Source: a virus. Taken from it: a stretch of DNA of 64,000 bases. The DNA is taken from IMG/VR virus record IMGVR_UViG_3300032087_005124, positions 1 through 64,000 of that record; one strand, written 5' to 3'. The notes below the pieces were generated by a model, which worked only from the letters and a program-made list of their open reading frames with translations, was not told where the DNA came from and ran no database searches. Positions 1-64,000 of the stretch are shown one piece after another (within the stretch, counting starts at the first letter, position 1; every line of letters begins with the position of its first letter). The position numbers and the translations under genes are program-made.

Positions 1-2
1 AT

Positions 3-53
3 ACCTTAGCTTTTATTTTAGGTAAAATAGACGAAGAAATCTCTGAAGATTAG
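3..53 (+). CDS. 3' end of an upstream gene (partial)
   Basis: An open frame enters from the left edge and ends at a TAG at 51-53. Its last 16 codons (ending IDEEISED) look like an ordinary acidic protein tail. Too little is present to name a family. It is kept because the next gene starts only after a spacer of about 100 bases, so a gene is expected to end here. The frame choice is an inference. Confidence 0.4.
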   Translation, partial: TLAFILGKIDEEISED

Positions 54-81
54 TTGAAAAAAACAAAATTAATCTTAAAAT
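54..81 (+). promoter_or_regulatory. candidate sigma70-like promoter of the sugar cassette
   Basis: TTGAAA at 54-59 and TAAAAT at 76-81 are separated by 16 bases, directly after the stop of the preceding frame. This is the only gap upstream of the tightly overlapping sugar genes, so a promoter is expected here. AT-rich sequence makes chance matches common. Confidence 0.35.
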
Positions 82-120
82 AGAGAAGTCAGGGATTAAG
101 CTCCTTGAGGTCATAGTATG

Positions 121-151
121 CCTCTGGGTCAAATAATTTTTGGCTCAGAGG
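121..151 (+). promoter_or_regulatory. stem-loop that buries the ribosome binding site
   Basis: CCTCTGGGTCAAA (121-133) pairs with TTTGGCTCAGAGG (139-151) around the loop TAATT. In RNA all 13 positions pair, two of them as G-U. The 3' arm contains AGAGG (147-151), the only Shine-Dalgarno-like sequence before the ATG at 155, so the hairpin should hide the binding site. Several T4 genes (e, soc, 49, I-TevI) use hairpins this way to block translation from early read-through RNA. Whether it does so here is inference. Confidence 0.6.
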
Positions 152-154
152 TTT

Positions 155-766
155 ATGATTACTTTTGCTATAACTGTCGCAGATGAACTTTTTGAATTTA
201 AAAGGCTTATAAATTCTTTACAGCCTTATGTTTATCCTCAAGAGGAGATTGTTGTACTTGCAGATAAAAATAAAGTAACAAAAGAAATCGAAAAACACTG
301 CGATTTATGTGGATTAAAAATTAATTTTTTTGATTTTCAAAATGATTTTTCTGAGTTTAAGAACGAGTTTTTTAATTTATCTACAAAAGACTATCTATTT
401 CAAATTGATGCCGATGAACAAATACCTCCATCACTGATACATATATTAAGACAAGTGGCCTCTCAAAAGAAAGTTGATTTGCTTTGGATTCCTAGAATTA
501 ATATAGTTCAAGGCGCTAGCGAAGAAGATATAAAAAATTTTAACTGGAATATAAACGAGCTAGGATGGGAGGGTTTTCCAGATTTTCAGTCTAGATTTGT
601 TTCAACTAAAGGTGATATCAGATGGAAGAATAAAGTACATGAAATTTTAACTGGCGCTAAAAATCAAGCTAGGATAGAAGAAAAACCAATAGAACTTTAT
701 TCTATTCTTCATGTGAAGCATATAGATAAACAAAAGAAACAAAATAATTATTATGACACAATCTAA
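155..766 (+). CDS. glycosyltransferase, GT2 / GT-A type
   Basis: Predicted cytosolic glycosyltransferase of 203 residues. The N-terminal MITFAITVADELFEF segment and the acidic DAD at residues 85-87 (in a YLFQIDADEQI context) match the nucleotide-binding strand and metal-binding DxD of GT-A enzymes. It is shorter than most full GT2 proteins (about 250-300 residues), so it may be a minimal catalytic domain. The ATG at 155 is preferred over a TTG at 140 because AGAGG lies just upstream of it and the protein then begins at the first beta strand. It opens the sugar cassette and overlaps the next gene by 14 bases. Donor and acceptor are unknown. Confidence 0.75.
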   Translation: MITFAITVADELFEFKRLINSLQPYVYPQEEIVVLADKNKVTKEIEKHCDLCGLKINFFDFQNDFSEFKNEFFNLSTKDYLFQIDADEQIPPSLIHILRQVASQKKVDLLWIPRINIVQGASEEDIKNFNWNINELGWEGFPDFQSRFVSTKGDIRWKNKVHEILTGAKNQARIEEKPIELYSILHVKHIDKQKKQNNYYDTI

Positions 767-1568
767 GATTTTAGTAAGGGCGGAAGGAGGATTAGGTGAT
801 TGTTTATTAGCAAATAGGTTTATACCTGCCATAAGAGAGAAGCATCCAAACTCTGAAATCACCTTTGCGTTAGATAATGATAGAGGTGAAACATTTCAGT
901 TAGATGTTCTTTACCATTTCTACAAAAGAATGAGTGATACTTACTCTTTTTTTGCTGATCATAATCCTGATGACTTTGATTATTTTTATGATCTACATAT
1001 AGATAAAATGCTTTGGACTACTTATGACTTTGATTGGTTAAGTAGATTTTATTATTTTCCAAAACCAAAAGTAAAAATAGAAAAGCAAGATTATGTTTGT
1101 TTGCATTTAACTCATAATAAATGGCCTCCTAAAAACTTGCCTAAATATTATTTAGAGCAAGTAGTCAAATCAATTAAACAGGTGACACCTTCGGTAAAAG
1201 CTATATGCACTGAATCTGAAATAGGTTCTTACTGCAATATTCTTACTGAGGATGAGATAGTTTGTGGAGATATAGTTACGGCTTGTGAGACTGTTGCGGG
1301 GGCAAAGGCATTTGTAACAATAGACTCAGGATTTAAATATATAGCTTATGCGTATGGTGTTCCAACAATAGAAACAGCAGACTATTATACAGATGTAGGG
1401 CAAATTCATCCAATGATAAAAGCTAGGTGGTTGCCATTTAATGAAAGAGGATTACCTTTATTATGTAATGCGGATTTTTTTAAGCTTGCTCTACATAACA
1501 TTTTTATCAATAAAATATCTTCTATATTTCCTTTTCATAGTAAACCTAAAGAAACTTTTAACATATGA
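753..1568 (+). CDS. GT9-like glycosyltransferase (heptosyltransferase family)
   Basis: A 271-residue protein resembling ADP-heptose:LPS heptosyltransferases of family GT9 (GT-B fold). The N-terminal GGLGDCLLANRFIPAIREKHP-like segment (from about residue 12) corresponds to the GDxLLxTPAIRALKxxxP signature of GT9. The segment around D191-S-G, followed by IAYAYGVPTIE, corresponds to the family's TGxxHLAAALGVPTI donor-site motif, although the usual His is replaced. The protein is shorter than typical WaaC/WaaF (about 320-350). It is followed by a second GT9-like gene through an ATGA overlap. The ADP-heptose genes at 19.1 and 23.8 kb make heptose a plausible donor; that link is inference. Confidence 0.7.
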   Translation: MTQSKILVRAEGGLGDCLLANRFIPAIREKHPNSEITFALDNDRGETFQLDVLYHFYKRMSDTYSFFADHNPDDFDYFYDLHIDKMLWTTYDFDWLSRFYYFPKPKVKIEKQDYVCLHLTHNKWPPKNLPKYYLEQVVKSIKQVTPSVKAICTESEIGSYCNILTEDEIVCGDIVTACETVAGAKAFVTIDSGFKYIAYAYGVPTIETADYYTDVGQIHPMIKARWLPFNERGLPLLCNADFFKLALHNIFINKISSIFPFHSKPKETFNI

Positions 1569-2470
1569 AAATTATAGAATCAAGCTCATTAAATGTAGGT
1601 TGTTTTTTAGGTTTTGAGCAAGGTCAATATGGAGACTTGTTTATGTGCTTAACCCCTGCTAGGGTTTTAAAAAGACTATACCCTGAAATAAAATTAATAT
1701 TTCTTATAAATAAAAAATATAAAGATTGTGCAGAGCTTTTTGATTTGTCTGATGATATTGATGAAATAATAATAACTGATGGTTACAAGCAGGAGTTTCC
1801 CTCACAAATCGACATAAAAAACATTGGAAGTAAAATTCCAAAAAACTATTTTTTATTTACATGCAATCCAATTAATACTATTCCTGATTGGTTTAATTAT
1901 TGGCATCAAACTGAAGAGCTTTGCAGGATGTATAAACTTCCAAAGCCTAGTGAGGAAGAAATGAATTTTAAACTTAATAAGCCAATTGTTGATTCAGGGG
2001 AATATGTTTGCATATCTCCTTTCACCTCATTAGAATGTAAAAGTTTATCTATTGATCTAATTTTAGCGATAAAAGATTTTTGCGATTCTAAAGGTTTAGA
2101 ATTAATACAATTATCTAGCGACTCTTGTCCAAAAGTTGATGGAGTAAAGAAATTTAATGGTAATTATTATCAGTCTGTCTTAAAAATGCTTGGATCTAAA
2201 TTTCTCGTTACTGCTGATACTGGAATGTGTTGGGCAGCCTCAGCTTTTCAGCATAAAACTTTTGGTGTTTATTTTAGAGAATATAATACTATGAAAATGA
2301 TGCTTCCTTTTTATTCAGATAAAAACAAAAGATCAAATTATATAATTGAACCTATAAGTTGCAAAAATATAGTACCTAAAAACCCCAATATGAATTATAT
2401 TGAATACGTCAATCGCAAGGATTTAAACATTGAAAACGTTATAGAAAAATTAAGAAATTATGTTAAGTGA
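1565..2470 (+). CDS. second GT9-like glycosyltransferase
   Basis: A 301-residue protein with the same overall plan as its upstream neighbour. The GQYGDLFMCLTPARVLKRLYP-like start (residues about 20-40) and the VTADTGMCWAASAF segment around D218-T-G match the two conserved ends of the GT9 fold. The two proteins are clearly different in sequence, so this is not a recent tandem duplication. They may add successive residues. It starts at an ATG overlapping the previous stop and ends inside the next gene. An acceptor cannot be read from the sequence. Confidence 0.68.
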   Translation: MKIIESSSLNVGCFLGFEQGQYGDLFMCLTPARVLKRLYPEIKLIFLINKKYKDCAELFDLSDDIDEIIITDGYKQEFPSQIDIKNIGSKIPKNYFLFTCNPINTIPDWFNYWHQTEELCRMYKLPKPSEEEMNFKLNKPIVDSGEYVCISPFTSLECKSLSIDLILAIKDFCDSKGLELIQLSSDSCPKVDGVKKFNGNYYQSVLKMLGSKFLVTADTGMCWAASAFQHKTFGVYFREYNTMKMMLPFYSDKNKRSNYIIEPISCKNIVPKNPNMNYIEYVNRKDLNIENVIEKLRNYVK

Positions 2471-3032
2471 AACAAGCAAATCGGAACTTCGCAGAGAAAA
2501 AGAAGGTTTCTTTAAAAAATACATATCAGGGGAAGGTATTGATATAGGTTGTGGCCGTCTGTATGAATATGGCGAATTAGACAAAATTTACCCATCAGCC
2601 TTTCCACATGATAAAGATGATTGTGACGCACATACAATGGAGATTTTTAAAGATGAAAATTTTGACTATGTTTACGCATCTCATACTTTAGAGCATTTAG
2701 AAGATCCAGTTTTGGCAATAAAAAATTGGTACAGGATTTGTAAAACAAATGGGTTTATAATAATAGCAGTTCCATGTAAATACAAATATGAAAAGAAAAA
2801 AGAATTGCCATCTAGGTGGAATCCAGATCATAAAAGATTTTATAATGTAGCTTCTTTAGCTGCTGAGATTTCTGATGCGTTAGATTGCTACTCTTATAAA
2901 ATTGAATACATAAAAGATTGCGATGAAGGCTTTGATTGGTCTATAATCCCTTCAGAGCATTCTATCGGAGAGTACCAGATAGAATGTGTTATAAGAAAAC
3001 AAAAAAAACCAAATTGGATTAATTTAGTATGA
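2460..3032 (+). CDS. class I SAM-dependent methyltransferase
   Basis: A 190-residue protein with a Rossmann methyltransferase core. The glycine-rich motif I is GIDIGCGR (residues 26-33), and the post-motif FDYVYASHTLEHLEDP segment (about 67-82) is typical of the Methyltransf_11/23 group. Placed between glycosyltransferases, it probably methylates a sugar or a glycan end, but the substrate is not evident. It overlaps the preceding gene by 11 bases and the following gene by 4. A purine-rich AAGAAA stretch lies a few bases before the ATG. Confidence 0.75.
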   Translation: MLSETSKSELRREKEGFFKKYISGEGIDIGCGRLYEYGELDKIYPSAFPHDKDDCDAHTMEIFKDENFDYVYASHTLEHLEDPVLAIKNWYRICKTNGFIIIAVPCKYKYEKKKELPSRWNPDHKRFYNVASLAAEISDALDCYSYKIEYIKDCDEGFDWSIIPSEHSIGEYQIECVIRKQKKPNWINLV

Positions 3033-3745
3033 AAACAATTTTAATTTCTACCATCGTTAGGAATAGAGCAAGCAAACTTAATAAATGGTATAACCAAATA
3101 AAAAATTTAGTATCCCTAGATAATAAAAACGCTTACTATCTTTCTGTCTATGAAAATGATTCTACTGACAATTCAAAAGAAATGCTAAATAATTTTGATT
3201 TTTCTTTTTTAGCAGGAGTAAAAATCCAAAATGAAAAAATTGAAACAGAATATTTTTATCAAGAAAATTTAGAGTCTAATAGAAAAAAAAGAGTTGAAAA
3301 TTTAGCTTTAGCTAGAAATAAAACATTATTTGGGATTACTTTTTTAAGTGAATGCTCTCATGTTTTATGTATAGAACCAGATATTGTCTATGACCCTCAG
3401 TCTATAATTAATAATATTATTAATTCAGATTTCGATATTGTTTCGCCTATCAGTAGGCAAGATGGATTTATTTTATATGATGGTTGGGCAACAAGAAAAG
3501 AGAAAGAAGATGTTTATTGGAATAATAAAATAAATCTAAATGGAGTTTTAGATGTGTGGTCCACGTTTAATTGTTTATGCTTTTATAAGTCTGACCCATT
3601 TAAATTTGGTGTTGGCTTTGGCTTTGAAAACCCAAGAACAAAAAAGTATGATTGCGACACTACGGTAATTTGTGAAAATTTTAGAAAATTCGGTTATGAT
3701 AAGATAAAATTAAATTGTAATGTCATTGTAGATCATTTGAGATGA
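3029..3745 (+). CDS. glycosyltransferase, GT-A type (CAP59/GT69-like)
   Basis: A 238-residue protein. It begins with a beta strand and an arginine (ISTIVRNRASKL). A YENDSTDNS motif at about residue 40 and an IEPDIVYDP segment in the middle resemble the fungal CAP59-type mannosyltransferases (GT69) and related bacterial and viral enzymes. The EPD triad may stand in for DxD. It lies in the operon just before the ColD-like enzyme. A mannose- or deoxysugar-transferring role is plausible but not shown. The fold assignment is moderate and the exact family is uncertain. Confidence 0.6.
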   Translation: MKTILISTIVRNRASKLNKWYNQIKNLVSLDNKNAYYLSVYENDSTDNSKEMLNNFDFSFLAGVKIQNEKIETEYFYQENLESNRKKRVENLALARNKTLFGITFLSECSHVLCIEPDIVYDPQSIINNIINSDFDIVSPISRQDGFILYDGWATRKEKEDVYWNNKINLNGVLDVWSTFNCLCFYKSDPFKFGVGFGFENPRTKKYDCDTTVICENFRKFGYDKIKLNCNVIVDHLR

Positions 3746-4911
3746 GTAAACTACCACTTAACATAAATAATTTTTCATTTATTGATAAGCTTAAAATTTG
3801 TCAATTTATACTTAATAATAAAAATAGATGGACTCAAGGCGAACAAGTAAAACAATTTGAAAAGAAATTTGCAAAATATGCTGGCAGCAAATACGCTGTC
3901 TTTGTATCAAGTGGGTCTACTGCTAATGAGTTAATAGCCCAATATGTAAAGGAAACGTGTGGCTCTAGAGATTTAGTGATTCTTCCTTCTACAACTTGGC
4001 AAACCTCTTGTTCTCCTTGGATTAAAAATGGCTTTAAACCTCACTTTATTGATATTTCTTTAGAGGATTTCTCTTTAGATAAAGATAAATTAATTTCTTT
4101 TGTTGAAGCTAATTCAAATCGTATTGCTTGTATTTTTCCAACTTCTCTTATTGGATTTAGTCCAAATATGGACTTTTATAAAAAGCTACAAAAGGATTAT
4201 GGTTTAAAAATTTGCTTTGACAATTGCGAGAATACTTTTGGTAGCTTTGATGGTAAAAATGTTTCTTCATTTTTCACATCTTCAACTTCAACTTATTTTG
4301 GACATCAAATTCAATCAATAGAAGGGGGATTTATTTTTACAAACTCTGAAGATGAATACAGATACTATTTAATTAATAGAAATCACGGCATGGTTAGAAG
4401 CTTGGATTTTTATGCATTGAATTATAGTGATATTCAAAATAAATTAGTCGATCCTCTTTTTGATTTTTATTCTTTTGGAAGCAATTACAGAAACACCGAT
4501 TTAAATGCCTATATAGGTCAGTTAGACTTTAAAAGAGTAGACATTTATAAAAAATCTAGAAATAAATTTTACTCTTTGTTGAAGTCTGAATTAGATGAGT
4601 CTAAGTTTTTTTTACCAAAAAACAGAGCAAAATCTGTAGATTGTGCTTTTTGTTTCCCAATAATTTTTAAAAATAATGATAGAGATAATATAAATATAGC
4701 AAAACAAATTTGTGACGACCTAGAAATTGAGTATAGGCCAATTATTTCAGGTTTTTTAGGTTATCAAACTTGCTATAAAAAATATTTTGAGTCTTTTTTA
4801 GAGTATGAAAATTCCATAAAACTACATCGTGATGGATTTTACATAGGTTTATACCATAATATGAATTATAATTTAGCAAAATCTTTTGTAAAAAAAGTAA
4901 ACATGATTTAA
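3742..4911 (+). CDS. ColD-like PLP-dependent sugar 3-dehydratase
   Basis: A 389-residue member of the DegT/DnrJ/EryC1 family. The N-terminal KWTQGE-like substrate loop and a central PLP site are visible. The active-site stretch reads GHQIQSIEGG, with His at residue 188. Aminotransferases of this family have Lys there; GDP-4-keto-6-deoxymannose 3-dehydratase (ColD) of colitose synthesis has His188 and is about 388 residues long, so length and position both agree. The likely reaction removes the 3-hydroxyl of a 4-keto-6-deoxysugar nucleotide. The next gene, Gmd, makes that very substrate. No ColC-like reductase/epimerase is recognised in the window, so a later step may be done by the host. Confidence 0.78.
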   Translation: MSKLPLNINNFSFIDKLKICQFILNNKNRWTQGEQVKQFEKKFAKYAGSKYAVFVSSGSTANELIAQYVKETCGSRDLVILPSTTWQTSCSPWIKNGFKPHFIDISLEDFSLDKDKLISFVEANSNRIACIFPTSLIGFSPNMDFYKKLQKDYGLKICFDNCENTFGSFDGKNVSSFFTSSTSTYFGHQIQSIEGGFIFTNSEDEYRYYLINRNHGMVRSLDFYALNYSDIQNKLVDPLFDFYSFGSNYRNTDLNAYIGQLDFKRVDIYKKSRNKFYSLLKSELDESKFFLPKNRAKSVDCAFCFPIIFKNNDRDNINIAKQICDDLEIEYRPIISGFLGYQTCYKKYFESFLEYENSIKLHRDGFYIGLYHNMNYNLAKSFVKKVNMI

Positions 4912-4912
4912 A

Positions 4913-5980
4913 ATGAAAAAAGTAATAGTTACAGGAGTTACAGGCCAAGATGGTAGTAATATGGTTGATTATCTCTTGAGAGAGACTGATCACATTATAA
5001 TTGGCGGAGTAAGAAGGCTTAGTGTTAAAAATCATCAGAATATTGAACACTTAGAAAATGAAGATAGATTTTTCTTAATTGACTTAGATGTAACTGATGC
5101 TCAAAATACTGACGAGGTTATAGCTGAACATAAGCCAGATTATTTTATTAATTTTGCCGCTAATTCTTTTGTTGGTACAAGTTGGAAAATGCCAACTCAA
5201 CACATGGAGACGAATGCTTTAGCTGTACTGCATCAACTTGAAGCTATAAAAAAACATTGTCTTGATTGCAGATATTACAATGCAGGATCTTCTGAAGAGT
5301 TTGGAGACGTAATCTGCACACCTCAAAGTGAACTACATCCATTAAGACCCCGTAGTCCATATGGAGCTTCCAAATGTTCAGCTAGACATTTAGTAAAAGT
5401 TTACAGAGACTCTTATGACCTATACGCTATTCAAGGCTGGCTTTTCAATCACGAAGGAACTAGAAGAGGTGAAGAATTTGTGACTAGAAAAATAACTAAA
5501 AATGTTGCTCGCATTTCTTTTGAGTACTCTAAAGAAAAAACCTTTAAACCTTTAGTTCTTGGGAATGTTGACTCAAAGAGAGATTGGAGCGATTCTGAAG
5601 ATTTCATGGACGGTATATGGAGAATGCTAAATCAAGATAATTTTGATTCTTATATAGACAATAATTACAAGCCAAAAGAGTATGTTCTTTCTTCTGATGA
5701 AACTCATACAATAAGAGAGTTTGTTGAAGAGGCTTTTCATATAGCTGGCTTTCATAGATCGATGTGTCGCTGGGAAGGCAAGGGAGTACATGAGAAATAT
5801 TATCATGGAGATGATCTACTTGTAGAAATTAGCGATAAATTTTATAGACCCGCTGAAGTTGATTTACTTTATGGTGATTCTTCTAGAGCGAGAAGAGATT
5901 TAGAATGGAACCCTAAAACAGATTTTACAGGTTTAGTGACTAAAATGGTTAAACATGATTTAGAGCTTGCAAAATCTTAA
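4913..5980 (+). CDS. gmd: GDP-mannose 4,6-dehydratase
   Basis: A 355-residue short-chain dehydrogenase of the Gmd type. It converts GDP-D-mannose to GDP-4-keto-6-deoxy-D-mannose in the cytosol. Visible marks are GVTGQDGS (residues 8-15, NADP-binding glycine motif), NAGSSEEFG, the catalytic YxxxK at Y150/K154, FNHEGTRRGEEFVTRKI and a KRDW segment, all characteristic of Gmd, and full family length. It is the last gene of the left sugar cassette, two bases after the ColD-like gene, so both probably act in one pathway. The product could also feed GDP-fucose or GDP-rhamnose synthesis, but the neighbouring ColD-like enzyme argues for a 3,6-dideoxysugar. Confidence 0.93.
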   Translation: MKKVIVTGVTGQDGSNMVDYLLRETDHIIIGGVRRLSVKNHQNIEHLENEDRFFLIDLDVTDAQNTDEVIAEHKPDYFINFAANSFVGTSWKMPTQHMETNALAVLHQLEAIKKHCLDCRYYNAGSSEEFGDVICTPQSELHPLRPRSPYGASKCSARHLVKVYRDSYDLYAIQGWLFNHEGTRRGEEFVTRKITKNVARISFEYSKEKTFKPLVLGNVDSKRDWSDSEDFMDGIWRMLNQDNFDSYIDNNYKPKEYVLSSDETHTIREFVEEAFHIAGFHRSMCRWEGKGVHEKYYHGDDLLVEISDKFYRPAEVDLLYGDSSRARRDLEWNPKTDFTGLVTKMVKHDLELAKS

Positions 5981-5992
5981 AATTAGTTATAT

Positions 5993-6011
5993 CCTCTGGC
6001 ATGCCTAGAGG
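5993..6011 (+). repeat. imperfect palindrome around a start codon
   Basis: CCTCTGGCATGCCTAGAGG is an almost perfect inverted repeat. As RNA it folds into CCTCTGG paired with CCTAGAGG (one bulged U), with the AUG start codon of the next gene in the four-base loop. It shares CCTCTGG and an AGAGGTT edge with the hairpin at 121-151, at the other end of the sugar cassette. Confidence 0.5.
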
Positions 6012-6462
6012 TTATAAACTTTGTCCAAAATGTGGTGATAATATTCCATCATTTTCAAAAAAATGTAAATGTGGAGAGATTTTTTCTAGCAAAAAGAGGA
6101 TAAAAAAACCTGTAAATGAAGGTCATAAAAGGCTGGTAGATTTTATCTCTAGAAATCTCCCAAATAAGTTATCTTCAAAAGAAATGTCTAGAGAAATTCA
6201 CGTAGCAAAAATTATGCTAAAAACTTGCTATGATGATTATGATTTCTTAGCTAAGTATAAAATACCTAGTTGGGTAAAAAAAAGAAATACTTTGCTTTGG
6301 TTTAAAACTAAAGATGGCAAAAAGTATTTAAACTCTAAATATAATGAATATTTATTTCAACCTGAAGTAAAAGAAGATATTTTTGTTGACGAGGGGGAAA
6401 TTAAGGGTGAGAATGTAGAATATAAGAAGAAAAAGAGTTTAAGAGAATTTTTAGATGAGTAA
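6001..6462 (+). CDS. zinc-ribbon protein, possible DNA-binding factor
   Basis: A 153-residue basic protein. The N terminus holds a zinc ribbon: C8, C11, C22 and C24 (KLCPKCG ... KKCKCG). The rest is lysine-rich and predicted helical, with an acidic stretch and a basic tail (KKKKSLREF). The family function is not known to me; its position immediately before the recombinase suggests a replication, recombination or transcription role. There is no Shine-Dalgarno sequence before the ATG, which lies in a hairpin loop. It overlaps the recombinase gene by 8 bases. Confidence 0.65.
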   Translation: MPRGYKLCPKCGDNIPSFSKKCKCGEIFSSKKRIKKPVNEGHKRLVDFISRNLPNKLSSKEMSREIHVAKIMLKTCYDDYDFLAKYKIPSWVKKRNTLLWFKTKDGKKYLNSKYNEYLFQPEVKEDIFVDEGEIKGENVEYKKKKSLREFLDE

Positions 6463-7582
6463 GAAAAAAGATAAAGGTAAAAGTGCTAGTGATTTTTCTA
6501 GCGAGTATTTTAAGTCAAACAAAGACGATCATTATAATTTCGCGAAAGCCGCAGAAGAGTATTTAGTTTCGAGTGGATCTATGTATATGGATCACGTTCT
6601 TGGTGGTGGATTTGGTGCAGGTCTACATAGATTTACAGGAGCAAACGAAGGTGGTAAAACTAACGCTGCATTACATGTAATGTTTAACATGTTAAAAAGC
6701 GTAAATAAAGCTAAAGGTCTTTTTATAAAAGCAGAAGGTAGATTAAGTAAAGAAATAAAAGAGAGGTCTGGTCTTAAGTTCGTCTATGATCCAGCAAAAT
6801 GGGTGAGCGGAACATGTTTAGTTTTTGAATGTAATGTTTTTGATACTGTAATAGATTATCTAAGAGGTCTTCTTCAGAATAATAGTGAAGATGAAAGGTT
6901 TTGTATAATTATAGATAGTATGGATGGAATGATAGCCAAAGATGACTTAGATAAAAGCACTCATGAGGCTAGAAAAGTTGCGGCAGGAGCTTTAATTACG
7001 TCAGATTTTTTAAAGAGGGTCAGTCTCGGAATGTCAAAGTTTGGACATATGTGTATTATGATATCTCAAGTGAGGTCAGCCATCAAAGCTAGTCAATATA
7101 CAAAAAGCGATCCCAATAATCAAACTAACAGTAGTGGTGGTAATGCTATTTTGCATTATCCAGATTGGATTTTAGAATTTAAAAAAAGAAAACAAGCTGA
7201 TCTTTTCTTACAAGACTCAGGAGCAACATTAAGTCTTACAAATAAACCAATAGGTCATATAGCAACAGTTCAAATACTAAAATCTACAAATGAAACTACA
7301 GGTCAAACAGTTCAATATCCTATAAAGTATGGGAGAACAAACGGGCGGTCTATATGGGTAGAAAAAGAGGTTATAGATATGCTTCTTATGTGGTCTTATT
7401 TGCAAAAGAGAAGTTCTTGGATTACAGTTGATTCAACTTTACTTGAACACTGCAAATCTAATAAACTAGATATGCCTGAAAAATTCCAAGGTACAAATAA
7501 AATTTTAGAGAGTCTTGAGGAGAATCCTCAAATTAAAGATATCTTAAAAGATTTTGTACAGAAAGAAATAATGGCCCAATGA
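6455..7582 (+). CDS. uvsX: UvsX/RecA-like recombinase
   Basis: A 375-residue RecA-fold ATPase that should coat single-stranded DNA and carry out strand exchange during recombination-dependent replication. Walker A is GANEGGKT (62-69), Walker B is in CIIIDSMDGM, and an ISQVRSAIKAS segment followed by an NSSGGNAILHYPDW segment matches the L1/L2 DNA-binding region of RecA/UvsX. Length fits UvsX (about 390). It sits between a zinc-ribbon gene and a nuclease gene, joined by overlaps, within the replication operon. The gene symbol is given by analogy with T4. Confidence 0.88.
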   Translation: MSKKKDKGKSASDFSSEYFKSNKDDHYNFAKAAEEYLVSSGSMYMDHVLGGGFGAGLHRFTGANEGGKTNAALHVMFNMLKSVNKAKGLFIKAEGRLSKEIKERSGLKFVYDPAKWVSGTCLVFECNVFDTVIDYLRGLLQNNSEDERFCIIIDSMDGMIAKDDLDKSTHEARKVAAGALITSDFLKRVSLGMSKFGHMCIMISQVRSAIKASQYTKSDPNNQTNSSGGNAILHYPDWILEFKKRKQADLFLQDSGATLSLTNKPIGHIATVQILKSTNETTGQTVQYPIKYGRTNGRSIWVEKEVIDMLLMWSYLQKRSSWITVDSTLLEHCKSNKLDMPEKFQGTNKILESLEENPQIKDILKDFVQKEIMAQ

Positions 7583-7992
7583 TTTTCCTTTGCACAAATG
7601 GCAGAAAGAAAAAAATAGCAAACTCAGTAAAATATCTAATAAACTGGGATGCTGATTGTAAAAGCGGCATTCAAAAAACAGTAAAAAATGTTTTATACGA
7701 TAATTGGTTTGCTGATGTAGTCTTTGAAGAATTTCCAGTTGCAGGTACTAGGTTGACTTTTGATTTTTTTAACGCTACAAGAAATATAGCAGTTGAAGTT
7801 GATGGAAATCAGCATTATAAGTATAACAAATTTTTTCACTCTAATTCTAGGCAAAACTTTTTGTCCCAACTCCAAAGAGATGAAAAAAAAGAATACTTTT
7901 GTGAAATTAATAACATAGAACTTATTAGGATATTAGAGTCTGAAATAGTTGAAGGCAAATTCCCTAATAAAACTTTTTTAAATAGTATATAA
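7579..7992 (+). CDS. PD-(D/E)XK-type endonuclease (DUF559/Vsr-like)
   Basis: A 137-residue protein with a compact nuclease core: D62 in LTFDFF, then E73 and D75 in IAVEVDGNQHY, then a downstream KKEYFCEINNIELIRI strand. This is the arrangement of DUF559/Vsr-type nucleases (D...ExDGxQH...K...LxRI). It probably nicks or cuts DNA. Its place right after the recombinase, with an ATGA overlap, points to a recombination or repair role, and a free-standing homing enzyme is a less likely alternative. Specificity cannot be read. Confidence 0.65.
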   Translation: MIFLCTNGRKKKIANSVKYLINWDADCKSGIQKTVKNVLYDNWFADVVFEEFPVAGTRLTFDFFNATRNIAVEVDGNQHYKYNKFFHSNSRQNFLSQLQRDEKKEYFCEINNIELIRILESEIVEGKFPNKTFLNSI

Positions 7993-7993
7993 T

Positions 7994-8218
7994 ATGTCTC
8001 TTGTTGAAGAAGAAAGCGCGTTACCACAATCTCTACTACAAAAACTTTATGATTCAACAGGGTCATCTACAGGAGGTAATAAAGGCTTTTTGCTTGTTTA
8101 TGTAAACTCTGAAGGTGAGCCTGTTATAAGCGGTAAAACAGAAAATTCTTGTGTAGAAATGGCTTTGACAAAGCTGTTAGAATTAAGCCTTAAAAATGAT
8201 GAAAGTTTAAGTAGATGA
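7994..8218 (+). CDS. small acidic protein, unknown
   Basis: A 74-residue protein that starts one base after the nuclease stop and overlaps the helicase start by 4 bases. It begins with an acidic helix (LVEEESALPQSLLQKLYD), has a glycine/serine turn, a beta hairpin (FLLVYVNSEGEPVIS) and a C-terminal helix. I do not recognise the family. Tight coupling to the helicase gene makes a replisome accessory role possible. Confidence 0.6.
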   Translation: MSLVEEESALPQSLLQKLYDSTGSSTGGNKGFLLVYVNSEGEPVISGKTENSCVEMALTKLLELSLKNDESLSR

Positions 8219-9750
8219 TTAGCTCCCAAAGTTTAGAGAAAAATGTTTTAAGTTGCATACTCCAACACCAACATAAGTGGGAGGAGGTGGCCACTTATCT
8301 GAATGAAGATGATTTTTATAGTGAAGACTCTAAAGTTAATTGTTCTATATTTAAGTTGTTGAAACATTCTCTAGATAGTGCAGAAAGAATAGATGAGCAT
8401 ATACTAATAGAAAGATTAAAATCTTTAGGTGTTTCTTTTCCTGATAGCATTGATGTAAGTGAATACATCAGACAAATGGCATTTATACCAATCTCTGAAG
8501 ATTTGCTATTGCCTAATGTAAAAGAGTTAAAAAAATATTCGGCAAGAAGGCATATATATAATGCTTGTGTAAAAGTGAGCAAGTATGTCAAAAATATAGA
8601 TCCTAATTTTAAATACTCAGAGATTATAGATCAGTGTGATAAAATTTATAATACTGAGCTTCAAAATTTTGAGGGTGGAGAAACTGAAACCCAAAACTTG
8701 TTTGAGTTAATGGTTCCTGTTATTGAGGAACGTGGAGAAAACCCAAAGCAAGAGTTTGGAATGATGGGTCCACATAAAAGAATAAATGAGATATATGGGT
8801 CTTTGCTTCTAGCAGGAAATATTTCAGTCATAGTGGCGAGATCAGGTGTTGGTAAAACTAATTTCTGCATGGATTTTACCACTAAAGTTTCCAAGCAATA
8901 TAATGTTCCTGTAGTTCATTTTGACAATGGAGAGATGAGTGAAGAAGAGTTGATCTTTAGGCAAGCTTCAGCATTGACAGGATTGCCTATTTGGCTTTTT
9001 CAAACTGGTGATTGGAGAAGTCATTCATACAATGGCGTACCTGCTGAAGAGATAACAAAAAAAGTCAGAGACACTCTTGATGAAGTTAAGAATATGAAAT
9101 TCTACTATGAGAACGTTGCAGGAATGACCCCTGATGAAATGTGTTCTTTATTAAAGAGATTGTACTATACAAAAGTTGGAAGAGGTAATCCTATGATTTT
9201 TAGTTTTGACTACATCAAAAGCGACTTCTCTAAGATGGGAGATAGTCCATGGCAACAAGTTTCTTACATGGTACATAGGTTCAAGCAAGCAATACATAGA
9301 GAATTATGTTTTGAAGGCAATCCTTGTGTATCTATGATTACTTCCGTTCAAGCAAATAGATTTGGAATTACAAATAACAGGGGTGCTGATACTATAGTTG
9401 ATGATGAGAGTGTCGTCTCTCTTTCTGATGGTATTACGCAATTTTGCTCTCACTTATTTCTTCTTCGCAAAAAAGTTGTCGAGGAAATGAACCAAGATGG
9501 AGCTGATAGAGGAACTCATAAATTAATAAATTTAAAATCAAGACATTTAGGTAAAAATCCACTCAGAGCAATCAATGATGTTGAAATGCTTGATGGTTCT
9601 AAGCAAAGAAACTATATAAATTTAGAGTTTAGAAATTTTGCTGTTAAAGAGAAGGGTGATCTGCAAGACATTGTTGACGCACAATCAGGGGCTAATGTAA
9701 ACGTCGTTACAAATAACGGAGAAGAAGTTCCAATGACATTAAGGGAGTAA
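8215..9750 (+). CDS. dnaB: replicative DNA helicase, DnaB family
   Basis: A 511-residue hexameric helicase candidate that unwinds DNA at the fork. The N-terminal 150 residues match the helical DnaB N domain, which contacts primase. The RecA-like C domain has Walker A ARSGVGKT (208-215), a HFDNGEMSEEEL segment (the DnaB H1a equivalent), a Walker B-like MIFSFDYIK strand, and a late KSRHLGKNP segment. Length is close to DnaB (471) and T4 gp41 (475). The primase gene follows directly, as expected for a helicase-primase pair. Confidence 0.9.
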   Translation: MISSQSLEKNVLSCILQHQHKWEEVATYLNEDDFYSEDSKVNCSIFKLLKHSLDSAERIDEHILIERLKSLGVSFPDSIDVSEYIRQMAFIPISEDLLLPNVKELKKYSARRHIYNACVKVSKYVKNIDPNFKYSEIIDQCDKIYNTELQNFEGGETETQNLFELMVPVIEERGENPKQEFGMMGPHKRINEIYGSLLLAGNISVIVARSGVGKTNFCMDFTTKVSKQYNVPVVHFDNGEMSEEELIFRQASALTGLPIWLFQTGDWRSHSYNGVPAEEITKKVRDTLDEVKNMKFYYENVAGMTPDEMCSLLKRLYYTKVGRGNPMIFSFDYIKSDFSKMGDSPWQQVSYMVHRFKQAIHRELCFEGNPCVSMITSVQANRFGITNNRGADTIVDDESVVSLSDGITQFCSHLFLLRKKVVEEMNQDGADRGTHKLINLKSRHLGKNPLRAINDVEMLDGSKQRNYINLEFRNFAVKEKGDLQDIVDAQSGANVNVVTNNGEEVPMTLRE

Positions 9751-10787
9751 TGAGTTATAAAGACATATTAGAAAACTTAGGCTACAAACTCAGTGACCAT
9801 GGAAGTTACTGGAGAACTAATGCTTTGTATAGATCTGGTGATAATACTACAGCTTTGCAAATTTATAAGGATTCTGGAGTTTGGAAAGACTATGTTGAGG
9901 ATAGTATGTTTCTACCATTTGAAGCTCTTGTTCAAAAAACAACAAAAACATCTAATGTAAAATCTATCTTAAAAGACTTAAAAACAACAAGCTTAAGTGT
10001 AAAAACTGAGAAAAACCTATTGAAAGAAGAAAAAACATATGACCCTATCTGTCTTAAAAGGCTGCTCCCTCATTATGATTTTTATTTAAATAAAAATATC
10101 TCAAAACAGACACTTTTAGATTTTAAATGCGGATTAGCTCATTCTGGACCTATGTACCAAAGAATAGTTTTTCCAATATTTAGAGATGATAAAAGAATTC
10201 ATGGGTTCTCTGGCAGGAAAATAACCAATGACGATAGGCCAAAATGGTTACACAAGGGCAAAACTGCAAATTGGTTTTATCCTTATTTTACTATTAATGA
10301 AGTTGAGGAACAAATAAATCTAAAAAAACAAGTTCATATAGTAGAGTCTATAGGAGATTGCATGGCTCTTTATAATTGTGGTATAAAAAACGTTTTAGTT
10401 TCTTTTGGTTTGAATATGTCTCCTAAATTTATTGCAAGATTGGCAGCTTTAAATTTACAAAACATTTATATCTCTTATAATAATGATAGTGATTCAGAAA
10501 GGAACAGGGGTTTTGAAGGTGCAGTTAAATCCATCTTTAAACTTTCAGATGCTGTAGATTTTGACAGGATTTATTTCTGTCCTCCTGACAGCAATGATTT
10601 TGGAGATATGACAAAAGAGCAAATATATTTTTACGAGGATAGGTGTTTTTCTGCCGATCATCAAACCTCTATGCATAAAGTTATATCAATCGCAGAAGAG
10701 ATGGATAAGAAAGGGATAAATAAATCTTTTTCTCAGTCTCTAAAGAAACTGAAGAAAAAATATAAATTTTATTATGGGCGACTATGA
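9750..10787 (+). CDS. DNA primase with Toprim domain
   Basis: A 345-residue DnaG-type primase of the short phage class. An N-terminal domain (about 1-70) lacks the usual CHC2 zinc cysteines. A middle RNA-polymerase-like domain contains GLAHSGPMYQRIVFPIF and HGFSGRKI. The Toprim catalytic core has the acid VESIGDCMAL (E, D) and the YNNDSDSERNRG acidic loop. It makes RNA primers for lagging-strand synthesis. The start overlaps the helicase stop (TAATG). The missing zinc site is notable, although other phage primases also have reduced N domains. Confidence 0.82.
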   Translation: MSYKDILENLGYKLSDHGSYWRTNALYRSGDNTTALQIYKDSGVWKDYVEDSMFLPFEALVQKTTKTSNVKSILKDLKTTSLSVKTEKNLLKEEKTYDPICLKRLLPHYDFYLNKNISKQTLLDFKCGLAHSGPMYQRIVFPIFRDDKRIHGFSGRKITNDDRPKWLHKGKTANWFYPYFTINEVEEQINLKKQVHIVESIGDCMALYNCGIKNVLVSFGLNMSPKFIARLAALNLQNIYISYNNDSDSERNRGFEGAVKSIFKLSDAVDFDRIYFCPPDSNDFGDMTKEQIYFYEDRCFSADHQTSMHKVISIAEEMDKKGINKSFSQSLKKLKKKYKFYYGRL

Positions 10788-11814
10788 AAACAAACCGTTA
10801 TCAGCGTCTAGAATAAAAACATTACAAACTTGTTCTTGGCAATACTGGTGCAAATATCACTTAAAACTTCCTGATAGATCAAACGAAGGAAGTCTGCGAG
10901 GCACTATATGTCATGCCATCTTTGAAAATCTTGGCAACCCAAGACATAAAAAACACTATACAAGAATAATCAAAACTCAAAACACTTACGCTTCTCCACC
11001 TATCAAAAGAATGGTTGAAGCTTATGCTAAAAAACATGGCATAGACGATTTTGAGAATATGGACCTTATTAACAGAATGACAGTTGAAGGGTTGAATTGT
11101 GATTTTTTTGGTTCTAAAGATGGCAAACCTACAGAATCAATAAGTGAAAAAGACTTTGATATCTCTATAACAGAGGATGATAAAAACTACAGAATACTTG
11201 GGTTTATAGATAAATTATTTCTTTTTAAGAAAAAACGCTTAGCAATAATCCGAGATTTTAAAACATCTAAACAAATGTTTTCTGGCAAAGATTATACAGA
11301 CAACATTCAAAACTTGATGTACTGCTTGGCTGTTAAACACCTTTATCCAGACTTTCTTAAAAGACAGATGGAGTTTTTGTTTTTAAAGTTTGATTGCAAT
11401 AACGAAGGTATGATGAGGATGGAAAACTTAAATGAGGAGGAGCTAGAAGGGTTTGAATATTTTCTTACAGAGGTTCAAGAAATTATTAATAATTTTAATT
11501 CAGATTCTGCGACTAAAAATTTAGCATACAATAAAGGTTATCTAGGTAGAGATGATGGCTTTGCTGGTAGAGTTGTCTGCGGCAGAGCAGATTATGCAGG
11601 TCAATTAAAAAAGGATGGAACTTTAATGTGGCATTGCCCTTTTAAGTTCCCAAAGAAGTTTTATGTGCTTAAAGATAAAGATGGGGAGGTGATATCTTCA
11701 TCTGAGGATAAAAATGTATTGCAAGAGAAAAAGACAGATGAGCAGGATATAGAAATGAGAAATTATGATGGTTGTCCTGCTTTTTCTTTTGACAACACTG
11801 ATGACTTACTTTAA
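10774..11814 (+). CDS. RecB/Cas4-like PD-(D/E)XK nuclease
   Basis: A 346-residue nuclease of the PDDEXK_1/RecB group. It begins with the typical LSASRIKTLQTCSWQYWCKYH helix, then a GTICHAIFE segment (helix His), and motif II/III RDFKTSK with D161 and K163, followed by NIQNLMYCLAVKHLYP (the QxxxY helix). C36-like cysteines near the N terminus and later Cys residues could bind an Fe-S cluster as in Cas4/AddB, but the four-Cys pattern is not clear. Its place between primase and polymerase suggests end processing during replication or recombination. It is not associated with any CRISPR array. Confidence 0.78.
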   Translation: MGDYENKPLSASRIKTLQTCSWQYWCKYHLKLPDRSNEGSLRGTICHAIFENLGNPRHKKHYTRIIKTQNTYASPPIKRMVEAYAKKHGIDDFENMDLINRMTVEGLNCDFFGSKDGKPTESISEKDFDISITEDDKNYRILGFIDKLFLFKKKRLAIIRDFKTSKQMFSGKDYTDNIQNLMYCLAVKHLYPDFLKRQMEFLFLKFDCNNEGMMRMENLNEEELEGFEYFLTEVQEIINNFNSDSATKNLAYNKGYLGRDDGFAGRVVCGRADYAGQLKKDGTLMWHCPFKFPKKFYVLKDKDGEVISSSEDKNVLQEKKTDEQDIEMRNYDGCPAFSFDNTDDLL

Positions 11815-11823
11815 CATTTAAAA

Positions 11824-12525
11824 GTGATCATTCCACTTTTTAAAACTAGCTACAGCATAGGTAAATCTTTATTAAGAATTGAAGATATTATAACCATAGC
11901 TCAAGACAATAAACTAAAGAAAGTTACATTAGTTGAAGATAACTTCTATGGATTTAGAGCTGCTAATTCCGCTTTTCTTCATGCAGACATTCCTATGGTT
12001 TATGGAGTAAGAATCCCAGTATTTCAAAGTGAATCAGAAAGATCAAGTAAACTTGTATTTTTTGCAAAAAACAATAGAGGTTTAAATAATCTTAGAAATT
12101 TATATAGTAAATCAAAATTAAGTGCTTTAGAAGTTTTAAACATTTCTAATATAGAAGATTCAGAACTGGAAGATATAAAAATAGGAGTGCCTTTTTACGA
12201 TTCCTATATTTATAATAACATTTTTCATTTTGGTTTGTGTGATCTAAATTTAGACGGCTATGATCATTTTTACATGGAAGAGGATAATAACCATCCCTTT
12301 GATTTTCAAATTAAAGAAAAGCTTAAAAACTTAAATATTAAAACACAAAAAACAAAAACAATCTATTATAGAAATAGAGAAGACTTTGAAGCTTTCCAAA
12401 TGTACAAAGCTGTATGTGCAAGAAAGCAAGGAAAAGTCCCAACTTACAGTAAGCCAAATCTGAATGACTTTTGCTCAGATGATTTCTGCTTTGAATCATA
12501 TTTAGAAAATAATGCTTCCATATAA
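11824..12525 (+). CDS. PHP-domain protein, N-terminal piece of C-family polymerase
   Basis: A 233-residue protein matching the PHP domain that normally forms the N terminus of DNA polymerase III alpha. Marks are the SYSIGKSLLRIEDIITIA start, KKVTLVEDNFYGF (DnaE LAITDFTNLCG), PMVYGVRIPV (GxE/DFxV) and KLVFFAKNNRGLNNLRNLYS (LVLLAKNxxGYxNLxxLxS). The metal-binding His of the H-x-x-Y-S motif is absent (KTSYS), as expected for an inactive PHP domain. The start is a GTG. The catalytic part is encoded separately at 13123-15705, so this gene product should join it in trans. Confidence 0.75.
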   Translation: MIIPLFKTSYSIGKSLLRIEDIITIAQDNKLKKVTLVEDNFYGFRAANSAFLHADIPMVYGVRIPVFQSESERSSKLVFFAKNNRGLNNLRNLYSKSKLSALEVLNISNIEDSELEDIKIGVPFYDSYIYNNIFHFGLCDLNLDGYDHFYMEEDNNHPFDFQIKEKLKNLNIKTQKTKTIYYRNREDFEAFQMYKAVCARKQGKVPTYSKPNLNDFCSDDFCFESYLENNASI

Positions 12526-13126
12526 TCAAAAATATTTAGTTGTAGACACTGAGACTGAGGGTCTTAATTTACATTCTTCTAAAGCTTGGCAACTCTCTTG
12601 GATTGTTTGTCAAGGTAATAAAATTTTAGAAGAGCATGACGAGTTTATAGCACATAAAAATTTAAACATCCCAGAGGTTGTTAAAAAAATGACTGGATTT
12701 AATTGGGATAAGTATAATCAAAAATCTAAATCTCTTTCGAAGGTTTGGTCTAAATTTGAAAATTATTTATATGACCCACAATATATTATAGTAGGTCAAA
12801 ATTTATTGGGGTTTGATGTTTATATGTTGGCTCTTTTACAAAAAATGTTAGGTCAACAACCTGACTACTCTTATTTACCTAGAATTTATGACACAAGAGC
12901 TTTGGCTAAAGCATATAGAGAAAACCTTGATAAACCAAAAGATAATTTCCTAAGTTGGCAGTATAAAATCATTAACAATAGAAGCTTGAAAGCTAAAGTG
13001 TCTCAAGGCACTTTATTAAAATTCTTTGACATTGACCACGATGAGTCTAAATTACATGACGCTCTTTATGACATAAAAAAATGTTTTGAAGTTTTTTGTG
13101 AGTTAAAAAGGAGAATGGATTTATGA
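12512..13126 (+). CDS. DnaQ-like 3'-5' proofreading exonuclease
   Basis: A 204-residue DEDDh exonuclease that removes misincorporated nucleotides. ExoI motif is VVDTETEG (D12, E14), ExoII lies in VGQNLLGFDVYML, and ExoIII is HDALYDI (H182, D187). The order and spacing fit the epsilon subunit of PolIII and the exonuclease domain of PolC. The gene overlaps the PHP gene by 14 bases and the polymerase gene by 4, so the three should be translated together. In PolC the exonuclease is inserted into the PHP domain, and here it lies between the separate PHP and polymerase genes. Confidence 0.85.
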   Translation: MLPYNQKYLVVDTETEGLNLHSSKAWQLSWIVCQGNKILEEHDEFIAHKNLNIPEVVKKMTGFNWDKYNQKSKSLSKVWSKFENYLYDPQYIIVGQNLLGFDVYMLALLQKMLGQQPDYSYLPRIYDTRALAKAYRENLDKPKDNFLSWQYKIINNRSLKAKVSQGTLLKFFDIDHDESKLHDALYDIKKCFEVFCELKRRMDL

Positions 13127-15705
13127 TTTTTGATGACTGTACCATATACGATGACTGTGAACCAGCAGGAGTAGAGCTTCCAAAGACCATTGTTAAATCG
13201 AGCAAACTCAAAGAAATAGGCTTAAATGCTGATAGCTCGACAAAAGAGATTTTATACGAACTTGCTCGAAAGGGTTTAAGAGAAAAGGGTATTACTAAGT
13301 ATAAAAATAAAGATGTTTACTTTGAAAGAACTAAACAGGAATTAGAAACATTTGAAGAGTTAGGATTCACTGATTATATATTACTTAACTGGGATGTTTT
13401 AAATTTTTGCCACGATAATAAAATACCGACTGGAGCGGGTAGAGGTTCTGCGGCAGGTTCCCTTGTATTATACTTACTAGGAGTAACTAATATTGACCCT
13501 ATTCCTAATAGTTTATTTTTTGAGAGATTTGTATCAAAATCTAGAGCTAAAAAAGTTACAGATAAAAAGGGTAAAGAATTTCTTGTGGGTAGTCTTTTAC
13601 CTGATGTTGACTCTGATATTTCATATGACCAAAGACATAAAGTCATATCTTATATAGAAAAACAACACGAAGGAAGGACAGCTAAAATATTAACATTTAA
13701 TACTTTTAGTTCAAAACTTTGCATTAAAGAGGCGGCAAAATATTTTGATGAGGCTTCTGAGGAACGGGCGATGAGGATTTCAGATTCTATACCTAAACTT
13801 CATGGACAGGTCTTGCCTCTTGAAACTGCTTTTGTAGAAAGTGATAAATTTAGAGAGTGGGCGAGAGAGCATCATCATACTTATAAAAATGCGCTGAAGG
13901 TACAAGGATTACCGAAAAATACTGGGGTTCATCCCTCTGGTATTGCAATTTGTTCTCAAAAAATATCAGATGTAGTTCCTCTTCAAAAAACTAAAGATGG
14001 AGATCTTGTCACTGGCTACAATATGGATGATGTCGCAGACCTGATGGTTAAGTTTGATATCTTGGGATTGAGAACTTTAACAATCGCTCATAAATGCTGT
14101 GAAAAAGTTAATATAGATATAGATGACATTGATCCTAATGATGATTTTATATATGAAAAGCTTCAAGATTTTAAACATCCAGCAGGTTTGTTTCAAATTT
14201 CTGCTGAGACAAACTATAGAGTTTGCAAGGATGTAAAGCCTGAAAATTTAACAGAGTTATCTGACGTTATAGCTTTAGCTAGACCTGCGGCATTAGAGCA
14301 TGTGCAGACATATATACAGCAAAAAAGAGCTTTAACTGAGCTAAACTTACATCCAGAGCTAGATAAGATTCTTTCATGGTCTAAAAACGTAATCTTATTC
14401 CAAGAGCAGATTATGCAAATAGCTAATAAAGTTTTTGGGTTTACTTTAGAAGAAGCGGAAACGCTTAGAAGAATAGTTGGAAAGAAAAAAGTTGATCAAA
14501 TGCCTCAATGGCGGCAAAAGATTTTTGATGCAGCAGAAGAAAAAGGTTTAGATGAAAGAGTAGCAGAGTTTTATTGGGTGTCACTAGAAGCTTCTGCACA
14601 CTATTCTTTCAATAAATCTCATAGCTTTGCTTATGCTGATTTGGCAGCTAAAACTATCTACCTTAAATATAAATATCCGCAAGAATTCTTTTTGTCTATA
14701 CTAGAGTGTTCTGAATTTGAGCCAGATCCATTAGAAACCATTAGCTTAGTTAGCCAAGAATTAAAATCATTTAAAATAGATTTATTGCCACCATGTTTAT
14801 ATAAATCAGACTTTGATTTTAAAATAGAAGGCAGAAATATTAGATATGGGTTGAAATCTATAAAAGGTGTTTCAGATAAAAATTTAAAAAGCTTAATTGA
14901 TTTTAGAGGTTTTCAATTTAATGACCGATATGAAATCTTTGTTGCCGCTAAAGAATGTGGTATTCCTATAAATGTTTTATCTTCTTTAATACAAGCAGGA
15001 TTAATGGACAATACGTCTGAGGATAATCCTATTTCAAGAAGCAAATTAGTTTTGCAAGCTCAGTCTTTTAATCTTTTAACTGACAGAGAAAAAAGAAACT
15101 TTTCTAGATTAGCGCCAAGATTGGGATTCAACATATTAAAAGCCATACAACAGGCTTTATTTAATAAAATTCTAGCTGATGACGGAAAAATATTAATAAA
15201 GGAAAGTAGATTCAATACCTTTCGCTCTAAATATGATAGGTATAGAGATATTTATTATAAAAATAAAGACCATGAAAAATTTGCGTCTTGGACTTTTGAG
15301 AATAGCCTTTTAGGGTTTTCATATTCTTACGACTTAAAACAATGCTTTGAGGATGATGACGATGTAGATAATTTACATTATTTGTCTGACATTGAAGATT
15401 TAGGAGATAGAACAAGGTTTTGTTCTATATGTTTAGTAAAGGACTTCTTCACAAAGGAATCTCAAGCTGGCAATAAATATATGATCATGACTTTATCTGA
15501 TAATACAGCCACAAAGAATATGATGTTTATAGATGGTAGAGATAATGAGAAGTTTAGTGACTTTATGAGTTCAAATAAACTAAAGAAAAATGACGTAGTT
15601 CACTTGACTGCGAGCAAATCCAATAATACTATTTTCATTGACGAATTAAAAATAAAAGGCCCAGAGATATACATGTATAAGAGGCAAGTTAAAAAGAAAA
15701 AATAA
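13123..15705 (+). CDS. dnaE: DNA polymerase III alpha catalytic subunit (C family), PHP removed
   Basis: An 860-residue replicase lacking the PHP domain. The polymerase core has PTGAGRGSAAGSLVLYLLG from residue 102, the catalytic acidic DVDSD (161-165) after LLP, and the QRHKVISYI helix. Downstream are the fingers region, ALARPAALEH, LFQEQIMQIA, and the EASAHYSFNKSHSFAYA segment typical of DnaE. A tandem helix-hairpin-helix region follows at about 600-640, and a C-terminal OB fold (RFCSICLVKDFFTKES ... NKYMIMTLSD). Bacterial DnaE is about 1160 residues, and the missing part equals the PHP gene at 11824. Phages more often use A- or B-family polymerases. Confidence 0.92.
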   Translation: MIFDDCTIYDDCEPAGVELPKTIVKSSKLKEIGLNADSSTKEILYELARKGLREKGITKYKNKDVYFERTKQELETFEELGFTDYILLNWDVLNFCHDNKIPTGAGRGSAAGSLVLYLLGVTNIDPIPNSLFFERFVSKSRAKKVTDKKGKEFLVGSLLPDVDSDISYDQRHKVISYIEKQHEGRTAKILTFNTFSSKLCIKEAAKYFDEASEERAMRISDSIPKLHGQVLPLETAFVESDKFREWAREHHHTYKNALKVQGLPKNTGVHPSGIAICSQKISDVVPLQKTKDGDLVTGYNMDDVADLMVKFDILGLRTLTIAHKCCEKVNIDIDDIDPNDDFIYEKLQDFKHPAGLFQISAETNYRVCKDVKPENLTELSDVIALARPAALEHVQTYIQQKRALTELNLHPELDKILSWSKNVILFQEQIMQIANKVFGFTLEEAETLRRIVGKKKVDQMPQWRQKIFDAAEEKGLDERVAEFYWVSLEASAHYSFNKSHSFAYADLAAKTIYLKYKYPQEFFLSILECSEFEPDPLETISLVSQELKSFKIDLLPPCLYKSDFDFKIEGRNIRYGLKSIKGVSDKNLKSLIDFRGFQFNDRYEIFVAAKECGIPINVLSSLIQAGLMDNTSEDNPISRSKLVLQAQSFNLLTDREKRNFSRLAPRLGFNILKAIQQALFNKILADDGKILIKESRFNTFRSKYDRYRDIYYKNKDHEKFASWTFENSLLGFSYSYDLKQCFEDDDDVDNLHYLSDIEDLGDRTRFCSICLVKDFFTKESQAGNKYMIMTLSDNTATKNMMFIDGRDNEKFSDFMSSNKLKKNDVVHLTASKSNNTIFIDELKIKGPEIYMYKRQVKKKK

Positions 15706-18027
15706 ATGGTTCAATTACCCTTTACTCCACATATAGAAGGTGTTCTTCAAAAGTCTAAAGATTTATCTGTAATCTTAGAAAGAAATGGCGTTGATTTAGA
15801 TATATTATTTCACTGCTTTATTAGTGACTTGAGTTTATCTTGCACTTCTATATTTAAGAAAATTGGAGTGGATGGAGGCGAACTGATAAAAGACTCAAGA
15901 AACATTTTACATAAAAAGAGAAAAAACAAAAATATATCTGATAAGTTCAAAACAGATGCTAGAAAGTTTTTAAAGTTTTGCGAGAAGCTTTGTAAAGACA
16001 CTTACTCTTTGGATTATATTCCGCCAGAGGTAATGTTGATGAATTTTTTTGATGAACAATTTACTCCTAAAGTTCTAAAAGAGTCTTTTCCAGAAGGAGT
16101 AGAAGCTGCTGATAGCGTAAGGTTTGGCATAGTTGCAGAATGTGCTTTAGTTATAAAAGACTTTGAAGCAGAAAAGATAGAATCAAGACTGAAAGAGCTT
16201 GAGGAGACTCCTGACAACTGGATAGACATGTTTGACAATAATGAAATATTGTCTCAGTTTGCAGAGAATCTTAATGCAAAAGCGGCGGCTGGTGAATTTG
16301 ATAAGATTGTAGATTATGATGGGAAGATTGATGAGCTTGCGACTATTTTGTGTCGCAAAAAGAAACCAAATGCGATATTGGTTGGCCCTGCTGGTACTGG
16401 CAAAACTTCATTAGTAGAAGGGTTGGCAACAAAAATAGCGGCAGGAGATGCTCCAGAGCTTATAGCTAATAAAGTAATTTATTCTGTTAGTTTATCTAGC
16501 ATGGTTGCTGGTACTGAGTACAGAGGTCAATTTGAAAAGCGGCTAGAAGATTTTGTAAATGAAGCTAAAAAATATACAAACTTAATTTTATTTATAGATG
16601 AGATACACACTTTGATTGGAGCAGGGGGAGCTAACAACAATTCTCTTGAAGCTTCTAATATTCTCAAGCCAGAATTGGCTAGAGGAACAATAAGTTGTAT
16701 CGGTGCTACAACTATAAATGAGTATACAAATACAATAAAGAAAGATACTGCTCTTGATAGAAGATTTGAAAGGGTTGTAGTAAAAGAACCTTCTAAGTTT
16801 CAGATGGAGGAGATTTTACCTACCATTGTTTCTTATTATGAAACATTTCATGGTGTGGAATACAGCGATGAATTTTTAAATAACATCATAAAATATTGTG
16901 AAAAATATACTCCAAATAAATATTACCCAGATAAAGCTATTGATGTTATAGATCATTGTGGCGCTCAAGCAAAAGTTACATATTGGGATGTAAAACCATC
17001 TATCAAAGAAATGCAGACAGAGATAGTTGAATCTGCACTTCATCCAGAAAAAGATCATTCTGCTTTAATAGAGAAGCTTAATAAAAGTTTGGAAAAATGG
17101 GTTGAGTCTGATGAAACTGCAAATAAACCAGAGGTAACTCGTTTTCACTTAAAAGAATTTTTTGATAGAAAGGTCAATCCTTTAAATAAAAAAAGTAAAA
17201 TAAATAAAGTGTTTGATTGCTTTTCTAAATCTTTTGTAGGTCAAGCAGATATCCTAGAAGAGTTAAAACATGAAATTATTTTAAGTAGTATTGGTGTTAG
17301 AACTACTAGAAAATTTTCTACTCCAGAATGTTACGTTATCAGCGGTGAAGAATCTAGTGGCAAATCGCTGTTTTGTGAGTTATTAGAAGACTCTCTACAA
17401 AAGCATGGAGTAAATGTTTTATCTTATAATGGCATTCATTTTTCAGATAATTTTTCTCCACATAAAATTGCATCCTCTCAAGGTAACAACACTTCAATAT
17501 GCGAAAAGATTGTTATAACTCCTAATAGTGTTTTAATTATAGATGACTTTCATAAGATAGATAAAACTGCTGTACCTATTTTTAATCAGATACTTAAAGA
17601 GGGTAAGATTCAGATGAACAATGGAGATGTGGCAGATTTTTCAAATTGTAAAATCTTTTTAACAAGTTGCTTATCTCACACTAGTCAACTTGGCTTCAAT
17701 ATAGAAAGATCCCGCAATGATGATCCCCTCATACATAAAGATATTTATTCTTTGGTTAAGAACTCTTTTATTTTAAATGAATTAAAAACAAAAGATTTGC
17801 GTAGAATTTTATGGAACAAACTTAGAAACATAAAAGCTAATTTAGAAGACAATGGGGTCTATTTAGATTTTACTGTTAAATATATTTCTAATAATGTAGA
17901 AAAGATAAAAGATGAAGCGTCTCCGATTAAAAGCTTGAATGAATTAGTAGCATCAAAGATTAAGCCATTCATCTCTGAATGTATCTCTAATGGTAATGAT
18001 AAAATAAAACTTTTTGTTGAAAAATAA
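15706..18027 (+). CDS. two-domain Clp/Hsp100-like AAA+ ATPase
   Basis: A 773-residue protein with ClpA/ClpB architecture: an unusual N-terminal domain (1-200), D1 with Walker A VGPAGTGKT (226-234), Walker B LFIDEIHTLIGAGG, pore-loop-like GTEYRGQFEKRL and Arg finger ALDRRFE, and D2 with Walker A SGEESSGKS (546-554) and LIIDDFHKI. D2 is less canonical than D1 (DD in place of DE in Walker B). It should unfold or remodel proteins by ATP hydrolysis. No ClpP-like protease gene lies nearby. It directly follows the polymerase gene (TAAATG), so a replisome-remodelling role is possible. A related double-AAA protein occurs in some marine T4-like phages. Confidence 0.82.
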   Translation: MVQLPFTPHIEGVLQKSKDLSVILERNGVDLDILFHCFISDLSLSCTSIFKKIGVDGGELIKDSRNILHKKRKNKNISDKFKTDARKFLKFCEKLCKDTYSLDYIPPEVMLMNFFDEQFTPKVLKESFPEGVEAADSVRFGIVAECALVIKDFEAEKIESRLKELEETPDNWIDMFDNNEILSQFAENLNAKAAAGEFDKIVDYDGKIDELATILCRKKKPNAILVGPAGTGKTSLVEGLATKIAAGDAPELIANKVIYSVSLSSMVAGTEYRGQFEKRLEDFVNEAKKYTNLILFIDEIHTLIGAGGANNNSLEASNILKPELARGTISCIGATTINEYTNTIKKDTALDRRFERVVVKEPSKFQMEEILPTIVSYYETFHGVEYSDEFLNNIIKYCEKYTPNKYYPDKAIDVIDHCGAQAKVTYWDVKPSIKEMQTEIVESALHPEKDHSALIEKLNKSLEKWVESDETANKPEVTRFHLKEFFDRKVNPLNKKSKINKVFDCFSKSFVGQADILEELKHEIILSSIGVRTTRKFSTPECYVISGEESSGKSLFCELLEDSLQKHGVNVLSYNGIHFSDNFSPHKIASSQGNNTSICEKIVITPNSVLIIDDFHKIDKTAVPIFNQILKEGKIQMNNGDVADFSNCKIFLTSCLSHTSQLGFNIERSRNDDPLIHKDIYSLVKNSFILNELKTKDLRRILWNKLRNIKANLEDNGVYLDFTVKYISNNVEKIKDEASPIKSLNELVASKIKPFISECISNGNDKIKLFVEK

Positions 18028-18049
18028 AATTATTAGTAGATCATAAGGT

Positions 18050-18220
18050 ATGAGCGGCTCAGTAGCTAAGAAAATAAGAAAATTAGTTGGGTATCATCCA
18101 AAAAATGAAAATCCGATGATAAAAAAACTTTACAAGAAACTAAAAGGGCGTTATTATGCCCTTGGACCTTCTGCCTTTTGGAAAAGTGTTGAAGGTAAAT
18201 TTAATTTTAATAACTTATGA
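18050..18220 (+). CDS. small basic protein, unknown
   Basis: A 56-residue gene starting at an ATG preceded by AAGG and ending in an ATGA overlap with the next gene. The protein is strongly basic (SVAKKIRKLVGYHP, KKLYKKLKGRYY) and ends in NFNNL. No family is recognised. Gene spacing, start signal and overlap make it a real gene. The charge suggests nucleic-acid binding, which is inference. Confidence 0.65.
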   Translation: MSGSVAKKIRKLVGYHPKNENPMIKKLYKKLKGRYYALGPSAFWKSVEGKFNFNNL

Positions 18221-18432
18221 GCGATAGTAATACTAAAAATAACGACGAATGGAAAAAGCGCGAACTAGGCGCTCTTTGGCGAGTTGAAGGTAGAAACCAA
18301 TCTTTCTATAGTGGAGAGATTGCTTTATCTGACGGTTCAAAGCAGAAAATCGTCATCTTTAAAAATAAATTCAAAGAGCAAGGCACTAAACAGCCTGATC
18401 TAAGAATTTATCAGAGCATGGATACTGAGTAA
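18217..18432 (+). CDS. small conserved phage protein (DUF736-like features)
   Basis: A 71-residue protein. It contains WKKRELGALWRVEGRNQSFYSG, then a short beta pair (SDGSKQKIVIFKNKF) and a KQPDLRIYQS end. The layout (G-x-L, followed by a repeated strand and an APDYRVY-like tail) is similar to DUF736 proteins, but this match is weak. It is part of a run of overlapping small genes after the Clp-like ATPase. Function unknown. Confidence 0.6.
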   Translation: MSDSNTKNNDEWKKRELGALWRVEGRNQSFYSGEIALSDGSKQKIVIFKNKFKEQGTKQPDLRIYQSMDTE

Positions 18433-18653
18433 TGGATGCTGAAAAACAAGAAGAGTTAAAAGCTCTTTTAGTATCTGAAATGGTATCCAGAATCACGGTA
18501 GCGGAGGCTGTCAATATAATGCACAACATCGCTATTTCGGAAGTCGATAAAAATATCGCAAAGATGTCTGATGAGGAGAAACTCTCAGCTTTAGAAGAAC
18601 TTACAAAAAGAGTAAGTCCTTCTGAAGAAAATGAGTCAAATTTGGAAATTTAA
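18432..18653 (+). CDS. small helical protein, unknown
   Basis: A 73-residue acidic protein that is almost entirely predicted helix (EELKALLVSEMVSRITVAEAVNIMH). It begins in a TAATG overlap with the previous gene and ends inside the following gene's start. No motif or membrane segment is visible. Function unknown. Confidence 0.6.
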   Translation: MDAEKQEELKALLVSEMVSRITVAEAVNIMHNIAISEVDKNIAKMSDEEKLSALEELTKRVSPSEENESNLEI

Positions 18654-19146
18654 GTGTAAGACACAGAGAATGCCTTATACTCTTTCTTTTTTAGATCAAA
18701 AATTATATACCAGTTTATCTTTTGATGCTGATATAAAATTTCCTGAGTCCAGTGACTTTGTTAAGAAGTTTTGGATTTTGAAGGAATATAAAAAAGTAAG
18801 TTCAGATTTGGAGCTTTCAGAGTCTAAAGATTCTGATAAACAAATGACAAGCTCTTCTTCTTATGAGATACACAAAAGGTTTCAAGGCGATGAACTTATC
18901 GTTGAGATAGTTCAAAGCCTTGCTTTTTGTGAAGAATTTGATTATTTTAGCAAGGCGGATTTTGATTTGCCTACAGGAGATGAAGAATTAGATAAAATGC
19001 TCAATGATATAAAAGATTCTGATTTTGATGAATCAGTTATAAAAGCTTCTATCTTAGATAGTGTGCTTCAAGGCAATTATCCTCAAAATCCTGATGATGA
19101 ACCAAAAGAGGAAGAAGAAGATTCCTCTGAGGAATCAAGTGAATAG
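18631..19146 (+). CDS. protein with acidic C-terminal tail, unknown
   Basis: A 171-residue protein. The N-terminal half is a mixed fold (KFKCKTQRMPYTLSFLDQ) and the last 30 residues are a run of Asp, Glu and Ser (DDEPKEEEEDSSEESSE). Such tails often mimic nucleic acid or bind basic partners. It shares 23 bases with the previous gene and 8 bases with hldD. No family is recognised. Confidence 0.6.
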   Translation: MSQIWKFKCKTQRMPYTLSFLDQKLYTSLSFDADIKFPESSDFVKKFWILKEYKKVSSDLELSESKDSDKQMTSSSSYEIHKRFQGDELIVEIVQSLAFCEEFDYFSKADFDLPTGDEELDKMLNDIKDSDFDESVIKASILDSVLQGNYPQNPDDEPKEEEEDSSEESSE

Positions 19147-19975
19147 AGTTTTAATAACTGGAGCTGGCGGGTTTATAGGAGGGAACTTAGCCGCATATTT
19201 AGAAGCTCGCGGCTTTCAAGTCACAAGATTTGATATATCTTTAGGCAACACTGGTTATCCAGATATTTTTAATCAAGATTTTGTTATTCATCTTGGTGCA
19301 AATTCAAGCACTACAGAAACCAATCTAAAAAAAATATTAGATCAAAACTTTGAATACTCAGCCAACCTTTACAAGATGTGTGAGGCTTATGAGATAAAGT
19401 TTCAATATGCTAGTAGCGCATCTGTTTATGGTACATCTAAAACTTTTAAAGAAGATGAGTTTTGCAAGCCATTGAGTCCTTATGCCTTTAGTAAGTATAT
19501 GTTTGATTGTTGGCTAATGAATCAAGAATATCCATACCAAGGGTTTAGATATTTTAATGTTTACGGTTTGGGTGAAGATAAAAAAGGAAAGCAAGCTAGT
19601 CCTGTTTCAAAATTTATAAAAGAAGCGCAGACAGGCGGCAAAATAAAAATCTTTGAGAAAAGCGAAAAATATAAAAGAGATTTTGTTTCTGTAGACGATG
19701 TGTGTGAAATGCATTACAAACTTTTGACAAATGACGCTTCAGGAATATTTAATATAGGTACAGGTCAGCCTATCTCTTTCAGAGATGTAGCAGAGATAAT
19801 AAAAGAAAACTCTAACTCTGAGATAGAAGAAATACCAATGCCCAAAGAGCTAAAAGGGCAGTATCAAAAATTTACAAAAGCTGATATATCAAAGCTAAAT
19901 GAAATAATTGGTGATTATGAGTGGAAAAGTGTAAGTCAATATGTAGAAGAAAACATTGATGCTTTCCTTAATTAA
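19139..19975 (+). CDS. hldD: ADP-L-glycero-D-manno-heptose 6-epimerase
   Basis: A 278-residue NAD(P)-dependent epimerase that interconverts ADP-D- and ADP-L-glycero-manno-heptose, the LPS inner-core precursor. The match with E. coli HldD is visible throughout: GAGGFIGGN (8-16), SSTTETN, YASSASVYG, YxxxK at Y115/K119, GFRYFNVYGLGEDKKGKQAS, KRDFVSVDDV, SGIFNIGTGQPISF and PKELKGQYQKFTKAD. The GTG start at 19139 is preceded by GAGG at 19129-19132 with 6 bases spacing. An upstream ATG in frame (19061) would add an unrelated basic tail inside the previous gene. It is separated by about 3.5 kb from the other heptose genes. Confidence 0.93.
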   Translation: MNRVLITGAGGFIGGNLAAYLEARGFQVTRFDISLGNTGYPDIFNQDFVIHLGANSSTTETNLKKILDQNFEYSANLYKMCEAYEIKFQYASSASVYGTSKTFKEDEFCKPLSPYAFSKYMFDCWLMNQEYPYQGFRYFNVYGLGEDKKGKQASPVSKFIKEAQTGGKIKIFEKSEKYKRDFVSVDDVCEMHYKLLTNDASGIFNIGTGQPISFRDVAEIIKENSNSEIEEIPMPKELKGQYQKFTKADISKLNEIIGDYEWKSVSQYVEENIDAFLN

Positions 19976-20225
19976 AAGTGTTTTAAAATCAATTGAGCTA
20001 TATTTATCTTTAAAAAATAAGCTCTTCTACATAGAATTAAGACATAACCATGAAAAAACACGCAAAAGAATTATTCAAGAGCTTGAAGATATTAGGGCTA
20101 GTGGCGGTGATGCAGACCGTGCTGATCTCTTGCGAGACGAACTCATCCGTGAAGACGCAAGTTTTAAATATTTATCAGCCTTCTACGCTGAGTCTAGAGA
20201 AGGGAAGTCCGATAAGGACAACTAA
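19959..20225 (+). CDS. putative inner-membrane spanin-like protein
   Basis: An 88-residue protein starting at ATG 19959, inside the end of hldD. The N terminus is amphipathic to hydrophobic (LSLIKSVLKSIELYLSLKNKLFYIEL), followed by a charged helical part (KTRKRIIQELEDIRASGGDADRADLLRDEL) suited to a coiled coil. The lipoprotein gene 20050-20319 lies in another frame across its 3' half, the embedded arrangement of Rz/Rz1 spanin pairs. The N-terminal segment is a poor transmembrane helix, so the i-spanin call is tentative. Confidence 0.5.
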   Translation: MLSLIKSVLKSIELYLSLKNKLFYIELRHNHEKTRKRIIQELEDIRASGGDADRADLLRDELIREDASFKYLSAFYAESREGKSDKDN

Positions 20226-20319
20226 AGGTATTTACACTCCTCAAACCGATGAGGTTTGGCACTCTGATGCGAGGTTCCGCAAACTTGAGCGCCAGTTATA
20301 TTTTCCCAGCAATAAGTGA
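20050..20319 (+). CDS. outer-membrane lipoprotein, putative o-spanin
   Basis: An 89-residue protein with a lipoprotein signal peptide: a basic N terminus (MKKHAKELFKSLK), a hydrophobic core (ILGLVAVMQTVL) and lipobox LISC with the lipidated Cys at 28. After cleavage a mature part of about 60 residues would hang from the outer membrane. It overlaps the preceding frame by 176 bases and lies in the lysis region, which together fit an Rz1-type spanin that fuses the two membranes at lysis. Rz1 proteins are usually Pro-rich and this one is only mildly so. Confidence 0.6.
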   Translation: MKKHAKELFKSLKILGLVAVMQTVLISCETNSSVKTQVLNIYQPSTLSLEKGSPIRTTKGIYTPQTDEVWHSDARFRKLERQLYFPSNK

Positions 20320-20326
20320 GCTTTTT

Positions 20327-20332
20327 GTGTAA
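20327..20332 (+). promoter_or_regulatory. GTGTAA motif, 9 bases before a start codon
   Basis: GTGTAA lies after a run of T and 9 bases before the ATG at 20342. That gene has no clear Shine-Dalgarno sequence. The same hexamer precedes eight other starts in the window. Confidence 0.45.
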
Positions 20333-20341
20333 TTAAGACAA

Positions 20342-20623
20342 ATGGCTTTTATTACTGGGATTCCTATTAGAAATAGTATACACACTGATTTATCTACAGA
20401 CAGTGGTGATTGGCAGAATTATAGAAATATTTTAACTGGTCAATTTTATAGCGGAGGAGGGGTAAATACAGGTAGATATCAAGAGTTTACTCAAGATATA
20501 CAAGAGTATAATAGGAAGATAGATACCCTTACAGGCAGATGGGGTCATACTGGACTTTTCCTTGATCCATATAATGCTGGATTCAGATATACAGGTACAG
20601 GAAATTTTAGAACTTGGCCTTGA
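20342..20623 (+). CDS. small tyrosine- and glycine-rich protein, unknown
   Basis: A 93-residue protein with many Gly, Thr and Tyr residues (GQFYSGGGVNTGRYQEFTQ, GLFLDPYNAGFRYTGTGNF). It has no signal peptide or membrane segment. The composition resembles small virion proteins. It follows a GTGTAA motif and is not overlapped by neighbours. Function unknown. Confidence 0.6.
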   Translation: MAFITGIPIRNSIHTDLSTDSGDWQNYRNILTGQFYSGGGVNTGRYQEFTQDIQEYNRKIDTLTGRWGHTGLFLDPYNAGFRYTGTGNFRTWP

Positions 20624-20647
20624 TTTTTTTTTATAGTATCATATAAT
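20620..20647 (+). promoter_or_regulatory. sigma70-like promoter
   Basis: TTGATT at 20620-20625 and TATAAT at 20642-20647 are separated by 16 bases. The -10 box is consensus and lies 8 bases before the ATG at 20656. The -35 box overlaps the stop codon of the previous gene. Confidence 0.55.
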
Positions 20648-20655
20648 ACAAATAT

Positions 20656-20862
20656 ATGAAAACTATTGAATTCACTGATCAGGAATTGCAGGTTCTCACT
20701 CAACTTTTAGATATCGCAGTAAAAGCTGGCGGTCTCAATGTTGCTGAAGCTGCAAGCGTACTCGCAAGGAAAATTTCTCAAGAAATTGAGCAAACTCCTC
20801 AATTTGCAGAACCTTCAATCGCTCCCGTAGAGGATGACGAAGAAGAAAGCGCAGAGGAATAA
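20656..20862 (+). CDS. small acidic-tailed helical protein, unknown
   Basis: A 68-residue protein with an N-terminal helical part (TDQELQVLTQLLDIAVKAGGLNVAEAASVLARKI) and an acidic tail (VEDDEEESAEE). The first half resembles a small helical domain found in several phage proteins, but I cannot name it. It has its own promoter and no overlap with neighbours. Confidence 0.6.
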   Translation: MKTIEFTDQELQVLTQLLDIAVKAGGLNVAEAASVLARKISQEIEQTPQFAEPSIAPVEDDEEESAEE

Positions 20863-20872
20863 AATATTTCCC

Positions 20873-20899
20873 TTGACGATTACAAAATTGTAATATAAA
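20873..20899 (+). promoter_or_regulatory. promoter with a palindromic operator for the OMP gene
   Basis: TTGACG (20873-20878) and TATAAA (20894-20899) flank the perfect-armed inverted repeat ATTACAA-AA-TTGTAAT (20879-20894), which fills the spacer. The spacer is 15 bases, shorter than the usual 17. A dimeric regulator bound to the palindrome would block or reshape this promoter. The regulated gene would be the outer-membrane protein at 20909. Confidence 0.55.
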
Positions 20900-20908
20900 G
20901 TTAAGATT

Positions 20909-21586
20909 ATGAAGAAATTTATTCTTACACTACTATTGGGCGCTATCTTTGGTGGCGCAGCGTATGGGACAACTATTGCAGATTCTTCTGTAGGAGTTGG
21001 CTTTTCAGCTTATAACTTCGAAACAAGTAGAGGTTTAGCAGCTAGAGAAGACGCTCTTGGTTATTCCCTTGATTTAACAGCACCTCTTAACGGCGGAGAC
21101 CTCTCATTTAATGTAGGTTTGTATGATGTTGATGGAGATTCTGAAGATTCAGATTATTCTATCACCTATACAAAAGGCATTGAACTATTAGGTCAAAAGC
21201 TAGGGGCTACAGCAAGTTTCTCTGGACTTGATTCCACTTTCGGGGACAGAGATGAAATTGCAGTTGGCTTATCTTACAAGTACTCTCTATTAGATACATC
21301 ATGGGCAGTTTGGCATGATTTAGATAATGAGTGGTATGGTGTTGAGATTGGAGCTTCAAGCACTTTTGAGACTCCTATTTCAAACCTATCAGTAACTCCA
21401 TTTGTTACTCTTAACCTTGTAGATGAGTATACAGCAGTTGAGGCTGGTCTTAAAGCAGGTTGGTCTATCACTGACCAGTTATCCGTACTCTCTAAGATTT
21501 CATACAATAACAATGATTTCGAAGGATCTTCTTTTGAAGTAGAAGATGAGTGGATTATTGGAGCAGGAATAGGCTTTAAATTCTAA
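20909..21586 (+). CDS. phage-encoded outer-membrane beta-barrel protein
   Basis: A 225-residue protein with a Sec signal peptide (MKKFILTLLLGAIFGGAAYG, cleavage near residue 20), then alternating hydrophobic and polar strands rich in Asp, Ser, Tyr and Gly (SYKYSLLDTSWAVWHDLDNEWYGVEIG), ending in GIGFKF with a C-terminal Phe, the BAM recognition signature of barrels. Length suggests 8-10 strands. The role is unknown; Lom-type or receptor-masking proteins and nutrient pores are possible. It is a single-gene unit with its own promoter, palindrome and terminator, unlike the surrounding packed genes. Confidence 0.75.
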   Translation: MKKFILTLLLGAIFGGAAYGTTIADSSVGVGFSAYNFETSRGLAAREDALGYSLDLTAPLNGGDLSFNVGLYDVDGDSEDSDYSITYTKGIELLGQKLGATASFSGLDSTFGDRDEIAVGLSYKYSLLDTSWAVWHDLDNEWYGVEIGASSTFETPISNLSVTPFVTLNLVDEYTAVEAGLKAGWSITDQLSVLSKISYNNNDFEGSSFEVEDEWIIGAGIGFKF

Positions 21587-21587
21587 T

Positions 21588-21603
21588 TTAAAATTAATTT
21601 TAA
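21588..21603. repeat. AT-only palindrome
   Basis: TTAAAATTAATTTTAA is a perfect 16-base palindrome just after the OMP stop codon. Similar AT-only elements with an AAATTAATTT-like core recur in other gaps, at 28121-28132, 58838-58860 and 63255-63274. Confidence 0.45.
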
Positions 21604-21625
21604 TTAGTTTTAATAACAAAATTAA

Positions 21626-21653
21626 AAAGCTCTCCGCAAGGAGGGCTTTTTTT
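21626..21653 (+). terminator. rho-independent terminator
   Basis: AAAGCTCTCC (21626-21635) pairs with GGAGGGCTTT (21640-21649), one pair being U-G, around a GCAA tetraloop of the stable GNRA class. A run of seven T (21647-21653) follows. It ends the OMP transcript and is directly followed by GTGTAA at 21654. Confidence 0.88.
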
Positions 21654-21659
21654 GTGTAA
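21654..21659 (+). promoter_or_regulatory. GTGTAA motif, 9 bases before the holin start
   Basis: GTGTAA at the end of the terminator T-run, 9 bases before ATG 21669, the same spacing as at 20327. There is no Shine-Dalgarno sequence between the motif and the start. Confidence 0.45.
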
Positions 21660-21668
21660 GTACTTTCA

Positions 21669-21986
21669 ATGGAACCAGAAAAATCCTTGTTAAAAGAATT
21701 CCTTCAGGGTGGATGGCTTGTCCCTTTGATTGGAGCCGCCGCCATGTTTGCTAGACTTTTGTCTGCAAATAACGAGTTAAGTTTAAAACAACAATTTAAA
21801 AGAATCCTTACGGCCGCTATCGCTTCAGGTATTGCTTGGTTTGTTTTAGAACAAACGGATGTATCTTCTCTTACTAAAGCTATAACTTATGGAATAATAG
21901 GTGTTGTTAGTCCTGAAGTTATAGGAGGTATAGTGAGATTAGGCCAGAAGTTTGAGACTAGCCCTTGGAAATTTTTTAAAAAATGA
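21669..21986 (+). CDS. putative holin
   Basis: A 105-residue membrane protein. Hydrophobic segments are GGWLVPLIGAAAMFARLL, ILTAAIASGIAWFVLE and AITYGIIGVVSPEVIGGIV, separated by short charged loops, and the C terminus is basic (WKFFKK). Size, three possible membrane segments and position just upstream of the endolysin fit a class I holin that makes the lethal membrane hole. It starts 15 bases after a terminator, so it must be read from its own promoter. Confidence 0.7.
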   Translation: MEPEKSLLKEFLQGGWLVPLIGAAAMFARLLSANNELSLKQQFKRILTAAIASGIAWFVLEQTDVSSLTKAITYGIIGVVSPEVIGGIVRLGQKFETSPWKFFKK

Positions 21987-22228
21987 AATCTAAGTATATA
22001 ATATTTTGCATATTAGGTATAGTAGCAGCATTTGCTGCTCAATTTCTTTCCATCTACAATGAACTACATGGCTTATTATTGCATGGATATGAAACAGGAT
22101 TATCTGTTGATGATATGAAACATTTACTTGATGAAAATATGTATAATTTTAAATCTTCTATAACAAAAATGTTGGCGTTGCTTTTTGTTATAGGTATTTG
22201 CGCGTCGTTTAAGAAAAAATGTTACTAA
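21983..22228 (+). CDS. small two-segment membrane protein of the lysis cassette
   Basis: An 81-residue protein with two hydrophobic segments (IIFCILGIVAAFAAQFL and MLALLFVIGICASF) separated by a short soluble part, and a basic end. It overlaps the holin gene by 4 bases and precedes the endolysin gene by one base. It could be a second holin, an antiholin or a pinholin-type regulator. The sequence alone does not decide. Confidence 0.6.
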   Translation: MKSKYIIFCILGIVAAFAAQFLSIYNELHGLLLHGYETGLSVDDMKHLLDENMYNFKSSITKMLALLFVIGICASFKKKCY

Positions 22229-22229
22229 A

Positions 22230-22850
22230 ATGAATTTTAAAGGTAAAAAAGAAGTAGTTAAAGCTGTACAAAAACTATTAGGTGTTTCTGCTGATGGGGC
22301 AGATGGTCCCGTAACATGGAATGCTATTTTAGCAAAGCTATCCACAAAGAATGTTCCAGCACCAGATGGTGATATACCTCAAAAAATGGTTTCATTAGCT
22401 AGAGAAGAAATAGGAGTTTCTGAGGTTGATGGTAGTAACTGCGGGCCAAGAGTAGATGAATATAAAGCCGCGACTTGGCTTGATCCAGATAAAGGTTGGC
22501 CATGGTGCGCTGCTTTTATTTGTTGGCTAGTCAGAGAGGCAATTGAAGGTGAGGATGTAAAGTTTAAAAGACCAAGAACTGCTGGCGCTTGGGATTTTGA
22601 GAATTGGGCCAAACAGCAGGTTTCAAATGGCATAGATCTTCGTAAACCAACAAATGGAAATATTAAAGCTGGAGATATAGTTGTCTTTACCTTTTCCCAT
22701 ATAGGCATCGCTGTCAAAGATATAGACTCAAGTGGTTATGTAGTAACTATAGAGGGGAATACAAATGGCGCTGGAAGCAGAGAAGGTGGATCTGTCTTAG
22801 AGAAGAAGCGCCATGTTTCTAAAATAAGAAGTAGAATAAGAATTCTTTAA
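22230..22850 (+). CDS. endolysin, peptidoglycan-binding plus CHAP/TIGR02594-type domain
   Basis: A 206-residue lysis enzyme. Residues 1-40 form a PG_binding_1-like repeat (AVQKLLGVSADGADGPVTWNAIL). Residues about 50-206 form a papain-like amidase/peptidase domain. Catalytic C93 is in GWPWCAAFICWL and H157 in FTFSHIGIAV, followed by VTIEGNTN as the third position. This is the TIGR02594/CHAP pattern. The enzyme should cut the peptide part of peptidoglycan. It has no signal peptide, so it would need the holin to reach the wall. It is the last gene of the lysis cassette. Confidence 0.85.
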   Translation: MNFKGKKEVVKAVQKLLGVSADGADGPVTWNAILAKLSTKNVPAPDGDIPQKMVSLAREEIGVSEVDGSNCGPRVDEYKAATWLDPDKGWPWCAAFICWLVREAIEGEDVKFKRPRTAGAWDFENWAKQQVSNGIDLRKPTNGNIKAGDIVVFTFSHIGIAVKDIDSSGYVVTIEGNTNGAGSREGGSVLEKKRHVSKIRSRIRIL

Positions 22851-22893
22851 TATTTTGTTGCTTTATTTTCTTTTTACGTTATTTCTTTTTTAA

Positions 22894-23190
22894 ATGGAAG
22901 ATATACCTATAAAAGTTGATAGAAATGAAATATTTAATTTTGTGGTCGGCAAATCTATTTTTGACCCTATAGAAAAATGTATAGACCCTACTAGATATGA
23001 AGTTTTTGATACTTTTATCTATGACAATGAAACTGATAGGAAATATGTACAAGGGCCAGTTTATAATAGATTTTGCTGGGAAGTGACTAAGTTAAAAAAC
23101 TTATCAGAAAATATGACAGGTGCAGAAATTATAAGAATTTGCGAAGAATTAGAGGAAATAGCACCTAAACTTGTCAATCTTGAGAAATAA
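22894..23190 (+). CDS. small acidic protein, unknown
   Basis: A 98-residue protein with mixed alpha/beta content (IPIKVDRNEIFNFVVG, FDTFIYDNETDRKYVQG) and an acidic helical end (EIIRICEELEEIAPKLVNLEK). It follows the endolysin after 43 bases and has no visible family. No membrane segment. Confidence 0.6.
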   Translation: MEDIPIKVDRNEIFNFVVGKSIFDPIEKCIDPTRYEVFDTFIYDNETDRKYVQGPVYNRFCWEVTKLKNLSENMTGAEIIRICEELEEIAPKLVNLEK

Positions 23191-23207
23191 TTCCCTGTTG
23201 TGGTTCT

Positions 23208-23235
23208 TTGTGTAATATATTGTATAACCTATAAT
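23208..23235 (+). promoter_or_regulatory. sigma70-like promoter overlapping GTGTAA
   Basis: TTGTGT (23208-23213) and consensus TATAAT (23230-23235) are separated by 16 bases; ATG follows at 23241. GTGTAA at 23210-23215 overlaps the -35 position. The leader would be very short. Confidence 0.5.
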
Positions 23236-23240
23236 ATATT

Positions 23241-23429
23241 ATGGAAGTAATTCTCAAATTAATTGAAGACAATCCTTGGTTCGGTGTTCTTACCGCCGCA
23301 ATCGCTTTAGCATCTGCAATTACAGCAGCAACTCCTACACCCAAAAAAGGTACTATTTGGGCTAAAATCTACGCTCTTATTGATTGGGCTGCGATTAACA
23401 TAGGAAAAGCTAAAGATAAAGGGGAATAA
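23241..23429 (+). CDS. small membrane protein, unknown
   Basis: A 62-residue protein with one hydrophobic segment (FGVLTAAIALASAITAA) preceded by EDNPW and followed by TPTPKKGTIWAKIYALIDW and a basic end. The NPWFG...ATPTPKKG pattern is familiar from small conserved genes of marine phages. It could be a second holin-like protein. It stands alone with its own promoter. Confidence 0.6.
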   Translation: MEVILKLIEDNPWFGVLTAAIALASAITAATPTPKKGTIWAKIYALIDWAAINIGKAKDKGE

Positions 23430-23432
23430 TCC

Positions 23433-23460
23433 TTGAATAATCTTTGTGATAGGCTATAAT
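23433..23460 (+). promoter_or_regulatory. sigma70-like promoter of the heptose operon
   Basis: TTGAAT (23433-23438) and TATAAT (23455-23460) with 16-base spacing. The ATG at 23468 follows the -10 box by 7 bases. This is the only gap upstream of the five overlapping sugar genes, so it probably drives them together. Confidence 0.6.
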
Positions 23461-23467
23461 ACTCTTA

Positions 23468-23842
23468 ATGAGTATGCAGCCTATTTTTAGCCGATTAGAA
23501 GTTCACCCCAAGGGTTGGGGAGAAGAGCTTTGGATTACCAACAATTATAAATATTGTGGTAAAATTTTACGTTTTAAACAGGGGTCTTCCTTCTCAATGC
23601 ATTATCACATTCAGAAGGAAGAAACTTGGTGTGTCACTAGAGGTAAACTAAAGTTAGAATATTTTAATTTAGAGACTTCTGAACGCCTTGAAAAAGAATT
23701 AGTAGAAGGCGACACTGTTCATTTAAAACCTTGCATCCCGCACAAGTTGACAGCATTAGAAGATTCAGATGTCTTTGAAGTCAGCACTCAACATTTCAAT
23801 GAGGACTCTTATAGAGTAGAAAAAGGCTCATCGCAGAAATGA
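23468..23842 (+). CDS. cupin (type II phosphomannose isomerase-like)
   Basis: A 124-residue single cupin domain. The metal-binding motif is H45-x-H47 ... E51 (MHYHIQKEETW) and a second His, H92, lies in IPHKL. The fold and HPKGWGEELW start resemble the C-terminal domain of mannose-6-phosphate isomerase/GDP-mannose pyrophosphorylase proteins (ManC/AlgA) and sugar-nucleotide epimerase-type cupins. It is the first gene of the heptose operon and could isomerise a sugar phosphate, but the substrate is unknown. Confidence 0.72.
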   Translation: MSMQPIFSRLEVHPKGWGEELWITNNYKYCGKILRFKQGSSFSMHYHIQKEETWCVTRGKLKLEYFNLETSERLEKELVEGDTVHLKPCIPHKLTALEDSDVFEVSTQHFNEDSYRVEKGSSQK

Positions 23843-24585
23843 AGTTTTTAGTTATAGGTGAAACTTGCAAAGACGAGTTTTGCTATGGCAAAGCTAATCG
23901 TTTGTGTCCAGAAGCTCCTGTTCCTGTATTTATACCAGATCATAATACAAGCAACTTAGGTATGGCGGCTAATGTTTATGAAAATATGCGGGCTATAGAT
24001 AACGAGACTCATAAAGATATACCTTTTAAAAATGACATAGCATTAAGTACTAATTACTGCGTTGGTTCTAAAACTAGATATATTGACATAGAATCAAATC
24101 AAATGTTTTTAAGGGTTGATACAGATAAGTATGAAGCTTGTGACAAGTTGCCAGAAAACATAGAGTCATTTGATGCCGTTATTGTTTCAGATTATAACAA
24201 AGGATATTTAACAGACTCGCAGTTAAGAGAGATTGCAAGAAGAAGCAAATTAAGTTTTTTAGATACTAAAAAACAATACAATCAAGAATGGGCTAATTTG
24301 TTTACTTTTATTAAGATAAATGATAAAGAGTACAAGGAGAATAGTTGGACACATCAAGGAGAGAATTTAATAATCACAAAAGGTTCAAAGGGTTGTTGGT
24401 ACAATAATAAAGATTATAAACTTAGCAAACCTTCAGAAGTTAGAGATGTTTCAGGCGCAGGAGATACATTTTTAGCTGCATTTGCTTATTCATATACAGC
24501 CACCAAAGATGTTGAATGCTCAATAATATATGCCCAAGATTGTTGTCAAAGAGTAATTAAAAAGAAAGGTGTTGCTACAATATGA
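23839..24585 (+). CDS. hldE1: D-beta-D-heptose 7-phosphate kinase (HldE N-terminal half)
   Basis: A 248-residue PfkB-family sugar kinase. Its start (FCYGKANRLCPEAPVPVF) matches the conserved YxGxVxRISPEAPVPVV of RfaE/HldE, followed by LGMAANVYENM. The PfkB signature is DVSGAGDTFLAAF (203 onward) with catalytic D209. It is shorter than the usual domain of about 320 residues. It would phosphorylate heptose 7-phosphate at C1 with ATP. In E. coli kinase and transferase are one protein; here they are two overlapping genes. The symbol is by analogy. Confidence 0.85.
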   Translation: MKFLVIGETCKDEFCYGKANRLCPEAPVPVFIPDHNTSNLGMAANVYENMRAIDNETHKDIPFKNDIALSTNYCVGSKTRYIDIESNQMFLRVDTDKYEACDKLPENIESFDAVIVSDYNKGYLTDSQLREIARRSKLSFLDTKKQYNQEWANLFTFIKINDKEYKENSWTHQGENLIITKGSKGCWYNNKDYKLSKPSEVRDVSGAGDTFLAAFAYSYTATKDVECSIIYAQDCCQRVIKKKGVATI

Positions 24586-25088
24586 AACATAAGAAAATAA
24601 TGACTTTTGAGGAAATAAAAAATGAAAGACTTTTCGCTAAACAGTTAGAAGAAGTAGGCATAAAAAAATTTTTTATTTTTACTAACGGTTGCTTTGATTT
24701 ATTTCATGCTGGACACGCTAGTTTGCTTAACGGGATGAAGAATGCTTGTAGTTTAAATTCTAAGTTAGTGGTTGGTATAAATGGAGATGCGAGTGTTAAA
24801 TCAGTAAAAGGTAAAGACAGGCCAATAATACCCGCTAAACAAAGAGCTTATACTGTAGCTTGTCATGAAGCTGTTGATTATGTATTTATTTTCAATACTA
24901 AAACTGTAGCTAAACAACTAAAAGAACTTCAGCCAGATTTTTGGTGCAAAGGTGGCGATTATAATGAAGATTCTTTAAATAAATCAGAGTTAAAAGCAAA
25001 AGGTAATGCTATACTAAAAGTGATACCTTTTGTAGAAAATGTAAGTACAAGTAATATAATAAGTAAAATTCATGATAAAAAGTTATAA
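24582..25088 (+). CDS. hldE2: D-beta-D-heptose 1-phosphate adenylyltransferase (HldE C-terminal half)
   Basis: A 168-residue cytidylyltransferase-fold enzyme. The nucleotide-binding motif is TNGCFDLFHAGH, with H42-A-G-H45. Also conserved are VGINGDASVKSVKGKDRPIIPAKQR (in part) and the PDFWCKGGDYNE loop of RfaE domain II. It should make ADP-D-glycero-beta-D-manno-heptose. It overlaps the kinase by 4 bases. No GmhA (sedoheptulose 7-phosphate isomerase) was recognised, so the host would supply heptose 7-phosphate. ATP as the nucleotide donor is inferred from the family. Confidence 0.85.
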   Translation: MKHKKIMTFEEIKNERLFAKQLEEVGIKKFFIFTNGCFDLFHAGHASLLNGMKNACSLNSKLVVGINGDASVKSVKGKDRPIIPAKQRAYTVACHEAVDYVFIFNTKTVAKQLKELQPDFWCKGGDYNEDSLNKSELKAKGNAILKVIPFVENVSTSNIISKIHDKKL

Positions 25089-25638
25089 AGAGATAGAAGG
25101 GTGGTTTAATTATGAGAGAGTTTATGAAGACTTTTCTAATTTTTTAAGAGACGATGATATTTTTGTTGAGATTGGAGTTTGGAAAGGTGCTTCTATTTGT
25201 TTTTTAGGAGAGAGGCTGAGTGCAAAAAATAAAAAACCAAAAATTTTTGCTGTTGACACCTTTAAAGGTAGCTCTAATGAGGAAATTCATATAGAAAAAG
25301 TAAAAGAAGCAGGAGGTTCTAATTTACCTATCTTCAACCAAAATCTTAAAGATTTAAAATTACAATCTTTGATAACTCCCATTGAAAAAACTTCAATTGA
25401 AGCCTCACAATTATTCGATGATAATAGTCTGGCAGGGGTGTTTATTGATGCAAATCATACATACGAAGAGGTAAAAAAAGATCTCGGTGCTTGGTATCCT
25501 AAGATTAAAAAAGGCGGTTGGATTACTGGGCATGACTACGTAGCTGACGTAAAAAAAGCTGTTGATGAATTTTTTTCGTATAATAAAAATCCTAAAGGTT
25601 ATAAAAATTGTAATTGGTGTTGGGCCGTGCAAGTATGA
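25072..25638 (+). CDS. class I SAM methyltransferase (Methyltransf_24 type)
   Basis: A 188-residue protein with a Rossmann core: FVEIGVWKGASICFLGERL (motif I), IFAVDTFKGSS (acidic end of strand 2), a GVFIDANHTYEEVKKDL segment and KKGGWITGHDY. These mark the Methyltransf_24/CmcI-like group that often modifies sugars. It starts within the last 17 bases of the adenylyltransferase gene and ends in an ATGA overlap. The acceptor is unknown. Confidence 0.75.
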   Translation: MIKSYKEIEGWFNYERVYEDFSNFLRDDDIFVEIGVWKGASICFLGERLSAKNKKPKIFAVDTFKGSSNEEIHIEKVKEAGGSNLPIFNQNLKDLKLQSLITPIEKTSIEASQLFDDNSLAGVFIDANHTYEEVKKDLGAWYPKIKKGGWITGHDYVADVKKAVDEFFSYNKNPKGYKNCNWCWAVQV

Positions 25639-25973
25639 AATATATTATAGACATAGATGGAACAATCTGTACACATGATAGTCCAGATACCCCTTACGAC
25701 CAAGCGAGACCGATAAAAGATAGAATACATTTTTTTAATCAATTATTTGATGCTGGTCATGAAATAGTTTATTGGACTGCTAGAGGGGGAAATAGCGGTA
25801 AAGATCACGCCTCTTTAACAAAAAAGCAGCTTGATGAATGGGGTGTTAAAAGAACAAAATTAATGATGGGTAAGCCTCCATATGATTATTGGATTGATGA
25901 TAAAGCTTACAATGTAAAAGATTTTTTTATGACTGACACGACAACGGGGGAAACAGAAACAATTACGTTATGA
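25635..25973 (+). CDS. HAD-superfamily phosphatase
   Basis: A small (112-residue) HAD hydrolase without a cap. The nucleophile motif is DIDGT (D6, D8) and a later GKPPYDYWIDDKA segment supplies Lys and acidic residues. An in-frame ATG lies at 25635, overlapping the preceding stop; an upstream extension to 25614 (MVLGRAS) is less likely. HAD proteins of this sort occur in LPS and capsule clusters. Here it could supply the GmhB step (removal of the C7 phosphate), although it is shorter than GmhB and differs from it, so that role is only a proposal. Confidence 0.7.
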   Translation: MKYIIDIDGTICTHDSPDTPYDQARPIKDRIHFFNQLFDAGHEIVYWTARGGNSGKDHASLTKKQLDEWGVKRTKLMMGKPPYDYWIDDKAYNVKDFFMTDTTTGETETITL

Positions 25974-26506
25974 TATCTAATAAAGCTAAAAGTTTATCTT
26001 CAGCAGGTCACATAACTCAGTCCTTTAAGGCAGGGACAGAGGGCCAGCAAAGATTTTATGATTCTTGCAGAGCATTAAATAAAGATATAAAGAAAACCTC
26101 AAAAGCTGATGATATTGGGAATCACACAGACTTTGTTGTAGATGGTCAAACTTTTGATGTTAAGGGTTTAAAAAAGACGCAAAAAGAGGGTAAAATTTTA
26201 CTAGAGTTAAAAAATGTTCAAGGCAAAATGGGTTGGTGCAATCATGAATTAAAGCCTGAGTGGATAGCTTTTGATTTTGGTGCATTTTTTCTTTGTGTCC
26301 GAAATACTCATCTCAGAGAGTTGGTAGAAAATAAATGCGATTGGGAGGATGAAGTATCTAAAATTAATGACGCTTTATACAAAGGATATACTAGAAAAGA
26401 TAGGAAAGATTTAATGACTGTTGTCACCCTGTTTGATGTTTTAAATACATGCGAGCATTGGTTTTTACCTTATCAGGAATATCGTTCCCCAATGGAGCTT
26501 TTGTAG
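25970..26506 (+). CDS. putative PD-(D/E)XK-fold nuclease
   Basis: A 178-residue protein. The N-terminal helix (GTEGQQRFYDSCRALN) precedes a beta segment with D54 (DFVVDG), D63-V-K65 (FDVKGLKK) and a later E79-L-K81 strand (ILLELKNV), which could form the active-site pattern of restriction-like nucleases. The C-terminal part is helical with Trp residues. It overlaps the HAD gene by 4 bases but has no obvious link to sugar metabolism. It could also be a non-catalytic family member. Confidence 0.45.
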   Translation: MISNKAKSLSSAGHITQSFKAGTEGQQRFYDSCRALNKDIKKTSKADDIGNHTDFVVDGQTFDVKGLKKTQKEGKILLELKNVQGKMGWCNHELKPEWIAFDFGAFFLCVRNTHLRELVENKCDWEDEVSKINDALYKGYTRKDRKDLMTVVTLFDVLNTCEHWFLPYQEYRSPMELL

Positions 26507-26511
26507 TGTAA
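26506..26511 (+). promoter_or_regulatory. GTGTAA motif, 23 bases before a start, within a small hairpin
   Basis: GTGTAA lies just after the 26506 stop. The surrounding GCTTTT (26497-26502) and AAAAGC (26510-26515) can pair around it. An AT-rich stretch and ATG 26535 follow without a Shine-Dalgarno sequence. Confidence 0.4.
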
Positions 26512-26534
26512 AAGCAATAAAATATATATACATT

Positions 26535-28121
26535 ATGCCGCTTCCAGTACCTAAGAATAATGAGAAAAAGAGCGACTTTATGAGTCGTTGTGTTACAAAC
26601 TTAACAGAAAAAGAAGAATTCAACGACAATAAACAGAGAGTTGCTGTTTGTATGAACATTTTCAGCGATTCTGAGTCGAAAGCATCTGTTGTTACTGGAG
26701 AAGGAGAAGATAAAAAACTTTTCTTTTCTGAGGCTGCAAATGAAAATAAAACTTTAAACAAGCCATTTAGAACTCCTAAAGGCCCAAAGAAGTTCTCTGT
26801 ATATGTAAAGAACCAAAAAGGAAACGTCGTTAAAGTTAATTTTGGAGATCCAAACATGGAGATCAAAAGAGACGATCCAAAAAGAAGAAAGGCGTTTAGA
26901 GATAGACATAGCTGCGATACAGCTAAAGATAAAACAACTCCTAGATATTGGTCATGTAAAATGTGGAGTGCTAGAAGTGTCACAAGTTTAACTAAAGGGT
27001 CAGAAGAATATGAGTGGGATGGAGAAACACTATTTGATCATGACGAGCTTTTGTCTGCTTGTCCATCATTAGCTTATGTTGATGAAATAACAGAGGAATC
27101 AGAAGCAGCAAAACGTCGTGGTCCTAAAAGCGGAGCGCAGACACCAGCAGAGCCAAGTGAAAGAAGAAAAGGTTCTAAAAGAAATCCAAAAGGTAGTGCT
27201 AAAAAAGGTGGTGGCAAAATCACATTTAGTGAAAAGACAACTAATGCACTAAAAGAAAAAGTAAAGGCTCACAATGCTAAATATTCCAAGAAGGTGACTT
27301 TAGGTCAGTTAAAGCGTGTTTATAGGCGTGGTGCTGGAGCTTTCAGCACATCTCATAGACCAAATATGAGTAGACATGGCTGGGCTATGGCTAGAGTAAA
27401 TACATTTCTTAAAATGATGAGAGGTGGAAAGGTAAAAGAGTCATACAGAAAAGCTGATCAAGATATAGCTAAAGCAGCTTATAAAGATAAGAAAGTTTAT
27501 GGCATGGATATGGATGACAAAGAAAAGACCATGTTTAAATCTTACATGAGTCATTGTATGATGACTGATGGTGAGCTTGTTGATACAAAAGGTATGGACA
27601 TGGATAAAACAATGTCTACTTGTGCAGTTCAGTACAAGAAAGATAGAGCCATGCTTATGGAAGAGAACGAGGGTAAGCTAACTGAAAAACAAAAAAGTTT
27701 GCCTAGCTGGCTTCAGAAAGAGATTCTAAAAAAACAAAAACAAAAAGAAAGTAAAGCTGCTCATCACGAAAAGAAGAAAAAATCTTATGGCGCTCCTGAT
27801 GTTATGAAGCATTACTTTGAGACTAAGGAAGAAGCTGAAAAAGATGCAGAGAAGATGGGTTTGAAAGGTATTCACACTCATAAAACTGATGATGGAAAGA
27901 CTTTGTATATGGCAGGTCCGAATCATGAGGCGTTTATGAAGCGTCATAATGAGATTTTAAAAGGGAAAGAAAAGTCTGATAGTAGTCTTTGGGAGAATAT
28001 CAGAAAGAAAAAAGAGCGTATTAAAAGAGGTTCTGGAGAAAAGATGAGAAAAAAAGGCGATAAGGGCGCTCCTACACCAGAGCAAATGGAAAGAGCAAAA
28101 GGCTCAGAGGAATCTGATTAA
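26535..28121 (+). CDS. basic, multi-domain virion-type protein
   Basis: A 528-residue highly charged protein. The first 40 residues resemble a Cys-containing helical motif (SDFMSRCVTNLTEKEEF ... VAVCMNIF). From about residue 80, KKFSVYVKNQKGNVVKVNFGDP and RDDPKRRKAFRDRHSC followed by PRYWSCKMW match a module common in phage head or protease-associated proteins. A middle helical module contains AGAFSTSHRPNMSRHGWAMARVNTF, similar to DUF5824/DUF5872-like proteins. The C-terminal third has charged Lys-rich helices. It is the first gene of the structural region. Precise role unknown. Confidence 0.6.
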   Translation: MPLPVPKNNEKKSDFMSRCVTNLTEKEEFNDNKQRVAVCMNIFSDSESKASVVTGEGEDKKLFFSEAANENKTLNKPFRTPKGPKKFSVYVKNQKGNVVKVNFGDPNMEIKRDDPKRRKAFRDRHSCDTAKDKTTPRYWSCKMWSARSVTSLTKGSEEYEWDGETLFDHDELLSACPSLAYVDEITEESEAAKRRGPKSGAQTPAEPSERRKGSKRNPKGSAKKGGGKITFSEKTTNALKEKVKAHNAKYSKKVTLGQLKRVYRRGAGAFSTSHRPNMSRHGWAMARVNTFLKMMRGGKVKESYRKADQDIAKAAYKDKKVYGMDMDDKEKTMFKSYMSHCMMTDGELVDTKGMDMDKTMSTCAVQYKKDRAMLMEENEGKLTEKQKSLPSWLQKEILKKQKQKESKAAHHEKKKKSYGAPDVMKHYFETKEEAEKDAEKMGLKGIHTHKTDDGKTLYMAGPNHEAFMKRHNEILKGKEKSDSSLWENIRKKKERIKRGSGEKMRKKGDKGAPTPEQMERAKGSEESD

Positions 28122-28132
28122 AAATTAATTTT
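28121..28132. repeat. AT-only palindrome
   Basis: AAAATTAATTTT is a 12-base palindrome immediately after the 26535 gene stop and just beyond the end of the minus-strand gene at 28135. It shares its core with the element at 21588. Confidence 0.35.
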
Positions 28133-28134
28133 AA

Positions 28135-28299
28135 TTACCTACAAGCCCCATAAATTAGGGCTGCCGCTATAATTAATAGCACTACTGTTGGTACATCATC
28201 CCAAGGGAATTTAAACTGCTTTTTAAAATCCTTGGCTTCTTTCTTTGTTCTAGGTCGCTCGCTCACTCTACTTCTTGGGTAATCTTCGTCTATGGTCAT
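28135..28299 (-). CDS. hidden small tail-anchored membrane protein, unknown
   Basis: A 54-residue frame on the minus strand. It starts ATG at 28299 and ends TAA at 28135-28137. The N-terminal half is charged (TIDEDYPRSRVSERPRTKKEAKDFKKQ) and the C-terminal half is one hydrophobic helix (VPTVVLLIIAAALIYGAC). GTGTAA lies one base upstream of the ATG. It fills most of the 299-base gap between two plus-strand genes. Charge distribution puts the N terminus in the cytosol. It has no family I can name. Coding is inferred from the clean topology and the shared upstream motif. Confidence 0.5.
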   Translation of the reverse strand: MTIDEDYPRSRVSERPRTKKEAKDFKKQFKFPWDDVPTVVLLIIAAALIYGACR

Positions 28300-28300
28300 T

Positions 28301-28306
28301 TTACAC
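28301..28306 (-). promoter_or_regulatory. GTGTAA motif on the minus strand
   Basis: On the minus strand the sequence reads GTGTAAAATG, so the hexamer ends one base before the ATG of the small minus-strand gene. This spacing is too short for a normal promoter with this start codon. Either the true start is further downstream or the motif acts otherwise. Confidence 0.35.
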
Positions 28307-28393
28307 TACTTACATCCATATGCAAGTTTGGTAAAAAAAAATACGTGTCATTTCTGTAACATGCTTTCATTTTTCGAATAAAAATTGAAATAG

Positions 28394-28399
28394 GTGTAA
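28394..28399 (+). promoter_or_regulatory. GTGTAA motif, 21 bases before a GTG start
   Basis: GTGTAA followed by an AT-rich stretch and the GTG start at 28421. No Shine-Dalgarno sequence is present in the leader. Confidence 0.4.
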
Positions 28400-28420
28400 T
28401 TATTTTATATCATTATTAAA

Positions 28421-28765
28421 GTGAAAACCATCGTAAAAAAGACTATAAAGTTTGAAACAAAGCGACACGACTTTGATAATGATTTTGCATATATTGAACA
28501 TTGGCAGAATACAACACTCAAAGATTGTTATTTTGCAGAAAAACAATATCTTTTTCCAGATGGATCGCTAAAAATAGGTGGTACTAAGTATTTTTATTCG
28601 CCTTTCTCTGGAGAAGATATAGAAAAAGAGATCAAACCCGTTAATTTTAATAAATTTAAATGGTTTGACAGATTATTTTATATAAACAGAGAAGGTGAAG
28701 TTTGCTCTATTGACCAAAAATGTGAGTTAGACAATGAATTATCTTCTGTAAATAATGAAGATTAA
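28421..28765 (+). CDS. small beta-rich protein, unknown
   Basis: A 114-residue protein with GTG start. It has alternating strands (VKKTIKFETKRHDFDNDFAYIEHW, YLFPDGSLKIGGTKYFYSPF), no membrane segment and an acidic end. It is separated from the giant fibre gene by five bases, so it is probably co-transcribed with it and may be a virion accessory. No family recognised. Confidence 0.55.
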   Translation: MKTIVKKTIKFETKRHDFDNDFAYIEHWQNTTLKDCYFAEKQYLFPDGSLKIGGTKYFYSPFSGEDIEKEIKPVNFNKFKWFDRLFYINREGEVCSIDQKCELDNELSSVNNED

Positions 28766-28770
28766 TTCTA

Positions 28771-31700
28771 ATGGGAGACTTTCAAAGAAGATTAGATAAC
28801 GGTGCAGCATCTAATGACTTAGTGCCATTTTCTCCATCTGTATCGCCTTTATATGATACAAATGGAGCTTTAAGTGGTTACAGTTATGCATTTAACCAAG
28901 GTTATGTTTTTAATAACATGGCCTCTGGGAAAACATCTCGTGAAGAATCCATCATAGCAGGGATGGATCAAGTTTACAATGTCGGAGAAAATGAAGAGGT
29001 CTCATTTAAGGTTGATGTTGTTTTAAACAAAGAAAACTTTTTAGTTGACTCTAAAGTTTTTGGAACTGGAACTGGACAATCATCTTTTCCTGCTACAACC
29101 TTTCAATATTTATTTGATGATAGTATTGAAGATACAGGTTTTATTACAGGCTATTATCCTGTATGCAAGGTTAAAGGTGGCCATATTTTAGAATTAGAAC
29201 TTAGAGATAATATACAGTTTGATAAAAGGGGATTACAGCAAATAGGCGCTACAGGGGCATCTTCAGAAGGTGAAGGAGGTATTGGGCATATTATTATAGA
29301 ATCTGGCAGAGATGATGAAACTCTTCCTACAAGATTTAGAGCTATATCAGGGGGTTCAGGAATACAAGTTAGATATGATGACACTGGAAATCCTTCAGGA
29401 AGCCCATATATAGTTATTGACACAACCAATCAGGGTCTTGGCAATTATGTAGCAAATACTAGTATAACTGGAGGTTCTACAGGAGCAAGAATTTATATCA
29501 CTGGAACTAATAGACCTCAACTATTAAGAGAACTTACAGGGGCGGCAGCAGATAGTAGTACTCAATTTTCAGAAATTTATGTTTTTGAGGAAGATAGCAA
29601 AATTGTTTTAAGCGGTCAAGTAACAGGTTTATGGACTGGAGAAAATGTTACTCAAACTGATGGGGCCACACCAGAATATATTTACTTAGATAATACGGGT
29701 CCAACTGAAAACCCTCCTAGCAAGGCGCAATTTAGAGGTATAAGAGGGAAAGCTGTTACAGAGTCTAGTGTTTCAGAAGGCAAGCAAACAGCAACCGTAA
29801 ATGTTGATGAAGTTGATGAAGTTATAGAAATATCTGTAGATTTAAGTGATTGTGTTGGTATTGGTGGTTCGGCGGCAACAAATAAGGTTATAACAGGTTC
29901 TCTTCCTACAGGTTCGATAATAGTAGGAGGCGCTCATAACTCTATTAGTGGTCACTTCAATGTAATCAGTGCGGGATCTCACAATAAAATCTCTGGAAAT
30001 GAGTTAAACTTTATTGGTGGTGGTTCAGGTAATGATGTTACTTTTAGTAGATTTTCATCTTCTCTTGGGGGTGAGAACAATGATATAAGTGGATCAAATA
30101 GATCTGTCGTATTAGGAGGTAGAAATAATCTTATACATAGTGGTGGATTTAGTTTTTTAGGTGGGGGTGACGGTAATAAAATTACTGGAAGTCAAAGTTC
30201 CTATTCTTCAATTATTGGAGGTGGAGGTAACTTAATCACTGGTTTAAATTCAGTTTTAGCTGGAGGTAATGTAAACTCTATATTTAGCGATTACTCTTTT
30301 ATAGGTGGAGGAGAATCAAATATAGCCAGTGGAGAATTTTCTATTATAGCTGGAGGAGAAGAAAATAAAACATTTAGCACTCACTCTGTAGTGCTTGGTG
30401 GCCAAGATAACACGGCTTCTGGTATTTATTCATTTGTAGGTGCTGGTAAAGAAAACAAAGTTTTAGCTGATTATGGTTTTGCTGCTGGTAGAAACTCTAC
30501 AGTACAAGAAAACCATGATGGTGCTTTTGTTTTATCAGATAGTAACACAACAGAAACTTTATCTTCTGGCGCAAATACTTTAACACTAAATTTTAAAAGC
30601 GGTGTTTTTGTTGACTCTGATAGTGGTATTTATATAAATGGTAATCCTGTACTAACAGGAGTTAGTGGATCTGAGGGAGATACTTTACAGATTGTTACTG
30701 ATAGAGGTGCGACTACAACTAATGATATAACAGCTCCTAATCTTTTTGTATTCAATAACGCAGCATTAAAAGCTAACGGCGTTGGATACCTTGAGCTAGG
30801 AAACACTGGCGGTGGAGTTATACAAGTTGGTGGAGATGGTGTAAACAGCACAATAGCACCAAGGTTCAATAACCTGAAGATACAAACATCAAGAGATTCT
30901 GATGACATAATATTTTTAGCAGGTGCTTCAACAACAGAGCTTCTTCGTCTAGATGCTTCGGCTAGTTCCATCAACGTGCCTGATAATGTTCAGTTAAATA
31001 TTGGTGCTGGCATTGACTTAATTCACAATAGTACAAATGGTTTTATAAAAAACACTGTCGGTGATCTTTACATTGAGAACACGACAAACGGAAAAGACAC
31101 AATATTTAAAAATGATAATGACTCAGGCACAGCAACCGAGCTACTTAGACTCGACGGGTCGGCTAGTTCAATCAAAGTCCCAGATGATGTCTTTTTACAA
31201 TTTGGTTCTTCAAATGATTTACAAATTTACCACACAACAACCACCAACCAAAGTTGGATATATAACAGTCAAGGGCATTTAAAATTAACTAATGCCGCTA
31301 TCAATTCTGATATAGTTTTTTCCTGTAAAGACGCAACAACTGTTAACGAGTTAATGAGACTCGATGGATCGACTAGTAATGTCGGTATAGGAACAAGTGT
31401 ACCTTCAGGAAAATTAGATGTCAATGGAGCAATTCATGCAAGAGGAGGCACAGTTGCTGGCAATACAGGAGAATCTGACACTACTAATGCAGCTATAGTT
31501 CTTCAAGATAATAACTATATTTATGGACAGACTTCTAATAATTACTTAAGAAGGATTATTGGAAAAGACTCCGCTGGAGTAATTACTGTAGGACAAGGCG
31601 AAACTTCTATTGTAAAAGAAATTTCATTTGAAGCGGGTAATCATAGTGATGGAAAATACACCTTCCATTCAGGAACTACAGAATTAGCAAGAATACAAGC

Positions 31701-34700
31701 GGATGGTAACATGGGTATTGGCACAGATTCTCCAAGTGCTAGACTCCATGTCAACGGTCCCGCTGCGGGATTTGCAGAAGCTTTAAGGTTACAAAGAGCG
31801 GGTGGTAATTATTATTCTGTTGGTTTAGATAATAGCAGGGTTAATTTTGTTTACAATAGTCAAACTACTGCAAACTCAACTCTCACCATAGATGGTGGTA
31901 ATACTAGAGTCGGTATAGGCACACATGCACCATCAAGGCATCTTCATGTTGAAGGAGGAGGAACAAATGTTCTTGCAAACTTTGAAAGCACAGATGCTGG
32001 GGCTTATTTGTCTTTCTCTGATGATTCTACAACCAACGATACTTCCGTTCGTTTGGGGGCAGTAGGAAATAATTTTCAGTTTTTTACTAATGGGTCAGAA
32101 CAAGTTAGGATAACTTCTTCTGGTAATGTCGGTATAGGAACAGACAATCCAGTTTATACATTAGAAGTCGATGTTGACAATGATGATTGGGTAAGGTTTA
32201 AAAGCAATGATAATAAGATGGGTCTTATCTTAGCGGATAATGACACTGTTCAATATTTAATGGCTGAAAATAGCGCATTAAGCTTAGGTCATCGAGCAGC
32301 CCTTCACAATGAAAATTTAAATATTATAGATGGCGGAGATGTTGGCATAGGAACGACAACTCCTTCAGGTAAACTTCATGTTTTTAATACTGGAAATGCC
32401 TCTGGTGATATATTTATTGTAGATGGATCTCACGGAAGGCTCTTCAATGTTTCTGATGAGACTACTGGAATTATATTTAGCGTAAATGATGCTGCTGGAC
32501 TTCCTGTTTTAGAAGTCGATAGCACTTCTGGTTATGATAAGATTTCTATAGGAGAATTTGGAACAAATGCATTAGTTGTTTCTGGTAGTACATCTACTTT
32601 TGGAGGTGACGTACTAGGAACTGGGGCAGGTAACCGCATTACGAACAACGGAACTCCTTACCTTCTTTCTGGCGATGCGGCAGCGACACTCACGCTCCAA
32701 GATGTTACTGATAATGGGGCAACTACGACTAACGCTTTAAAAACACAACTTATTTCTATAACAGGAGGAGGCACTGACTCACCTGTTGGAGTCAATGGAC
32801 TTCACTTAACATACGATGGCACAGCAACAGCTTATATTAATGCACAACACAATGGCACTAGTAATAGGCACTTAATATTTAAAGCTGCTTCATACAATTT
32901 TAATATTGGTGATTTAGCGGTAAATACCGACAATTTATATGTAGATGTATCTGAAAATAGAGTAGGTATAAATGAAGATAGTGTTGATGCGACCTTACAC
33001 ATGACCAATGTCGGTGGAGGTGTGGTTAACCAAAAATTTGAGCGGGCAGGAGTATCTGCTTGGCGATTAGGCATACCTAATGGGCAAACTTACTTTGCAT
33101 TCGATGATACTAATGATGATTTATCAACTGCGAAGGTAGTCATCACAAAAACTGATGGCCATGTTGGTATAGGAACAAATGCTCCTTCAGGCGCATTAGA
33201 TGTTAACGGCGTTGCTTACTTTAGAGGTGGCACAACTCAAGGCCATACTCAAGATGAAACTGATGCAGCTATAGTTCTGTACGATGATGATTATATCTAC
33301 TCTAGAAATGCGGGAGATTATTTAAGAAGAGTTATAGGAAAAGATTCTGGTGGAGCGATACATATTGGAGAACCTAGTACTTCAATAATTAATGAAGTAA
33401 AATTCTATGCGGGTAGTGGATCTTCAACTAAATACACATTCCACTCAGGAACTACAGAGTTAGCTAGAATCGACGGAAGTGGTAACTTATTAATTAACAC
33501 AACATCAAACAATTTCGGCAATAAACTTAATGTTGCAGGAGGCTCAACTAGAGTAAAAGAATTGCAAGTAGCTGCGGGTGTTGGCTACTCCAATTACGGC
33601 AAATTAACTCATAATGACAATCAATTTATTATAGAAGCACAAAGAGGGTCTCTTGATGGAGATATCGTTATAAAACCTTACAGAAACTTGCTTATTAGTG
33701 GTGATAATGTAGGTATAGGAACTACTAATCCTGCTGATACTCTTCAAGTAGCAGGACAAGTAAGAATTGATGGTTCTACAACAGATGGACTGACAATAAC
33801 ATCTAGTGCAGGGGCAAGTCAAGGATTATTACTTTATAATAACTCAAACACAGATACAGCTAGTATTATAAACTTCTATGATGGGCCATTAATCTTGGGA
33901 CAGGCTAACGCAGAAGTCATGAGACTTCATGATAATGGTAATGTTGGTATAGGGACAGATAATCCTCAAAGAAAGTTAGATGTCAGAGGAACTGCTGGTG
34001 TTCAATATGCACCTACAGCTCACGACACTCAAGGTGCAATCTTTCTTCTTGCTGACGGTAGTAACAACTCATACATAGAACTTAGAGACGGAAGTAGTAA
34101 TGTAGATGTTAAACTTAACACTGCTGGGGATAGTTATTTTAACGGCGGTAATGTTGGTATAGGAACCACAAGCCCATCAGCACCTTTACACATTCAATCA
34201 AGTACTGATCATAATAAAATAAGACTCACAAATGATAACTCTCAAACTTGGGGGTTAATGATTGGCAATTCTGGGTATTATCAAGGGTACTTTATGATTG
34301 ACCAAGTTGGGTCAGGTCAAAGGTTTGTAATAAATGATCAAGGAAGTGTAGGAATAGGAACTAATGCCCCATCAGAAAAACTCCATGTGGATGAAGGCTT
34401 TATACTTGCTGATGGAGCATCCACAAATCACGGATTTGAATTAAGAAGAGATTCTTCTGACACTTTCCAAATAAGACATTTAGGCGGTAATTTTACTATA
34501 AATAACCTTACTGATAATCGTAAAGATTTATCTATTGATGGAAATGGTAATGTTGGTATAGGAACAGATATTCCATCTGAAAAACTTACGGTTGATGGTA
34601 ACATAAGAATAAATGGTGACAGTAGAGAATTTTATTTTGCTGGAAACCAAGCGCAGATAAGAGCTAGTAGTGCTTCAACTGATATTACTTTCGTTAACTC

Positions 34701-37617
34701 TAGCACTGAATTAGTAAGATTTGCATCTGATGGTAAAGTGGGCATCAACGACACAGCACCTCAAGGAAAGTTACAAATAGATGCAGGAGGTGATGTAAAT
34801 TGCATACATTTAGTTAACAGTAGTCAAAGTTTTTCTAATTTTGCTACAAGACCAATATCAATAATTTTTGGTGATGAGCAAAAAGGTGCAAGCGCAAGGC
34901 ATCAAGCAAGCATAAATTGTGTTCGTGAAGCATGGTCAAATACACCTGCTGCGTTGACATTTAAAACAGCTGCTGGAGTTAATACAGCGACTGAAAGGAT
35001 GCGTATTACTTCTGCTGGTAATGTCGGTATAGGAACAGATAATCCACAAGAGCTTCTACATATAGATGGGTCTAGCCCTAGAATAAGATTAAGAGATAGT
35101 GACGCAGCAGGAACGCCTTACGCTCATATCGACGCTAGTGATGGGGCATTACTTATTGAAGCTGATAAAGGAGATGAAACCGCTTCAAGTTACATAGCGC
35201 TTACTGTTGATGGCAGTGAATCTATACGTGCAATTGCTGGCGGTAACGTTGGTATAGGAACATCAAGTCCAACAACGACACTTGATGTATATAAATCAAG
35301 TAGCACCAGTGCGACTTCTACAGGAACAACTCTTTTTAAATTACATAATTATGTTGGCGTTGATCTTAATCAGCAGAAATCATTTATTGATTTTGCTCTT
35401 ACTGATGATAATACTAATGAAACCCCTCAAGTTAGAATTGGCGCAGAGGTTGGACAGAATGGAAATGCTGACAGTCAGATAAAAGAAGGTTGCGGGGCAT
35501 TCGTAGTTTACACCAATAATGCTGAACATACTACTGGTGATGCTGGTGCATCTTTAGAGGAAAGAATGCGGGTTGATTACCAAGGTAAAGTTGGTATAGG
35601 AACAACAAATCCTGCTTTTGAATTAGATGTAGATGGCACAATCCACGGCACAAGTGGAAACTTTGAAAATGGCATTACCATAGATGGCAATCCAGTGCTT
35701 ACTGGAACATCTCCTTTTGAGACAGATACATTGCAAACTGTTACTGATAGAGGGGCTACTACAACAAACGCTATATCGATTCACAACAGCGCTGCTGGAG
35801 GTAACCCAAGATTATCTGTTGGTAGAGAGACTAGTCAGTCGATTGAAATTGATGTTGATGATAACAATAATACTATCGTTGCTAGGCAGGACACTGATAG
35901 TGATCAAGATCATAAATTTGTTCTTAATAGAGTCTTTGGTGGCACAGGAGAGAATGATTTCCAAATCTCAAAAGCAGGAACTGCCCAACTAACAATAGAT
36001 ACTGATGGAAAGGTTGGAATAGGAACAACTAATCCAAGTCAAAGACTTCATGTTAATTCAAGCGCAATAAATGAAGTAGCTATATTTGAAAGCACTGATG
36101 GCACTGCTTATATATCTATTCAAGATTCTGGAACGTCTACTGGATTACATGGATATGGAGCTATAGGAGATAATTTAACGCTTTATGCCAGTGGTGCGGA
36201 AAGAGTTCGTATTGCGTCTGACGGTAAAGTTGGGATAGGGTCAAAGAATCCATCTTTTGTATTAGATACTGTATTTACAGGAGATAATGGCGCTCGTTTA
36301 AGAAGCACTGACAATCATTCATCTTTAACTGTTCACTCACATCCTTCTTATGGGGCTTACTTAAGATTCATGGATGGTAGTAATAGATATTGGCTACAAG
36401 CAAGATCTGACGATAAGTTACACTTTAGACCAAATGCTACTCTTTTAGAGTCTGCTAGTATTTACTTTGATGAGACTGGTAAAGTTGGTATTGGGGTTAG
36501 TAACCCAACAGAGAAATTAGAAATAAATCCAGATACAGATGTTTCTGCTATTATTGGTAAGGCACATGTTGGATACATGGGGCAAGCTGATAGCGCATTT
36601 TTCGGCCATATTAATTACGCCAATACTAGTAATTATGCTTTAAAACAAAATAATCTTGGAAATACATTTTTAAATTGTAAAACAGCAGGAACTATTGCGT
36701 TTAATATCAATAATGCGACAATAGCAGCTTTTGATAACGGTGGAGATTTTCAAGTCGATACAGATACTTTATTTGTAGATGCTTCTGAAGATAGAGTTGG
36801 TATAGGAACTCAAACTCCTTCAGGTACTCTCCATGTATCATCTAATTTTACAAATGTATTTATACAAGATGCAAATTCATCATATCCAACAGCTGCCGCT
36901 TTAATTAATTTTAATGATAATGGGACTCAAGGTATAATGGGTTCTATTGGATACGAGACAGACGGCAATTTAACTATATCTCAAAGAAACCCAAGTAGAT
37001 ATATAGCTTTAACTGGAAGTAATGTTGGAATAGGAACTACAAGCCCTTCAACACCTTTACATGTAAAAGGTAATATAAGAGCAGAAGCTTCTGCAAGCAC
37101 TGCATTTGCTGATTTTAAGAGTTCTCAGATATATGCTTCGAGTACGTATGATGTTATTGTAGGATCAAGTAATTCTTTACATTTCAGAACAGACGATACC
37201 AGAAGGATGACCATCCTTGGAGATGGTAAAGTAGGTATAGGAACAACCATTCCAAGCAATGCCCTCGATGTTGTTGGCCACTTCTCAGCGACAAGTAAAT
37301 CTTTCCTTATTGATCACCCAACAAAAGAAAACAAAAAACTCCAGTACGCATCTTTGGAGGGTCCAGAGAATGGAGTTTATGTAAGAGGCACAACAAATAG
37401 TGCGATCATAGAACTGCCAGATTATTGGTCTGCATTAGTACATGAGGACTCTATAACAGTTGTCCTCACACCAATAGGAAAGAAACAAGATTTATACATA
37501 AAATCTAAAAGCCCCGAAACTGTCATGATTGGCGGTGTTGAAGGATCTTATGATTATGTAGTTTATGGAGAACGTAAAGATATAGATAGATTGGAGATAG
37601 AACCAGATGGGAACTAA
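28771..37617 (+). CDS. giant tail fibre/adhesin, 2948 residues
   Basis: The largest protein of the window. The N-terminal 370 residues are a unique, probably virion-attaching region. Residues about 380-590 contain a dozen YadA/haemagglutinin-like head repeats (IIGGG..N..SG..S pattern). Then follow about 23 spaced copies of a VGIGTxxPxxxL beta motif, each ending a module of about 90 residues, as in many marine phage fibres. The last ~110 residues (SATSKSFLIDHPT, YVVYGERKDIDRLE) form a domain also present at the end of the 48833 gene. It probably trimerises and contacts the host surface. Confidence 0.85.
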   Translation: MGDFQRRLDNGAASNDLVPFSPSVSPLYDTNGALSGYSYAFNQGYVFNNMASGKTSREESIIAGMDQVYNVGENEEVSFKVDVVLNKENFLVDSKVFGTGTGQSSFPATTFQYLFDDSIEDTGFITGYYPVCKVKGGHILELELRDNIQFDKRGLQQIGATGASSEGEGGIGHIIIESGRDDETLPTRFRAISGGSGIQVRYDDTGNPSGSPYIVIDTTNQGLGNYVANTSITGGSTGARIYITGTNRPQLLRELTGAAADSSTQFSEIYVFEEDSKIVLSGQVTGLWTGENVTQTDGATPEYIYLDNTGPTENPPSKAQFRGIRGKAVTESSVSEGKQTATVNVDEVDEVIEISVDLSDCVGIGGSAATNKVITGSLPTGSIIVGGAHNSISGHFNVISAGSHNKISGNELNFIGGGSGNDVTFSRFSSSLGGENNDISGSNRSVVLGGRNNLIHSGGFSFLGGGDGNKITGSQSSYSSIIGGGGNLITGLNSVLAGGNVNSIFSDYSFIGGGESNIASGEFSIIAGGEENKTFSTHSVVLGGQDNTASGIYSFVGAGKENKVLADYGFAAGRNSTVQENHDGAFVLSDSNTTETLSSGANTLTLNFKSGVFVDSDSGIYINGNPVLTGVSGSEGDTLQIVTDRGATTTNDITAPNLFVFNNAALKANGVGYLELGNTGGGVIQVGGDGVNSTIAPRFNNLKIQTSRDSDDIIFLAGASTTELLRLDASASSINVPDNVQLNIGAGIDLIHNSTNGFIKNTVGDLYIENTTNGKDTIFKNDNDSGTATELLRLDGSASSIKVPDDVFLQFGSSNDLQIYHTTTTNQSWIYNSQGHLKLTNAAINSDIVFSCKDATTVNELMRLDGSTSNVGIGTSVPSGKLDVNGAIHARGGTVAGNTGESDTTNAAIVLQDNNYIYGQTSNNYLRRIIGKDSAGVITVGQGETSIVKEISFEAGNHSDGKYTFHSGTTELARIQADGNMGIGTDSPSARLHVNGPAAGFAEALRLQRAGGNYYSVGLDNSRVNFVYNSQTTANSTLTIDGGNTRVGIGTHAPSRHLHVEGGGTNVLANFESTDAGAYLSFSDDSTTNDTSVRLGAVGNNFQFFTNGSEQVRITSSGNVGIGTDNPVYTLEVDVDNDDWVRFKSNDNKMGLILADNDTVQYLMAENSALSLGHRAALHNENLNIIDGGDVGIGTTTPSGKLHVFNTGNASGDIFIVDGSHGRLFNVSDETTGIIFSVNDAAGLPVLEVDSTSGYDKISIGEFGTNALVVSGSTSTFGGDVLGTGAGNRITNNGTPYLLSGDAAATLTLQDVTDNGATTTNALKTQLISITGGGTDSPVGVNGLHLTYDGTATAYINAQHNGTSNRHLIFKAASYNFNIGDLAVNTDNLYVDVSENRVGINEDSVDATLHMTNVGGGVVNQKFERAGVSAWRLGIPNGQTYFAFDDTNDDLSTAKVVITKTDGHVGIGTNAPSGALDVNGVAYFRGGTTQGHTQDETDAAIVLYDDDYIYSRNAGDYLRRVIGKDSGGAIHIGEPSTSIINEVKFYAGSGSSTKYTFHSGTTELARIDGSGNLLINTTSNNFGNKLNVAGGSTRVKELQVAAGVGYSNYGKLTHNDNQFIIEAQRGSLDGDIVIKPYRNLLISGDNVGIGTTNPADTLQVAGQVRIDGSTTDGLTITSSAGASQGLLLYNNSNTDTASIINFYDGPLILGQANAEVMRLHDNGNVGIGTDNPQRKLDVRGTAGVQYAPTAHDTQGAIFLLADGSNNSYIELRDGSSNVDVKLNTAGDSYFNGGNVGIGTTSPSAPLHIQSSTDHNKIRLTNDNSQTWGLMIGNSGYYQGYFMIDQVGSGQRFVINDQGSVGIGTNAPSEKLHVDEGFILADGASTNHGFELRRDSSDTFQIRHLGGNFTINNLTDNRKDLSIDGNGNVGIGTDIPSEKLTVDGNIRINGDSREFYFAGNQAQIRASSASTDITFVNSSTELVRFASDGKVGINDTAPQGKLQIDAGGDVNCIHLVNSSQSFSNFATRPISIIFGDEQKGASARHQASINCVREAWSNTPAALTFKTAAGVNTATERMRITSAGNVGIGTDNPQELLHIDGSSPRIRLRDSDAAGTPYAHIDASDGALLIEADKGDETASSYIALTVDGSESIRAIAGGNVGIGTSSPTTTLDVYKSSSTSATSTGTTLFKLHNYVGVDLNQQKSFIDFALTDDNTNETPQVRIGAEVGQNGNADSQIKEGCGAFVVYTNNAEHTTGDAGASLEERMRVDYQGKVGIGTTNPAFELDVDGTIHGTSGNFENGITIDGNPVLTGTSPFETDTLQTVTDRGATTTNAISIHNSAAGGNPRLSVGRETSQSIEIDVDDNNNTIVARQDTDSDQDHKFVLNRVFGGTGENDFQISKAGTAQLTIDTDGKVGIGTTNPSQRLHVNSSAINEVAIFESTDGTAYISIQDSGTSTGLHGYGAIGDNLTLYASGAERVRIASDGKVGIGSKNPSFVLDTVFTGDNGARLRSTDNHSSLTVHSHPSYGAYLRFMDGSNRYWLQARSDDKLHFRPNATLLESASIYFDETGKVGIGVSNPTEKLEINPDTDVSAIIGKAHVGYMGQADSAFFGHINYANTSNYALKQNNLGNTFLNCKTAGTIAFNINNATIAAFDNGGDFQVDTDTLFVDASEDRVGIGTQTPSGTLHVSSNFTNVFIQDANSSYPTAAALINFNDNGTQGIMGSIGYETDGNLTISQRNPSRYIALTGSNVGIGTTSPSTPLHVKGNIRAEASASTAFADFKSSQIYASSTYDVIVGSSNSLHFRTDDTRRMTILGDGKVGIGTTIPSNALDVVGHFSATSKSFLIDHPTKENKKLQYASLEGPENGVYVRGTTNSAIIELPDYWSALVHEDSITVVLTPIGKKQDLYIKSKSPETVMIGGVEGSYDYVVYGERKDIDRLEIEPDGN
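29913..30525 (+). repeat. YadA-like head repeats within the fibre gene
   Basis: About thirteen consecutive units of 14-16 residues, each of the form [ISV]-x-GG-x-x-N-x-x-x-x-G-x-x-S, for example FIGGGESNIASGEFS then IIAGGEENKTFSTHS. This is the left-handed beta-roll pattern of trimeric autotransporter heads. The units are clearly related but diverged in DNA. Confidence 0.8.
33757..33805 (+). repeat. 49-base block identical to 45191-45239
   Basis: A 49-base stretch, starting CAAGTAAGAATTG and ending TAACATCTA, is identical in the 2948- and 2195-residue fibre genes. Flanking sequence is similar but diverged. It marks a recent duplication or gene conversion between the two genes. Confidence 0.8.
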
Positions 37618-38326
37618 TTACTCACCAAGAATAGTAACAGATGGATTAATAGTTTGTCTAGACGCTAAAGATATTAAATCATATGCGGGTAGTGGCACAA
37701 CGTGGACTGATAGAAGTGGCAATGATACTAATGGTAGCATAAATGGGGCTACTTTTAATTCAAATGGTTATTTTGATTTTGATGGAACTAATGATTTAGT
37801 AGGGCCAGATACTTTCGACTATGATGATAGTGGTGGACAATTTACTGTATGTGTTTGGCTTAATCCAGATACCTTTACAAGCAGTAATACTTACTTAGCG
37901 ATTGTAAACAGAACTGATAACAGTAATCATATATACAGTTTGTTTATAGATTCTAGTTCTGGTAGCGGTACGGATGGTGAAATGGCATCTTGGTTTTTTG
38001 ACACTGGTGGAACAATTCGTAACCATACCTCTAGTGCAAATTGTGTTTTAAGTTTAAATAAATGGAATTTTTGCGTATGGAGGTTTGCTGATGCCGTTGG
38101 ATATACTTATGATGTTTTAAATTCTGACGGTTCTTCAAATCATACATCATCTGCCACTCAAGCTATTAGAAAAGACTCTACTAGTCAGTTTACTATTGCT
38201 CGTTGGAGGGATGGTAGTTACTTCTTTAATGGCAAGTTAAGTAACATAAATATTTACAATAAAAAACTTACAGACGAGGAGGTAAAACAAAACTTTAATG
38301 CTCAAAAAAGGAGGTTTGGAATATAA
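37607..38326 (+). CDS. LamG/concanavalin A-like lectin-fold protein
   Basis: A 239-residue protein. It has the IVTDGLIVCLDAKDIKSYAGSG start with WTDRSGN, a FDGTNDLV segment, strand-rich middle and an INIYNKKLTDEEVKQNFNA end with a final RRFGI. These are the marks of LamG/laminin-type jelly rolls that phages carry as receptor-binding or decoration proteins. The start lies within the fibre gene's last 11 bases. Three paralogues lie at 55147, 55749 and 56435. Confidence 0.75.
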   Translation: MGTNYSPRIVTDGLIVCLDAKDIKSYAGSGTTWTDRSGNDTNGSINGATFNSNGYFDFDGTNDLVGPDTFDYDDSGGQFTVCVWLNPDTFTSSNTYLAIVNRTDNSNHIYSLFIDSSSGSGTDGEMASWFFDTGGTIRNHTSSANCVLSLNKWNFCVWRFADAVGYTYDVLNSDGSSNHTSSATQAIRKDSTSQFTIARWRDGSYFFNGKLSNINIYNKKLTDEEVKQNFNAQKRRFGI

Positions 38327-39276
38327 TGGGCGGAGAAATATCACATGACTCTTTTGGGTTTTTAGAAAACGGCGATCTTCAAGATGGCAACGAAAACTTT
38401 ACCTTCGTGACAAGTTATGTCCCGACTGGAGGGCCGCATCCTAATAGAGACTTTGGATATTTGATGATTTCTGGTGGAAATGGCGGCAGTGCTAATTCCT
38501 CACAAAAATTTTACCCAGATTTTACTAAAAACTATAGACAAATAACTTATGTAAAAACTCTCACAAGAGATAGTAACGGCGATTTGTGTGGAGGACATAT
38601 AGGTCTAACACACTATGATAAAAATGACAATCGTATAGATCTTAGAAGCCTCGGAGGTCATGCAAACACAACTTTGAGTAGAGATTTAAGTGCTGGAGAT
38701 TCTCATGCTTATGTTAACTCAAATGCTGGCTGGTCTACATCTTCAAATAAAATTTTTAGACATTTTTGTTTATATCCAGCTAGTCACCCTGATTATTCAA
38801 CTCCATACGAATACACCAGAATTGGCCATGGAGACTACAATATATACTATAGTGAATCTGGCGCACAATTAACAGCAGAAGGTGATTATAAAATACCTTT
38901 AACACAAACAGACGGTGTAACGGCTGGGACTTTTCCAGATATAGGTTATTCGACACCATCAGGAACACCTGTTATGAATGGAAGAGCTGGATCAACTTAT
39001 GTCTATCACAATTATTTGAGAGATTATCCAGAGGATTGGACTGCTATCACTAGTTTTAATAACGAAGGGAGTAATACTAATTTAATTACTGGTTTTGGAA
39101 ATGATTCATTAAGTAGTCCACAATATTCAGTTTGGAGATATGGGACTGTATATGTGAAATTTTTAATATTAAGAAATTACACCTACAGAACTGGCCCAAA
39201 TGACGGAACTTTTGCATTGGCAAACCTTTTTTTAGCGCCAGAACTAGGAGATAAAGATTATAGGAATATAGTATGA
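38326..39276 (+). CDS. beta-rich virion protein, unknown
   Basis: A 316-residue protein rich in Gly, Asn, Ser and Tyr (GHIGLTHYDKNDNRIDLRSLGGHAN, YTRIGHGDYNIYYSESG). It overlaps the LamG gene by one base (TAATG). Composition and position fit a fibre-tip or carbohydrate-binding jelly-roll protein. No catalytic motif is visible. Family not recognised. Confidence 0.6.
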   Translation: MGGEISHDSFGFLENGDLQDGNENFTFVTSYVPTGGPHPNRDFGYLMISGGNGGSANSSQKFYPDFTKNYRQITYVKTLTRDSNGDLCGGHIGLTHYDKNDNRIDLRSLGGHANTTLSRDLSAGDSHAYVNSNAGWSTSSNKIFRHFCLYPASHPDYSTPYEYTRIGHGDYNIYYSESGAQLTAEGDYKIPLTQTDGVTAGTFPDIGYSTPSGTPVMNGRAGSTYVYHNYLRDYPEDWTAITSFNNEGSNTNLITGFGNDSLSSPQYSVWRYGTVYVKFLILRNYTYRTGPNDGTFALANLFLAPELGDKDYRNIV

Positions 39277-39392
39277 GCGACCCCCACATTATAAAGGAAG
39301 AAATAGAAGACGACATGGGAGATAAGCTCGTTGTCACCACTTATGATGGTGGCGAAGTTATTATGGTTCCCTTAGAAGAAACAGAAAATTAA
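39273..39392 (+). CDS. small acidic protein, unknown
   Basis: A 39-residue gene that begins in an ATGA overlap with the previous stop and ends just before GTGTAA. The sequence is acidic (IIKEEIEDDMGDKLVV, VPLEETEN). Like the 65-residue acidic gene at 45997 it sits beside a giant fibre gene, so it may be a fibre accessory or chaperone. Function unknown. Confidence 0.55.
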   Translation: MSDPHIIKEEIEDDMGDKLVVTTYDGGEVIMVPLEETEN

Positions 39393-39398
39393 GTGTAA
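39393..39398 (+). promoter_or_regulatory. GTGTAA motif, 11 bases before a fibre start
   Basis: GTGTAA in the 17-base gap between the small acidic gene and the 2195-residue fibre gene. No Shine-Dalgarno sequence follows. The spacing is close to that at 20327 and 21654. Confidence 0.4.
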
Positions 39399-39409
39399 TT
39401 TAAAGTAGT

Positions 39410-42400
39410 ATGCCAAACATCCTTATCAACCCAGAATCTGGATTTTTAGAGTTTAATACAGGCTCTGCATCAGGCAGCACTTTCGATACCTCTTTATCTG
39501 GAGCCGCCAGATTAAAGTTCCAAAACAGCGGAGAGTTAAATTTAACAAGTCTTGGTACTGGTGTAGCTGATAAATTTACTGTAGATGGGTCAAATGGTAG
39601 GCTTTTGACGGTAAATAATACAGTTACTGGGTCTATTTTCTCGGTAAATGATGTCGCTGGATTGCCAATCGTAGAGGTTTTTAGTGACGATAGGGTTGTA
39701 ATGGGTCAATATGCAACTGATGCTCTGGTCGTTTCAGGTAGCGATGTAACTTTTGCTAATATACCTACAGTAAGCGGTAATCCTTTTATTACTGGATTTA
39801 CGGAAGGCGATACTCTACAAACCGTTACTGATAGAGGAGCGACTACGACTAATCTTCTAAGTCTTAATAACGGTGTTTCTGTTACAGATTCAATTCATCC
39901 AGTCACTATAAATAGAACAGATGGAAATCCTGCCTTAATATCTTTAAATACTCAAGGAACACTAAGATCTTATTTAGGAGCGAATAGTACAGATGCTCTT
40001 AATGTATGGAATGCCACTCCTACTAGATTATTGACTGTTTTAGATGGCGGTAATGTTGGAATAGGAGTTGCTGACCCAGATGCGACTCTAGAAATTAAAA
40101 GCACGGGAACAAGTATTAATACAGAAGCATTCAGGGTTAGAAATGCTAATAACAGCGAACTTTTAAGAGTTGACGATAATGGTATTGTCGTAGTTTCTAA
40201 TAACTATTTTTATGCTTCTTCTAGTGCTGGAGCTTATGTCGAACATGACTTGCGGGTTAGAGGCTCTCTTCTTAACGACCAAGGAACTTTAGCTATAAAT
40301 GGTGATGTTAATTTTGATTCTGATACTTTATATGTAGATAGCACAAATAATAGAGTAGGTATAGGAACAACTAGTCTAATAAAAGAACTTCAAGTTAATG
40401 GATCTGTTCTTACAAAGAACAATGGAGGGTATCTTTCATATGACTTTCAAGGCAATATAGCTACCATCTTAAACTTAACTACGGCTAATGAGCTTTCTAT
40501 TGGTCAAGCTAGTCATGTTGACTCTATGTCATTTAATGTTGGAGGCACGGATGATGCGATTTTTATTAATTCTTCAGCTAATGTTGGTATAGGAACAATT
40601 AATCCCACAGCGAGTCTTGATGTCGTAGGAAACGCAAGAATTAAAGGGTCTTCTAGTGATGGCGTTTTGACTATGGAGAACGCAGCGGGATCTCAAAGTC
40701 TTCGCATAGATCAAAACAGCCTTAGAACTAACACAAGTAATAATTTAACTTTATTTACTAGCGGTAACTCAACTCAACTGGTTTTACATCAAGGTGGGAA
40801 TGTCGGCATAGGAACAAACAATCCAGCAGGTACAACAACTATTCATAGTGCCTTAGATTGCTCAAGTGATTTTAATACTCATAATAAATACGCCTTAAAT
40901 CTTCATAATTTAGCTAATGACACTAATGAAAGCATTGGTATTTCTTTTGGACTTTCAAGCGATGCAACAGCGGTAGGTGCTGCAATAGCTCACGAAAGAA
41001 AAGGCCCTTCAAGTTATGGGGATTTGTATTTTTTAACTAGACCAAGCGGTGGAAATGTAACTGAACGGATGCGTATCACAAGCGCAGGTAATGTTGGTAT
41101 AGGAAAAAATAATCCATCATATAAGCTTGAAATTGATGGCGGCGACTTTCTTGTTAGTACCGCAAATGGTGGATATGTACAAGTTGATGAATCAGATAAC
41201 TCTTTAAAGCTTTCTGATAATATAAGGTTGAAATTAGGCACATCAAATGACATACAAATATATTCAGACAATGCGAATTTATACTATGATCACAATAATT
41301 ATGATGTCTATTTTAGATCACTAACTAACGATAAGGATATTATTTTTGAAACCAGAACATCAGATTCGCAAGTTGAGATAATGCGTTTTGATGGATCGAC
41401 TTCAAGAGTTGGTATAGGAACAAATAGTCCTGTTAGCAAAGTTCATATCGAAAATACAGCTTATGACTTGGATAGTTCTCCAGCAGTTGGTGACTTCCAT
41501 TTAATGCTCAGAGATTTAGATAGTAGTACCTCTGGGGATGCAATTTCTATAGGGTTTGCACAAACAACTGATGCTAATACGGTAGGTGCGAAATTAAGCT
41601 TTTTAACTGAGGCATCACATTCAAGAGGTAGTTTAGTATTTTCAACTAATAGTACCGCAGACACAGGAGATAATACTGCTGAACGGCTGCGTATTACTTC
41701 TGCTGGTAATGTTGGTATAGGAAGAACTGATCCACAAACAAAGCTAGACGTTAATGGCACTTTTAGATCTGTAGGTATTGCATATCTAAATAGCGATGTG
41801 CAAGTTGGTGGTGATCAAATCATTTTTACAAATGATGCTGCGTCAGCATATATACAAGCCGCTGATGCTTTATACATCGAATCTGATTACGATAATGATG
41901 ATAGTAATAACAAACCAATAGTTTTCAAGTGTTCTGCTAGTGAGCGCATGATAATTCAAGGAGATGGTAAGGTTGGGATAGGAACTACTAGCCCTGATAC
42001 TTTACTACATTTAGAAGCAAGCGATCCTGTATTAAAGATTAGAGACACATCTGATGCAACAAACTCTGCCACTCTCTGGCTGCAAGAAAGTGACAACTTT
42101 GGGGCGAAACTTCACTATAACAGTAATAGTAATAATTTTTTCACAATAGGCATTATAGACGGTGGTACTGAAACAGAAAGGTTTGCAATTGATAGATACG
42201 GTGATGTAAAAATCGATACAGATACTTTATATGTAGACGTTTCCGAAGGTAATGTTGGTATAGGAACAAACTCTCCTTTAGGTAAACTAGAAGTTAATAG
42301 TTCAACTGTCATTGGGTCAGTTAACGCTGGTGCTGATGACTTTATTATTCAAAATTCTGGATATGCTGGAATGTCAATTATGGCCGCTAGCAATTCAGCG

Positions 42401-45400
42401 GGTCAAATACTTTTTGGTGATGAAAATGCGAATGTGGAAGGTAAGATTCAATACTTCCATTCAGATGATAGTTTTAGATTTAGCACAAATCAAAACGAAG
42501 CTGTTCGTATTACAAGCGGAGGTAATGTTGGTATTGGAACAACTAATCCAAGTAAGTCTCTTCATGTTAGTGGGGATGATGCAAATGGTGAACTAATTAA
42601 ACTTGAGGGAGATGCGAGTTATGGAGCTACAATTCAATATGGAAGATCAATAAATTATCTTTGGAGAGCGGGTGTTGGAGGAGGATCTTCTACTAACTCA
42701 AAAATTCCAACAAGTTATTGGGGCATAGAAGATGTTACTTCAAGCGACACTCCATCTATAGTCTGTAGACCGATTAATCAGTATGTAGGAGTTAAAAATA
42801 CAAATCCTCAATACGAACTTGATGTAAGTGGCACAATTCACGGCACAAGCGGAAACTTTGAAAATGGTATTACTATAAATGGTAATCCTGTCATGACAGG
42901 AGCTAGCGATTTAGATACTGATACCCTTCAAACGGTTACCGACAGAGGTAATATAACAACCAATGATATTGGCGCTGGAACAATAACAGGAAATACTTTA
43001 GTCATTACTGGTGCTAATTCTACCTTCAAAGCTTTTGAACAAGCTAACGATGATTTCCGTATAGGGACAGACACTGCTGATGATATAAGTATAATAACTA
43101 ATGGTAGCAGAAGGTTAACTGTTACTGATGCTGGTAATGTAGGTATTGGGACAACTGATCCAACAGCGCAATACGACAAAACTATACATATTGAGGGAGC
43201 GAATCCTACCTTTAGAGCAGAAACGAATGCCTCTGCGGGTTGGGCTTATAATCAATACGTAAGTCCAGAGACCACTTGGTCAGTCGGGATAGACCATAAT
43301 GATAAATATATTATAGCTAACTCTGCAACTTTAAACAGTAATATTAAATTCGTTATAGATGATGCTAACGGCAATGTCGGTATAGGAACGACTGCACCAG
43401 AACAACCCTTCCATTTGGCAGCAACTAATTACAAGCCAGCTTTAATACAAAGAACCGCTGGAACTAATTGTTACTTATTATTAGAAGATCAAAATACCAC
43501 TCAAGATGTAGGTGTTGGAGCTACCACAAATGACCTAAAATTCAGAGCAGGAAATGTTGATTATATGGCTCTTAACAGTGTTGGTGTTTTAAATGTCGGC
43601 ACAGAAGCTGTAACAGATACAAAGCTTTTTGTCACTGGCGCTCGTTCTGATAGCCTTGCAAGATTTAAAGATGGCTCAGATGGAGTAGAAATAACTACAA
43701 GAGGAGTTTCAAGACAACAAATTGACTTCTTGGGTTCTAATACTTCTGCTATAAATGCAAAAGGTTCTCTGCATATTAATTATGATTCAGATAATAATGG
43801 GTCTAATGATAGTATACATTTCACTAGAAATGGTGCGGATGAGGCTGGCACTGTTGATATGGTTATCAAAGAGGGTAATGTCGGTATAGGAGTAGGTGAC
43901 CCAGATGCTATGTTGCAAATAGGAGATGGAAGTTCAGAGGCTACTCTATTTCATAGTTATGACCAATATAATGAAGTAAAGTTTTATGGTTTCAGTGACA
44001 CCACTGACAGTGGTGTTTGGCAGTTTATAAATGATGGGACTTGGGATCAAACAAGATTTTTTATTCAAGATGCTAATAACTCAAGCAGCCGTTTAACCTT
44101 ACATGTAAAAGGTAATAATGGAGCTACCGAAATTTTAGCTGCAACCTCTGCGGGTAATGTAGGTATAGGAACAACTAATCCTGCTGAATTGCTACATGTG
44201 GAGGGCAGTAATGCAACAGTAAATGTAGTAGAAAACGGTGCTGCTACTGTAAAACTCCGAGCAGGATCTGTTGGTAGGGTGGGGACATACTCAAACCATG
44301 ATTTTTCTATCGTCAGCAATAGCACGGATCAAGTCCGTATTAAGAGTGATGGTAATGTCGGTATAGGAACAACTAACCCACAAGTAAAATTAGATCTTCG
44401 TGGTGATATGAGGTTGGATAGCGCGGGCAATACTGATAGAAGCATTTACTTTAGAAATCAAGCTACTGCGGGAAAAGTAAGAAGTGATGCCTCTTTGCAA
44501 TTTGACGTAGGAGTTTCGGATTCTCCTAGTGTCGCAATGTATATTGAAGAGGATACCAGAAATGTTGGTATACTTACTACTGACCCACAATCAAGACTTG
44601 ATGTGAGTTTAGGTGCTGGAGCGACTTCTCCCACAATGAATTCCACTGGAGTTAATAATCTATTAACTCTACGAGTAGGAAATAATGAAGATCCTGCAAA
44701 TGTTGCAAACGCAGGTGCTAAGTGGGGAATGAGATTAAGAGGGTTTGTTAATGACAATTCTAGCCCAAATAGAAAAACTGCTGCTGTTTACGCTGTTTCT
44801 GAGGATGTTGGAGCAGGTTATAACAGAAGAGTCGGAATGGCCTTGCACACAAGTCCATTTGATTCAGACCATGTAGAGAGAGTACGTATAGATGCTGAAG
44901 GTTTAGTAGGTATAGGAACAAACGACCCTCGATCACGCCTTCATGTTTATGAAGATGCTGTTAATAATGCATCAAATGCCGATTACGGCATAGCAGCTTT
45001 TGAAAATGTCAATAAAGAAGGTTTAAGTATTGGCTATGATGCAGACGATAACTATACTTATTTATATAGTAGAGAAGTTGGAGTTGCTAGTAGATCATTA
45101 AGATTAAATGGATCAATATACGTAGAGAATTATGACGGAAATGTTGGTATTGGAACAACTGATCCTGATAAAACTCTTCAGGTAGGAGGGCAAGTAAGAA
45201 TTGATGGTTCTACAACAGATGGACTGACAATAACATCTAATGCAGGGGCTAGCAGAGGACTTGAACTTTACAATAACTCAAGCACAGACACTGCTAAAAT
45301 TATAAACTATTATAATGGACCATTAATCTTGGGTCAATCAAACGCTGATGTCTTAACTATTGATAATGATAGTGTTGGTATTAATGTCGCTGCCCCCGCA

Positions 45401-45997
45401 GGTGACAAACTAATGGTTCAAGCAGAGAATAATTATTTTGCTGCTCGTTTAGATGGATCAACTACAGCGGGTCAGAGTAGAGGTTTAAGAGTTAGAGCAG
45501 GATATAATTCAAGTGATTTCCCTGTATTGATTGAAAAAGGAGACGGAACAGACATTTTTATAATTGATGGATTGGGTAATGTAGGCATAGGAAGCGCTCC
45601 AAGCTATGAACTTGATGTCGCTGGTACTACAAGATCTACTTACTACATCGGTGGTGCTTACTTAGAGGAGAACGCATCTTCCAGCAAATTGAAATTTTAC
45701 AAAGACGGAACAGTCCTTGTTATAGACGGAGATGGTGAATTAAAACCATGCGATAAAGAAAATGACACTTTAGTTTTTGGTGTTAGTAAAATAGATTTTG
45801 ATTCTCCTGTAGTGCTTGGAGCAGAGCCTATTCTTGTAACAGGCCCAATTAAAGTCGGTGATTATATTGTTACATCAAGCAAACAAGGCCATGGGCAAGC
45901 CATGAAAGAGCAAAACCTAGGCACGATTATAGCCCAAGCCATGGAAAATGGCGATGGCGAATCGTATAATATTAAAGCGATGATTAGAAAAATGTAA
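39410..45997 (+). CDS. giant tail fibre/adhesin, 2195 residues
   Basis: A second long fibre. It starts IN-PESGFLEFN and has no YadA-like region. Repeats of VGIGTxxP modules fill most of the protein, with TLQTVTDRGATTTN-type linkers shared with the other fibres. The C-terminal 110 residues differ from the other two fibres: KVGDYIVTSSKQGHGQAM and GTIIAQAMENGDGE resemble the C-terminal Peptidase_G2-type domain that trims or caps trimeric fibres. Autoprocessing is possible but not visible in residues. It is followed by a 65-residue acidic gene. Confidence 0.85.
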   Translation: MPNILINPESGFLEFNTGSASGSTFDTSLSGAARLKFQNSGELNLTSLGTGVADKFTVDGSNGRLLTVNNTVTGSIFSVNDVAGLPIVEVFSDDRVVMGQYATDALVVSGSDVTFANIPTVSGNPFITGFTEGDTLQTVTDRGATTTNLLSLNNGVSVTDSIHPVTINRTDGNPALISLNTQGTLRSYLGANSTDALNVWNATPTRLLTVLDGGNVGIGVADPDATLEIKSTGTSINTEAFRVRNANNSELLRVDDNGIVVVSNNYFYASSSAGAYVEHDLRVRGSLLNDQGTLAINGDVNFDSDTLYVDSTNNRVGIGTTSLIKELQVNGSVLTKNNGGYLSYDFQGNIATILNLTTANELSIGQASHVDSMSFNVGGTDDAIFINSSANVGIGTINPTASLDVVGNARIKGSSSDGVLTMENAAGSQSLRIDQNSLRTNTSNNLTLFTSGNSTQLVLHQGGNVGIGTNNPAGTTTIHSALDCSSDFNTHNKYALNLHNLANDTNESIGISFGLSSDATAVGAAIAHERKGPSSYGDLYFLTRPSGGNVTERMRITSAGNVGIGKNNPSYKLEIDGGDFLVSTANGGYVQVDESDNSLKLSDNIRLKLGTSNDIQIYSDNANLYYDHNNYDVYFRSLTNDKDIIFETRTSDSQVEIMRFDGSTSRVGIGTNSPVSKVHIENTAYDLDSSPAVGDFHLMLRDLDSSTSGDAISIGFAQTTDANTVGAKLSFLTEASHSRGSLVFSTNSTADTGDNTAERLRITSAGNVGIGRTDPQTKLDVNGTFRSVGIAYLNSDVQVGGDQIIFTNDAASAYIQAADALYIESDYDNDDSNNKPIVFKCSASERMIIQGDGKVGIGTTSPDTLLHLEASDPVLKIRDTSDATNSATLWLQESDNFGAKLHYNSNSNNFFTIGIIDGGTETERFAIDRYGDVKIDTDTLYVDVSEGNVGIGTNSPLGKLEVNSSTVIGSVNAGADDFIIQNSGYAGMSIMAASNSAGQILFGDENANVEGKIQYFHSDDSFRFSTNQNEAVRITSGGNVGIGTTNPSKSLHVSGDDANGELIKLEGDASYGATIQYGRSINYLWRAGVGGGSSTNSKIPTSYWGIEDVTSSDTPSIVCRPINQYVGVKNTNPQYELDVSGTIHGTSGNFENGITINGNPVMTGASDLDTDTLQTVTDRGNITTNDIGAGTITGNTLVITGANSTFKAFEQANDDFRIGTDTADDISIITNGSRRLTVTDAGNVGIGTTDPTAQYDKTIHIEGANPTFRAETNASAGWAYNQYVSPETTWSVGIDHNDKYIIANSATLNSNIKFVIDDANGNVGIGTTAPEQPFHLAATNYKPALIQRTAGTNCYLLLEDQNTTQDVGVGATTNDLKFRAGNVDYMALNSVGVLNVGTEAVTDTKLFVTGARSDSLARFKDGSDGVEITTRGVSRQQIDFLGSNTSAINAKGSLHINYDSDNNGSNDSIHFTRNGADEAGTVDMVIKEGNVGIGVGDPDAMLQIGDGSSEATLFHSYDQYNEVKFYGFSDTTDSGVWQFINDGTWDQTRFFIQDANNSSSRLTLHVKGNNGATEILAATSAGNVGIGTTNPAELLHVEGSNATVNVVENGAATVKLRAGSVGRVGTYSNHDFSIVSNSTDQVRIKSDGNVGIGTTNPQVKLDLRGDMRLDSAGNTDRSIYFRNQATAGKVRSDASLQFDVGVSDSPSVAMYIEEDTRNVGILTTDPQSRLDVSLGAGATSPTMNSTGVNNLLTLRVGNNEDPANVANAGAKWGMRLRGFVNDNSSPNRKTAAVYAVSEDVGAGYNRRVGMALHTSPFDSDHVERVRIDAEGLVGIGTNDPRSRLHVYEDAVNNASNADYGIAAFENVNKEGLSIGYDADDNYTYLYSREVGVASRSLRLNGSIYVENYDGNVGIGTTDPDKTLQVGGQVRIDGSTTDGLTITSNAGASRGLELYNNSSTDTAKIINYYNGPLILGQSNADVLTIDNDSVGINVAAPAGDKLMVQAENNYFAARLDGSTTAGQSRGLRVRAGYNSSDFPVLIEKGDGTDIFIIDGLGNVGIGSAPSYELDVAGTTRSTYYIGGAYLEENASSSKLKFYKDGTVLVIDGDGELKPCDKENDTLVFGVSKIDFDSPVVLGAEPILVTGPIKVGDYIVTSSKQGHGQAMKEQNLGTIIAQAMENGDGESYNIKAMIRKM
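45191..45239 (+). repeat. 49-base block identical to 33757-33805
   Basis: Second copy of the 49-base block shared with the 2948-residue fibre gene, lying in the equivalent module (a KTLQVGGQVRIDG-type segment). Surrounding bases diverge within a few codons. Confidence 0.8.
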
Positions 45998-46194
45998 TGA
46001 GAGTTTATTTTAAATACGATAAAAACACAAATGAGACTTCTCTTTATGGAGACGAGGATGCTTTGAATCTTTTTGAAGTAGAAAGTATTACAAATGATGA
46101 TGATGAAGTTTTATTAAGTGTTGTTGTTAAAGTGGGAATGGAACCTTTGGGAGCGCCTCAAACTATAGAAGAAATGATAGAATTTGAAGATTAA
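45997..46194 (+). CDS. small acidic protein, unknown
   Basis: A 65-residue acidic protein (NTNETSLYGDEDALNLFEVES, PQTIEEMIEFED) that starts in a TAATG overlap with the fibre stop and ends in a TAATG overlap with the next gene. Possible fibre-assembly helper by position. No family recognised. Confidence 0.55.
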   Translation: MRVYFKYDKNTNETSLYGDEDALNLFEVESITNDDDEVLLSVVVKVGMEPLGAPQTIEEMIEFED

Positions 46195-48833
46195 TGGCAG
46201 CTTACACATCTACACAAAACGGCAATTTTAATGATGCTTCCACATGGGGTGGTGGTGGTTTTCCTAATGCAAATGGAGATACATTCACTATAACAAATGG
46301 GCATACCGTTGTTTACAATGTTAGTGGCACTATCTCTGACGGTTTTGGAAATTCTAATATCTATGGGCATTTAAGACACTCTGGCGGAATGGTTACAGAG
46401 TTAAGAATGGATGGAAACTTAGACGTAAGAACAAATGGTCTTTATGAAATGGTGGATGACAGCACCTTAGTTTTTAAAGGGACAAATGCTGACGATCATG
46501 GTTTAAATGTAAGAGCTGAAGCTGGAGCGAGTTTTTTAGCTACTGGAAGTTCACCAACGCAAGAAACAAAACTTTCTGCTTCTGGAGATGTTGGAGATGC
46601 ATATTTTAGTGTTGATAGTTCAACTAATTTTGCATCAGGTGACTGGTGTAGCATTCATTATAGATATCATGATTTAAAAACAAGAGACCAATGGATTGCT
46701 AATACAAATTACCCCACTGGTCCTTTATCTGGAGATGGTGTTAATCAATCAAGAAGTTCTTGGGAATCTGACAACCAAGCTCACAATGAATCAGCGCATA
46801 GTTTAGATGAGGGTTTTATTATTCATGATATTGATAGCAATAATATTTATCCAAGGCAATTAGTTGGTCCTGAAGATACAGTTGTTTCAGCTAGAGATAA
46901 TAAAATAAAAGTAAATGACTCTAGAATTTTTAGAGTTGGGCAAACTTTAATTTTTGGAAATGGCAGCGATAGAAATGTTTTAGTTATTTCTGATATTAAC
47001 AATAATTTAAATAGAATAACTTTTGAAAGTAATCTATCTAGCACCAACGTTGTTGGACAAAAAGTTTACTTAGGCGGCGCTGTATCACACCACTATGCAA
47101 AATCTACTGTAAGGCGAGTCGCATCTATGGTGACATCTCATACAGCAAAAGATTCTACAACTATAACTATAAATGATGCTAGTGATTATTCTGTTGGTGA
47201 TGAATTTTACGTTGATCACATAAAAACTGATGATGAAACTTTTGACCAGTTATTTCCTAATGACAATAATAATTGGTATTTAGATACAAACAAAAGGCAC
47301 TTAATAAGCAACAAATCAGGAAACACTTTGACATTTAGCCCCGCTTTACCTCATGCGGTTGCAGTAAACACTTTCTTATATAAAGCTAATAGAAAAATAA
47401 CAATAAGAGGCGCAGATTATTCTGTAGATAAGCCTTATGTATATTTTCAATATAGAACCACTGGAACTACTATAGATGGTCAAACCAGATATGATAGAAA
47501 ACTTTTAATAAAAGATGTTCAGTTTTTAGGTTTAGGTAATAGTAGTTCTTCTTACCAACTTTGGTTTAGAGGAGGTTATAACGACGGCTATTGGAGATAT
47601 TCTCACACTTGTGAAGGTGTTGTAGTTGATGGTATGGGGAATTCTGATGCTAATTACATAAGAGCAGACAGTTACTTCTATAGTATGTGGAGAAACTGGA
47701 TTATAGCTAACATGTATAGAGGTGGGTATTCTGGTAGTACAGATAATAACATATTTAATTCTGTTTATTTAAACTGCCGCCGATCAAACGAAAATAGATA
47801 TGTATATTATCGTAATGGTAAGTATTGGTTTAATAGAATGGTTAGAATAAGAGAATATGATTATTCAAGATCTCCAAGTAAAATGGGGGGTCAAATAAGT
47901 CATTATCAAAATTATTACAATGGAGAATATGGTATATATTTACATGATGCCGCAGAAATGTTTCAATGCGAAATACATTACAGATATTACCCTATCAGAG
48001 CTTACTATGGAACTCAAAAATCAATCAGTTACAGTAAATGTGTAGCGGAGGTTATTAATAATAATGATGAAACTTATTATGAAAGTTCTAGATCTATTGA
48101 TAGATATAGCCCAGAGTTTAATTTATTATTTAAAGATAAAGATTATATTTTAGGTAATGATTTTATTTATTCTGGTGGAGTTGCAAAATGTTGGAAAGAA
48201 GAAGAGGGCGCTTACAGGGTTTATGGTGGTATAAGTGGGGGATATGCAGATCCAGATGGGTCTTATCAAGAAATTGAAGTGCCAGCAAGAGCTACAATTA
48301 GGATAACTGGTGAAGCTAAATTGCCAGAAACAACATATAATAATGCAACAAGTTGGAGTTATTGCCCGCATTTAATCTATTATTTTATTTCAGATAGGAA
48401 TCATTATACAGGGACATATAGTGACCAGTATTATTATTCAGATTTTTTTAGTGGTAATAAAAACAGTAGATATTTGATTAAGCCAGATGTTCATGTGAAT
48501 TTTGGCAGTCAAGGTAGATTTGATTACGATAGCACTACCCCAGCGGAAAGTTACCAAAACACACCGTTTAATTCAAAAACTCAATACAATAGCAAAACTA
48601 TCACAATAACTAATGAGAGTTGGTTTCCTAAGAAACTTAGAGTTGGATTTTGTTCTGTAAGCTCTAATGCTAGACTTGGGTGGTGGGAAAAACCCTTAAA
48701 AATAGCAATAACCAATGAAGGTGGAATAGGTAATAGAAGATTAAATACTCTTAAAAAGGTAGGAGAATACATCTTTAAGATAGGTGTAAGTACAGTAAAC
48801 AACATTAAAAGAATCGGAGGTTCTAGAATATAA
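46194..48833 (+). CDS. G8/beta-helix adhesin-like protein
   Basis: An 879-residue protein. The N-terminal part (NFNDASTWGGGGFPNANGD, TNGHTVVYNVSG, a LDVRTNGLYEM strand) resembles the G8 domain found in polysaccharide-related adhesins. The centre is rich in Tyr, Arg, Asn and Gly, with parallel beta-helix character (YWRYSHTCEGVVVDGMGNSDANY). No clear lyase triad is visible. It could bind or cleave a host glycan. It follows the second fibre and precedes the third, so it is probably part of the same adhesion apparatus. Confidence 0.65.
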   Translation: MAAYTSTQNGNFNDASTWGGGGFPNANGDTFTITNGHTVVYNVSGTISDGFGNSNIYGHLRHSGGMVTELRMDGNLDVRTNGLYEMVDDSTLVFKGTNADDHGLNVRAEAGASFLATGSSPTQETKLSASGDVGDAYFSVDSSTNFASGDWCSIHYRYHDLKTRDQWIANTNYPTGPLSGDGVNQSRSSWESDNQAHNESAHSLDEGFIIHDIDSNNIYPRQLVGPEDTVVSARDNKIKVNDSRIFRVGQTLIFGNGSDRNVLVISDINNNLNRITFESNLSSTNVVGQKVYLGGAVSHHYAKSTVRRVASMVTSHTAKDSTTITINDASDYSVGDEFYVDHIKTDDETFDQLFPNDNNNWYLDTNKRHLISNKSGNTLTFSPALPHAVAVNTFLYKANRKITIRGADYSVDKPYVYFQYRTTGTTIDGQTRYDRKLLIKDVQFLGLGNSSSSYQLWFRGGYNDGYWRYSHTCEGVVVDGMGNSDANYIRADSYFYSMWRNWIIANMYRGGYSGSTDNNIFNSVYLNCRRSNENRYVYYRNGKYWFNRMVRIREYDYSRSPSKMGGQISHYQNYYNGEYGIYLHDAAEMFQCEIHYRYYPIRAYYGTQKSISYSKCVAEVINNNDETYYESSRSIDRYSPEFNLLFKDKDYILGNDFIYSGGVAKCWKEEEGAYRVYGGISGGYADPDGSYQEIEVPARATIRITGEAKLPETTYNNATSWSYCPHLIYYFISDRNHYTGTYSDQYYYSDFFSGNKNSRYLIKPDVHVNFGSQGRFDYDSTTPAESYQNTPFNSKTQYNSKTITITNESWFPKKLRVGFCSVSSNARLGWWEKPLKIAITNEGGIGNRRLNTLKKVGEYIFKIGVSTVNNIKRIGGSRI

Positions 48834-51800
48834 TGCCAACAGTAACAGGAGACAATTTCTATATAGATAAACACACACTCCAGTTTAGAACTGGGGAGAC
48901 AGGAGTAGCTTCTATTGTTTATGATAAAACTGATGAAAGTATTAGTATTGCTAATGCTGGCACAGGTCAAATAAGTATAGGAGATGCAGGTGGAGATATT
49001 TATATCGGAGATGGAAGTACTGAGACTGATATTATTTTTGAGCAGAATGGAGCTATAAGAGCTTTAACAAACAAAACTTTAAAGTTAGGTCAGGGTGATT
49101 CTGATGTAAAAGTAGAAGCACAAAACTTTCTTGTTACTGGGGATGCAGGATTTAGCGGGGTAGTTACAATAAATGGCAACCCTGTAATGACAGGAGCCAA
49201 TCCTTATGATGAGGATACTCTACAGACTGTTACTGATAGGGGGGCGACTACTACAAATGCGATAACCTTACAAAACAATTTAACTTTATCGTATAATTAT
49301 CCAAGGATAAATTTAACTGACACTAATAATGATTCTGACTACTCCATAATAAACAATGATGGAAGTTTTGGAATTTATGATGTTACAAACACAGCTTATC
49401 GTTTGCAGATTTTATCTGGAGGCAATGTCGGTATAGGAAGCGCAACTCCTGCTTACAAGCTTGATGTTGCAGGAGATATAGCTACAGATAGATATATAAG
49501 GCATAACGGAGATACAAATACTTACTTTGGTTTCCCTTCTGATGATACTATTCAATTCAATACTAATTCATCAGAGAGAATGCGTATTACAAGCGCAGGT
49601 AATGTTGGTATAGGAACAAATAGTCCCAATCAAAAGTTTGTTGTTACAGCTAGATCAAACTTTGACTCACAAAATAATTTCTACGGTTCTTGGGTAGATG
49701 GAAACACTGCTGGAGACAGCTTCTTTGCTGTTGGTCAGTGGTGGAATGTTGGAGGCCGTATGCAAGCGGGTTCCAATAACATGTATATCCATACTCATAA
49801 TAGCTCACATGATTTAGTTCTGCAAAGTGGCGGGGGATATGTAGGCATAGGAACAAATAGTCCATCGCAAAAATTAGAAATTATAGCAGATGCTACTGCA
49901 TTAGCAGATCAACCAGCAGAGCCTTTATTTGTACATAATGATGGCAATAGTATTGATGGTAGAGTTTTCTTATCTGTTAAACATGATGAAATAACTACAG
50001 CTCAAGCTCTTGGTGCTGGATTAAAAATGACAGCGGGCGCGGTTACTGCGGGAACTGCATCTTACTTTGATTCTTTAATATTTTTAGAAGGCGCTGCCGC
50101 AGGTAGCGACACAATTCATTCTGCGCCAAAGGCTATTAAATTTTATGTAGATAACCATGGTACAGCAGCGGGAGATGGAAATGATTATAGTCAACTTGGT
50201 GATCTTAGGTTAACTATCGCAGAGGATGGCAATATTGGTATAGGTGATGCTAGTCCTATTGGAGATTTACAAATTGGCACTAATGTCTTTAGTGGGGCTA
50301 ATGGTGTCTATGCAGATGACCGTATTGGCCTTTCTGTAAATGGCGGTCTTAAAAGCATGGTTTATGCTTCTACTTATAATAATGCTACATATCCAGACTA
50401 TGGTATGGTCTTTATTCATGGGCCTAATACTGGTGATTATAATGTCTGGAGTATTTCACCTGATGGACCAGCAAAAGGAAGTGGTTTAAATTTTATTTAC
50501 AGAAAAGATGCTACAAATATACATACAACAACCCCAAAAGTTGTTTTTGATGGTAATGGCAATGTTGGAATAGGAACGAATGATCCTAATGTGCCACTAG
50601 AGATTGCCATGAATTCCACTGAATTGGTTAATTTGGGTTCTAGTGGGCCTAATGCTACAATACAATTCGGTTCTGCTAGTAGCACAACTTTTGGAAGTAT
50701 TGGAGCTAGGCAAACAAATACCTCTCAATCTGCATTAGGATTTTTGGCAGCTACACCAAATTCCTCTACTGCTCTTTATGGCGACATGTTTTTCTCTACT
50801 AGAGAAAATGATGACAGTGATTTTAGCACAACCGCAGGTAAAAGAGCTTTCTCTTTTGTGAGGTATACAAATCCGCTAATGACCATCATGCGTGATGGCA
50901 AAGTTGGTATAGGAACAACAAGTCCAGAAGATTTACTTACAGTTTCAGCAGGTGCAGGATCATCAACCACCGACTTAGTGAATGTCGGAGGAACTGGAAA
51001 TGGTCGTATGCTAGTAAGGCATATAGAAGGGAAAGATTTTAATAGTGCAAGTCTTGATACATTATATTTAAATTATGATAGCAATGGTGCTATTATAGCA
51101 GCTTATGGAGGCGGTAATGTTGGAATAGGAACAAATAATCCTGACGCTAAACTACATTTACATAAAAATTCTGCGGGATCGGTTTCAGCCATAAGCCAAT
51201 CAACCTTAGTTGTTGAAAATAATTCAGCTAACGCCATATCGATGTTGACTCCGAACAACACAACATCTTATTTGGTTTTTGGTGACCCAGACGATAACCA
51301 AAGAGGTTACCTTAGTTATACTCATGCTGATGACACTATGAGATTTAAAGTTGGTGGTGATGAAAGAATGTTTATCACTGGCAATGGTAATATTTCTATA
51401 GGAACAACAGCCCTTGCTCCACATAAACTGAACGTAAAAGGCACAATCGTTCACCTAAACGATTCAAATATTCAAGTTGTTGGGATAACTAATGCTAATG
51501 GTGATGGTAGATTTTATGCAAACAACGCTGGAGGGGTAACAAAAGCTCTAATTGATTCTAATGGAGATAGCTACATTAATGGTGATAAGTTTCATGTTGG
51601 GGTGCAAAGTTCATCCCATGCATTTGTTCATATTAATGGAAGACAACTTGTAGAATCTCCAACCGTTCCTTCTACTGTAACGATATCAGATTCAGGAGAT
51701 TCGACAAAAGCAATAAGAATAGGTTATGAGCCTACTTGGGACGTAGGATGTATCTCTGCTTCTGATCTTGGAGCAGGTTGGAAAGATATCGTCATAGCCC

Positions 51801-54800
51801 CACATGGTGCTAATGGCAATGTTGGTATAGGAACAACTAATCCTGATAGAAAAGTCGTTATTGATGCAGGTGCTGGATACCCTTTAAAACTCAACTCAAC
51901 TCAAGAATATTTATTAGGTTTAGCTAGAAATGGCACAGAACAATGGTGGTTCAAGGTTAATACTGCTGGTGACTTTACAATACATGAAAATTTCGCTAAT
52001 GATAGATTTCGTATAAAAGCAGGTGGTAATGTCGGTATAGGAGTAGGTGACCCAGATGCAACTCTAGAAGTTAAAGGCGCAGGAAATACCAATGCTACTA
52101 CATCTCTTCATGTTAGAGATAGTGACGACCAAAAGTTATTCATGGTTAGAAATGACGGTGTTGTAACTGTAGAGCATAATTACTTCTATGCTAGTGCAAG
52201 TGCTGGAGCTTATGTTGAAAACGGATTAAGAGTTAGAGGGTTTCTTGAGAATGACCAAGGAGCTTTAGCAATAAATGGTGATGTTAACTTTGATTCAAAT
52301 ACTTTATATGTAGATAGCTCAAATAATAGAATTGGTCTAGGGACAAATAGTCCTTCAGGTATATTAGACGTTGACGGTGTTGCTTATTTTAGAGGAGGAA
52401 CATCAGTAGGGCATACAGCTAATGAAACTGATGCGGCAATGGTTATTAAAGATGATTTCTTTATCCATACTCAAACAAGTAGTAATTATTTAAGGAGGCT
52501 TATAGGTAAAGACAGTAGTCATAACATACATGTTGGCGAATCTCAAACAGAACTAATTCAATCAATAAAGTTTTATGCTGGTTCATCTGCCAATGCTCAT
52601 TACGCATTTCACGGTGGAGCAACAGAAAGAATGCGAATAGAAGGGGGTGGCAATGTTGGCATAGGATCAACTAACCCACAAGTAAAATTAGATGTAAATG
52701 GAAATATTAAAGCGTCTCAAGTAGGAGTAACAAACATTGTCACAAACAAAATCGTTAAATTTGGAGGCACTTATTTAGACGATAGTATTATTTATGATGA
52801 CGGGACAAACGTAGGTATAGCAACAAATAGTCCGACATCAAAACTTCATGTTTATGGTGGAGATAACACGGGTCTTTTTGGGTCAATAAGAAATGACTTT
52901 ACCAACAGAATGAACATAAAGGTCGCAATGGGTTCGACCACACGTTACATTGGAACAGTTGAGCAATACGGTAATGGAGATTCATCAGGTTTTACTATCA
53001 GAATATATGATGGGGCAGAAAAAGTCTTTAGAATTGTTCGTGTTGTTGTTCAAAATAGTGGAGGAACTAATTCTGTCTCGGCAACTGTTGAAGGTGGTGG
53101 AGAAGATACTGATATTCATATAAATTTAGAATATAAAAATAGAGATGGAGATGCGACTAAGACAGACTTCTTCCTTGTTCCTACATCAAAAAGCTTTACT
53201 CAATATGTTGAAATAGAAGGATACATATTAAGAGATACTGGTTGGAATACAACTTCACTTACAAGCGTTAGCCTTGATGATGACCTTGCTTTAAATATTC
53301 TTGATTCTGTCAACGGCAGTAGAGTTGGTGTTGGAACTACAGATCCATCAGCAAAGTTTCATGCTGAAGGTTCCATGATAGTTAAAGGTGATGCTGGTTG
53401 GGCTGGAACAGATAATCAAGATGGAGCTATATTTTTAAACACTGCTGGAAGAGCATTACTTGGAGCTTTCTCCACTAGTTATGCAAGACCTTTAATTAGA
53501 ACTTCTAATAATTACATAGAGCATGGTAGCGCAGGAACCAGTTTAATTAATGGATTTAGATTTTATGCAGGAAGCGAAAGTTCTCCTATTGGAACATATG
53601 ATTTCTATACAAGTGGATCTAATAGCAGATTACATATAGAAAAAGGCGGTAATATTGGTATAGGTACAAACAGTCCATCAGCTAATTTAGATATTTATAA
53701 TGGTTCTAGTTGGTCGGAGTTACACCTTGATGGATCTAATGGAGGCGAAATAAAACTTCAAAAAGCAGGGACCACTCATCTTGACATATATGCATCTGAT
53801 GTAGGGAGTACTGCTTCTGTTATTAAAGCACAATCACACTTACAACTAGCTTCAAATAATAGCACTGCTGCTAACAGTAGTATTTATTTAAAGTCAAATG
53901 GCAACGTAGGCATAGGAACAGATTCTCCTTCAGGAACTCTTCATGTTTCAAATACAGGTTCCGAATATACTGACAAATTTATTGTAGACGGTTCTCACGG
54001 TAGATTATTTAATGTTTCTGACGAAACAACAGGAATTATATTTAGCGTCAATGACGCGGCTGGTTTACCAGTTTTAGAAGTAGATAGTACATCTGGATAT
54101 GATAAAGTTAGTATCGGTGAATTTGGTACAAATGCTTTAGTTGTTTCTGGTAGCGGTGTTAGTATAGGTGTGACAGGTTCTAGGGAAGAAGTTTTAGAGG
54201 TTTATCCAGACAAGGATGAAAGTGCTATTCTAGGTAAAGCGCATGTTGGATATGTTGGCTTTAGTAATTTTGCTGGTTTTAGTCATGTAGATAGAAACTC
54301 TACTACAACTTATGCCTTACTACAAAGTGAAGCAGGTTCAACTTATTTAAATAAAGCAGCAGGTCAGCAAATTTATTTTAGAAATGGAAATAGCAACGTA
54401 GGTGGTTTTAATAATTATGACGACTTCTATGTTGGTGCTAGCTCTACAGATAATATTTTTTATGTTGATAGATCTACTGATAGAGTTGGTATAGGTACTA
54501 CATTGCCAAGTCATACATTGACTTTATCCGATGCAACTAGTCCTTCCTTAAAAATAATTGACACTACTAACGACGTTACACTTTTAGCTTACTCACAAGA
54601 TAGTGATGCACACGTTGGAACATACAGTAATCATTCATTAATCCTTGATACAAATAGTTCCGAAGCAATTCGGATTACAAGTGCAGGAAATGTTGGAATA
54701 GGTGTTAGTAGTAATCCTAGTTCTAAACTAGAAGTAAATGGTTCATTCTCGGCTAGTAGTAAAACTTTTAATATTGAACATCCCACACAATCTGGGAAAA

Positions 54801-55114
54801 GGTTAATTCATGGTTGTTTTGAGGGGCCAGAGCATGGGGTTTACTTTAGAGGCAAAACACAAGATAGCGGCATACAAGCTCCAGAATATTGGTCTGGATT
54901 AGTTGATATTGATTCAATGACAGTCGATGTAACTCCAATAGGACCAAATCAAAGTATTTATGTTGATAGGATAGAAGATAATGGAGATGTTTATGTGGGG
55001 GCTAATACTGAAGAACCACTTAATTATTTTTATGTTGTTTATGGCGAGAGAAAAGATATAGATAAGTTGGAGGTAGTGAAAGATGCTCCTGTTGCAGATA
55101 CAGCAATAGTTTAG
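48833..55114 (+). CDS. giant tail fibre/adhesin, 2093 residues
   Basis: A third long fibre. The start (PTVTGDNFYIDKHTLQFRTG) differs from the others. VGIGTxxP modules repeat along most of the length. One module from about 53990 is nearly identical in protein, but not in DNA, to one in the 28771 gene. The C-terminal ~110 residues share the SASSKTFNIEHPT ... YVVYGERKDIDKLE domain with the 2948-residue fibre. After its stop there is a 32-base AT-rich gap before the LamG series. Confidence 0.85.
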   Translation: MPTVTGDNFYIDKHTLQFRTGETGVASIVYDKTDESISIANAGTGQISIGDAGGDIYIGDGSTETDIIFEQNGAIRALTNKTLKLGQGDSDVKVEAQNFLVTGDAGFSGVVTINGNPVMTGANPYDEDTLQTVTDRGATTTNAITLQNNLTLSYNYPRINLTDTNNDSDYSIINNDGSFGIYDVTNTAYRLQILSGGNVGIGSATPAYKLDVAGDIATDRYIRHNGDTNTYFGFPSDDTIQFNTNSSERMRITSAGNVGIGTNSPNQKFVVTARSNFDSQNNFYGSWVDGNTAGDSFFAVGQWWNVGGRMQAGSNNMYIHTHNSSHDLVLQSGGGYVGIGTNSPSQKLEIIADATALADQPAEPLFVHNDGNSIDGRVFLSVKHDEITTAQALGAGLKMTAGAVTAGTASYFDSLIFLEGAAAGSDTIHSAPKAIKFYVDNHGTAAGDGNDYSQLGDLRLTIAEDGNIGIGDASPIGDLQIGTNVFSGANGVYADDRIGLSVNGGLKSMVYASTYNNATYPDYGMVFIHGPNTGDYNVWSISPDGPAKGSGLNFIYRKDATNIHTTTPKVVFDGNGNVGIGTNDPNVPLEIAMNSTELVNLGSSGPNATIQFGSASSTTFGSIGARQTNTSQSALGFLAATPNSSTALYGDMFFSTRENDDSDFSTTAGKRAFSFVRYTNPLMTIMRDGKVGIGTTSPEDLLTVSAGAGSSTTDLVNVGGTGNGRMLVRHIEGKDFNSASLDTLYLNYDSNGAIIAAYGGGNVGIGTNNPDAKLHLHKNSAGSVSAISQSTLVVENNSANAISMLTPNNTTSYLVFGDPDDNQRGYLSYTHADDTMRFKVGGDERMFITGNGNISIGTTALAPHKLNVKGTIVHLNDSNIQVVGITNANGDGRFYANNAGGVTKALIDSNGDSYINGDKFHVGVQSSSHAFVHINGRQLVESPTVPSTVTISDSGDSTKAIRIGYEPTWDVGCISASDLGAGWKDIVIAPHGANGNVGIGTTNPDRKVVIDAGAGYPLKLNSTQEYLLGLARNGTEQWWFKVNTAGDFTIHENFANDRFRIKAGGNVGIGVGDPDATLEVKGAGNTNATTSLHVRDSDDQKLFMVRNDGVVTVEHNYFYASASAGAYVENGLRVRGFLENDQGALAINGDVNFDSNTLYVDSSNNRIGLGTNSPSGILDVDGVAYFRGGTSVGHTANETDAAMVIKDDFFIHTQTSSNYLRRLIGKDSSHNIHVGESQTELIQSIKFYAGSSANAHYAFHGGATERMRIEGGGNVGIGSTNPQVKLDVNGNIKASQVGVTNIVTNKIVKFGGTYLDDSIIYDDGTNVGIATNSPTSKLHVYGGDNTGLFGSIRNDFTNRMNIKVAMGSTTRYIGTVEQYGNGDSSGFTIRIYDGAEKVFRIVRVVVQNSGGTNSVSATVEGGGEDTDIHINLEYKNRDGDATKTDFFLVPTSKSFTQYVEIEGYILRDTGWNTTSLTSVSLDDDLALNILDSVNGSRVGVGTTDPSAKFHAEGSMIVKGDAGWAGTDNQDGAIFLNTAGRALLGAFSTSYARPLIRTSNNYIEHGSAGTSLINGFRFYAGSESSPIGTYDFYTSGSNSRLHIEKGGNIGIGTNSPSANLDIYNGSSWSELHLDGSNGGEIKLQKAGTTHLDIYASDVGSTASVIKAQSHLQLASNNSTAANSSIYLKSNGNVGIGTDSPSGTLHVSNTGSEYTDKFIVDGSHGRLFNVSDETTGIIFSVNDAAGLPVLEVDSTSGYDKVSIGEFGTNALVVSGSGVSIGVTGSREEVLEVYPDKDESAILGKAHVGYVGFSNFAGFSHVDRNSTTTYALLQSEAGSTYLNKAAGQQIYFRNGNSNVGGFNNYDDFYVGASSTDNIFYVDRSTDRVGIGTTLPSHTLTLSDATSPSLKIIDTTNDVTLLAYSQDSDAHVGTYSNHSLILDTNSSEAIRITSAGNVGIGVSSNPSSKLEVNGSFSASSKTFNIEHPTQSGKRLIHGCFEGPEHGVYFRGKTQDSGIQAPEYWSGLVDIDSMTVDVTPIGPNQSIYVDRIEDNGDVYVGANTEEPLNYFYVVYGERKDIDKLEVVKDAPVADTAIV

Positions 55115-55146
55115 AAAAAGTAATTAAAATTAATAAAATATATTAA

Positions 55147-55752
55147 ATGGCAGTAAATTATCAGAATAAAATTGTAACAGATGGATTGGTTCTCTGTTTA
55201 GATGCAGGAGATCCAAAATCATATGCTGGGTCAGGTGATGACTGGAAAGATAGAAGCGGTAATAGTTTTGACTTTACTAATGAGGCTGGTTTTTCAGCCA
55301 ACTTTAATTCTGAAGGATACTTCGGGCTTGAAGCGCCTGATGGAACTAATTACTATAACACTATAACAAATAACACAACATGCACTGTTGTTATTTGGAT
55401 GAGAACAACAGAAGTACAAGCTTTGTTCTGGCATGGACAAAGTGGCGGCCAATACCTTGGCGCTTATAGGAGTGACAATAAAGAATATCATTCCGATTGT
55501 GGCTCGCCTGATTTTTACATGGATACAGTGGAAAAAAGTAATATTTATGATCATATTAGAGATGGGGAATGGCATATGGTTGAATTTAAAAATGTAAATT
55601 TTGCTAACTGGACTCACAATAGATTTAATAATTATGGAGGTTATGATTTTGGTGATGGAGCCGTAGGAAAGATATTAATTTATAATAGGAATTTAACAGC
55701 GGCTGAAAGTACACAAAATTTTAATGCTCTAAGAGGAAAATTTGGAATATGA
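55147..55752 (+). CDS. LamG-like lectin-fold protein, paralogue 2
   Basis: A 201-residue protein with the shared LamG frame: KIVTDGLVLCLDAGDPKSYAGSG, DRSGN, and the end IYNRNLTAAESTQNFNALR followed by KFGI. It is shorter than the other three paralogues. The middle (VVIWMRTTEVQALFW) is divergent and probably forms the binding face. It starts the run of three consecutive LamG genes, with no Shine-Dalgarno sequence before its ATG. Confidence 0.7.
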   Translation: MAVNYQNKIVTDGLVLCLDAGDPKSYAGSGDDWKDRSGNSFDFTNEAGFSANFNSEGYFGLEAPDGTNYYNTITNNTTCTVVIWMRTTEVQALFWHGQSGGQYLGAYRSDNKEYHSDCGSPDFYMDTVEKSNIYDHIRDGEWHMVEFKNVNFANWTHNRFNNYGGYDFGDGAVGKILIYNRNLTAAESTQNFNALRGKFGI

Positions 55753-56438
55753 GTTTAGCACACAGTCCAAGAATAATAACAGATGGGCTTGTCTTCTGCG
55801 TGGACGCAGCAGACAAGAAGTCCTATATTGGTAGTGGATCTACATGGACAGACAGAAAAAGCGGCAATAACCAATCTCTTAATGGAGCTACTTTTGATTC
55901 TGGTAATCGTGGTAGTATAGTGTTTGATGGCGTAAATGATTATAGTATAAATACAGGTTCATCAGATTACGATTTAACAGAAGGAACTGTGGAGTGTTGG
56001 GCTAAAGTTCACAGTAGCACAACTAATTATTTTGGAGTAGGTTCTATTGTTACAATAAATCCATATAAAGGTTTTGGGATTCATAGTTATGCTAACTCTA
56101 CTAAGTTTTCACTTTTTATTACTTACAATGCAGCTGGAACAATTAGATATTTGGATGCTGATAATAATTATGTGATAGACCAGTGGTATCATTTGGTCGG
56201 CACAGTTGGAGCTTCAAGGGCTGATTTTTATATTAATGGGGTTCGAAATGAATACTTTACATACACAACAGCAATTGCACCTTCATCACCGTCGATAACT
56301 ATTGGTAGGTTTTACTCTAATGTTAACAATTTTTATGCGCCATGTAATATAGCATCTGTCAAATTTTATAATAGAGCTTTAACGGAAGATGAAGTCCTCC
56401 AAAACTATAACGCAACAAAAGGAAGATTCGGACTATGA
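55749..56438 (+). CDS. LamG-like lectin-fold protein, paralogue 3
   Basis: A 229-residue protein with the LamG frame: RIITDGLVFCVDAADKKSYIGSGSTW, FDGVNDY, VECWAKV, the WYHLVGTV jelly-roll strand and a VKFYNRALTEDEVLQNYNA end followed by GRFGL. It overlaps its neighbours by 4 bases on each side, so the three genes are co-expressed. Confidence 0.75.
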   Translation: MSLAHSPRIITDGLVFCVDAADKKSYIGSGSTWTDRKSGNNQSLNGATFDSGNRGSIVFDGVNDYSINTGSSDYDLTEGTVECWAKVHSSTTNYFGVGSIVTINPYKGFGIHSYANSTKFSLFITYNAAGTIRYLDADNNYVIDQWYHLVGTVGASRADFYINGVRNEYFTYTTAIAPSSPSITIGRFYSNVNNFYAPCNIASVKFYNRALTEDEVLQNYNATKGRFGL

Positions 56439-57142
56439 GTGCAAGTGCAAACCCAGATATAGTGGATGATGGATTAGTTCTTTGTTTAGATGCAGGAGAT
56501 CCAAAATCTTATAATGGTAATGGAACTACTTGGTTTGATAGATCAGGTCAAGATAATAATGCAATATCCCAAGCTTCAGCTTCAACGACAGAAGGAAGGT
56601 TTAATAGTAATGGTTATTTTGATTTAAATGAGGCTAGTGATGTTTATTTTTTAATTTCTGGGTTAAATAATTATGATTTTGGTTCAAACTTAACAGTCGA
56701 TTTCTGGATTAAAAATACTGGGGGAGATTATAGAGCAATAGTGCAAAATTCTGATACGAATGCGGCAGACGATACAATAGATATTAGATTTGGTAGAGAG
56801 GATTATTATGGAGGTGCAAATAATGGAACTCGATGTAGATTTAATCTTAATAGTAGCTCTACATTTTTAGCGTTTTATGTACCATTAAATGTTTGGACTC
56901 ATGTAACTTGCACATTTGATGGATCTACTATGAGGGTTTATACAAATGGAGAAGAGTTTAGTAATACTTCATATTCTTCATCTATTAACCAATCAGCAAA
57001 TGATATGAAATTATTTAGACATTATAATACTGGGGAGGATTTAGTGAATCCATTTGCTTCTATAAGAATTTACAATAAAACATTCACGGCAGCAGAAGTT
57101 GCACAAAACTTTAAAGCTACTAGAAGTAGATTTGGTCTTTAA
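56435..57142 (+). CDS. LamG-like lectin-fold protein, paralogue 4
   Basis: A 235-residue protein with the shared frame: DIVDDGLVLCLDAGDPKSYNG, WFDRSGQDNN, LTVDFWIKN, VWTHVTCTFDGSTMRVYTNG and a final IYNKTFTAAEVAQNFKATRSRFGL (in part). It is the third in the overlapping run. The four paralogues differ mostly in the middle, as expected for alternative ligand binding. Confidence 0.75.
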   Translation: MSASANPDIVDDGLVLCLDAGDPKSYNGNGTTWFDRSGQDNNAISQASASTTEGRFNSNGYFDLNEASDVYFLISGLNNYDFGSNLTVDFWIKNTGGDYRAIVQNSDTNAADDTIDIRFGREDYYGGANNGTRCRFNLNSSSTFLAFYVPLNVWTHVTCTFDGSTMRVYTNGEEFSNTSYSSSINQSANDMKLFRHYNTGEDLVNPFASIRIYNKTFTAAEVAQNFKATRSRFGL

Positions 57143-57145
57143 TTT

Positions 57146-57170
57146 TTGATATTATTGAATATAATATCAA
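57146..57170 (+). promoter_or_regulatory. palindrome before a glycosyltransferase gene
   Basis: TTGATATTA (57146-57154) and TAATATCAA (57162-57170) form a 9-base inverted repeat with a 7-base spacer, ending one base before the ATG at 57172. A TATAAT lies inside it (57160-57165). It could be an operator or a translation-blocking hairpin. Confidence 0.45.
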
Positions 57171-57171
57171 T

Positions 57172-57855
57172 ATGTTAAAATGTGTTTTCTTAACTCCGAT
57201 AGCTAGCGGCATTACAGGGAATTTAGTCCCTAATTATCTACGATTACAATCTTGGTGTGATAAAAATAATTCTGCTATATTAACTTGTCATAGATTATTT
57301 CTAAACTTTGCCCGCAATTACCTTGCAACAGGAGGAAAAGGATTTGTTGATACCAGCCCACCAGATGCAGAATGGTTGTTTTGGATTGATTCTGATGTAA
57401 ATTTTACAATAGAACAGGTAGAAAAAATATTATCAATAGGAGATGAGCATAAGTTTGTTACAGGTTGGTATAGATCAAACTACTCAGATCAAGCTATGGT
57501 TGGTAACTGGGATGAAGATTTTTTTAGAAAGAACCATCATATGCCTTTTACTTCAGTGGAATGGCTCGATAAAATGGGCAAAGAAGAGCCAAATAAGTTA
57601 GTTGAGGTAGATTGGTGTGGATTTGGGTTTACTAAGATACATAGATCAATTTTTGAAGAGATGGAATATCCATACTTTCCCCTTAATCATGCAAATATAG
57701 AGGGGTGTGATGACAGAAAAGGTGGTAAATTTGACCTAAAGGATTTATCGTTTGAGGATGTTAGTTTTTGCCAAAATTGCTATAAAAAGACTGGAATTAA
57801 GCCTTTAGTAGTACCATCAGTAAGATTGCCACATTATAAATCCTTTTTTGTTTAA
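57172..57855 (+). CDS. GT-A glycosyltransferase
   Basis: A 227-residue protein. FARNYLA in the first quarter, the WLFWIDSDVNF segment with DSD metal motif and VTGWYRSNYS match GT-A transferases of the ANP1/MNN9-like or related phage families. VDWCGFGFTKI and the DVSFCQNCYKKTG segment are typical of those proteins. Its place after the LamG genes suggests it sugars a fibre or lectin, or modifies host glycan. No signal sequence. Confidence 0.65.
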   Translation: MLKCVFLTPIASGITGNLVPNYLRLQSWCDKNNSAILTCHRLFLNFARNYLATGGKGFVDTSPPDAEWLFWIDSDVNFTIEQVEKILSIGDEHKFVTGWYRSNYSDQAMVGNWDEDFFRKNHHMPFTSVEWLDKMGKEEPNKLVEVDWCGFGFTKIHRSIFEEMEYPYFPLNHANIEGCDDRKGGKFDLKDLSFEDVSFCQNCYKKTGIKPLVVPSVRLPHYKSFFV

Positions 57856-57859
57856 ACGA

Positions 57860-57865
57860 GTGTAA
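57860..57865 (+). promoter_or_regulatory. GTGTAA motif, 40 bases before a start
   Basis: GTGTAA, followed after 11 bases by TATAAT (57877-57882), then an AT-rich leader to ATG 57906. The motif is further from the start than the others. Confidence 0.4.
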
Positions 57866-57905
57866 GAAATATTAGATATAATAATAATTTTAACTATAAT
57901 TAATT

Positions 57906-58427
57906 ATGCCAGAAGATAATTTAGGAGATCCAATTCCAAGAGACGAGCCATTTGTGGTTCCTGCCCAACCAGAAGAAACATTTGATTCTGTTTGGTTGCG
58001 TAGTATTAATATTTATGCACCAAATACAGCAGAAGCTGATCCTACTCAGGGGAGTATTAATGTTGAAATGTTGCCTTATGATGCAGAGAATAAAAAAGTT
58101 TTAATAACTGCTGATAATGAAGGGGCTGAATACATTAATGTACCTTCTAGAGTTAACGGAAGAAAACCTTTTTGGCAGATGATTCAAGAAGTTCCAGAGG
58201 CGGCCGCTGCCATGGATGCTATCATTGCTGCTATACCTGCTATTAGAACTTGGGCAAATACACCGCCCCCTGAGCCAGAGCCACCTGAGCCATCACCACC
58301 AGAGCCTGATCCAGAGCCAACTCCAGATCCAGAACCAACTCCAGATCCAGAGCCTGTTGACGATGGTGCTGATCCAGAGCCTGTTGACGATGGTGCTGAT
58401 GCAGAGCCTGTTGACGATGGCGTTTAA
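57906..58427 (+). CDS. protein with Pro/Glu/Asp-rich repeat tail
   Basis: A 173-residue protein. The first 115 residues are a small alpha/beta domain (VWLRSINIYAPNTAEAD, KVLITADNEGAEYINVPSRVN). From about residue 120 comes a stiff PEPEPPEPSP-type linker, then PDPEPT repeats, then three copies of a nine-residue unit containing EPVDDG. Such tails often act as flexible spacers on virion proteins. It is followed by a terminator. No family recognised. Confidence 0.6.
   Translation: MPEDNLGDPIPRDEPFVVPAQPEETFDSVWLRSINIYAPNTAEADPTQGSINVEMLPYDAENKKVLITADNEGAEYINVPSRVNGRKPFWQMIQEVPEAAAAMDAIIAAIPAIRTWANTPPPEPEPPEPSPPEPDPEPTPDPEPTPDPEPVDDGADPEPVDDGADAEPVDDGV
58308..58424 (+). repeat. tandem 18- and 27-base coding repeats
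   Basis: Two 18-base units (58308-58325 and 58326-58343, differing by one base) are followed by three 27-base units (58344-58370, 58371-58397, 58398-58424). All keep the reading frame and encode the PDPEPT and EPVDDG repeats. Unit number could change by slippage or recombination. Confidence 0.85.
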
Positions 58428-58460
58428 GCCAAAGGTTAACGTTTATTTTTGCAAATAAGG

Positions 58461-58499
58461 TGTTAGGATATGTCTTTCTTGATGTATCCTAACATTTTT
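58461..58499 (+). terminator. rho-independent terminator between converging genes
   Basis: TGTTAGGATA (58461-58470) and TATCCTAACA (58485-58494) form a 10-base perfect stem with a 14-base loop, followed by TTTTTA. It ends the long plus-strand structural region. The stem also overlaps the 3' end of the minus-strand gene, whose stop codon lies within it. Confidence 0.75.
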
Positions 58500-58795
58500 A
58501 TTTGTCCTATTAAGCTCATAACGTTAACACAATTTATACTTTTTGCGACTACAGTTAACGGGTAGTTATGTTCGGTGTCTAAACGTACACCTTCTTCTCT
58601 TTTATCTGGGCTAAGTATTTCTGACACATAGTCATAGAAACCTTTTTTCTTTAGAATCTTATAATAATAGTCTATTTGAGATTCAGGAGCCTCAATTAGC
58701 ACATCCATCTCCAAATAAGACTTGGCGGTCATGCTAAGAAATCTGAAATATAGACCTTCGTTTAGAGTTAAATCAGATACAACAATCAAGTTCAC
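58463..58795 (-). CDS. small protein, unknown
   Basis: A 110-residue minus-strand protein starting with GTG at 58795, 8 bases after a GTGTAA motif. The sequence is mixed (LIVVSDLTLNEGLYFRFLSM, YYKILKKKGFYDYVSEILSPDKREEGVRLDT) and ends in VMSLIGQIKMLGYIKKDIS (in part). No catalytic motif was recognised. It is the last gene of the minus-strand block and faces the terminator. Confidence 0.6.
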   Translation of the reverse strand: MNLIVVSDLTLNEGLYFRFLSMTAKSYLEMDVLIEAPESQIDYYYKILKKKGFYDYVSEILSPDKREEGVRLDTEHNYPLTVVAKSINCVNVMSLIGQIKMLGYIKKDIS

Positions 58796-58803
58796 TATAA
58801 TTT

Positions 58804-58809
58804 TTACAC
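58804..58809 (-). promoter_or_regulatory. GTGTAA motif on the minus strand, 8 bases before a GTG start
   Basis: On the minus strand the order is GTGTAA, AAATTATA, GTG. The leader has no Shine-Dalgarno sequence. The spacing resembles the plus-strand sites at 20327, 21654 and 39393. Confidence 0.45.
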
Positions 58810-58837
58810 AAATATAGCCTAAAAATCGCCTTAATTG

Positions 58838-58860
58838 AATTTAAATTAATTAAAATTAAG
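58838..58860. repeat. AT-only near-palindrome
   Basis: AATTTAAATTAATTAAAATT is close to the perfect palindrome at 63255-63274. It lies in the 126-base gap between two minus-strand genes. No gene is seen in this gap. Confidence 0.4.
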
Positions 58861-58882
58861 AATAGATCTAGTAATAAATTAC

Positions 58883-58917
58883 TTCCAAGAATGAGAGCTA
58901 AAGAGCCAAATATAGTA
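58883..58917 (-). repeat. third, diverged copy of the 37-base leader repeat
   Basis: TTCCAAG ... AGCCAAATATAG with the same spacing as the tandem copies at 59689-59762. It lies just downstream of the GT2 stop and upstream of the 58795 gene. Confidence 0.5.
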
Positions 58918-58921
58918 GGGT

Positions 58922-59683
58922 TCATTTAATCCAATTACATTTTGAATTAATCAATTGTTTTTTTGTTTTCTTTTTATAAGGAACTCTAAAACTTAAATCG
59001 TCTTTGATTATATCTCTTTCTTCACTGTTTAAATGATGATCGTTTTTATTATGAAACCTATAATAATATAATTTATCTTTTATGTGGAAACATCTATTTT
59101 TACCTGCCATTTCTGCCATTGGTACAAATAAAACCATATCTTCTCCATACTTGAAAAATTTTCCATCTTTATATTTTAAGTCTACATCTTTTACATTTTT
59201 CAATAAGAAAAATTTATGAGACCTTAAATGTGTTAAACAAAATCTTTGATTTCTTAATGATTTAGACCAGTCTACAGGTGACAAATGGTCTTCTGGGAAT
59301 TGAATTAGTGGAGAGGAAGAAAAACCTCCATAAGTAAACCAGTAACCTTTTGAATATATTGTTTTTAAATAAGATAAAGTCTTTGCGTATTTTAAATGGT
59401 CATCACCATCTACAGTAACAATAATATCTTCATCATCAGGTTTGGCGACAGAAACAAAATTTATAGTCTTATTAAAGACAGCACCTTTGTTTTGTTTATT
59501 TTGTGTTATGATTATTCTTGAATCTTTTTTTGCAAATTCTCTTGCTACGTTTACAGATGAGTCGGTACTCGCATCATCCATGATATACATCTCCCAATTT
59601 TGCTCCTCTTGCATTTGAATGCTTTTAATACAAGAACTTATATAGCTTTCGCAGTTATAGCAGGTTGTGATAATTTTAATCAT
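58922..59683 (-). CDS. glycosyltransferase, GT2 family
   Basis: A 253-residue GT-A enzyme. The start is the textbook IKIITTCYNCESYISSCIKSI motif in part, followed by MDDASTDSS (the DDxSxD pair), KQNKGAVFN and IVTVDGDDHL with the metal-binding DGDD. It should transfer a sugar from a nucleotide donor. It is on the opposite strand to the other glycosyltransferases and is preceded by two tandem 37-base repeats, so its regulation probably differs. Acceptor unknown. Confidence 0.82.
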   Translation of the reverse strand: MIKIITTCYNCESYISSCIKSIQMQEEQNWEMYIMDDASTDSSVNVAREFAKKDSRIIITQNKQNKGAVFNKTINFVSVAKPDDEDIIVTVDGDDHLKYAKTLSYLKTIYSKGYWFTYGGFSSSPLIQFPEDHLSPVDWSKSLRNQRFCLTHLRSHKFFLLKNVKDVDLKYKDGKFFKYGEDMVLFVPMAEMAGKNRCFHIKDKLYYYRFHNKNDHHLNSEERDIIKDDLSFRVPYKKKTKKQLINSKCNWIK

Positions 59684-59688
59684 AAAAA

Positions 59689-59762
59689 AGTTCCAAGTTT
59701 AAGAGTAAAAAAGCCAAATATAGAAAGTTCCAAGTTTGAAGAGGAAAAAGCCAAATAAAGAA
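59689..59762 (-). repeat. two tandem 37-base repeats upstream of the GT2 gene
   Basis: Units at 59689-59725 and 59726-59762, each of the form AGTTCCAAGTTT ... AAAAGCCAAATA ... GAA. They begin 6 bases upstream of the minus-strand ATG at 59683. On the minus strand each contains TTTGGCTTTTT and AAACTTGGAACT. They could be promoter or leader elements. Confidence 0.65.
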
Positions 59763-59795
59763 CTTCAAATCAAATAAAAAAACAAAATAAAAAAA

Positions 59796-60155
59796 TTAAT
59801 CTGGCAAAACAATTTCTTCTTTTGTGGAATATTTCTTTTCTTTTCTTTCTTTTATCAACATTGCTTTTGCTAAAATCGCATAGTTTACAATGTCATCACA
59901 AGCATCTGTAACAGTCTCATCTGAAACAGAAAGTTCTTTGTCGTTAGTAAAAGAATTAATTCTTTGTATTTTGTCAATAACACGAATTAAAAGACCTTTT
60001 ACTGGATGCATACCAATAATTTTGGCTGAGTTAAAATTAGCAAAAATATCTTGTGCGGTTTTACCACCAGTATAATCGCTGTTTTTCTTTACCATGACTT
60101 CCCTGCAACTATTACAGGTGTCTTCGTGAATGTTTAATAATTCATTTAAATCCAT
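59796..60155 (-). CDS. DUF1599-like protein (nucleotide-modification associated)
   Basis: A 119-residue protein. The KKNSDYTGGKTAQDIFANFNSAKIIG part, GLLIRVIDKIQRINSF and the SDETVTDACDDIVNYAILAK segment match the DUF1599-like family found in phages and linked in genomic surveys to modified nucleotides. A MazG-like helical fold is possible. Cys residues near the N terminus (DTCNSCREV) are notable. The activity is not established. Confidence 0.6.
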   Translation of the reverse strand: MDLNELLNIHEDTCNSCREVMVKKNSDYTGGKTAQDIFANFNSAKIIGMHPVKGLLIRVIDKIQRINSFTNDKELSVSDETVTDACDDIVNYAILAKAMLIKERKEKKYSTKEEIVLPD

Positions 60156-60158
60156 TTT

Positions 60159-60404
60159 TTATTCCTCAGATTGTTCTTGTTTTTTTTGTTCCATTCTATA
60201 AATGTGTCTAGTCCACATATCAGCTTGTTCCATAGTTACTCTATCAGACCATTGTTTATAAGTACCCATGTATATATAAAAAGGGTATTCTATTACTTTT
60301 GTAATAAAGCTTACTATACCTGCAAGAATTCCTAATGGAATGCCGATAAGAATAGCTAATAAAAAGATAAATGATTTTCCAAAAAATAATTCCAATCTAT
60401 TCAT
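60159..60404 (-). CDS. small membrane protein, unknown
   Basis: An 81-residue protein with a long hydrophobic region (FIFLLAILIGIPLGILAGIVSFI) followed by an amphipathic soluble part (YIYMGTYKQWSDRVTMEQADMW) and charged end. The ATG at 60404 overlaps the previous stop (ATGAATAG) and has GAAGAAG just upstream; an upstream TTG at 60416 is less likely. Family unknown. Confidence 0.6.
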   Translation of the reverse strand: MNRLELFFGKSFIFLLAILIGIPLGILAGIVSFITKVIEYPFYIYMGTYKQWSDRVTMEQADMWTRHIYRMEQKKQEQSEE

Positions 60405-60534
60405 CTTCTTCTTCAAGTCTTTCTAATTCGTTTATTGCTTGTTCTATTTCTTCGTATGTCGGATAACGCATTCTATGTTTTTCACTTTCTGGAATAACTC
60501 CCATCCAACAGATACTTTTTTCTTCGTCTTTCAT
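60397..60534 (-). CDS. hidden small acidic protein, unknown
   Basis: A 45-residue frame on the minus strand, from ATG at 60534 to TAG at 60397-60399. It contains SICWMGVIPESEKHRMRYP and an acidic C-terminal helix (EEIEQAINELERLEEEDE). It begins just after a consensus promoter (60542-60569) and overlaps the next gene's ATG, so it is the first gene of this minus-strand unit. Family unknown. Confidence 0.6.
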   Translation of the reverse strand: MKDEEKSICWMGVIPESEKHRMRYPTYEEIEQAINELERLEEEDE

Positions 60535-60541
60535 AATACAT

Positions 60542-60569
60542 ATATTATAAATAGTAAACTGGTATTGTC
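60542..60569 (-). promoter_or_regulatory. consensus sigma70 promoter, minus strand
   Basis: On the minus strand TTGACA (60569-60564) and TATAAT (60547-60542) are separated by 16 bases. Both boxes are perfect consensus. It drives the minus-strand genes from 60534 leftwards. Confidence 0.8.
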
Positions 60570-60594
60570 AAAGGAATTTTTATTCAAAAAAAAT

Positions 60595-60622
60595 ACTTGA
60601 CCATATAAAAAGTTGTAGTAAA
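60595..60622 (+). promoter_or_regulatory. sigma70-like promoter, plus strand
   Basis: TTGACC (60595-60600) and TAAATT (60617-60622) with 16-base spacing, just before ATG 60631. Upstream is a T-rich/A-rich stretch shared with the promoter at 61910. It stands back to back with the minus-strand promoter at 60542. Confidence 0.65.
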
Positions 60623-60630
60623 TTAGCCTT

Positions 60631-61569
60631 ATGCAAAAAGTAAACGAAGTCTTCAAAGACGCAATTGGACAGGATTCTGTCAAAAAGACATTAAGTGTCT
60701 ATATAGATGCTTATAAGAAAACAAATCGTATGCCCTTCTTGAATTTCACTACTCAAAAGGGTGGCGGTAAAACATTCTTCGCTCGTAAGTTTAGAGAAGC
60801 TCTACAGCGAACAGATGGTAGTAGACCTCCAATGCTTGAGGTCAATGGTAAAACAATAAAAAACGCAAATAGTTTCTTCGAACAAGTTTATCCAGTTTGG
60901 ATACAGAACAAAGCACATTTGTTTATTGATGAAGGACATAATTTGCCTAATGAATTACAGCAGATTTTTCTTTCTGTTTTTAATGTGGATAAGAATCCTA
61001 TTAGAACAGTTGAGCATGATACTATTCCCTATACTTTTGATTTTAGAGAAATATCATTCTGCATGGCAACTACAGATCAGCAGAAGTTAGCTGAACCATT
61101 GAGAGATCGTCTTCGTGATATTGCTTTTGAGGAATATTCAAATGAAGATCTATATAGTATATTCTATGATAACATGGAGAATAAAGCAGATATAAAGCAG
61201 AGCGTACAGGAAGATATTGTTTCTACTTTTAGAGGCAATCCAAGAGATGCGGTTGTTAAAGCAGAAGATTTAAAAACTTTCGTTTCTGCAAGATCTCTTA
61301 AAGAGATTACAAAGTATGTATGGCAGGATTTCTGTAAGACTATGGGAATACTTAAATACGGCTTAACTGCTTCTGAGATGTCAATCATAAAAACTCTTGG
61401 AGAAAGAGGGGCTATGTCATTAACTGGATTGTCTTCAATCACTGGATTCCAAAAAGGAGCTATCCAGAAAGATTATGAAGCAATATTAATCAAGAAGAAT
61501 CTAATGAAAATAGACTCTAAAAGAGAATTAACTAAAAAAGGATTGGATCTTGCAAGAGCTTTTGCTTAA
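60631..61569 (+). CDS. RuvB-like AAA+ ATPase
   Basis: A 312-residue AAA+ protein similar to RuvB, the Holliday-junction branch-migration motor. Walker A includes KGGGKT (43-48), Walker B is LFIDEGHNLP, ATTDQQKL is the sensor region and PLRDRLRDI the Arg-finger context. The C-terminal 70 residues form a winged helix (GERGAMSLTGLSSITGF ... LTKKGLDLARAF), as in RuvB. No RuvA or RuvC was recognised nearby. It may act in recombination, replication or clamp-loading-like remodelling. Confidence 0.75.
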   Translation: MQKVNEVFKDAIGQDSVKKTLSVYIDAYKKTNRMPFLNFTTQKGGGKTFFARKFREALQRTDGSRPPMLEVNGKTIKNANSFFEQVYPVWIQNKAHLFIDEGHNLPNELQQIFLSVFNVDKNPIRTVEHDTIPYTFDFREISFCMATTDQQKLAEPLRDRLRDIAFEEYSNEDLYSIFYDNMENKADIKQSVQEDIVSTFRGNPRDAVVKAEDLKTFVSARSLKEITKYVWQDFCKTMGILKYGLTASEMSIIKTLGERGAMSLTGLSSITGFQKGAIQKDYEAILIKKNLMKIDSKRELTKKGLDLARAFA

Positions 61570-61577
61570 AATTATAT

Positions 61578-61889
61578 ATGCGAAAAAACTATAAGCCCAA
61601 AGAAATCATAATCGCAGGAACAAAGTTTGATATTGTATATAAAACAATGAAAGATTTTGGCGAATTAGATTTCGATGAAAGAAAGATATATGTATCTAAT
61701 AAAATAAAAGGAGAAGTTCTTTTAGATACAATCATTCATGAAGCTGTTCATGTCATGCTTTCTTTCTCAGGGCTTGGTTATATCCTCGAAGATGTACAAA
61801 CAGAATTAGAGGAAGCATTAGTTCGGGCATTTGATAACATAGCAATCCCAATTATAAAAGAACAAATTAAATCTTACTATGAGGTTTAA
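61578..61889 (+). CDS. small zinc metallopeptidase-like protein
   Basis: A 103-residue protein with HEAVH at residues 54-58 (an HExxH zinc motif) in TIIHEAVHVMLSF, followed by an acidic helix (ELEEALVRAF) that could give the third ligand. It resembles ImmA/IrrE- or SprT-type minimal peptidases of phages, which may cut regulators. It follows the RuvB-like gene by 8 bases and precedes a consensus promoter. Confidence 0.68.
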   Translation: MRKNYKPKEIIIAGTKFDIVYKTMKDFGELDFDERKIYVSNKIKGEVLLDTIIHEAVHVMLSFSGLGYILEDVQTELEEALVRAFDNIAIPIIKEQIKSYYEV

Positions 61890-61909
61890 TTTTTATTTAA
61901 AAAAAATAG

Positions 61910-61937
61910 TTGACATTAAAAGCGAACAGAGTATATT
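61910..61937 (+). promoter_or_regulatory. consensus sigma70 promoter
   Basis: TTGACA (61910-61915) and TATATT (61932-61937) with 16-base spacing. The preceding TTTTTATTTAAAAAAAATA is shared with the promoter at 60595 and resembles an UP element. ATG 61947 follows. Confidence 0.75.
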
Positions 61938-61946
61938 AGAAGCACT

Positions 61947-62147
61947 ATGAGAATTACAGTTGAATATGATCATGTCATTCAGAATGCTACTCAAACATCT
62001 TTTTCTTTTAAAGAGATGGCTATGAAGCACCACGACTGGCTTTGTGATCAAGGTATTTTGTATGAAGGTTACGATGAGTTACCTTTTACTGAAAAACAGT
62101 TTGAAGCTGTTATCGATTATTTAGACAGAAAAAGTCATCAAATCTAA
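61947..62147 (+). CDS. small protein, unknown
   Basis: A 66-residue protein with RITVEYDHVIQNATQTSFSFKE and a helical end (EKQFEAVIDYLDRK). It is the first gene after a consensus promoter. Family unknown; early expression is inferred. Confidence 0.55.
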   Translation: MRITVEYDHVIQNATQTSFSFKEMAMKHHDWLCDQGILYEGYDELPFTEKQFEAVIDYLDRKSHQI

Positions 62148-62173
62148 TAAACATAAAACTAAAAAACAAAACA

Positions 62174-62386
62174 ATGGGTAGAGGTAGACCAAAAGGAGCA
62201 AAGTCATTTGTAAACATTGACATGGAAACACTGAATAATTATTTTGGTGCTAGACAGTTTGTTCCAGTTAGCAGGGTTTGGCTAGAAAAGCTAAACATCG
62301 TAGTTGATGAAAGTCAACCGAACGTAGTAAAAACTTCGGCTAAACCGACAGAAGGTGAAGTCATATCAATGAACTTAACACAATGA
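62174..62386 (+). CDS. small protein with AT-hook-like start
   Basis: A 70-residue protein starting GRGRPKGAKSFVN, an AT-hook-like GRPK core that can grip AT-rich minor grooves. The rest (VPVSRVWLEKLNIVV) is short and uncharacterised. DNA binding is inference. It overlaps the next gene by 4 bases. Confidence 0.55.
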   Translation: MGRGRPKGAKSFVNIDMETLNNYFGARQFVPVSRVWLEKLNIVVDESQPNVVKTSAKPTEGEVISMNLTQ

Positions 62387-62631
62387 GAACTTTACTTGAT
62401 GCAATTAAATTAGCAGAAAGCGAAGAGATTGATGGTCTATGGGCTATCTTAAAGTACAAAGATATTGGTATAATGAGGAAGCTAAAATCTATGTCAGCTT
62501 TATTAGATATAGATGATAATAAAGTTATTGATGAAGCTCCTAAAGACGAAGATAATAGAATAATAGATTTTAAAACTAGAAATCAAATACATAAAATATT
62601 ATTAGAAACTAGCAAGCAAGCTTATGAGTGA
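62383..62631 (+). CDS. small helical protein, unknown
   Basis: An 82-residue charged helical protein (LLDAIKLAESEEIDGLWAIL, KTRNQIHKILLETSKQA). It overlaps both neighbours (ATGA at the start, 8 bases at the end). Family unknown. Confidence 0.55.
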   Translation: MRTLLDAIKLAESEEIDGLWAILKYKDIGIMRKLKSMSALLDIDDNKVIDEAPKDEDNRIIDFKTRNQIHKILLETSKQAYE

Positions 62632-62821
62632 AAAAATTAATTTTACCTTATTAGGAGGTTGGATTTTAAAAGCAGAAGTTGACGAAGAGAATGAAGTAAT
62701 TCATGTTACTCTTGGCAATGAAAAAGGGCAAATAGCAAAAAAAGATTTGTCTAATTACACAGGTGGACACCTTGATGAAGATACAACATCTTACGTTCTG
62801 ATCAATGAAGGAAGTAATTAA
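62624..62821 (+). CDS. small beta-rich protein, unknown
   Basis: A 65-residue protein with short strands (INFTLLGGWILKAEVDEENEV) and an acidic end. It overlaps the next gene by 17 bases. Family unknown. Confidence 0.5.
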   Translation: MSEKINFTLLGGWILKAEVDEENEVIHVTLGNEKGQIAKKDLSNYTGGHLDEDTTSYVLINEGSN

Positions 62822-62996
62822 GTATATTGTTCTTGATAGAAAGAACAGAAAGATGGGAGGATATTCTACAAAATTGCAAATAGGATGTCCTAGAAAAATG
62901 GCTATACAAAACGCAGAGCAATCAAACGGAACAGTTTTTGCGGTTGATGAAGATGGAGACATGAGAGAAGTGTATCCAAAAGATAAATTAAAATGA
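62805..62996 (+). CDS. small protein, unknown
   Basis: A 63-residue protein (EVIKYIVLDRKNRKMGGYSTKLQ ... EDGDMREVYPKDKLK in part). The start lies within the previous gene and the end overlaps the next by 4 bases. No family or motif recognised. Confidence 0.5.
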   Translation: MKEVIKYIVLDRKNRKMGGYSTKLQIGCPRKMAIQNAEQSNGTVFAVDEDGDMREVYPKDKLK

Positions 62997-63238
62997 TTAT
63001 TTCAGAGAACGCACTGTATCTACACGGATTAAAAGATGCGATTGCAGGGTCTTCAAGTTGTGGAAAGATAGTATATGACTATGAAAAGGTTGTTGCTATT
63101 TTTGTAAAACAAGGGATGACACAAGAAGAAGCAATTGATTATGTTGATTATAATGTAATGGGATTGCAATGCAATGGCGATGGATTTATCATGATGTATG
63201 ATAAAAATATGATTGACATAGAGGATTTTGAGGAGTAA
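62993..63238 (+). CDS. small protein, unknown
   Basis: An 81-residue protein beginning MIISENALYLHGLKDAIAG and ending IDIEDFEE. It contains YVDYNVMGLQCNGDGFIMMYD, a pattern seen in small conserved phage proteins. Function unknown. Confidence 0.55.
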   Translation: MIISENALYLHGLKDAIAGSSSCGKIVYDYEKVVAIFVKQGMTQEEAIDYVDYNVMGLQCNGDGFIMMYDKNMIDIEDFEE

Positions 63239-63245
63239 TTTTTAT

Positions 63246-63274
63246 TTGACACCGAATTTAAATTAATTTAAATT
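63246..63274 (+). promoter_or_regulatory. candidate promoter on an AT palindrome
   Basis: TTGACA (63246-63251) precedes TAAATT (63269-63274) with 17-base spacing. The spacer and -10 are the perfect 20-base palindrome AATTTAAATTAATTTAAATT (63255-63274), so a regulator could cover the promoter. Confidence 0.5.
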
Positions 63275-63281
63275 AAAACAT

Positions 63282-63464
63282 ATGAAGAAGTTTAAAGTTA
63301 CATTCAGAGATGAAATAGAAGCAGAATCAGAAGAGGAAGCGTATAAAAACATTCTTAATTTTTGTGCAATGGTTTACAATAGTTCAGATGTTACAGCTTT
63401 TAAATTTGAAGAAGTTTTAGAAGATGGCAATGGGCATGAGATTAAAATGCCTGTAACCCCATAA
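63282..63464 (+). CDS. small protein, unknown
   Basis: A 60-residue protein with a beta start (KKFKVTFRDEIEAESEEEAYK), the KVTFRDEIEAxSxEEA pattern seen in small phage proteins of beta-alpha-beta shape. It lies behind a promoter with a palindrome. Function unknown. Confidence 0.55.
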   Translation: MKKFKVTFRDEIEAESEEEAYKNILNFCAMVYNSSDVTAFKFEEVLEDGNGHEIKMPVTP

Positions 63465-63469
63465 AATTA

Positions 63470-63625
63470 ATGAAAAGTATTTGGAGATTGTGGGCAAAAG
63501 CGTTAGGAGAAAAACAAGGAAAAGATAGTGAGGCTGATTTTGTAGCACTTATTAGAACTTTGATTATTCTTCAAGCTATTATTTGCAATTTCTTTATTGT
63601 GGCTAATATTATAAAAAATTGGTAA
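63470..63625 (+). CDS. small membrane protein, unknown
   Basis: A 51-residue gene starting ATG 63470 and ending TAA 63623-63625. The N terminus is basic (KSIWRLWAKALGEKQGK) and the C-terminal half is one hydrophobic segment (TLIILQAIICNFFIVANII). It overlaps the next gene (TAATG). Similar small proteins occur in marine T4-like phages. Function unknown. Confidence 0.6.
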   Translation: MKSIWRLWAKALGEKQGKDSEADFVALIRTLIILQAIICNFFIVANIIKNW

Positions 63626-64000
63626 TGAATATATTTGCAGTAGACAAAGATCCTAAAATTTCAGCACAGCAGTTGTGCGACAAACACGTTGTAAAAATGA
63701 TTCTAGAATCGGCACAAATGCTTTGTGCGGTTTATGACAATGGTACAGCACCATACAAAAGAGCTTTTTACAATCACCCTTGCACCATTTGGGCTAGGGA
63801 ATCACAAGAAAACTATGAGTGGTTATTAGATCATGCTTATGCCATGTGTCAAGAGTATACAAGACGTTATGGCAAAGTACATAAATCTATTTATGCTATC
63901 GAGTGGTGCGGTAAAAACTACCACAGATTAAATTTACCTAAGATTGGTTTGACACCTTTTGCTCAAGCTATGCCAGAAGAGTACAAAAACGATTGTGCTA
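63625..64000 (+). CDS. Pyr_excise-like protein (partial, 3' end beyond the window)
   Basis: The first 125 residues of a gene cut by the window edge. The start (NIFAVDKDPKISAQQLCDKHVVKMILESAQML) and later NHPCTIWARES and YTRRYGKVHK segments match a conserved phage protein family often annotated as pyrimidine-dimer DNA glycosylase. It would act in repair of UV-damaged DNA if active. The family name is widely used but the activity is not proven for this branch, and the end is missing. Confidence 0.55.
   Translation, partial: MNIFAVDKDPKISAQQLCDKHVVKMILESAQMLCAVYDNGTAPYKRAFYNHPCTIWARESQENYEWLLDHAYAMCQEYTRRYGKVHKSIYAIEWCGKNYHRLNLPKIGLTPFAQAMPEEYKNDCA

Follow-up and report, generated by a model that had tools for sequence, protein, structure and literature searches.

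We analysed a window of 64,000 nucleotides, positions 1 to 64,000 of the 66.8-kb IMG/VR virus record IMGVR_UViG_3300032087_005124, which carries a predicted outer-membrane protein gene inside a lysis cluster. The cluster runs in the order spanins, barrel unit, holin and endolysin, and its features are the following (positions are those of the window):

19956-20225, + strand: i-spanin-like ORF (assigned by sequence inspection; no Pfam match)
20050-20319, + strand: o-spanin-like lipoprotein, overlapping the i-spanin-like ORF (assigned by sequence inspection; no Pfam match)
20620-20647, + strand: promoter-like site, 5' of the ORF at 20656-20862
20873-20901, + strand: sigma70-like promoter (-35 TTGACG at 20873-20878, 17-nt spacer, -10 TAAAGT at 20896-20901)
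20879-20894, no strand: palindrome ATTACAAAATTGTAAT, filling the promoter spacer; probable operator
20909-21586, + strand: predicted outer-membrane 12-stranded beta-barrel of 225 aa, with a signal peptide and a C-terminal F beta-signal; allele class 1 of 7
21624-21653, + strand: intrinsic terminator (12-nt arms with one G-U pair, GCAA loop, T7 tract)
21654-21659, + strand: GTGTAA, candidate late-promoter motif, directly after the barrel terminator and 9 nt 5' of the holin gene
21669-21986, + strand: holin-like protein of 105 aa (phrog_6384, E 7e-4; 90% mean identity over 36 loci)
22230-22850, + strand: endolysin with a CHAP domain, in lysis-cluster context

The nearest of the relatives compared is a 109-kb IMG/VR contig (G001), whose core proteins are 99-100% identical to those of the window. 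The phage looks virulent, as no integrase turned up in the six related records searched (possibly fragments); the window is without tRNA. A host assignment through the window's aminotransferase gave a single match, at 25% identity to a Bacteroidetes MAG, and was not interpretable. At 28771-37617 the window encodes a 2948-aa fibre with GIGT-type repeats, and at this position G001 carries a different protein of 1806 aa, despite the near-identical core. Sugar-nucleotide and heptose-type genes (aminotransferase, epimerases, kinase and cytidylyltransferase) are found at 3742-5980, 19061-19975 and 23468-25088 of the window; between two of the related records (G002 and G003) some of these genes are replaced wholesale.

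Promoter, palindrome and terminator of the barrel unit

The original prediction had placed a promoter with a perfect-armed palindrome in its spacer, a 225-residue barrel candidate and a GNRA-loop terminator in this interval, and the coordinates that it gave are right. In the window, 7 nt separate the end of the -10 from the ATG and a leaderless mRNA is predicted. Taken alone, the promoter is a 9/12 match; with 66 such sites in 16 kb and 58.8 expected, it does not go beyond chance in a single window sequence. The palindrome (ATTACAA-AA-TTGTAAT) has 7-nt arms that are 100% complementary, and the exact form ATTACAN4TGTAAT occurs in the window as a single copy, at 20879-20894. When 2.9 million viral contigs (IMG/VR) were scanned for CCCTTGACNATTACANNNNTGTAATATA, 18 matched, all of them directly 5' of the barrel gene, and this conservation excludes a chance origin of promoter and palindrome and bears out the predicted combination of the two. 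Among 18 long records, the exact palindrome is found once in 12 and is missing from six, and always lies at the barrel promoter.

A second search, profile-based and independent of the promoter, yielded 70 barrel loci. The TTGA-type -35 is kept in all promoter lineages (A-D), including where the palindrome is lost, and a plausible -10, read by eye in the 70-locus set, ends 6-9 nt 5' of the ATG across lineages. Lineage A has the palindrome, as do two loci of lineage C; the remaining C loci keep the right arm TGTAAT next to a degenerate left arm (ATTAAA, ATGAAA), and lineages B and D are without it. Being degenerate in part of C and absent in B and D, the palindrome is not essential. In 12 distinct lineage-A promoters both 6-nt arms are constant and the 4-nt centre varies, an invariance of the arms that is partly by construction, since the search pattern used to choose these promoters specified the arms.

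We read the palindrome as a probable operator. Alternatively, TGTAAT, the right arm, could belong to a promoter element (compare GTGTAA, below) and the left arm could be inherited sequence, as the C loci with one intact arm would suggest, together with a mild enrichment of TGTAAT 5' of genes (16 against 3.4 by density). Such an origin fits less well with group A, in which both arms (fixed by the search pattern) are kept between barrels only ~43% identical while the centre changes, and the spacer sequence of sigma70 promoters is normally not conserved; we regard it as rather unlikely. A different inverted repeat, ATCTTGAAAAAGAT, is found in the upstream regions of promoter group B (L031-L053); it overlaps the barrel -35 there and is possibly another operator.

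The GNRA-loop terminator is upheld by both its folding and its variation. The arms of the GCAA-looped stem lie at 21624-21635 and 21640-21651, and the segment 21620-21660 folds at -17.2 kcal/mol (z = -5.5), which no shuffle equals. The terminator is present in all 66 examined units except L084, where the search pattern had no match. Across 17 distinct terminator forms, five stem pairs show compensating changes on both sides, and the covariation score of 0.335 is above all 500 shuffles (mean 0.183), a control that relatedness may inflate; slid registers reach at most 0.153.

Between spanins and holin, the barrel is present at 68 of the 72 holin loci with enough upstream sequence. In L123 and L124 the o-spanin gene is followed by GTGTAA and then the holin gene with nothing between, so that the unit is absent as a block with the late motif kept, and the barrel is nowhere in the 84-kb record of L123 (G007); this absence represents one lineage and is not polarised as gain or loss. 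Another relative (L086/G005) has the barrel in the opposite orientation to spanins and holin; here no GTGTAA follows the barrel terminator, and the gene must use its own promoter. A secreted 243-aa ORF adjoins the inverted barrel of this outgroup phage (L086, 3224-3955) and has no convincing family. Altogether, the barrel with its signals is very likely an autonomous transcription unit, and with its absence as a block in some relatives and its inversion in another, the layout can be called moron-like, as had been proposed. The accompanying claim that the barrel is the only gene in its surroundings standing as an isolated unit was too strong: the ORF at 20656-20862 has its own promoter-like site and is followed by no terminator before the barrel gene, so that transcription may read through into the barrel. 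Another such promoter-like site lies 5' of 23468.

Candidate early and late promoter classes

Promoter classes were counted in 131 non-redundant upstream regions from five long records. Sigma70-like sites 5-9 nt 5' of the ATG number 38, against 8.8 ± 3.0 in shuffles, and Shine-Dalgarno-like motifs are scarce (11/131 regions). A transcription start ~6-7 nt past the -10 would make such mRNAs leaderless. GTGTAA is the most strand-biased hexamer 5' of genes (33 upstream versus 8 antisense) and occurs in 26 of the 131 regions, compared with 2.3 in shuffles (maximum 8). The genes that it precedes include a virion structural gene, a tail gene, holin, NrdB and PhoH; as the last two are among them, it may be a middle/late or a general motif. 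GTGTA(A/G) looks like the late promoter. Leaderless-type sigma70-like sites and GTGTAA are found across the whole phage group (G001-G006, e.g., L092-L097) as candidate early and late promoter classes.

The lysis cluster brings the two classes side by side. After the barrel terminator, 53 of the 66 units have GTGTAA and a further ten have GTGTAG. In another two the search landed on an earlier GCTTTTT, which leaves L086, with its inverted barrel and a convergent next gene, as the sole real exception. In G001, sites of the TTGAC/CTTGC type lie mostly 5' of small ORFs without known function (13-33 kb), and in its lysis region the barrel is the only gene with such a site. It is thus a well-founded reading of these sequences that a host-type promoter, probably an early one, serves the barrel and that transcription of the lysis genes would restart from a second class; that the host-type promoter is early or constitutive we consider likely. 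Transcription of the barrel only within the lysis operon appears unlikely on the same grounds. In promoter groups B and C, GTGTAA is also found 5' of the barrel (29/35 units), and there the barrel may be expressed late too.

The original prediction had envisaged possible expression independent of the lytic programme, and the promoter class of the barrel does differ from that of the lysis genes; given six records with no integrase, such independence may mean early rather than lysogenic expression. More generally, the leaderless host-type promoters and GTGTAA offer a first outline of early and late transcription in this uncultured phage group that can be put to the test.

Exchange of barrel alleles between fixed flanks

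What is new here is the exchange of seven classes of barrel alleles (defined at 65% identity) between a fixed promoter and a fixed terminator, as read from sequence comparison. Where all neighbours are present (36 loci), the holin averages 90% pairwise identity, the endolysin 89%, the o-spanin 66% and the barrel 55%. In pair plots (L061/L069, L056/L070, window/L007), flanks of 90-100% identity surround a gene of ~40-70%, with the change at the ends of the gene. The signal peptide was considered as a breakpoint and rejected: in most pairs the alleles exchange together with their signal peptides. Classes 1, 3, 4 and 5 are each found under two or more promoter lineages, and a tree built from spanin, holin and endolysin, some branches of which are weakly supported, requires 10 changes among the six classes represented where the minimum is 5.

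A tempting reading of the pair G002 and G003 was that the barrel type follows the tail type, and two other pairs rule it out. The barrels of G004 and G013 are 42% identical, and elsewhere the two phages agree closely: helicase, DnaE and holin are 100% identical, spanin and endolysin 95-96%, and four tail proteins 96-99%. Conversely, G002 and G013 share a barrel at 96% identity while three tail proteins are at 22-41% and a fourth at 71%. Together these pairs indicate that the alleles move by flank-anchored recombination, independent of tail type. We hold allelic cassette exchange of the barrel to be almost certain. A small ORF in the same region (20342-20623, ~95 aa) tracks tail type: it is 47% identical between the window and G001, where its neighbours are at 99-100%, and 96% identical between G004 and G013, which have their tails in common.

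Within allele classes, dN/dS is 0.055-0.16, which rules out faster, diversifying evolution inside an allele and shows a protein that is functional and conserved within its class. The swapping of at least seven barrel versions between otherwise near-identical phages suggests a remodelling of the infected-cell surface before lysis, under unusual selection. The question raised is why a surface protein of the infected cell should be allelic in an apparently virulent marine phage.

Predicted fold, possible functions and known systems compared

The window protein is modelled by AlphaFold2 as a barrel of 12 strands with a pLDDT of 83.8, and an allele 36% identical reaches 86.8, in line with the barrel first proposed. 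The protein ends in F after alternating hydrophobic residues, which we take to be the usual beta-signal, and there can be little doubt about the predicted outer-membrane barrel. Among solved folds, the window model is best matched by KdgM (Z 17.7, 2.5 A over 167 residues), followed by Tsx (Z 16.8, 192 residues at 3.4 A) and by NalP, FapF and NanC (Z 15-16; NanC 15.7); the second allele model gives the same set of best folds. The proposed comparison with Lom/OmpX-type proteins was misplaced, as these are 8-stranded barrels and the best folds here are the 12-stranded KdgM, Tsx and NanC.

The window protein has no Pfam match at E up to 1. Other alleles touch the OMP_b-brl, MipA and cyanophage OMP models, almost all below cut-off: allele L068 scores 26.9 bits against a cut-off of 24.2 for MipA/OmpV (PF06629), over residues 178-230 only, with the other alleles below, and two alleles score 18.9 and 15.2 bits for the cyanophage OMP (PF24653; cut-off 27). 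KdgM is not among the Pfam families matched by 11 barrel members. No barrel match was obtained among 50,697 phage records or, by sequence, among solved structures, and a pattern scan of 84,980 species genomes returned no bacterial homologue, a weak absence for a method that finds mainly close relatives.

Surface exclusion or remodelling is our tentative choice for the function of the barrel. The early envelope proteins Llp of T5 (PMC9586334) and Cor of T1 (PMC13164509) block receptors and prevent both a second infection and adhesion to debris; an early role of this kind would fit the timing and allelism of the barrel. That allele type is uncoupled from tail type speaks against a simple masking of the phage's own receptor and suggests that any exclusion would be aimed at other phages or act via the host. 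Hypervariable outer loops were looked for and rejected: mean entropy is 0.95-1.51 in the loops (sidedness being taken from the usual periplasmic ends of barrels), 1.37 in the mature protein and 1.31-1.99 in the periplasmic turns. With outer loops no more variable on average than the rest, the protein differs from surface proteins that are selected to escape receptor-binding proteins.

The main rival is a solute channel: a small porin importing nutrients (e.g., nucleosides or acidic sugars) as an auxiliary metabolic gene, with a nutrient-responsive operator. The nearest folds, KdgM, Tsx and NanC, are 12-stranded uptake channels; by strand alternation, the invariant W135, E146, N169, E178, K196 and N202 should face the lumen; and a regulated host-type promoter with one operator would suit such a gene. 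Autotransporter and FapF barrels, however, score nearly as high, so that the fold is uninformative on function; the window protein meets no transporter sequence family, and a plain uptake channel would not be expected to swap old alleles. We consider a channel possible and on the unlikely side.

The conserved residues also bear on an enzymatic role. Nearly invariant are R46, D48, D75, S109, G112, W135, G144, E146, S150, N169, E178, K196, N202, D203 and W215, and the mature protein is acidic (33 D/E versus 9 K/R). A surface-modifying outer-membrane enzyme (acting on lipid A, on phospholipids or as a protease), its acidic active site lying at the outer rim, could draw on the polar members of this set (R46, D48, D75, S109, D203, E146, E178, K196 and N202) and on a 12-strand fold common to LpxR (Z 13.4 and 13.2) and OMPLA (Z 12.8). 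However, the match is no better than to many non-enzymes, and there is no invariant His (H136 is Tyr in one class), making OMPLA- or LpxR-type catalysis unlikely; an enzyme is an improbable reading overall. Still more improbable is a lysis factor aiding spanins and endolysin in outer-membrane disruption. Its position between spanins and holin at nearly all holin loci would suit that role, but the barrel has its own promoter class, terminator and downstream restart motif, is inverted in one relative (L086/G005) and absent in another that retains spanins, holin and endolysin, and both i- and o-spanin-like genes are already there.

Our overall explanation, to which we give an even chance, is that this stretch forms a self-contained unit of transcription that can be exchanged between phages and whose outer-membrane protein alters the surface of the infected cell. 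Host RNA polymerase would transcribe the barrel early or constitutively into a near-leaderless mRNA, and a putative regulator would read the palindrome and adjust transcription; the terminator would separate the barrel from late lysis transcription, with the lysis genes restarting at GTGTAA. Less certainly, the barrel might then be exported and folded in the outer membrane, altering a surface that might exclude further phages or keep progeny from sticking to debris, and allele swapping might reflect selection for rarity. A bolder version, which we think rather doubtful, is that the barrels define surface types of infected cells, with alleles older than the lineages that carry them, kept by rarity selection and recombined in the promoter and terminator independently of tails. 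If it were true, each surface type would exclude or admit other phages by type, and the surface protein of a virulent phage would show a trans-lineage polymorphism of an immunity- or MHC-like kind.

Outer-membrane barrels are often predicted in phages, but seldom with a known use; the present one belongs to a regulatory unit that is autonomous and conserved. Near-identical phages differing mainly in the barrel, plus a relative without it, form a natural experiment in which its role is directly testable.

Among known systems, the barrel is unlike the Ail/Lom/OmpX proteins in its predicted strand number, and no Pfam family claims the window protein. It has the predicted 12-stranded fold in common with KdgM/NanC and Tsx, a common arrangement that is no proof of membership, with a sequence identity of 6-12%. 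Like PF24653 and many BFVD entries, it is an outer-membrane barrel encoded by uncultured marine or caudoviral phages; the PF24653 model differs in covering 122 positions and in matching below cut-off, and the closest BFVD models reach a TM-score of about 0.44-0.62. T5 Llp and T1/N15 Cor (PMC9586334, PMC13164509) are likewise phage envelope proteins expected early in infection; they are small periplasm-facing lipoproteins, whereas the barrel is a predicted integral one, and no homology tested positive. Compared with morons in the sense of Hendrix (lambda lom, bor), the unit differs in belonging to a phage that looks virulent (six records, possibly fragments, with no integrase) and in being nearly fixed in its group (68/72 loci), with alleles swapped in place. 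Its GC content (39.1%; holin 37.4, endolysin 39.5, window 34.4) is not unlike the rest of the phage, a deviating GC being frequent in morons but not required. As in morons, a single surface-protein gene with its own promoter and terminator sits amid late genes, and the block is absent in some relatives.
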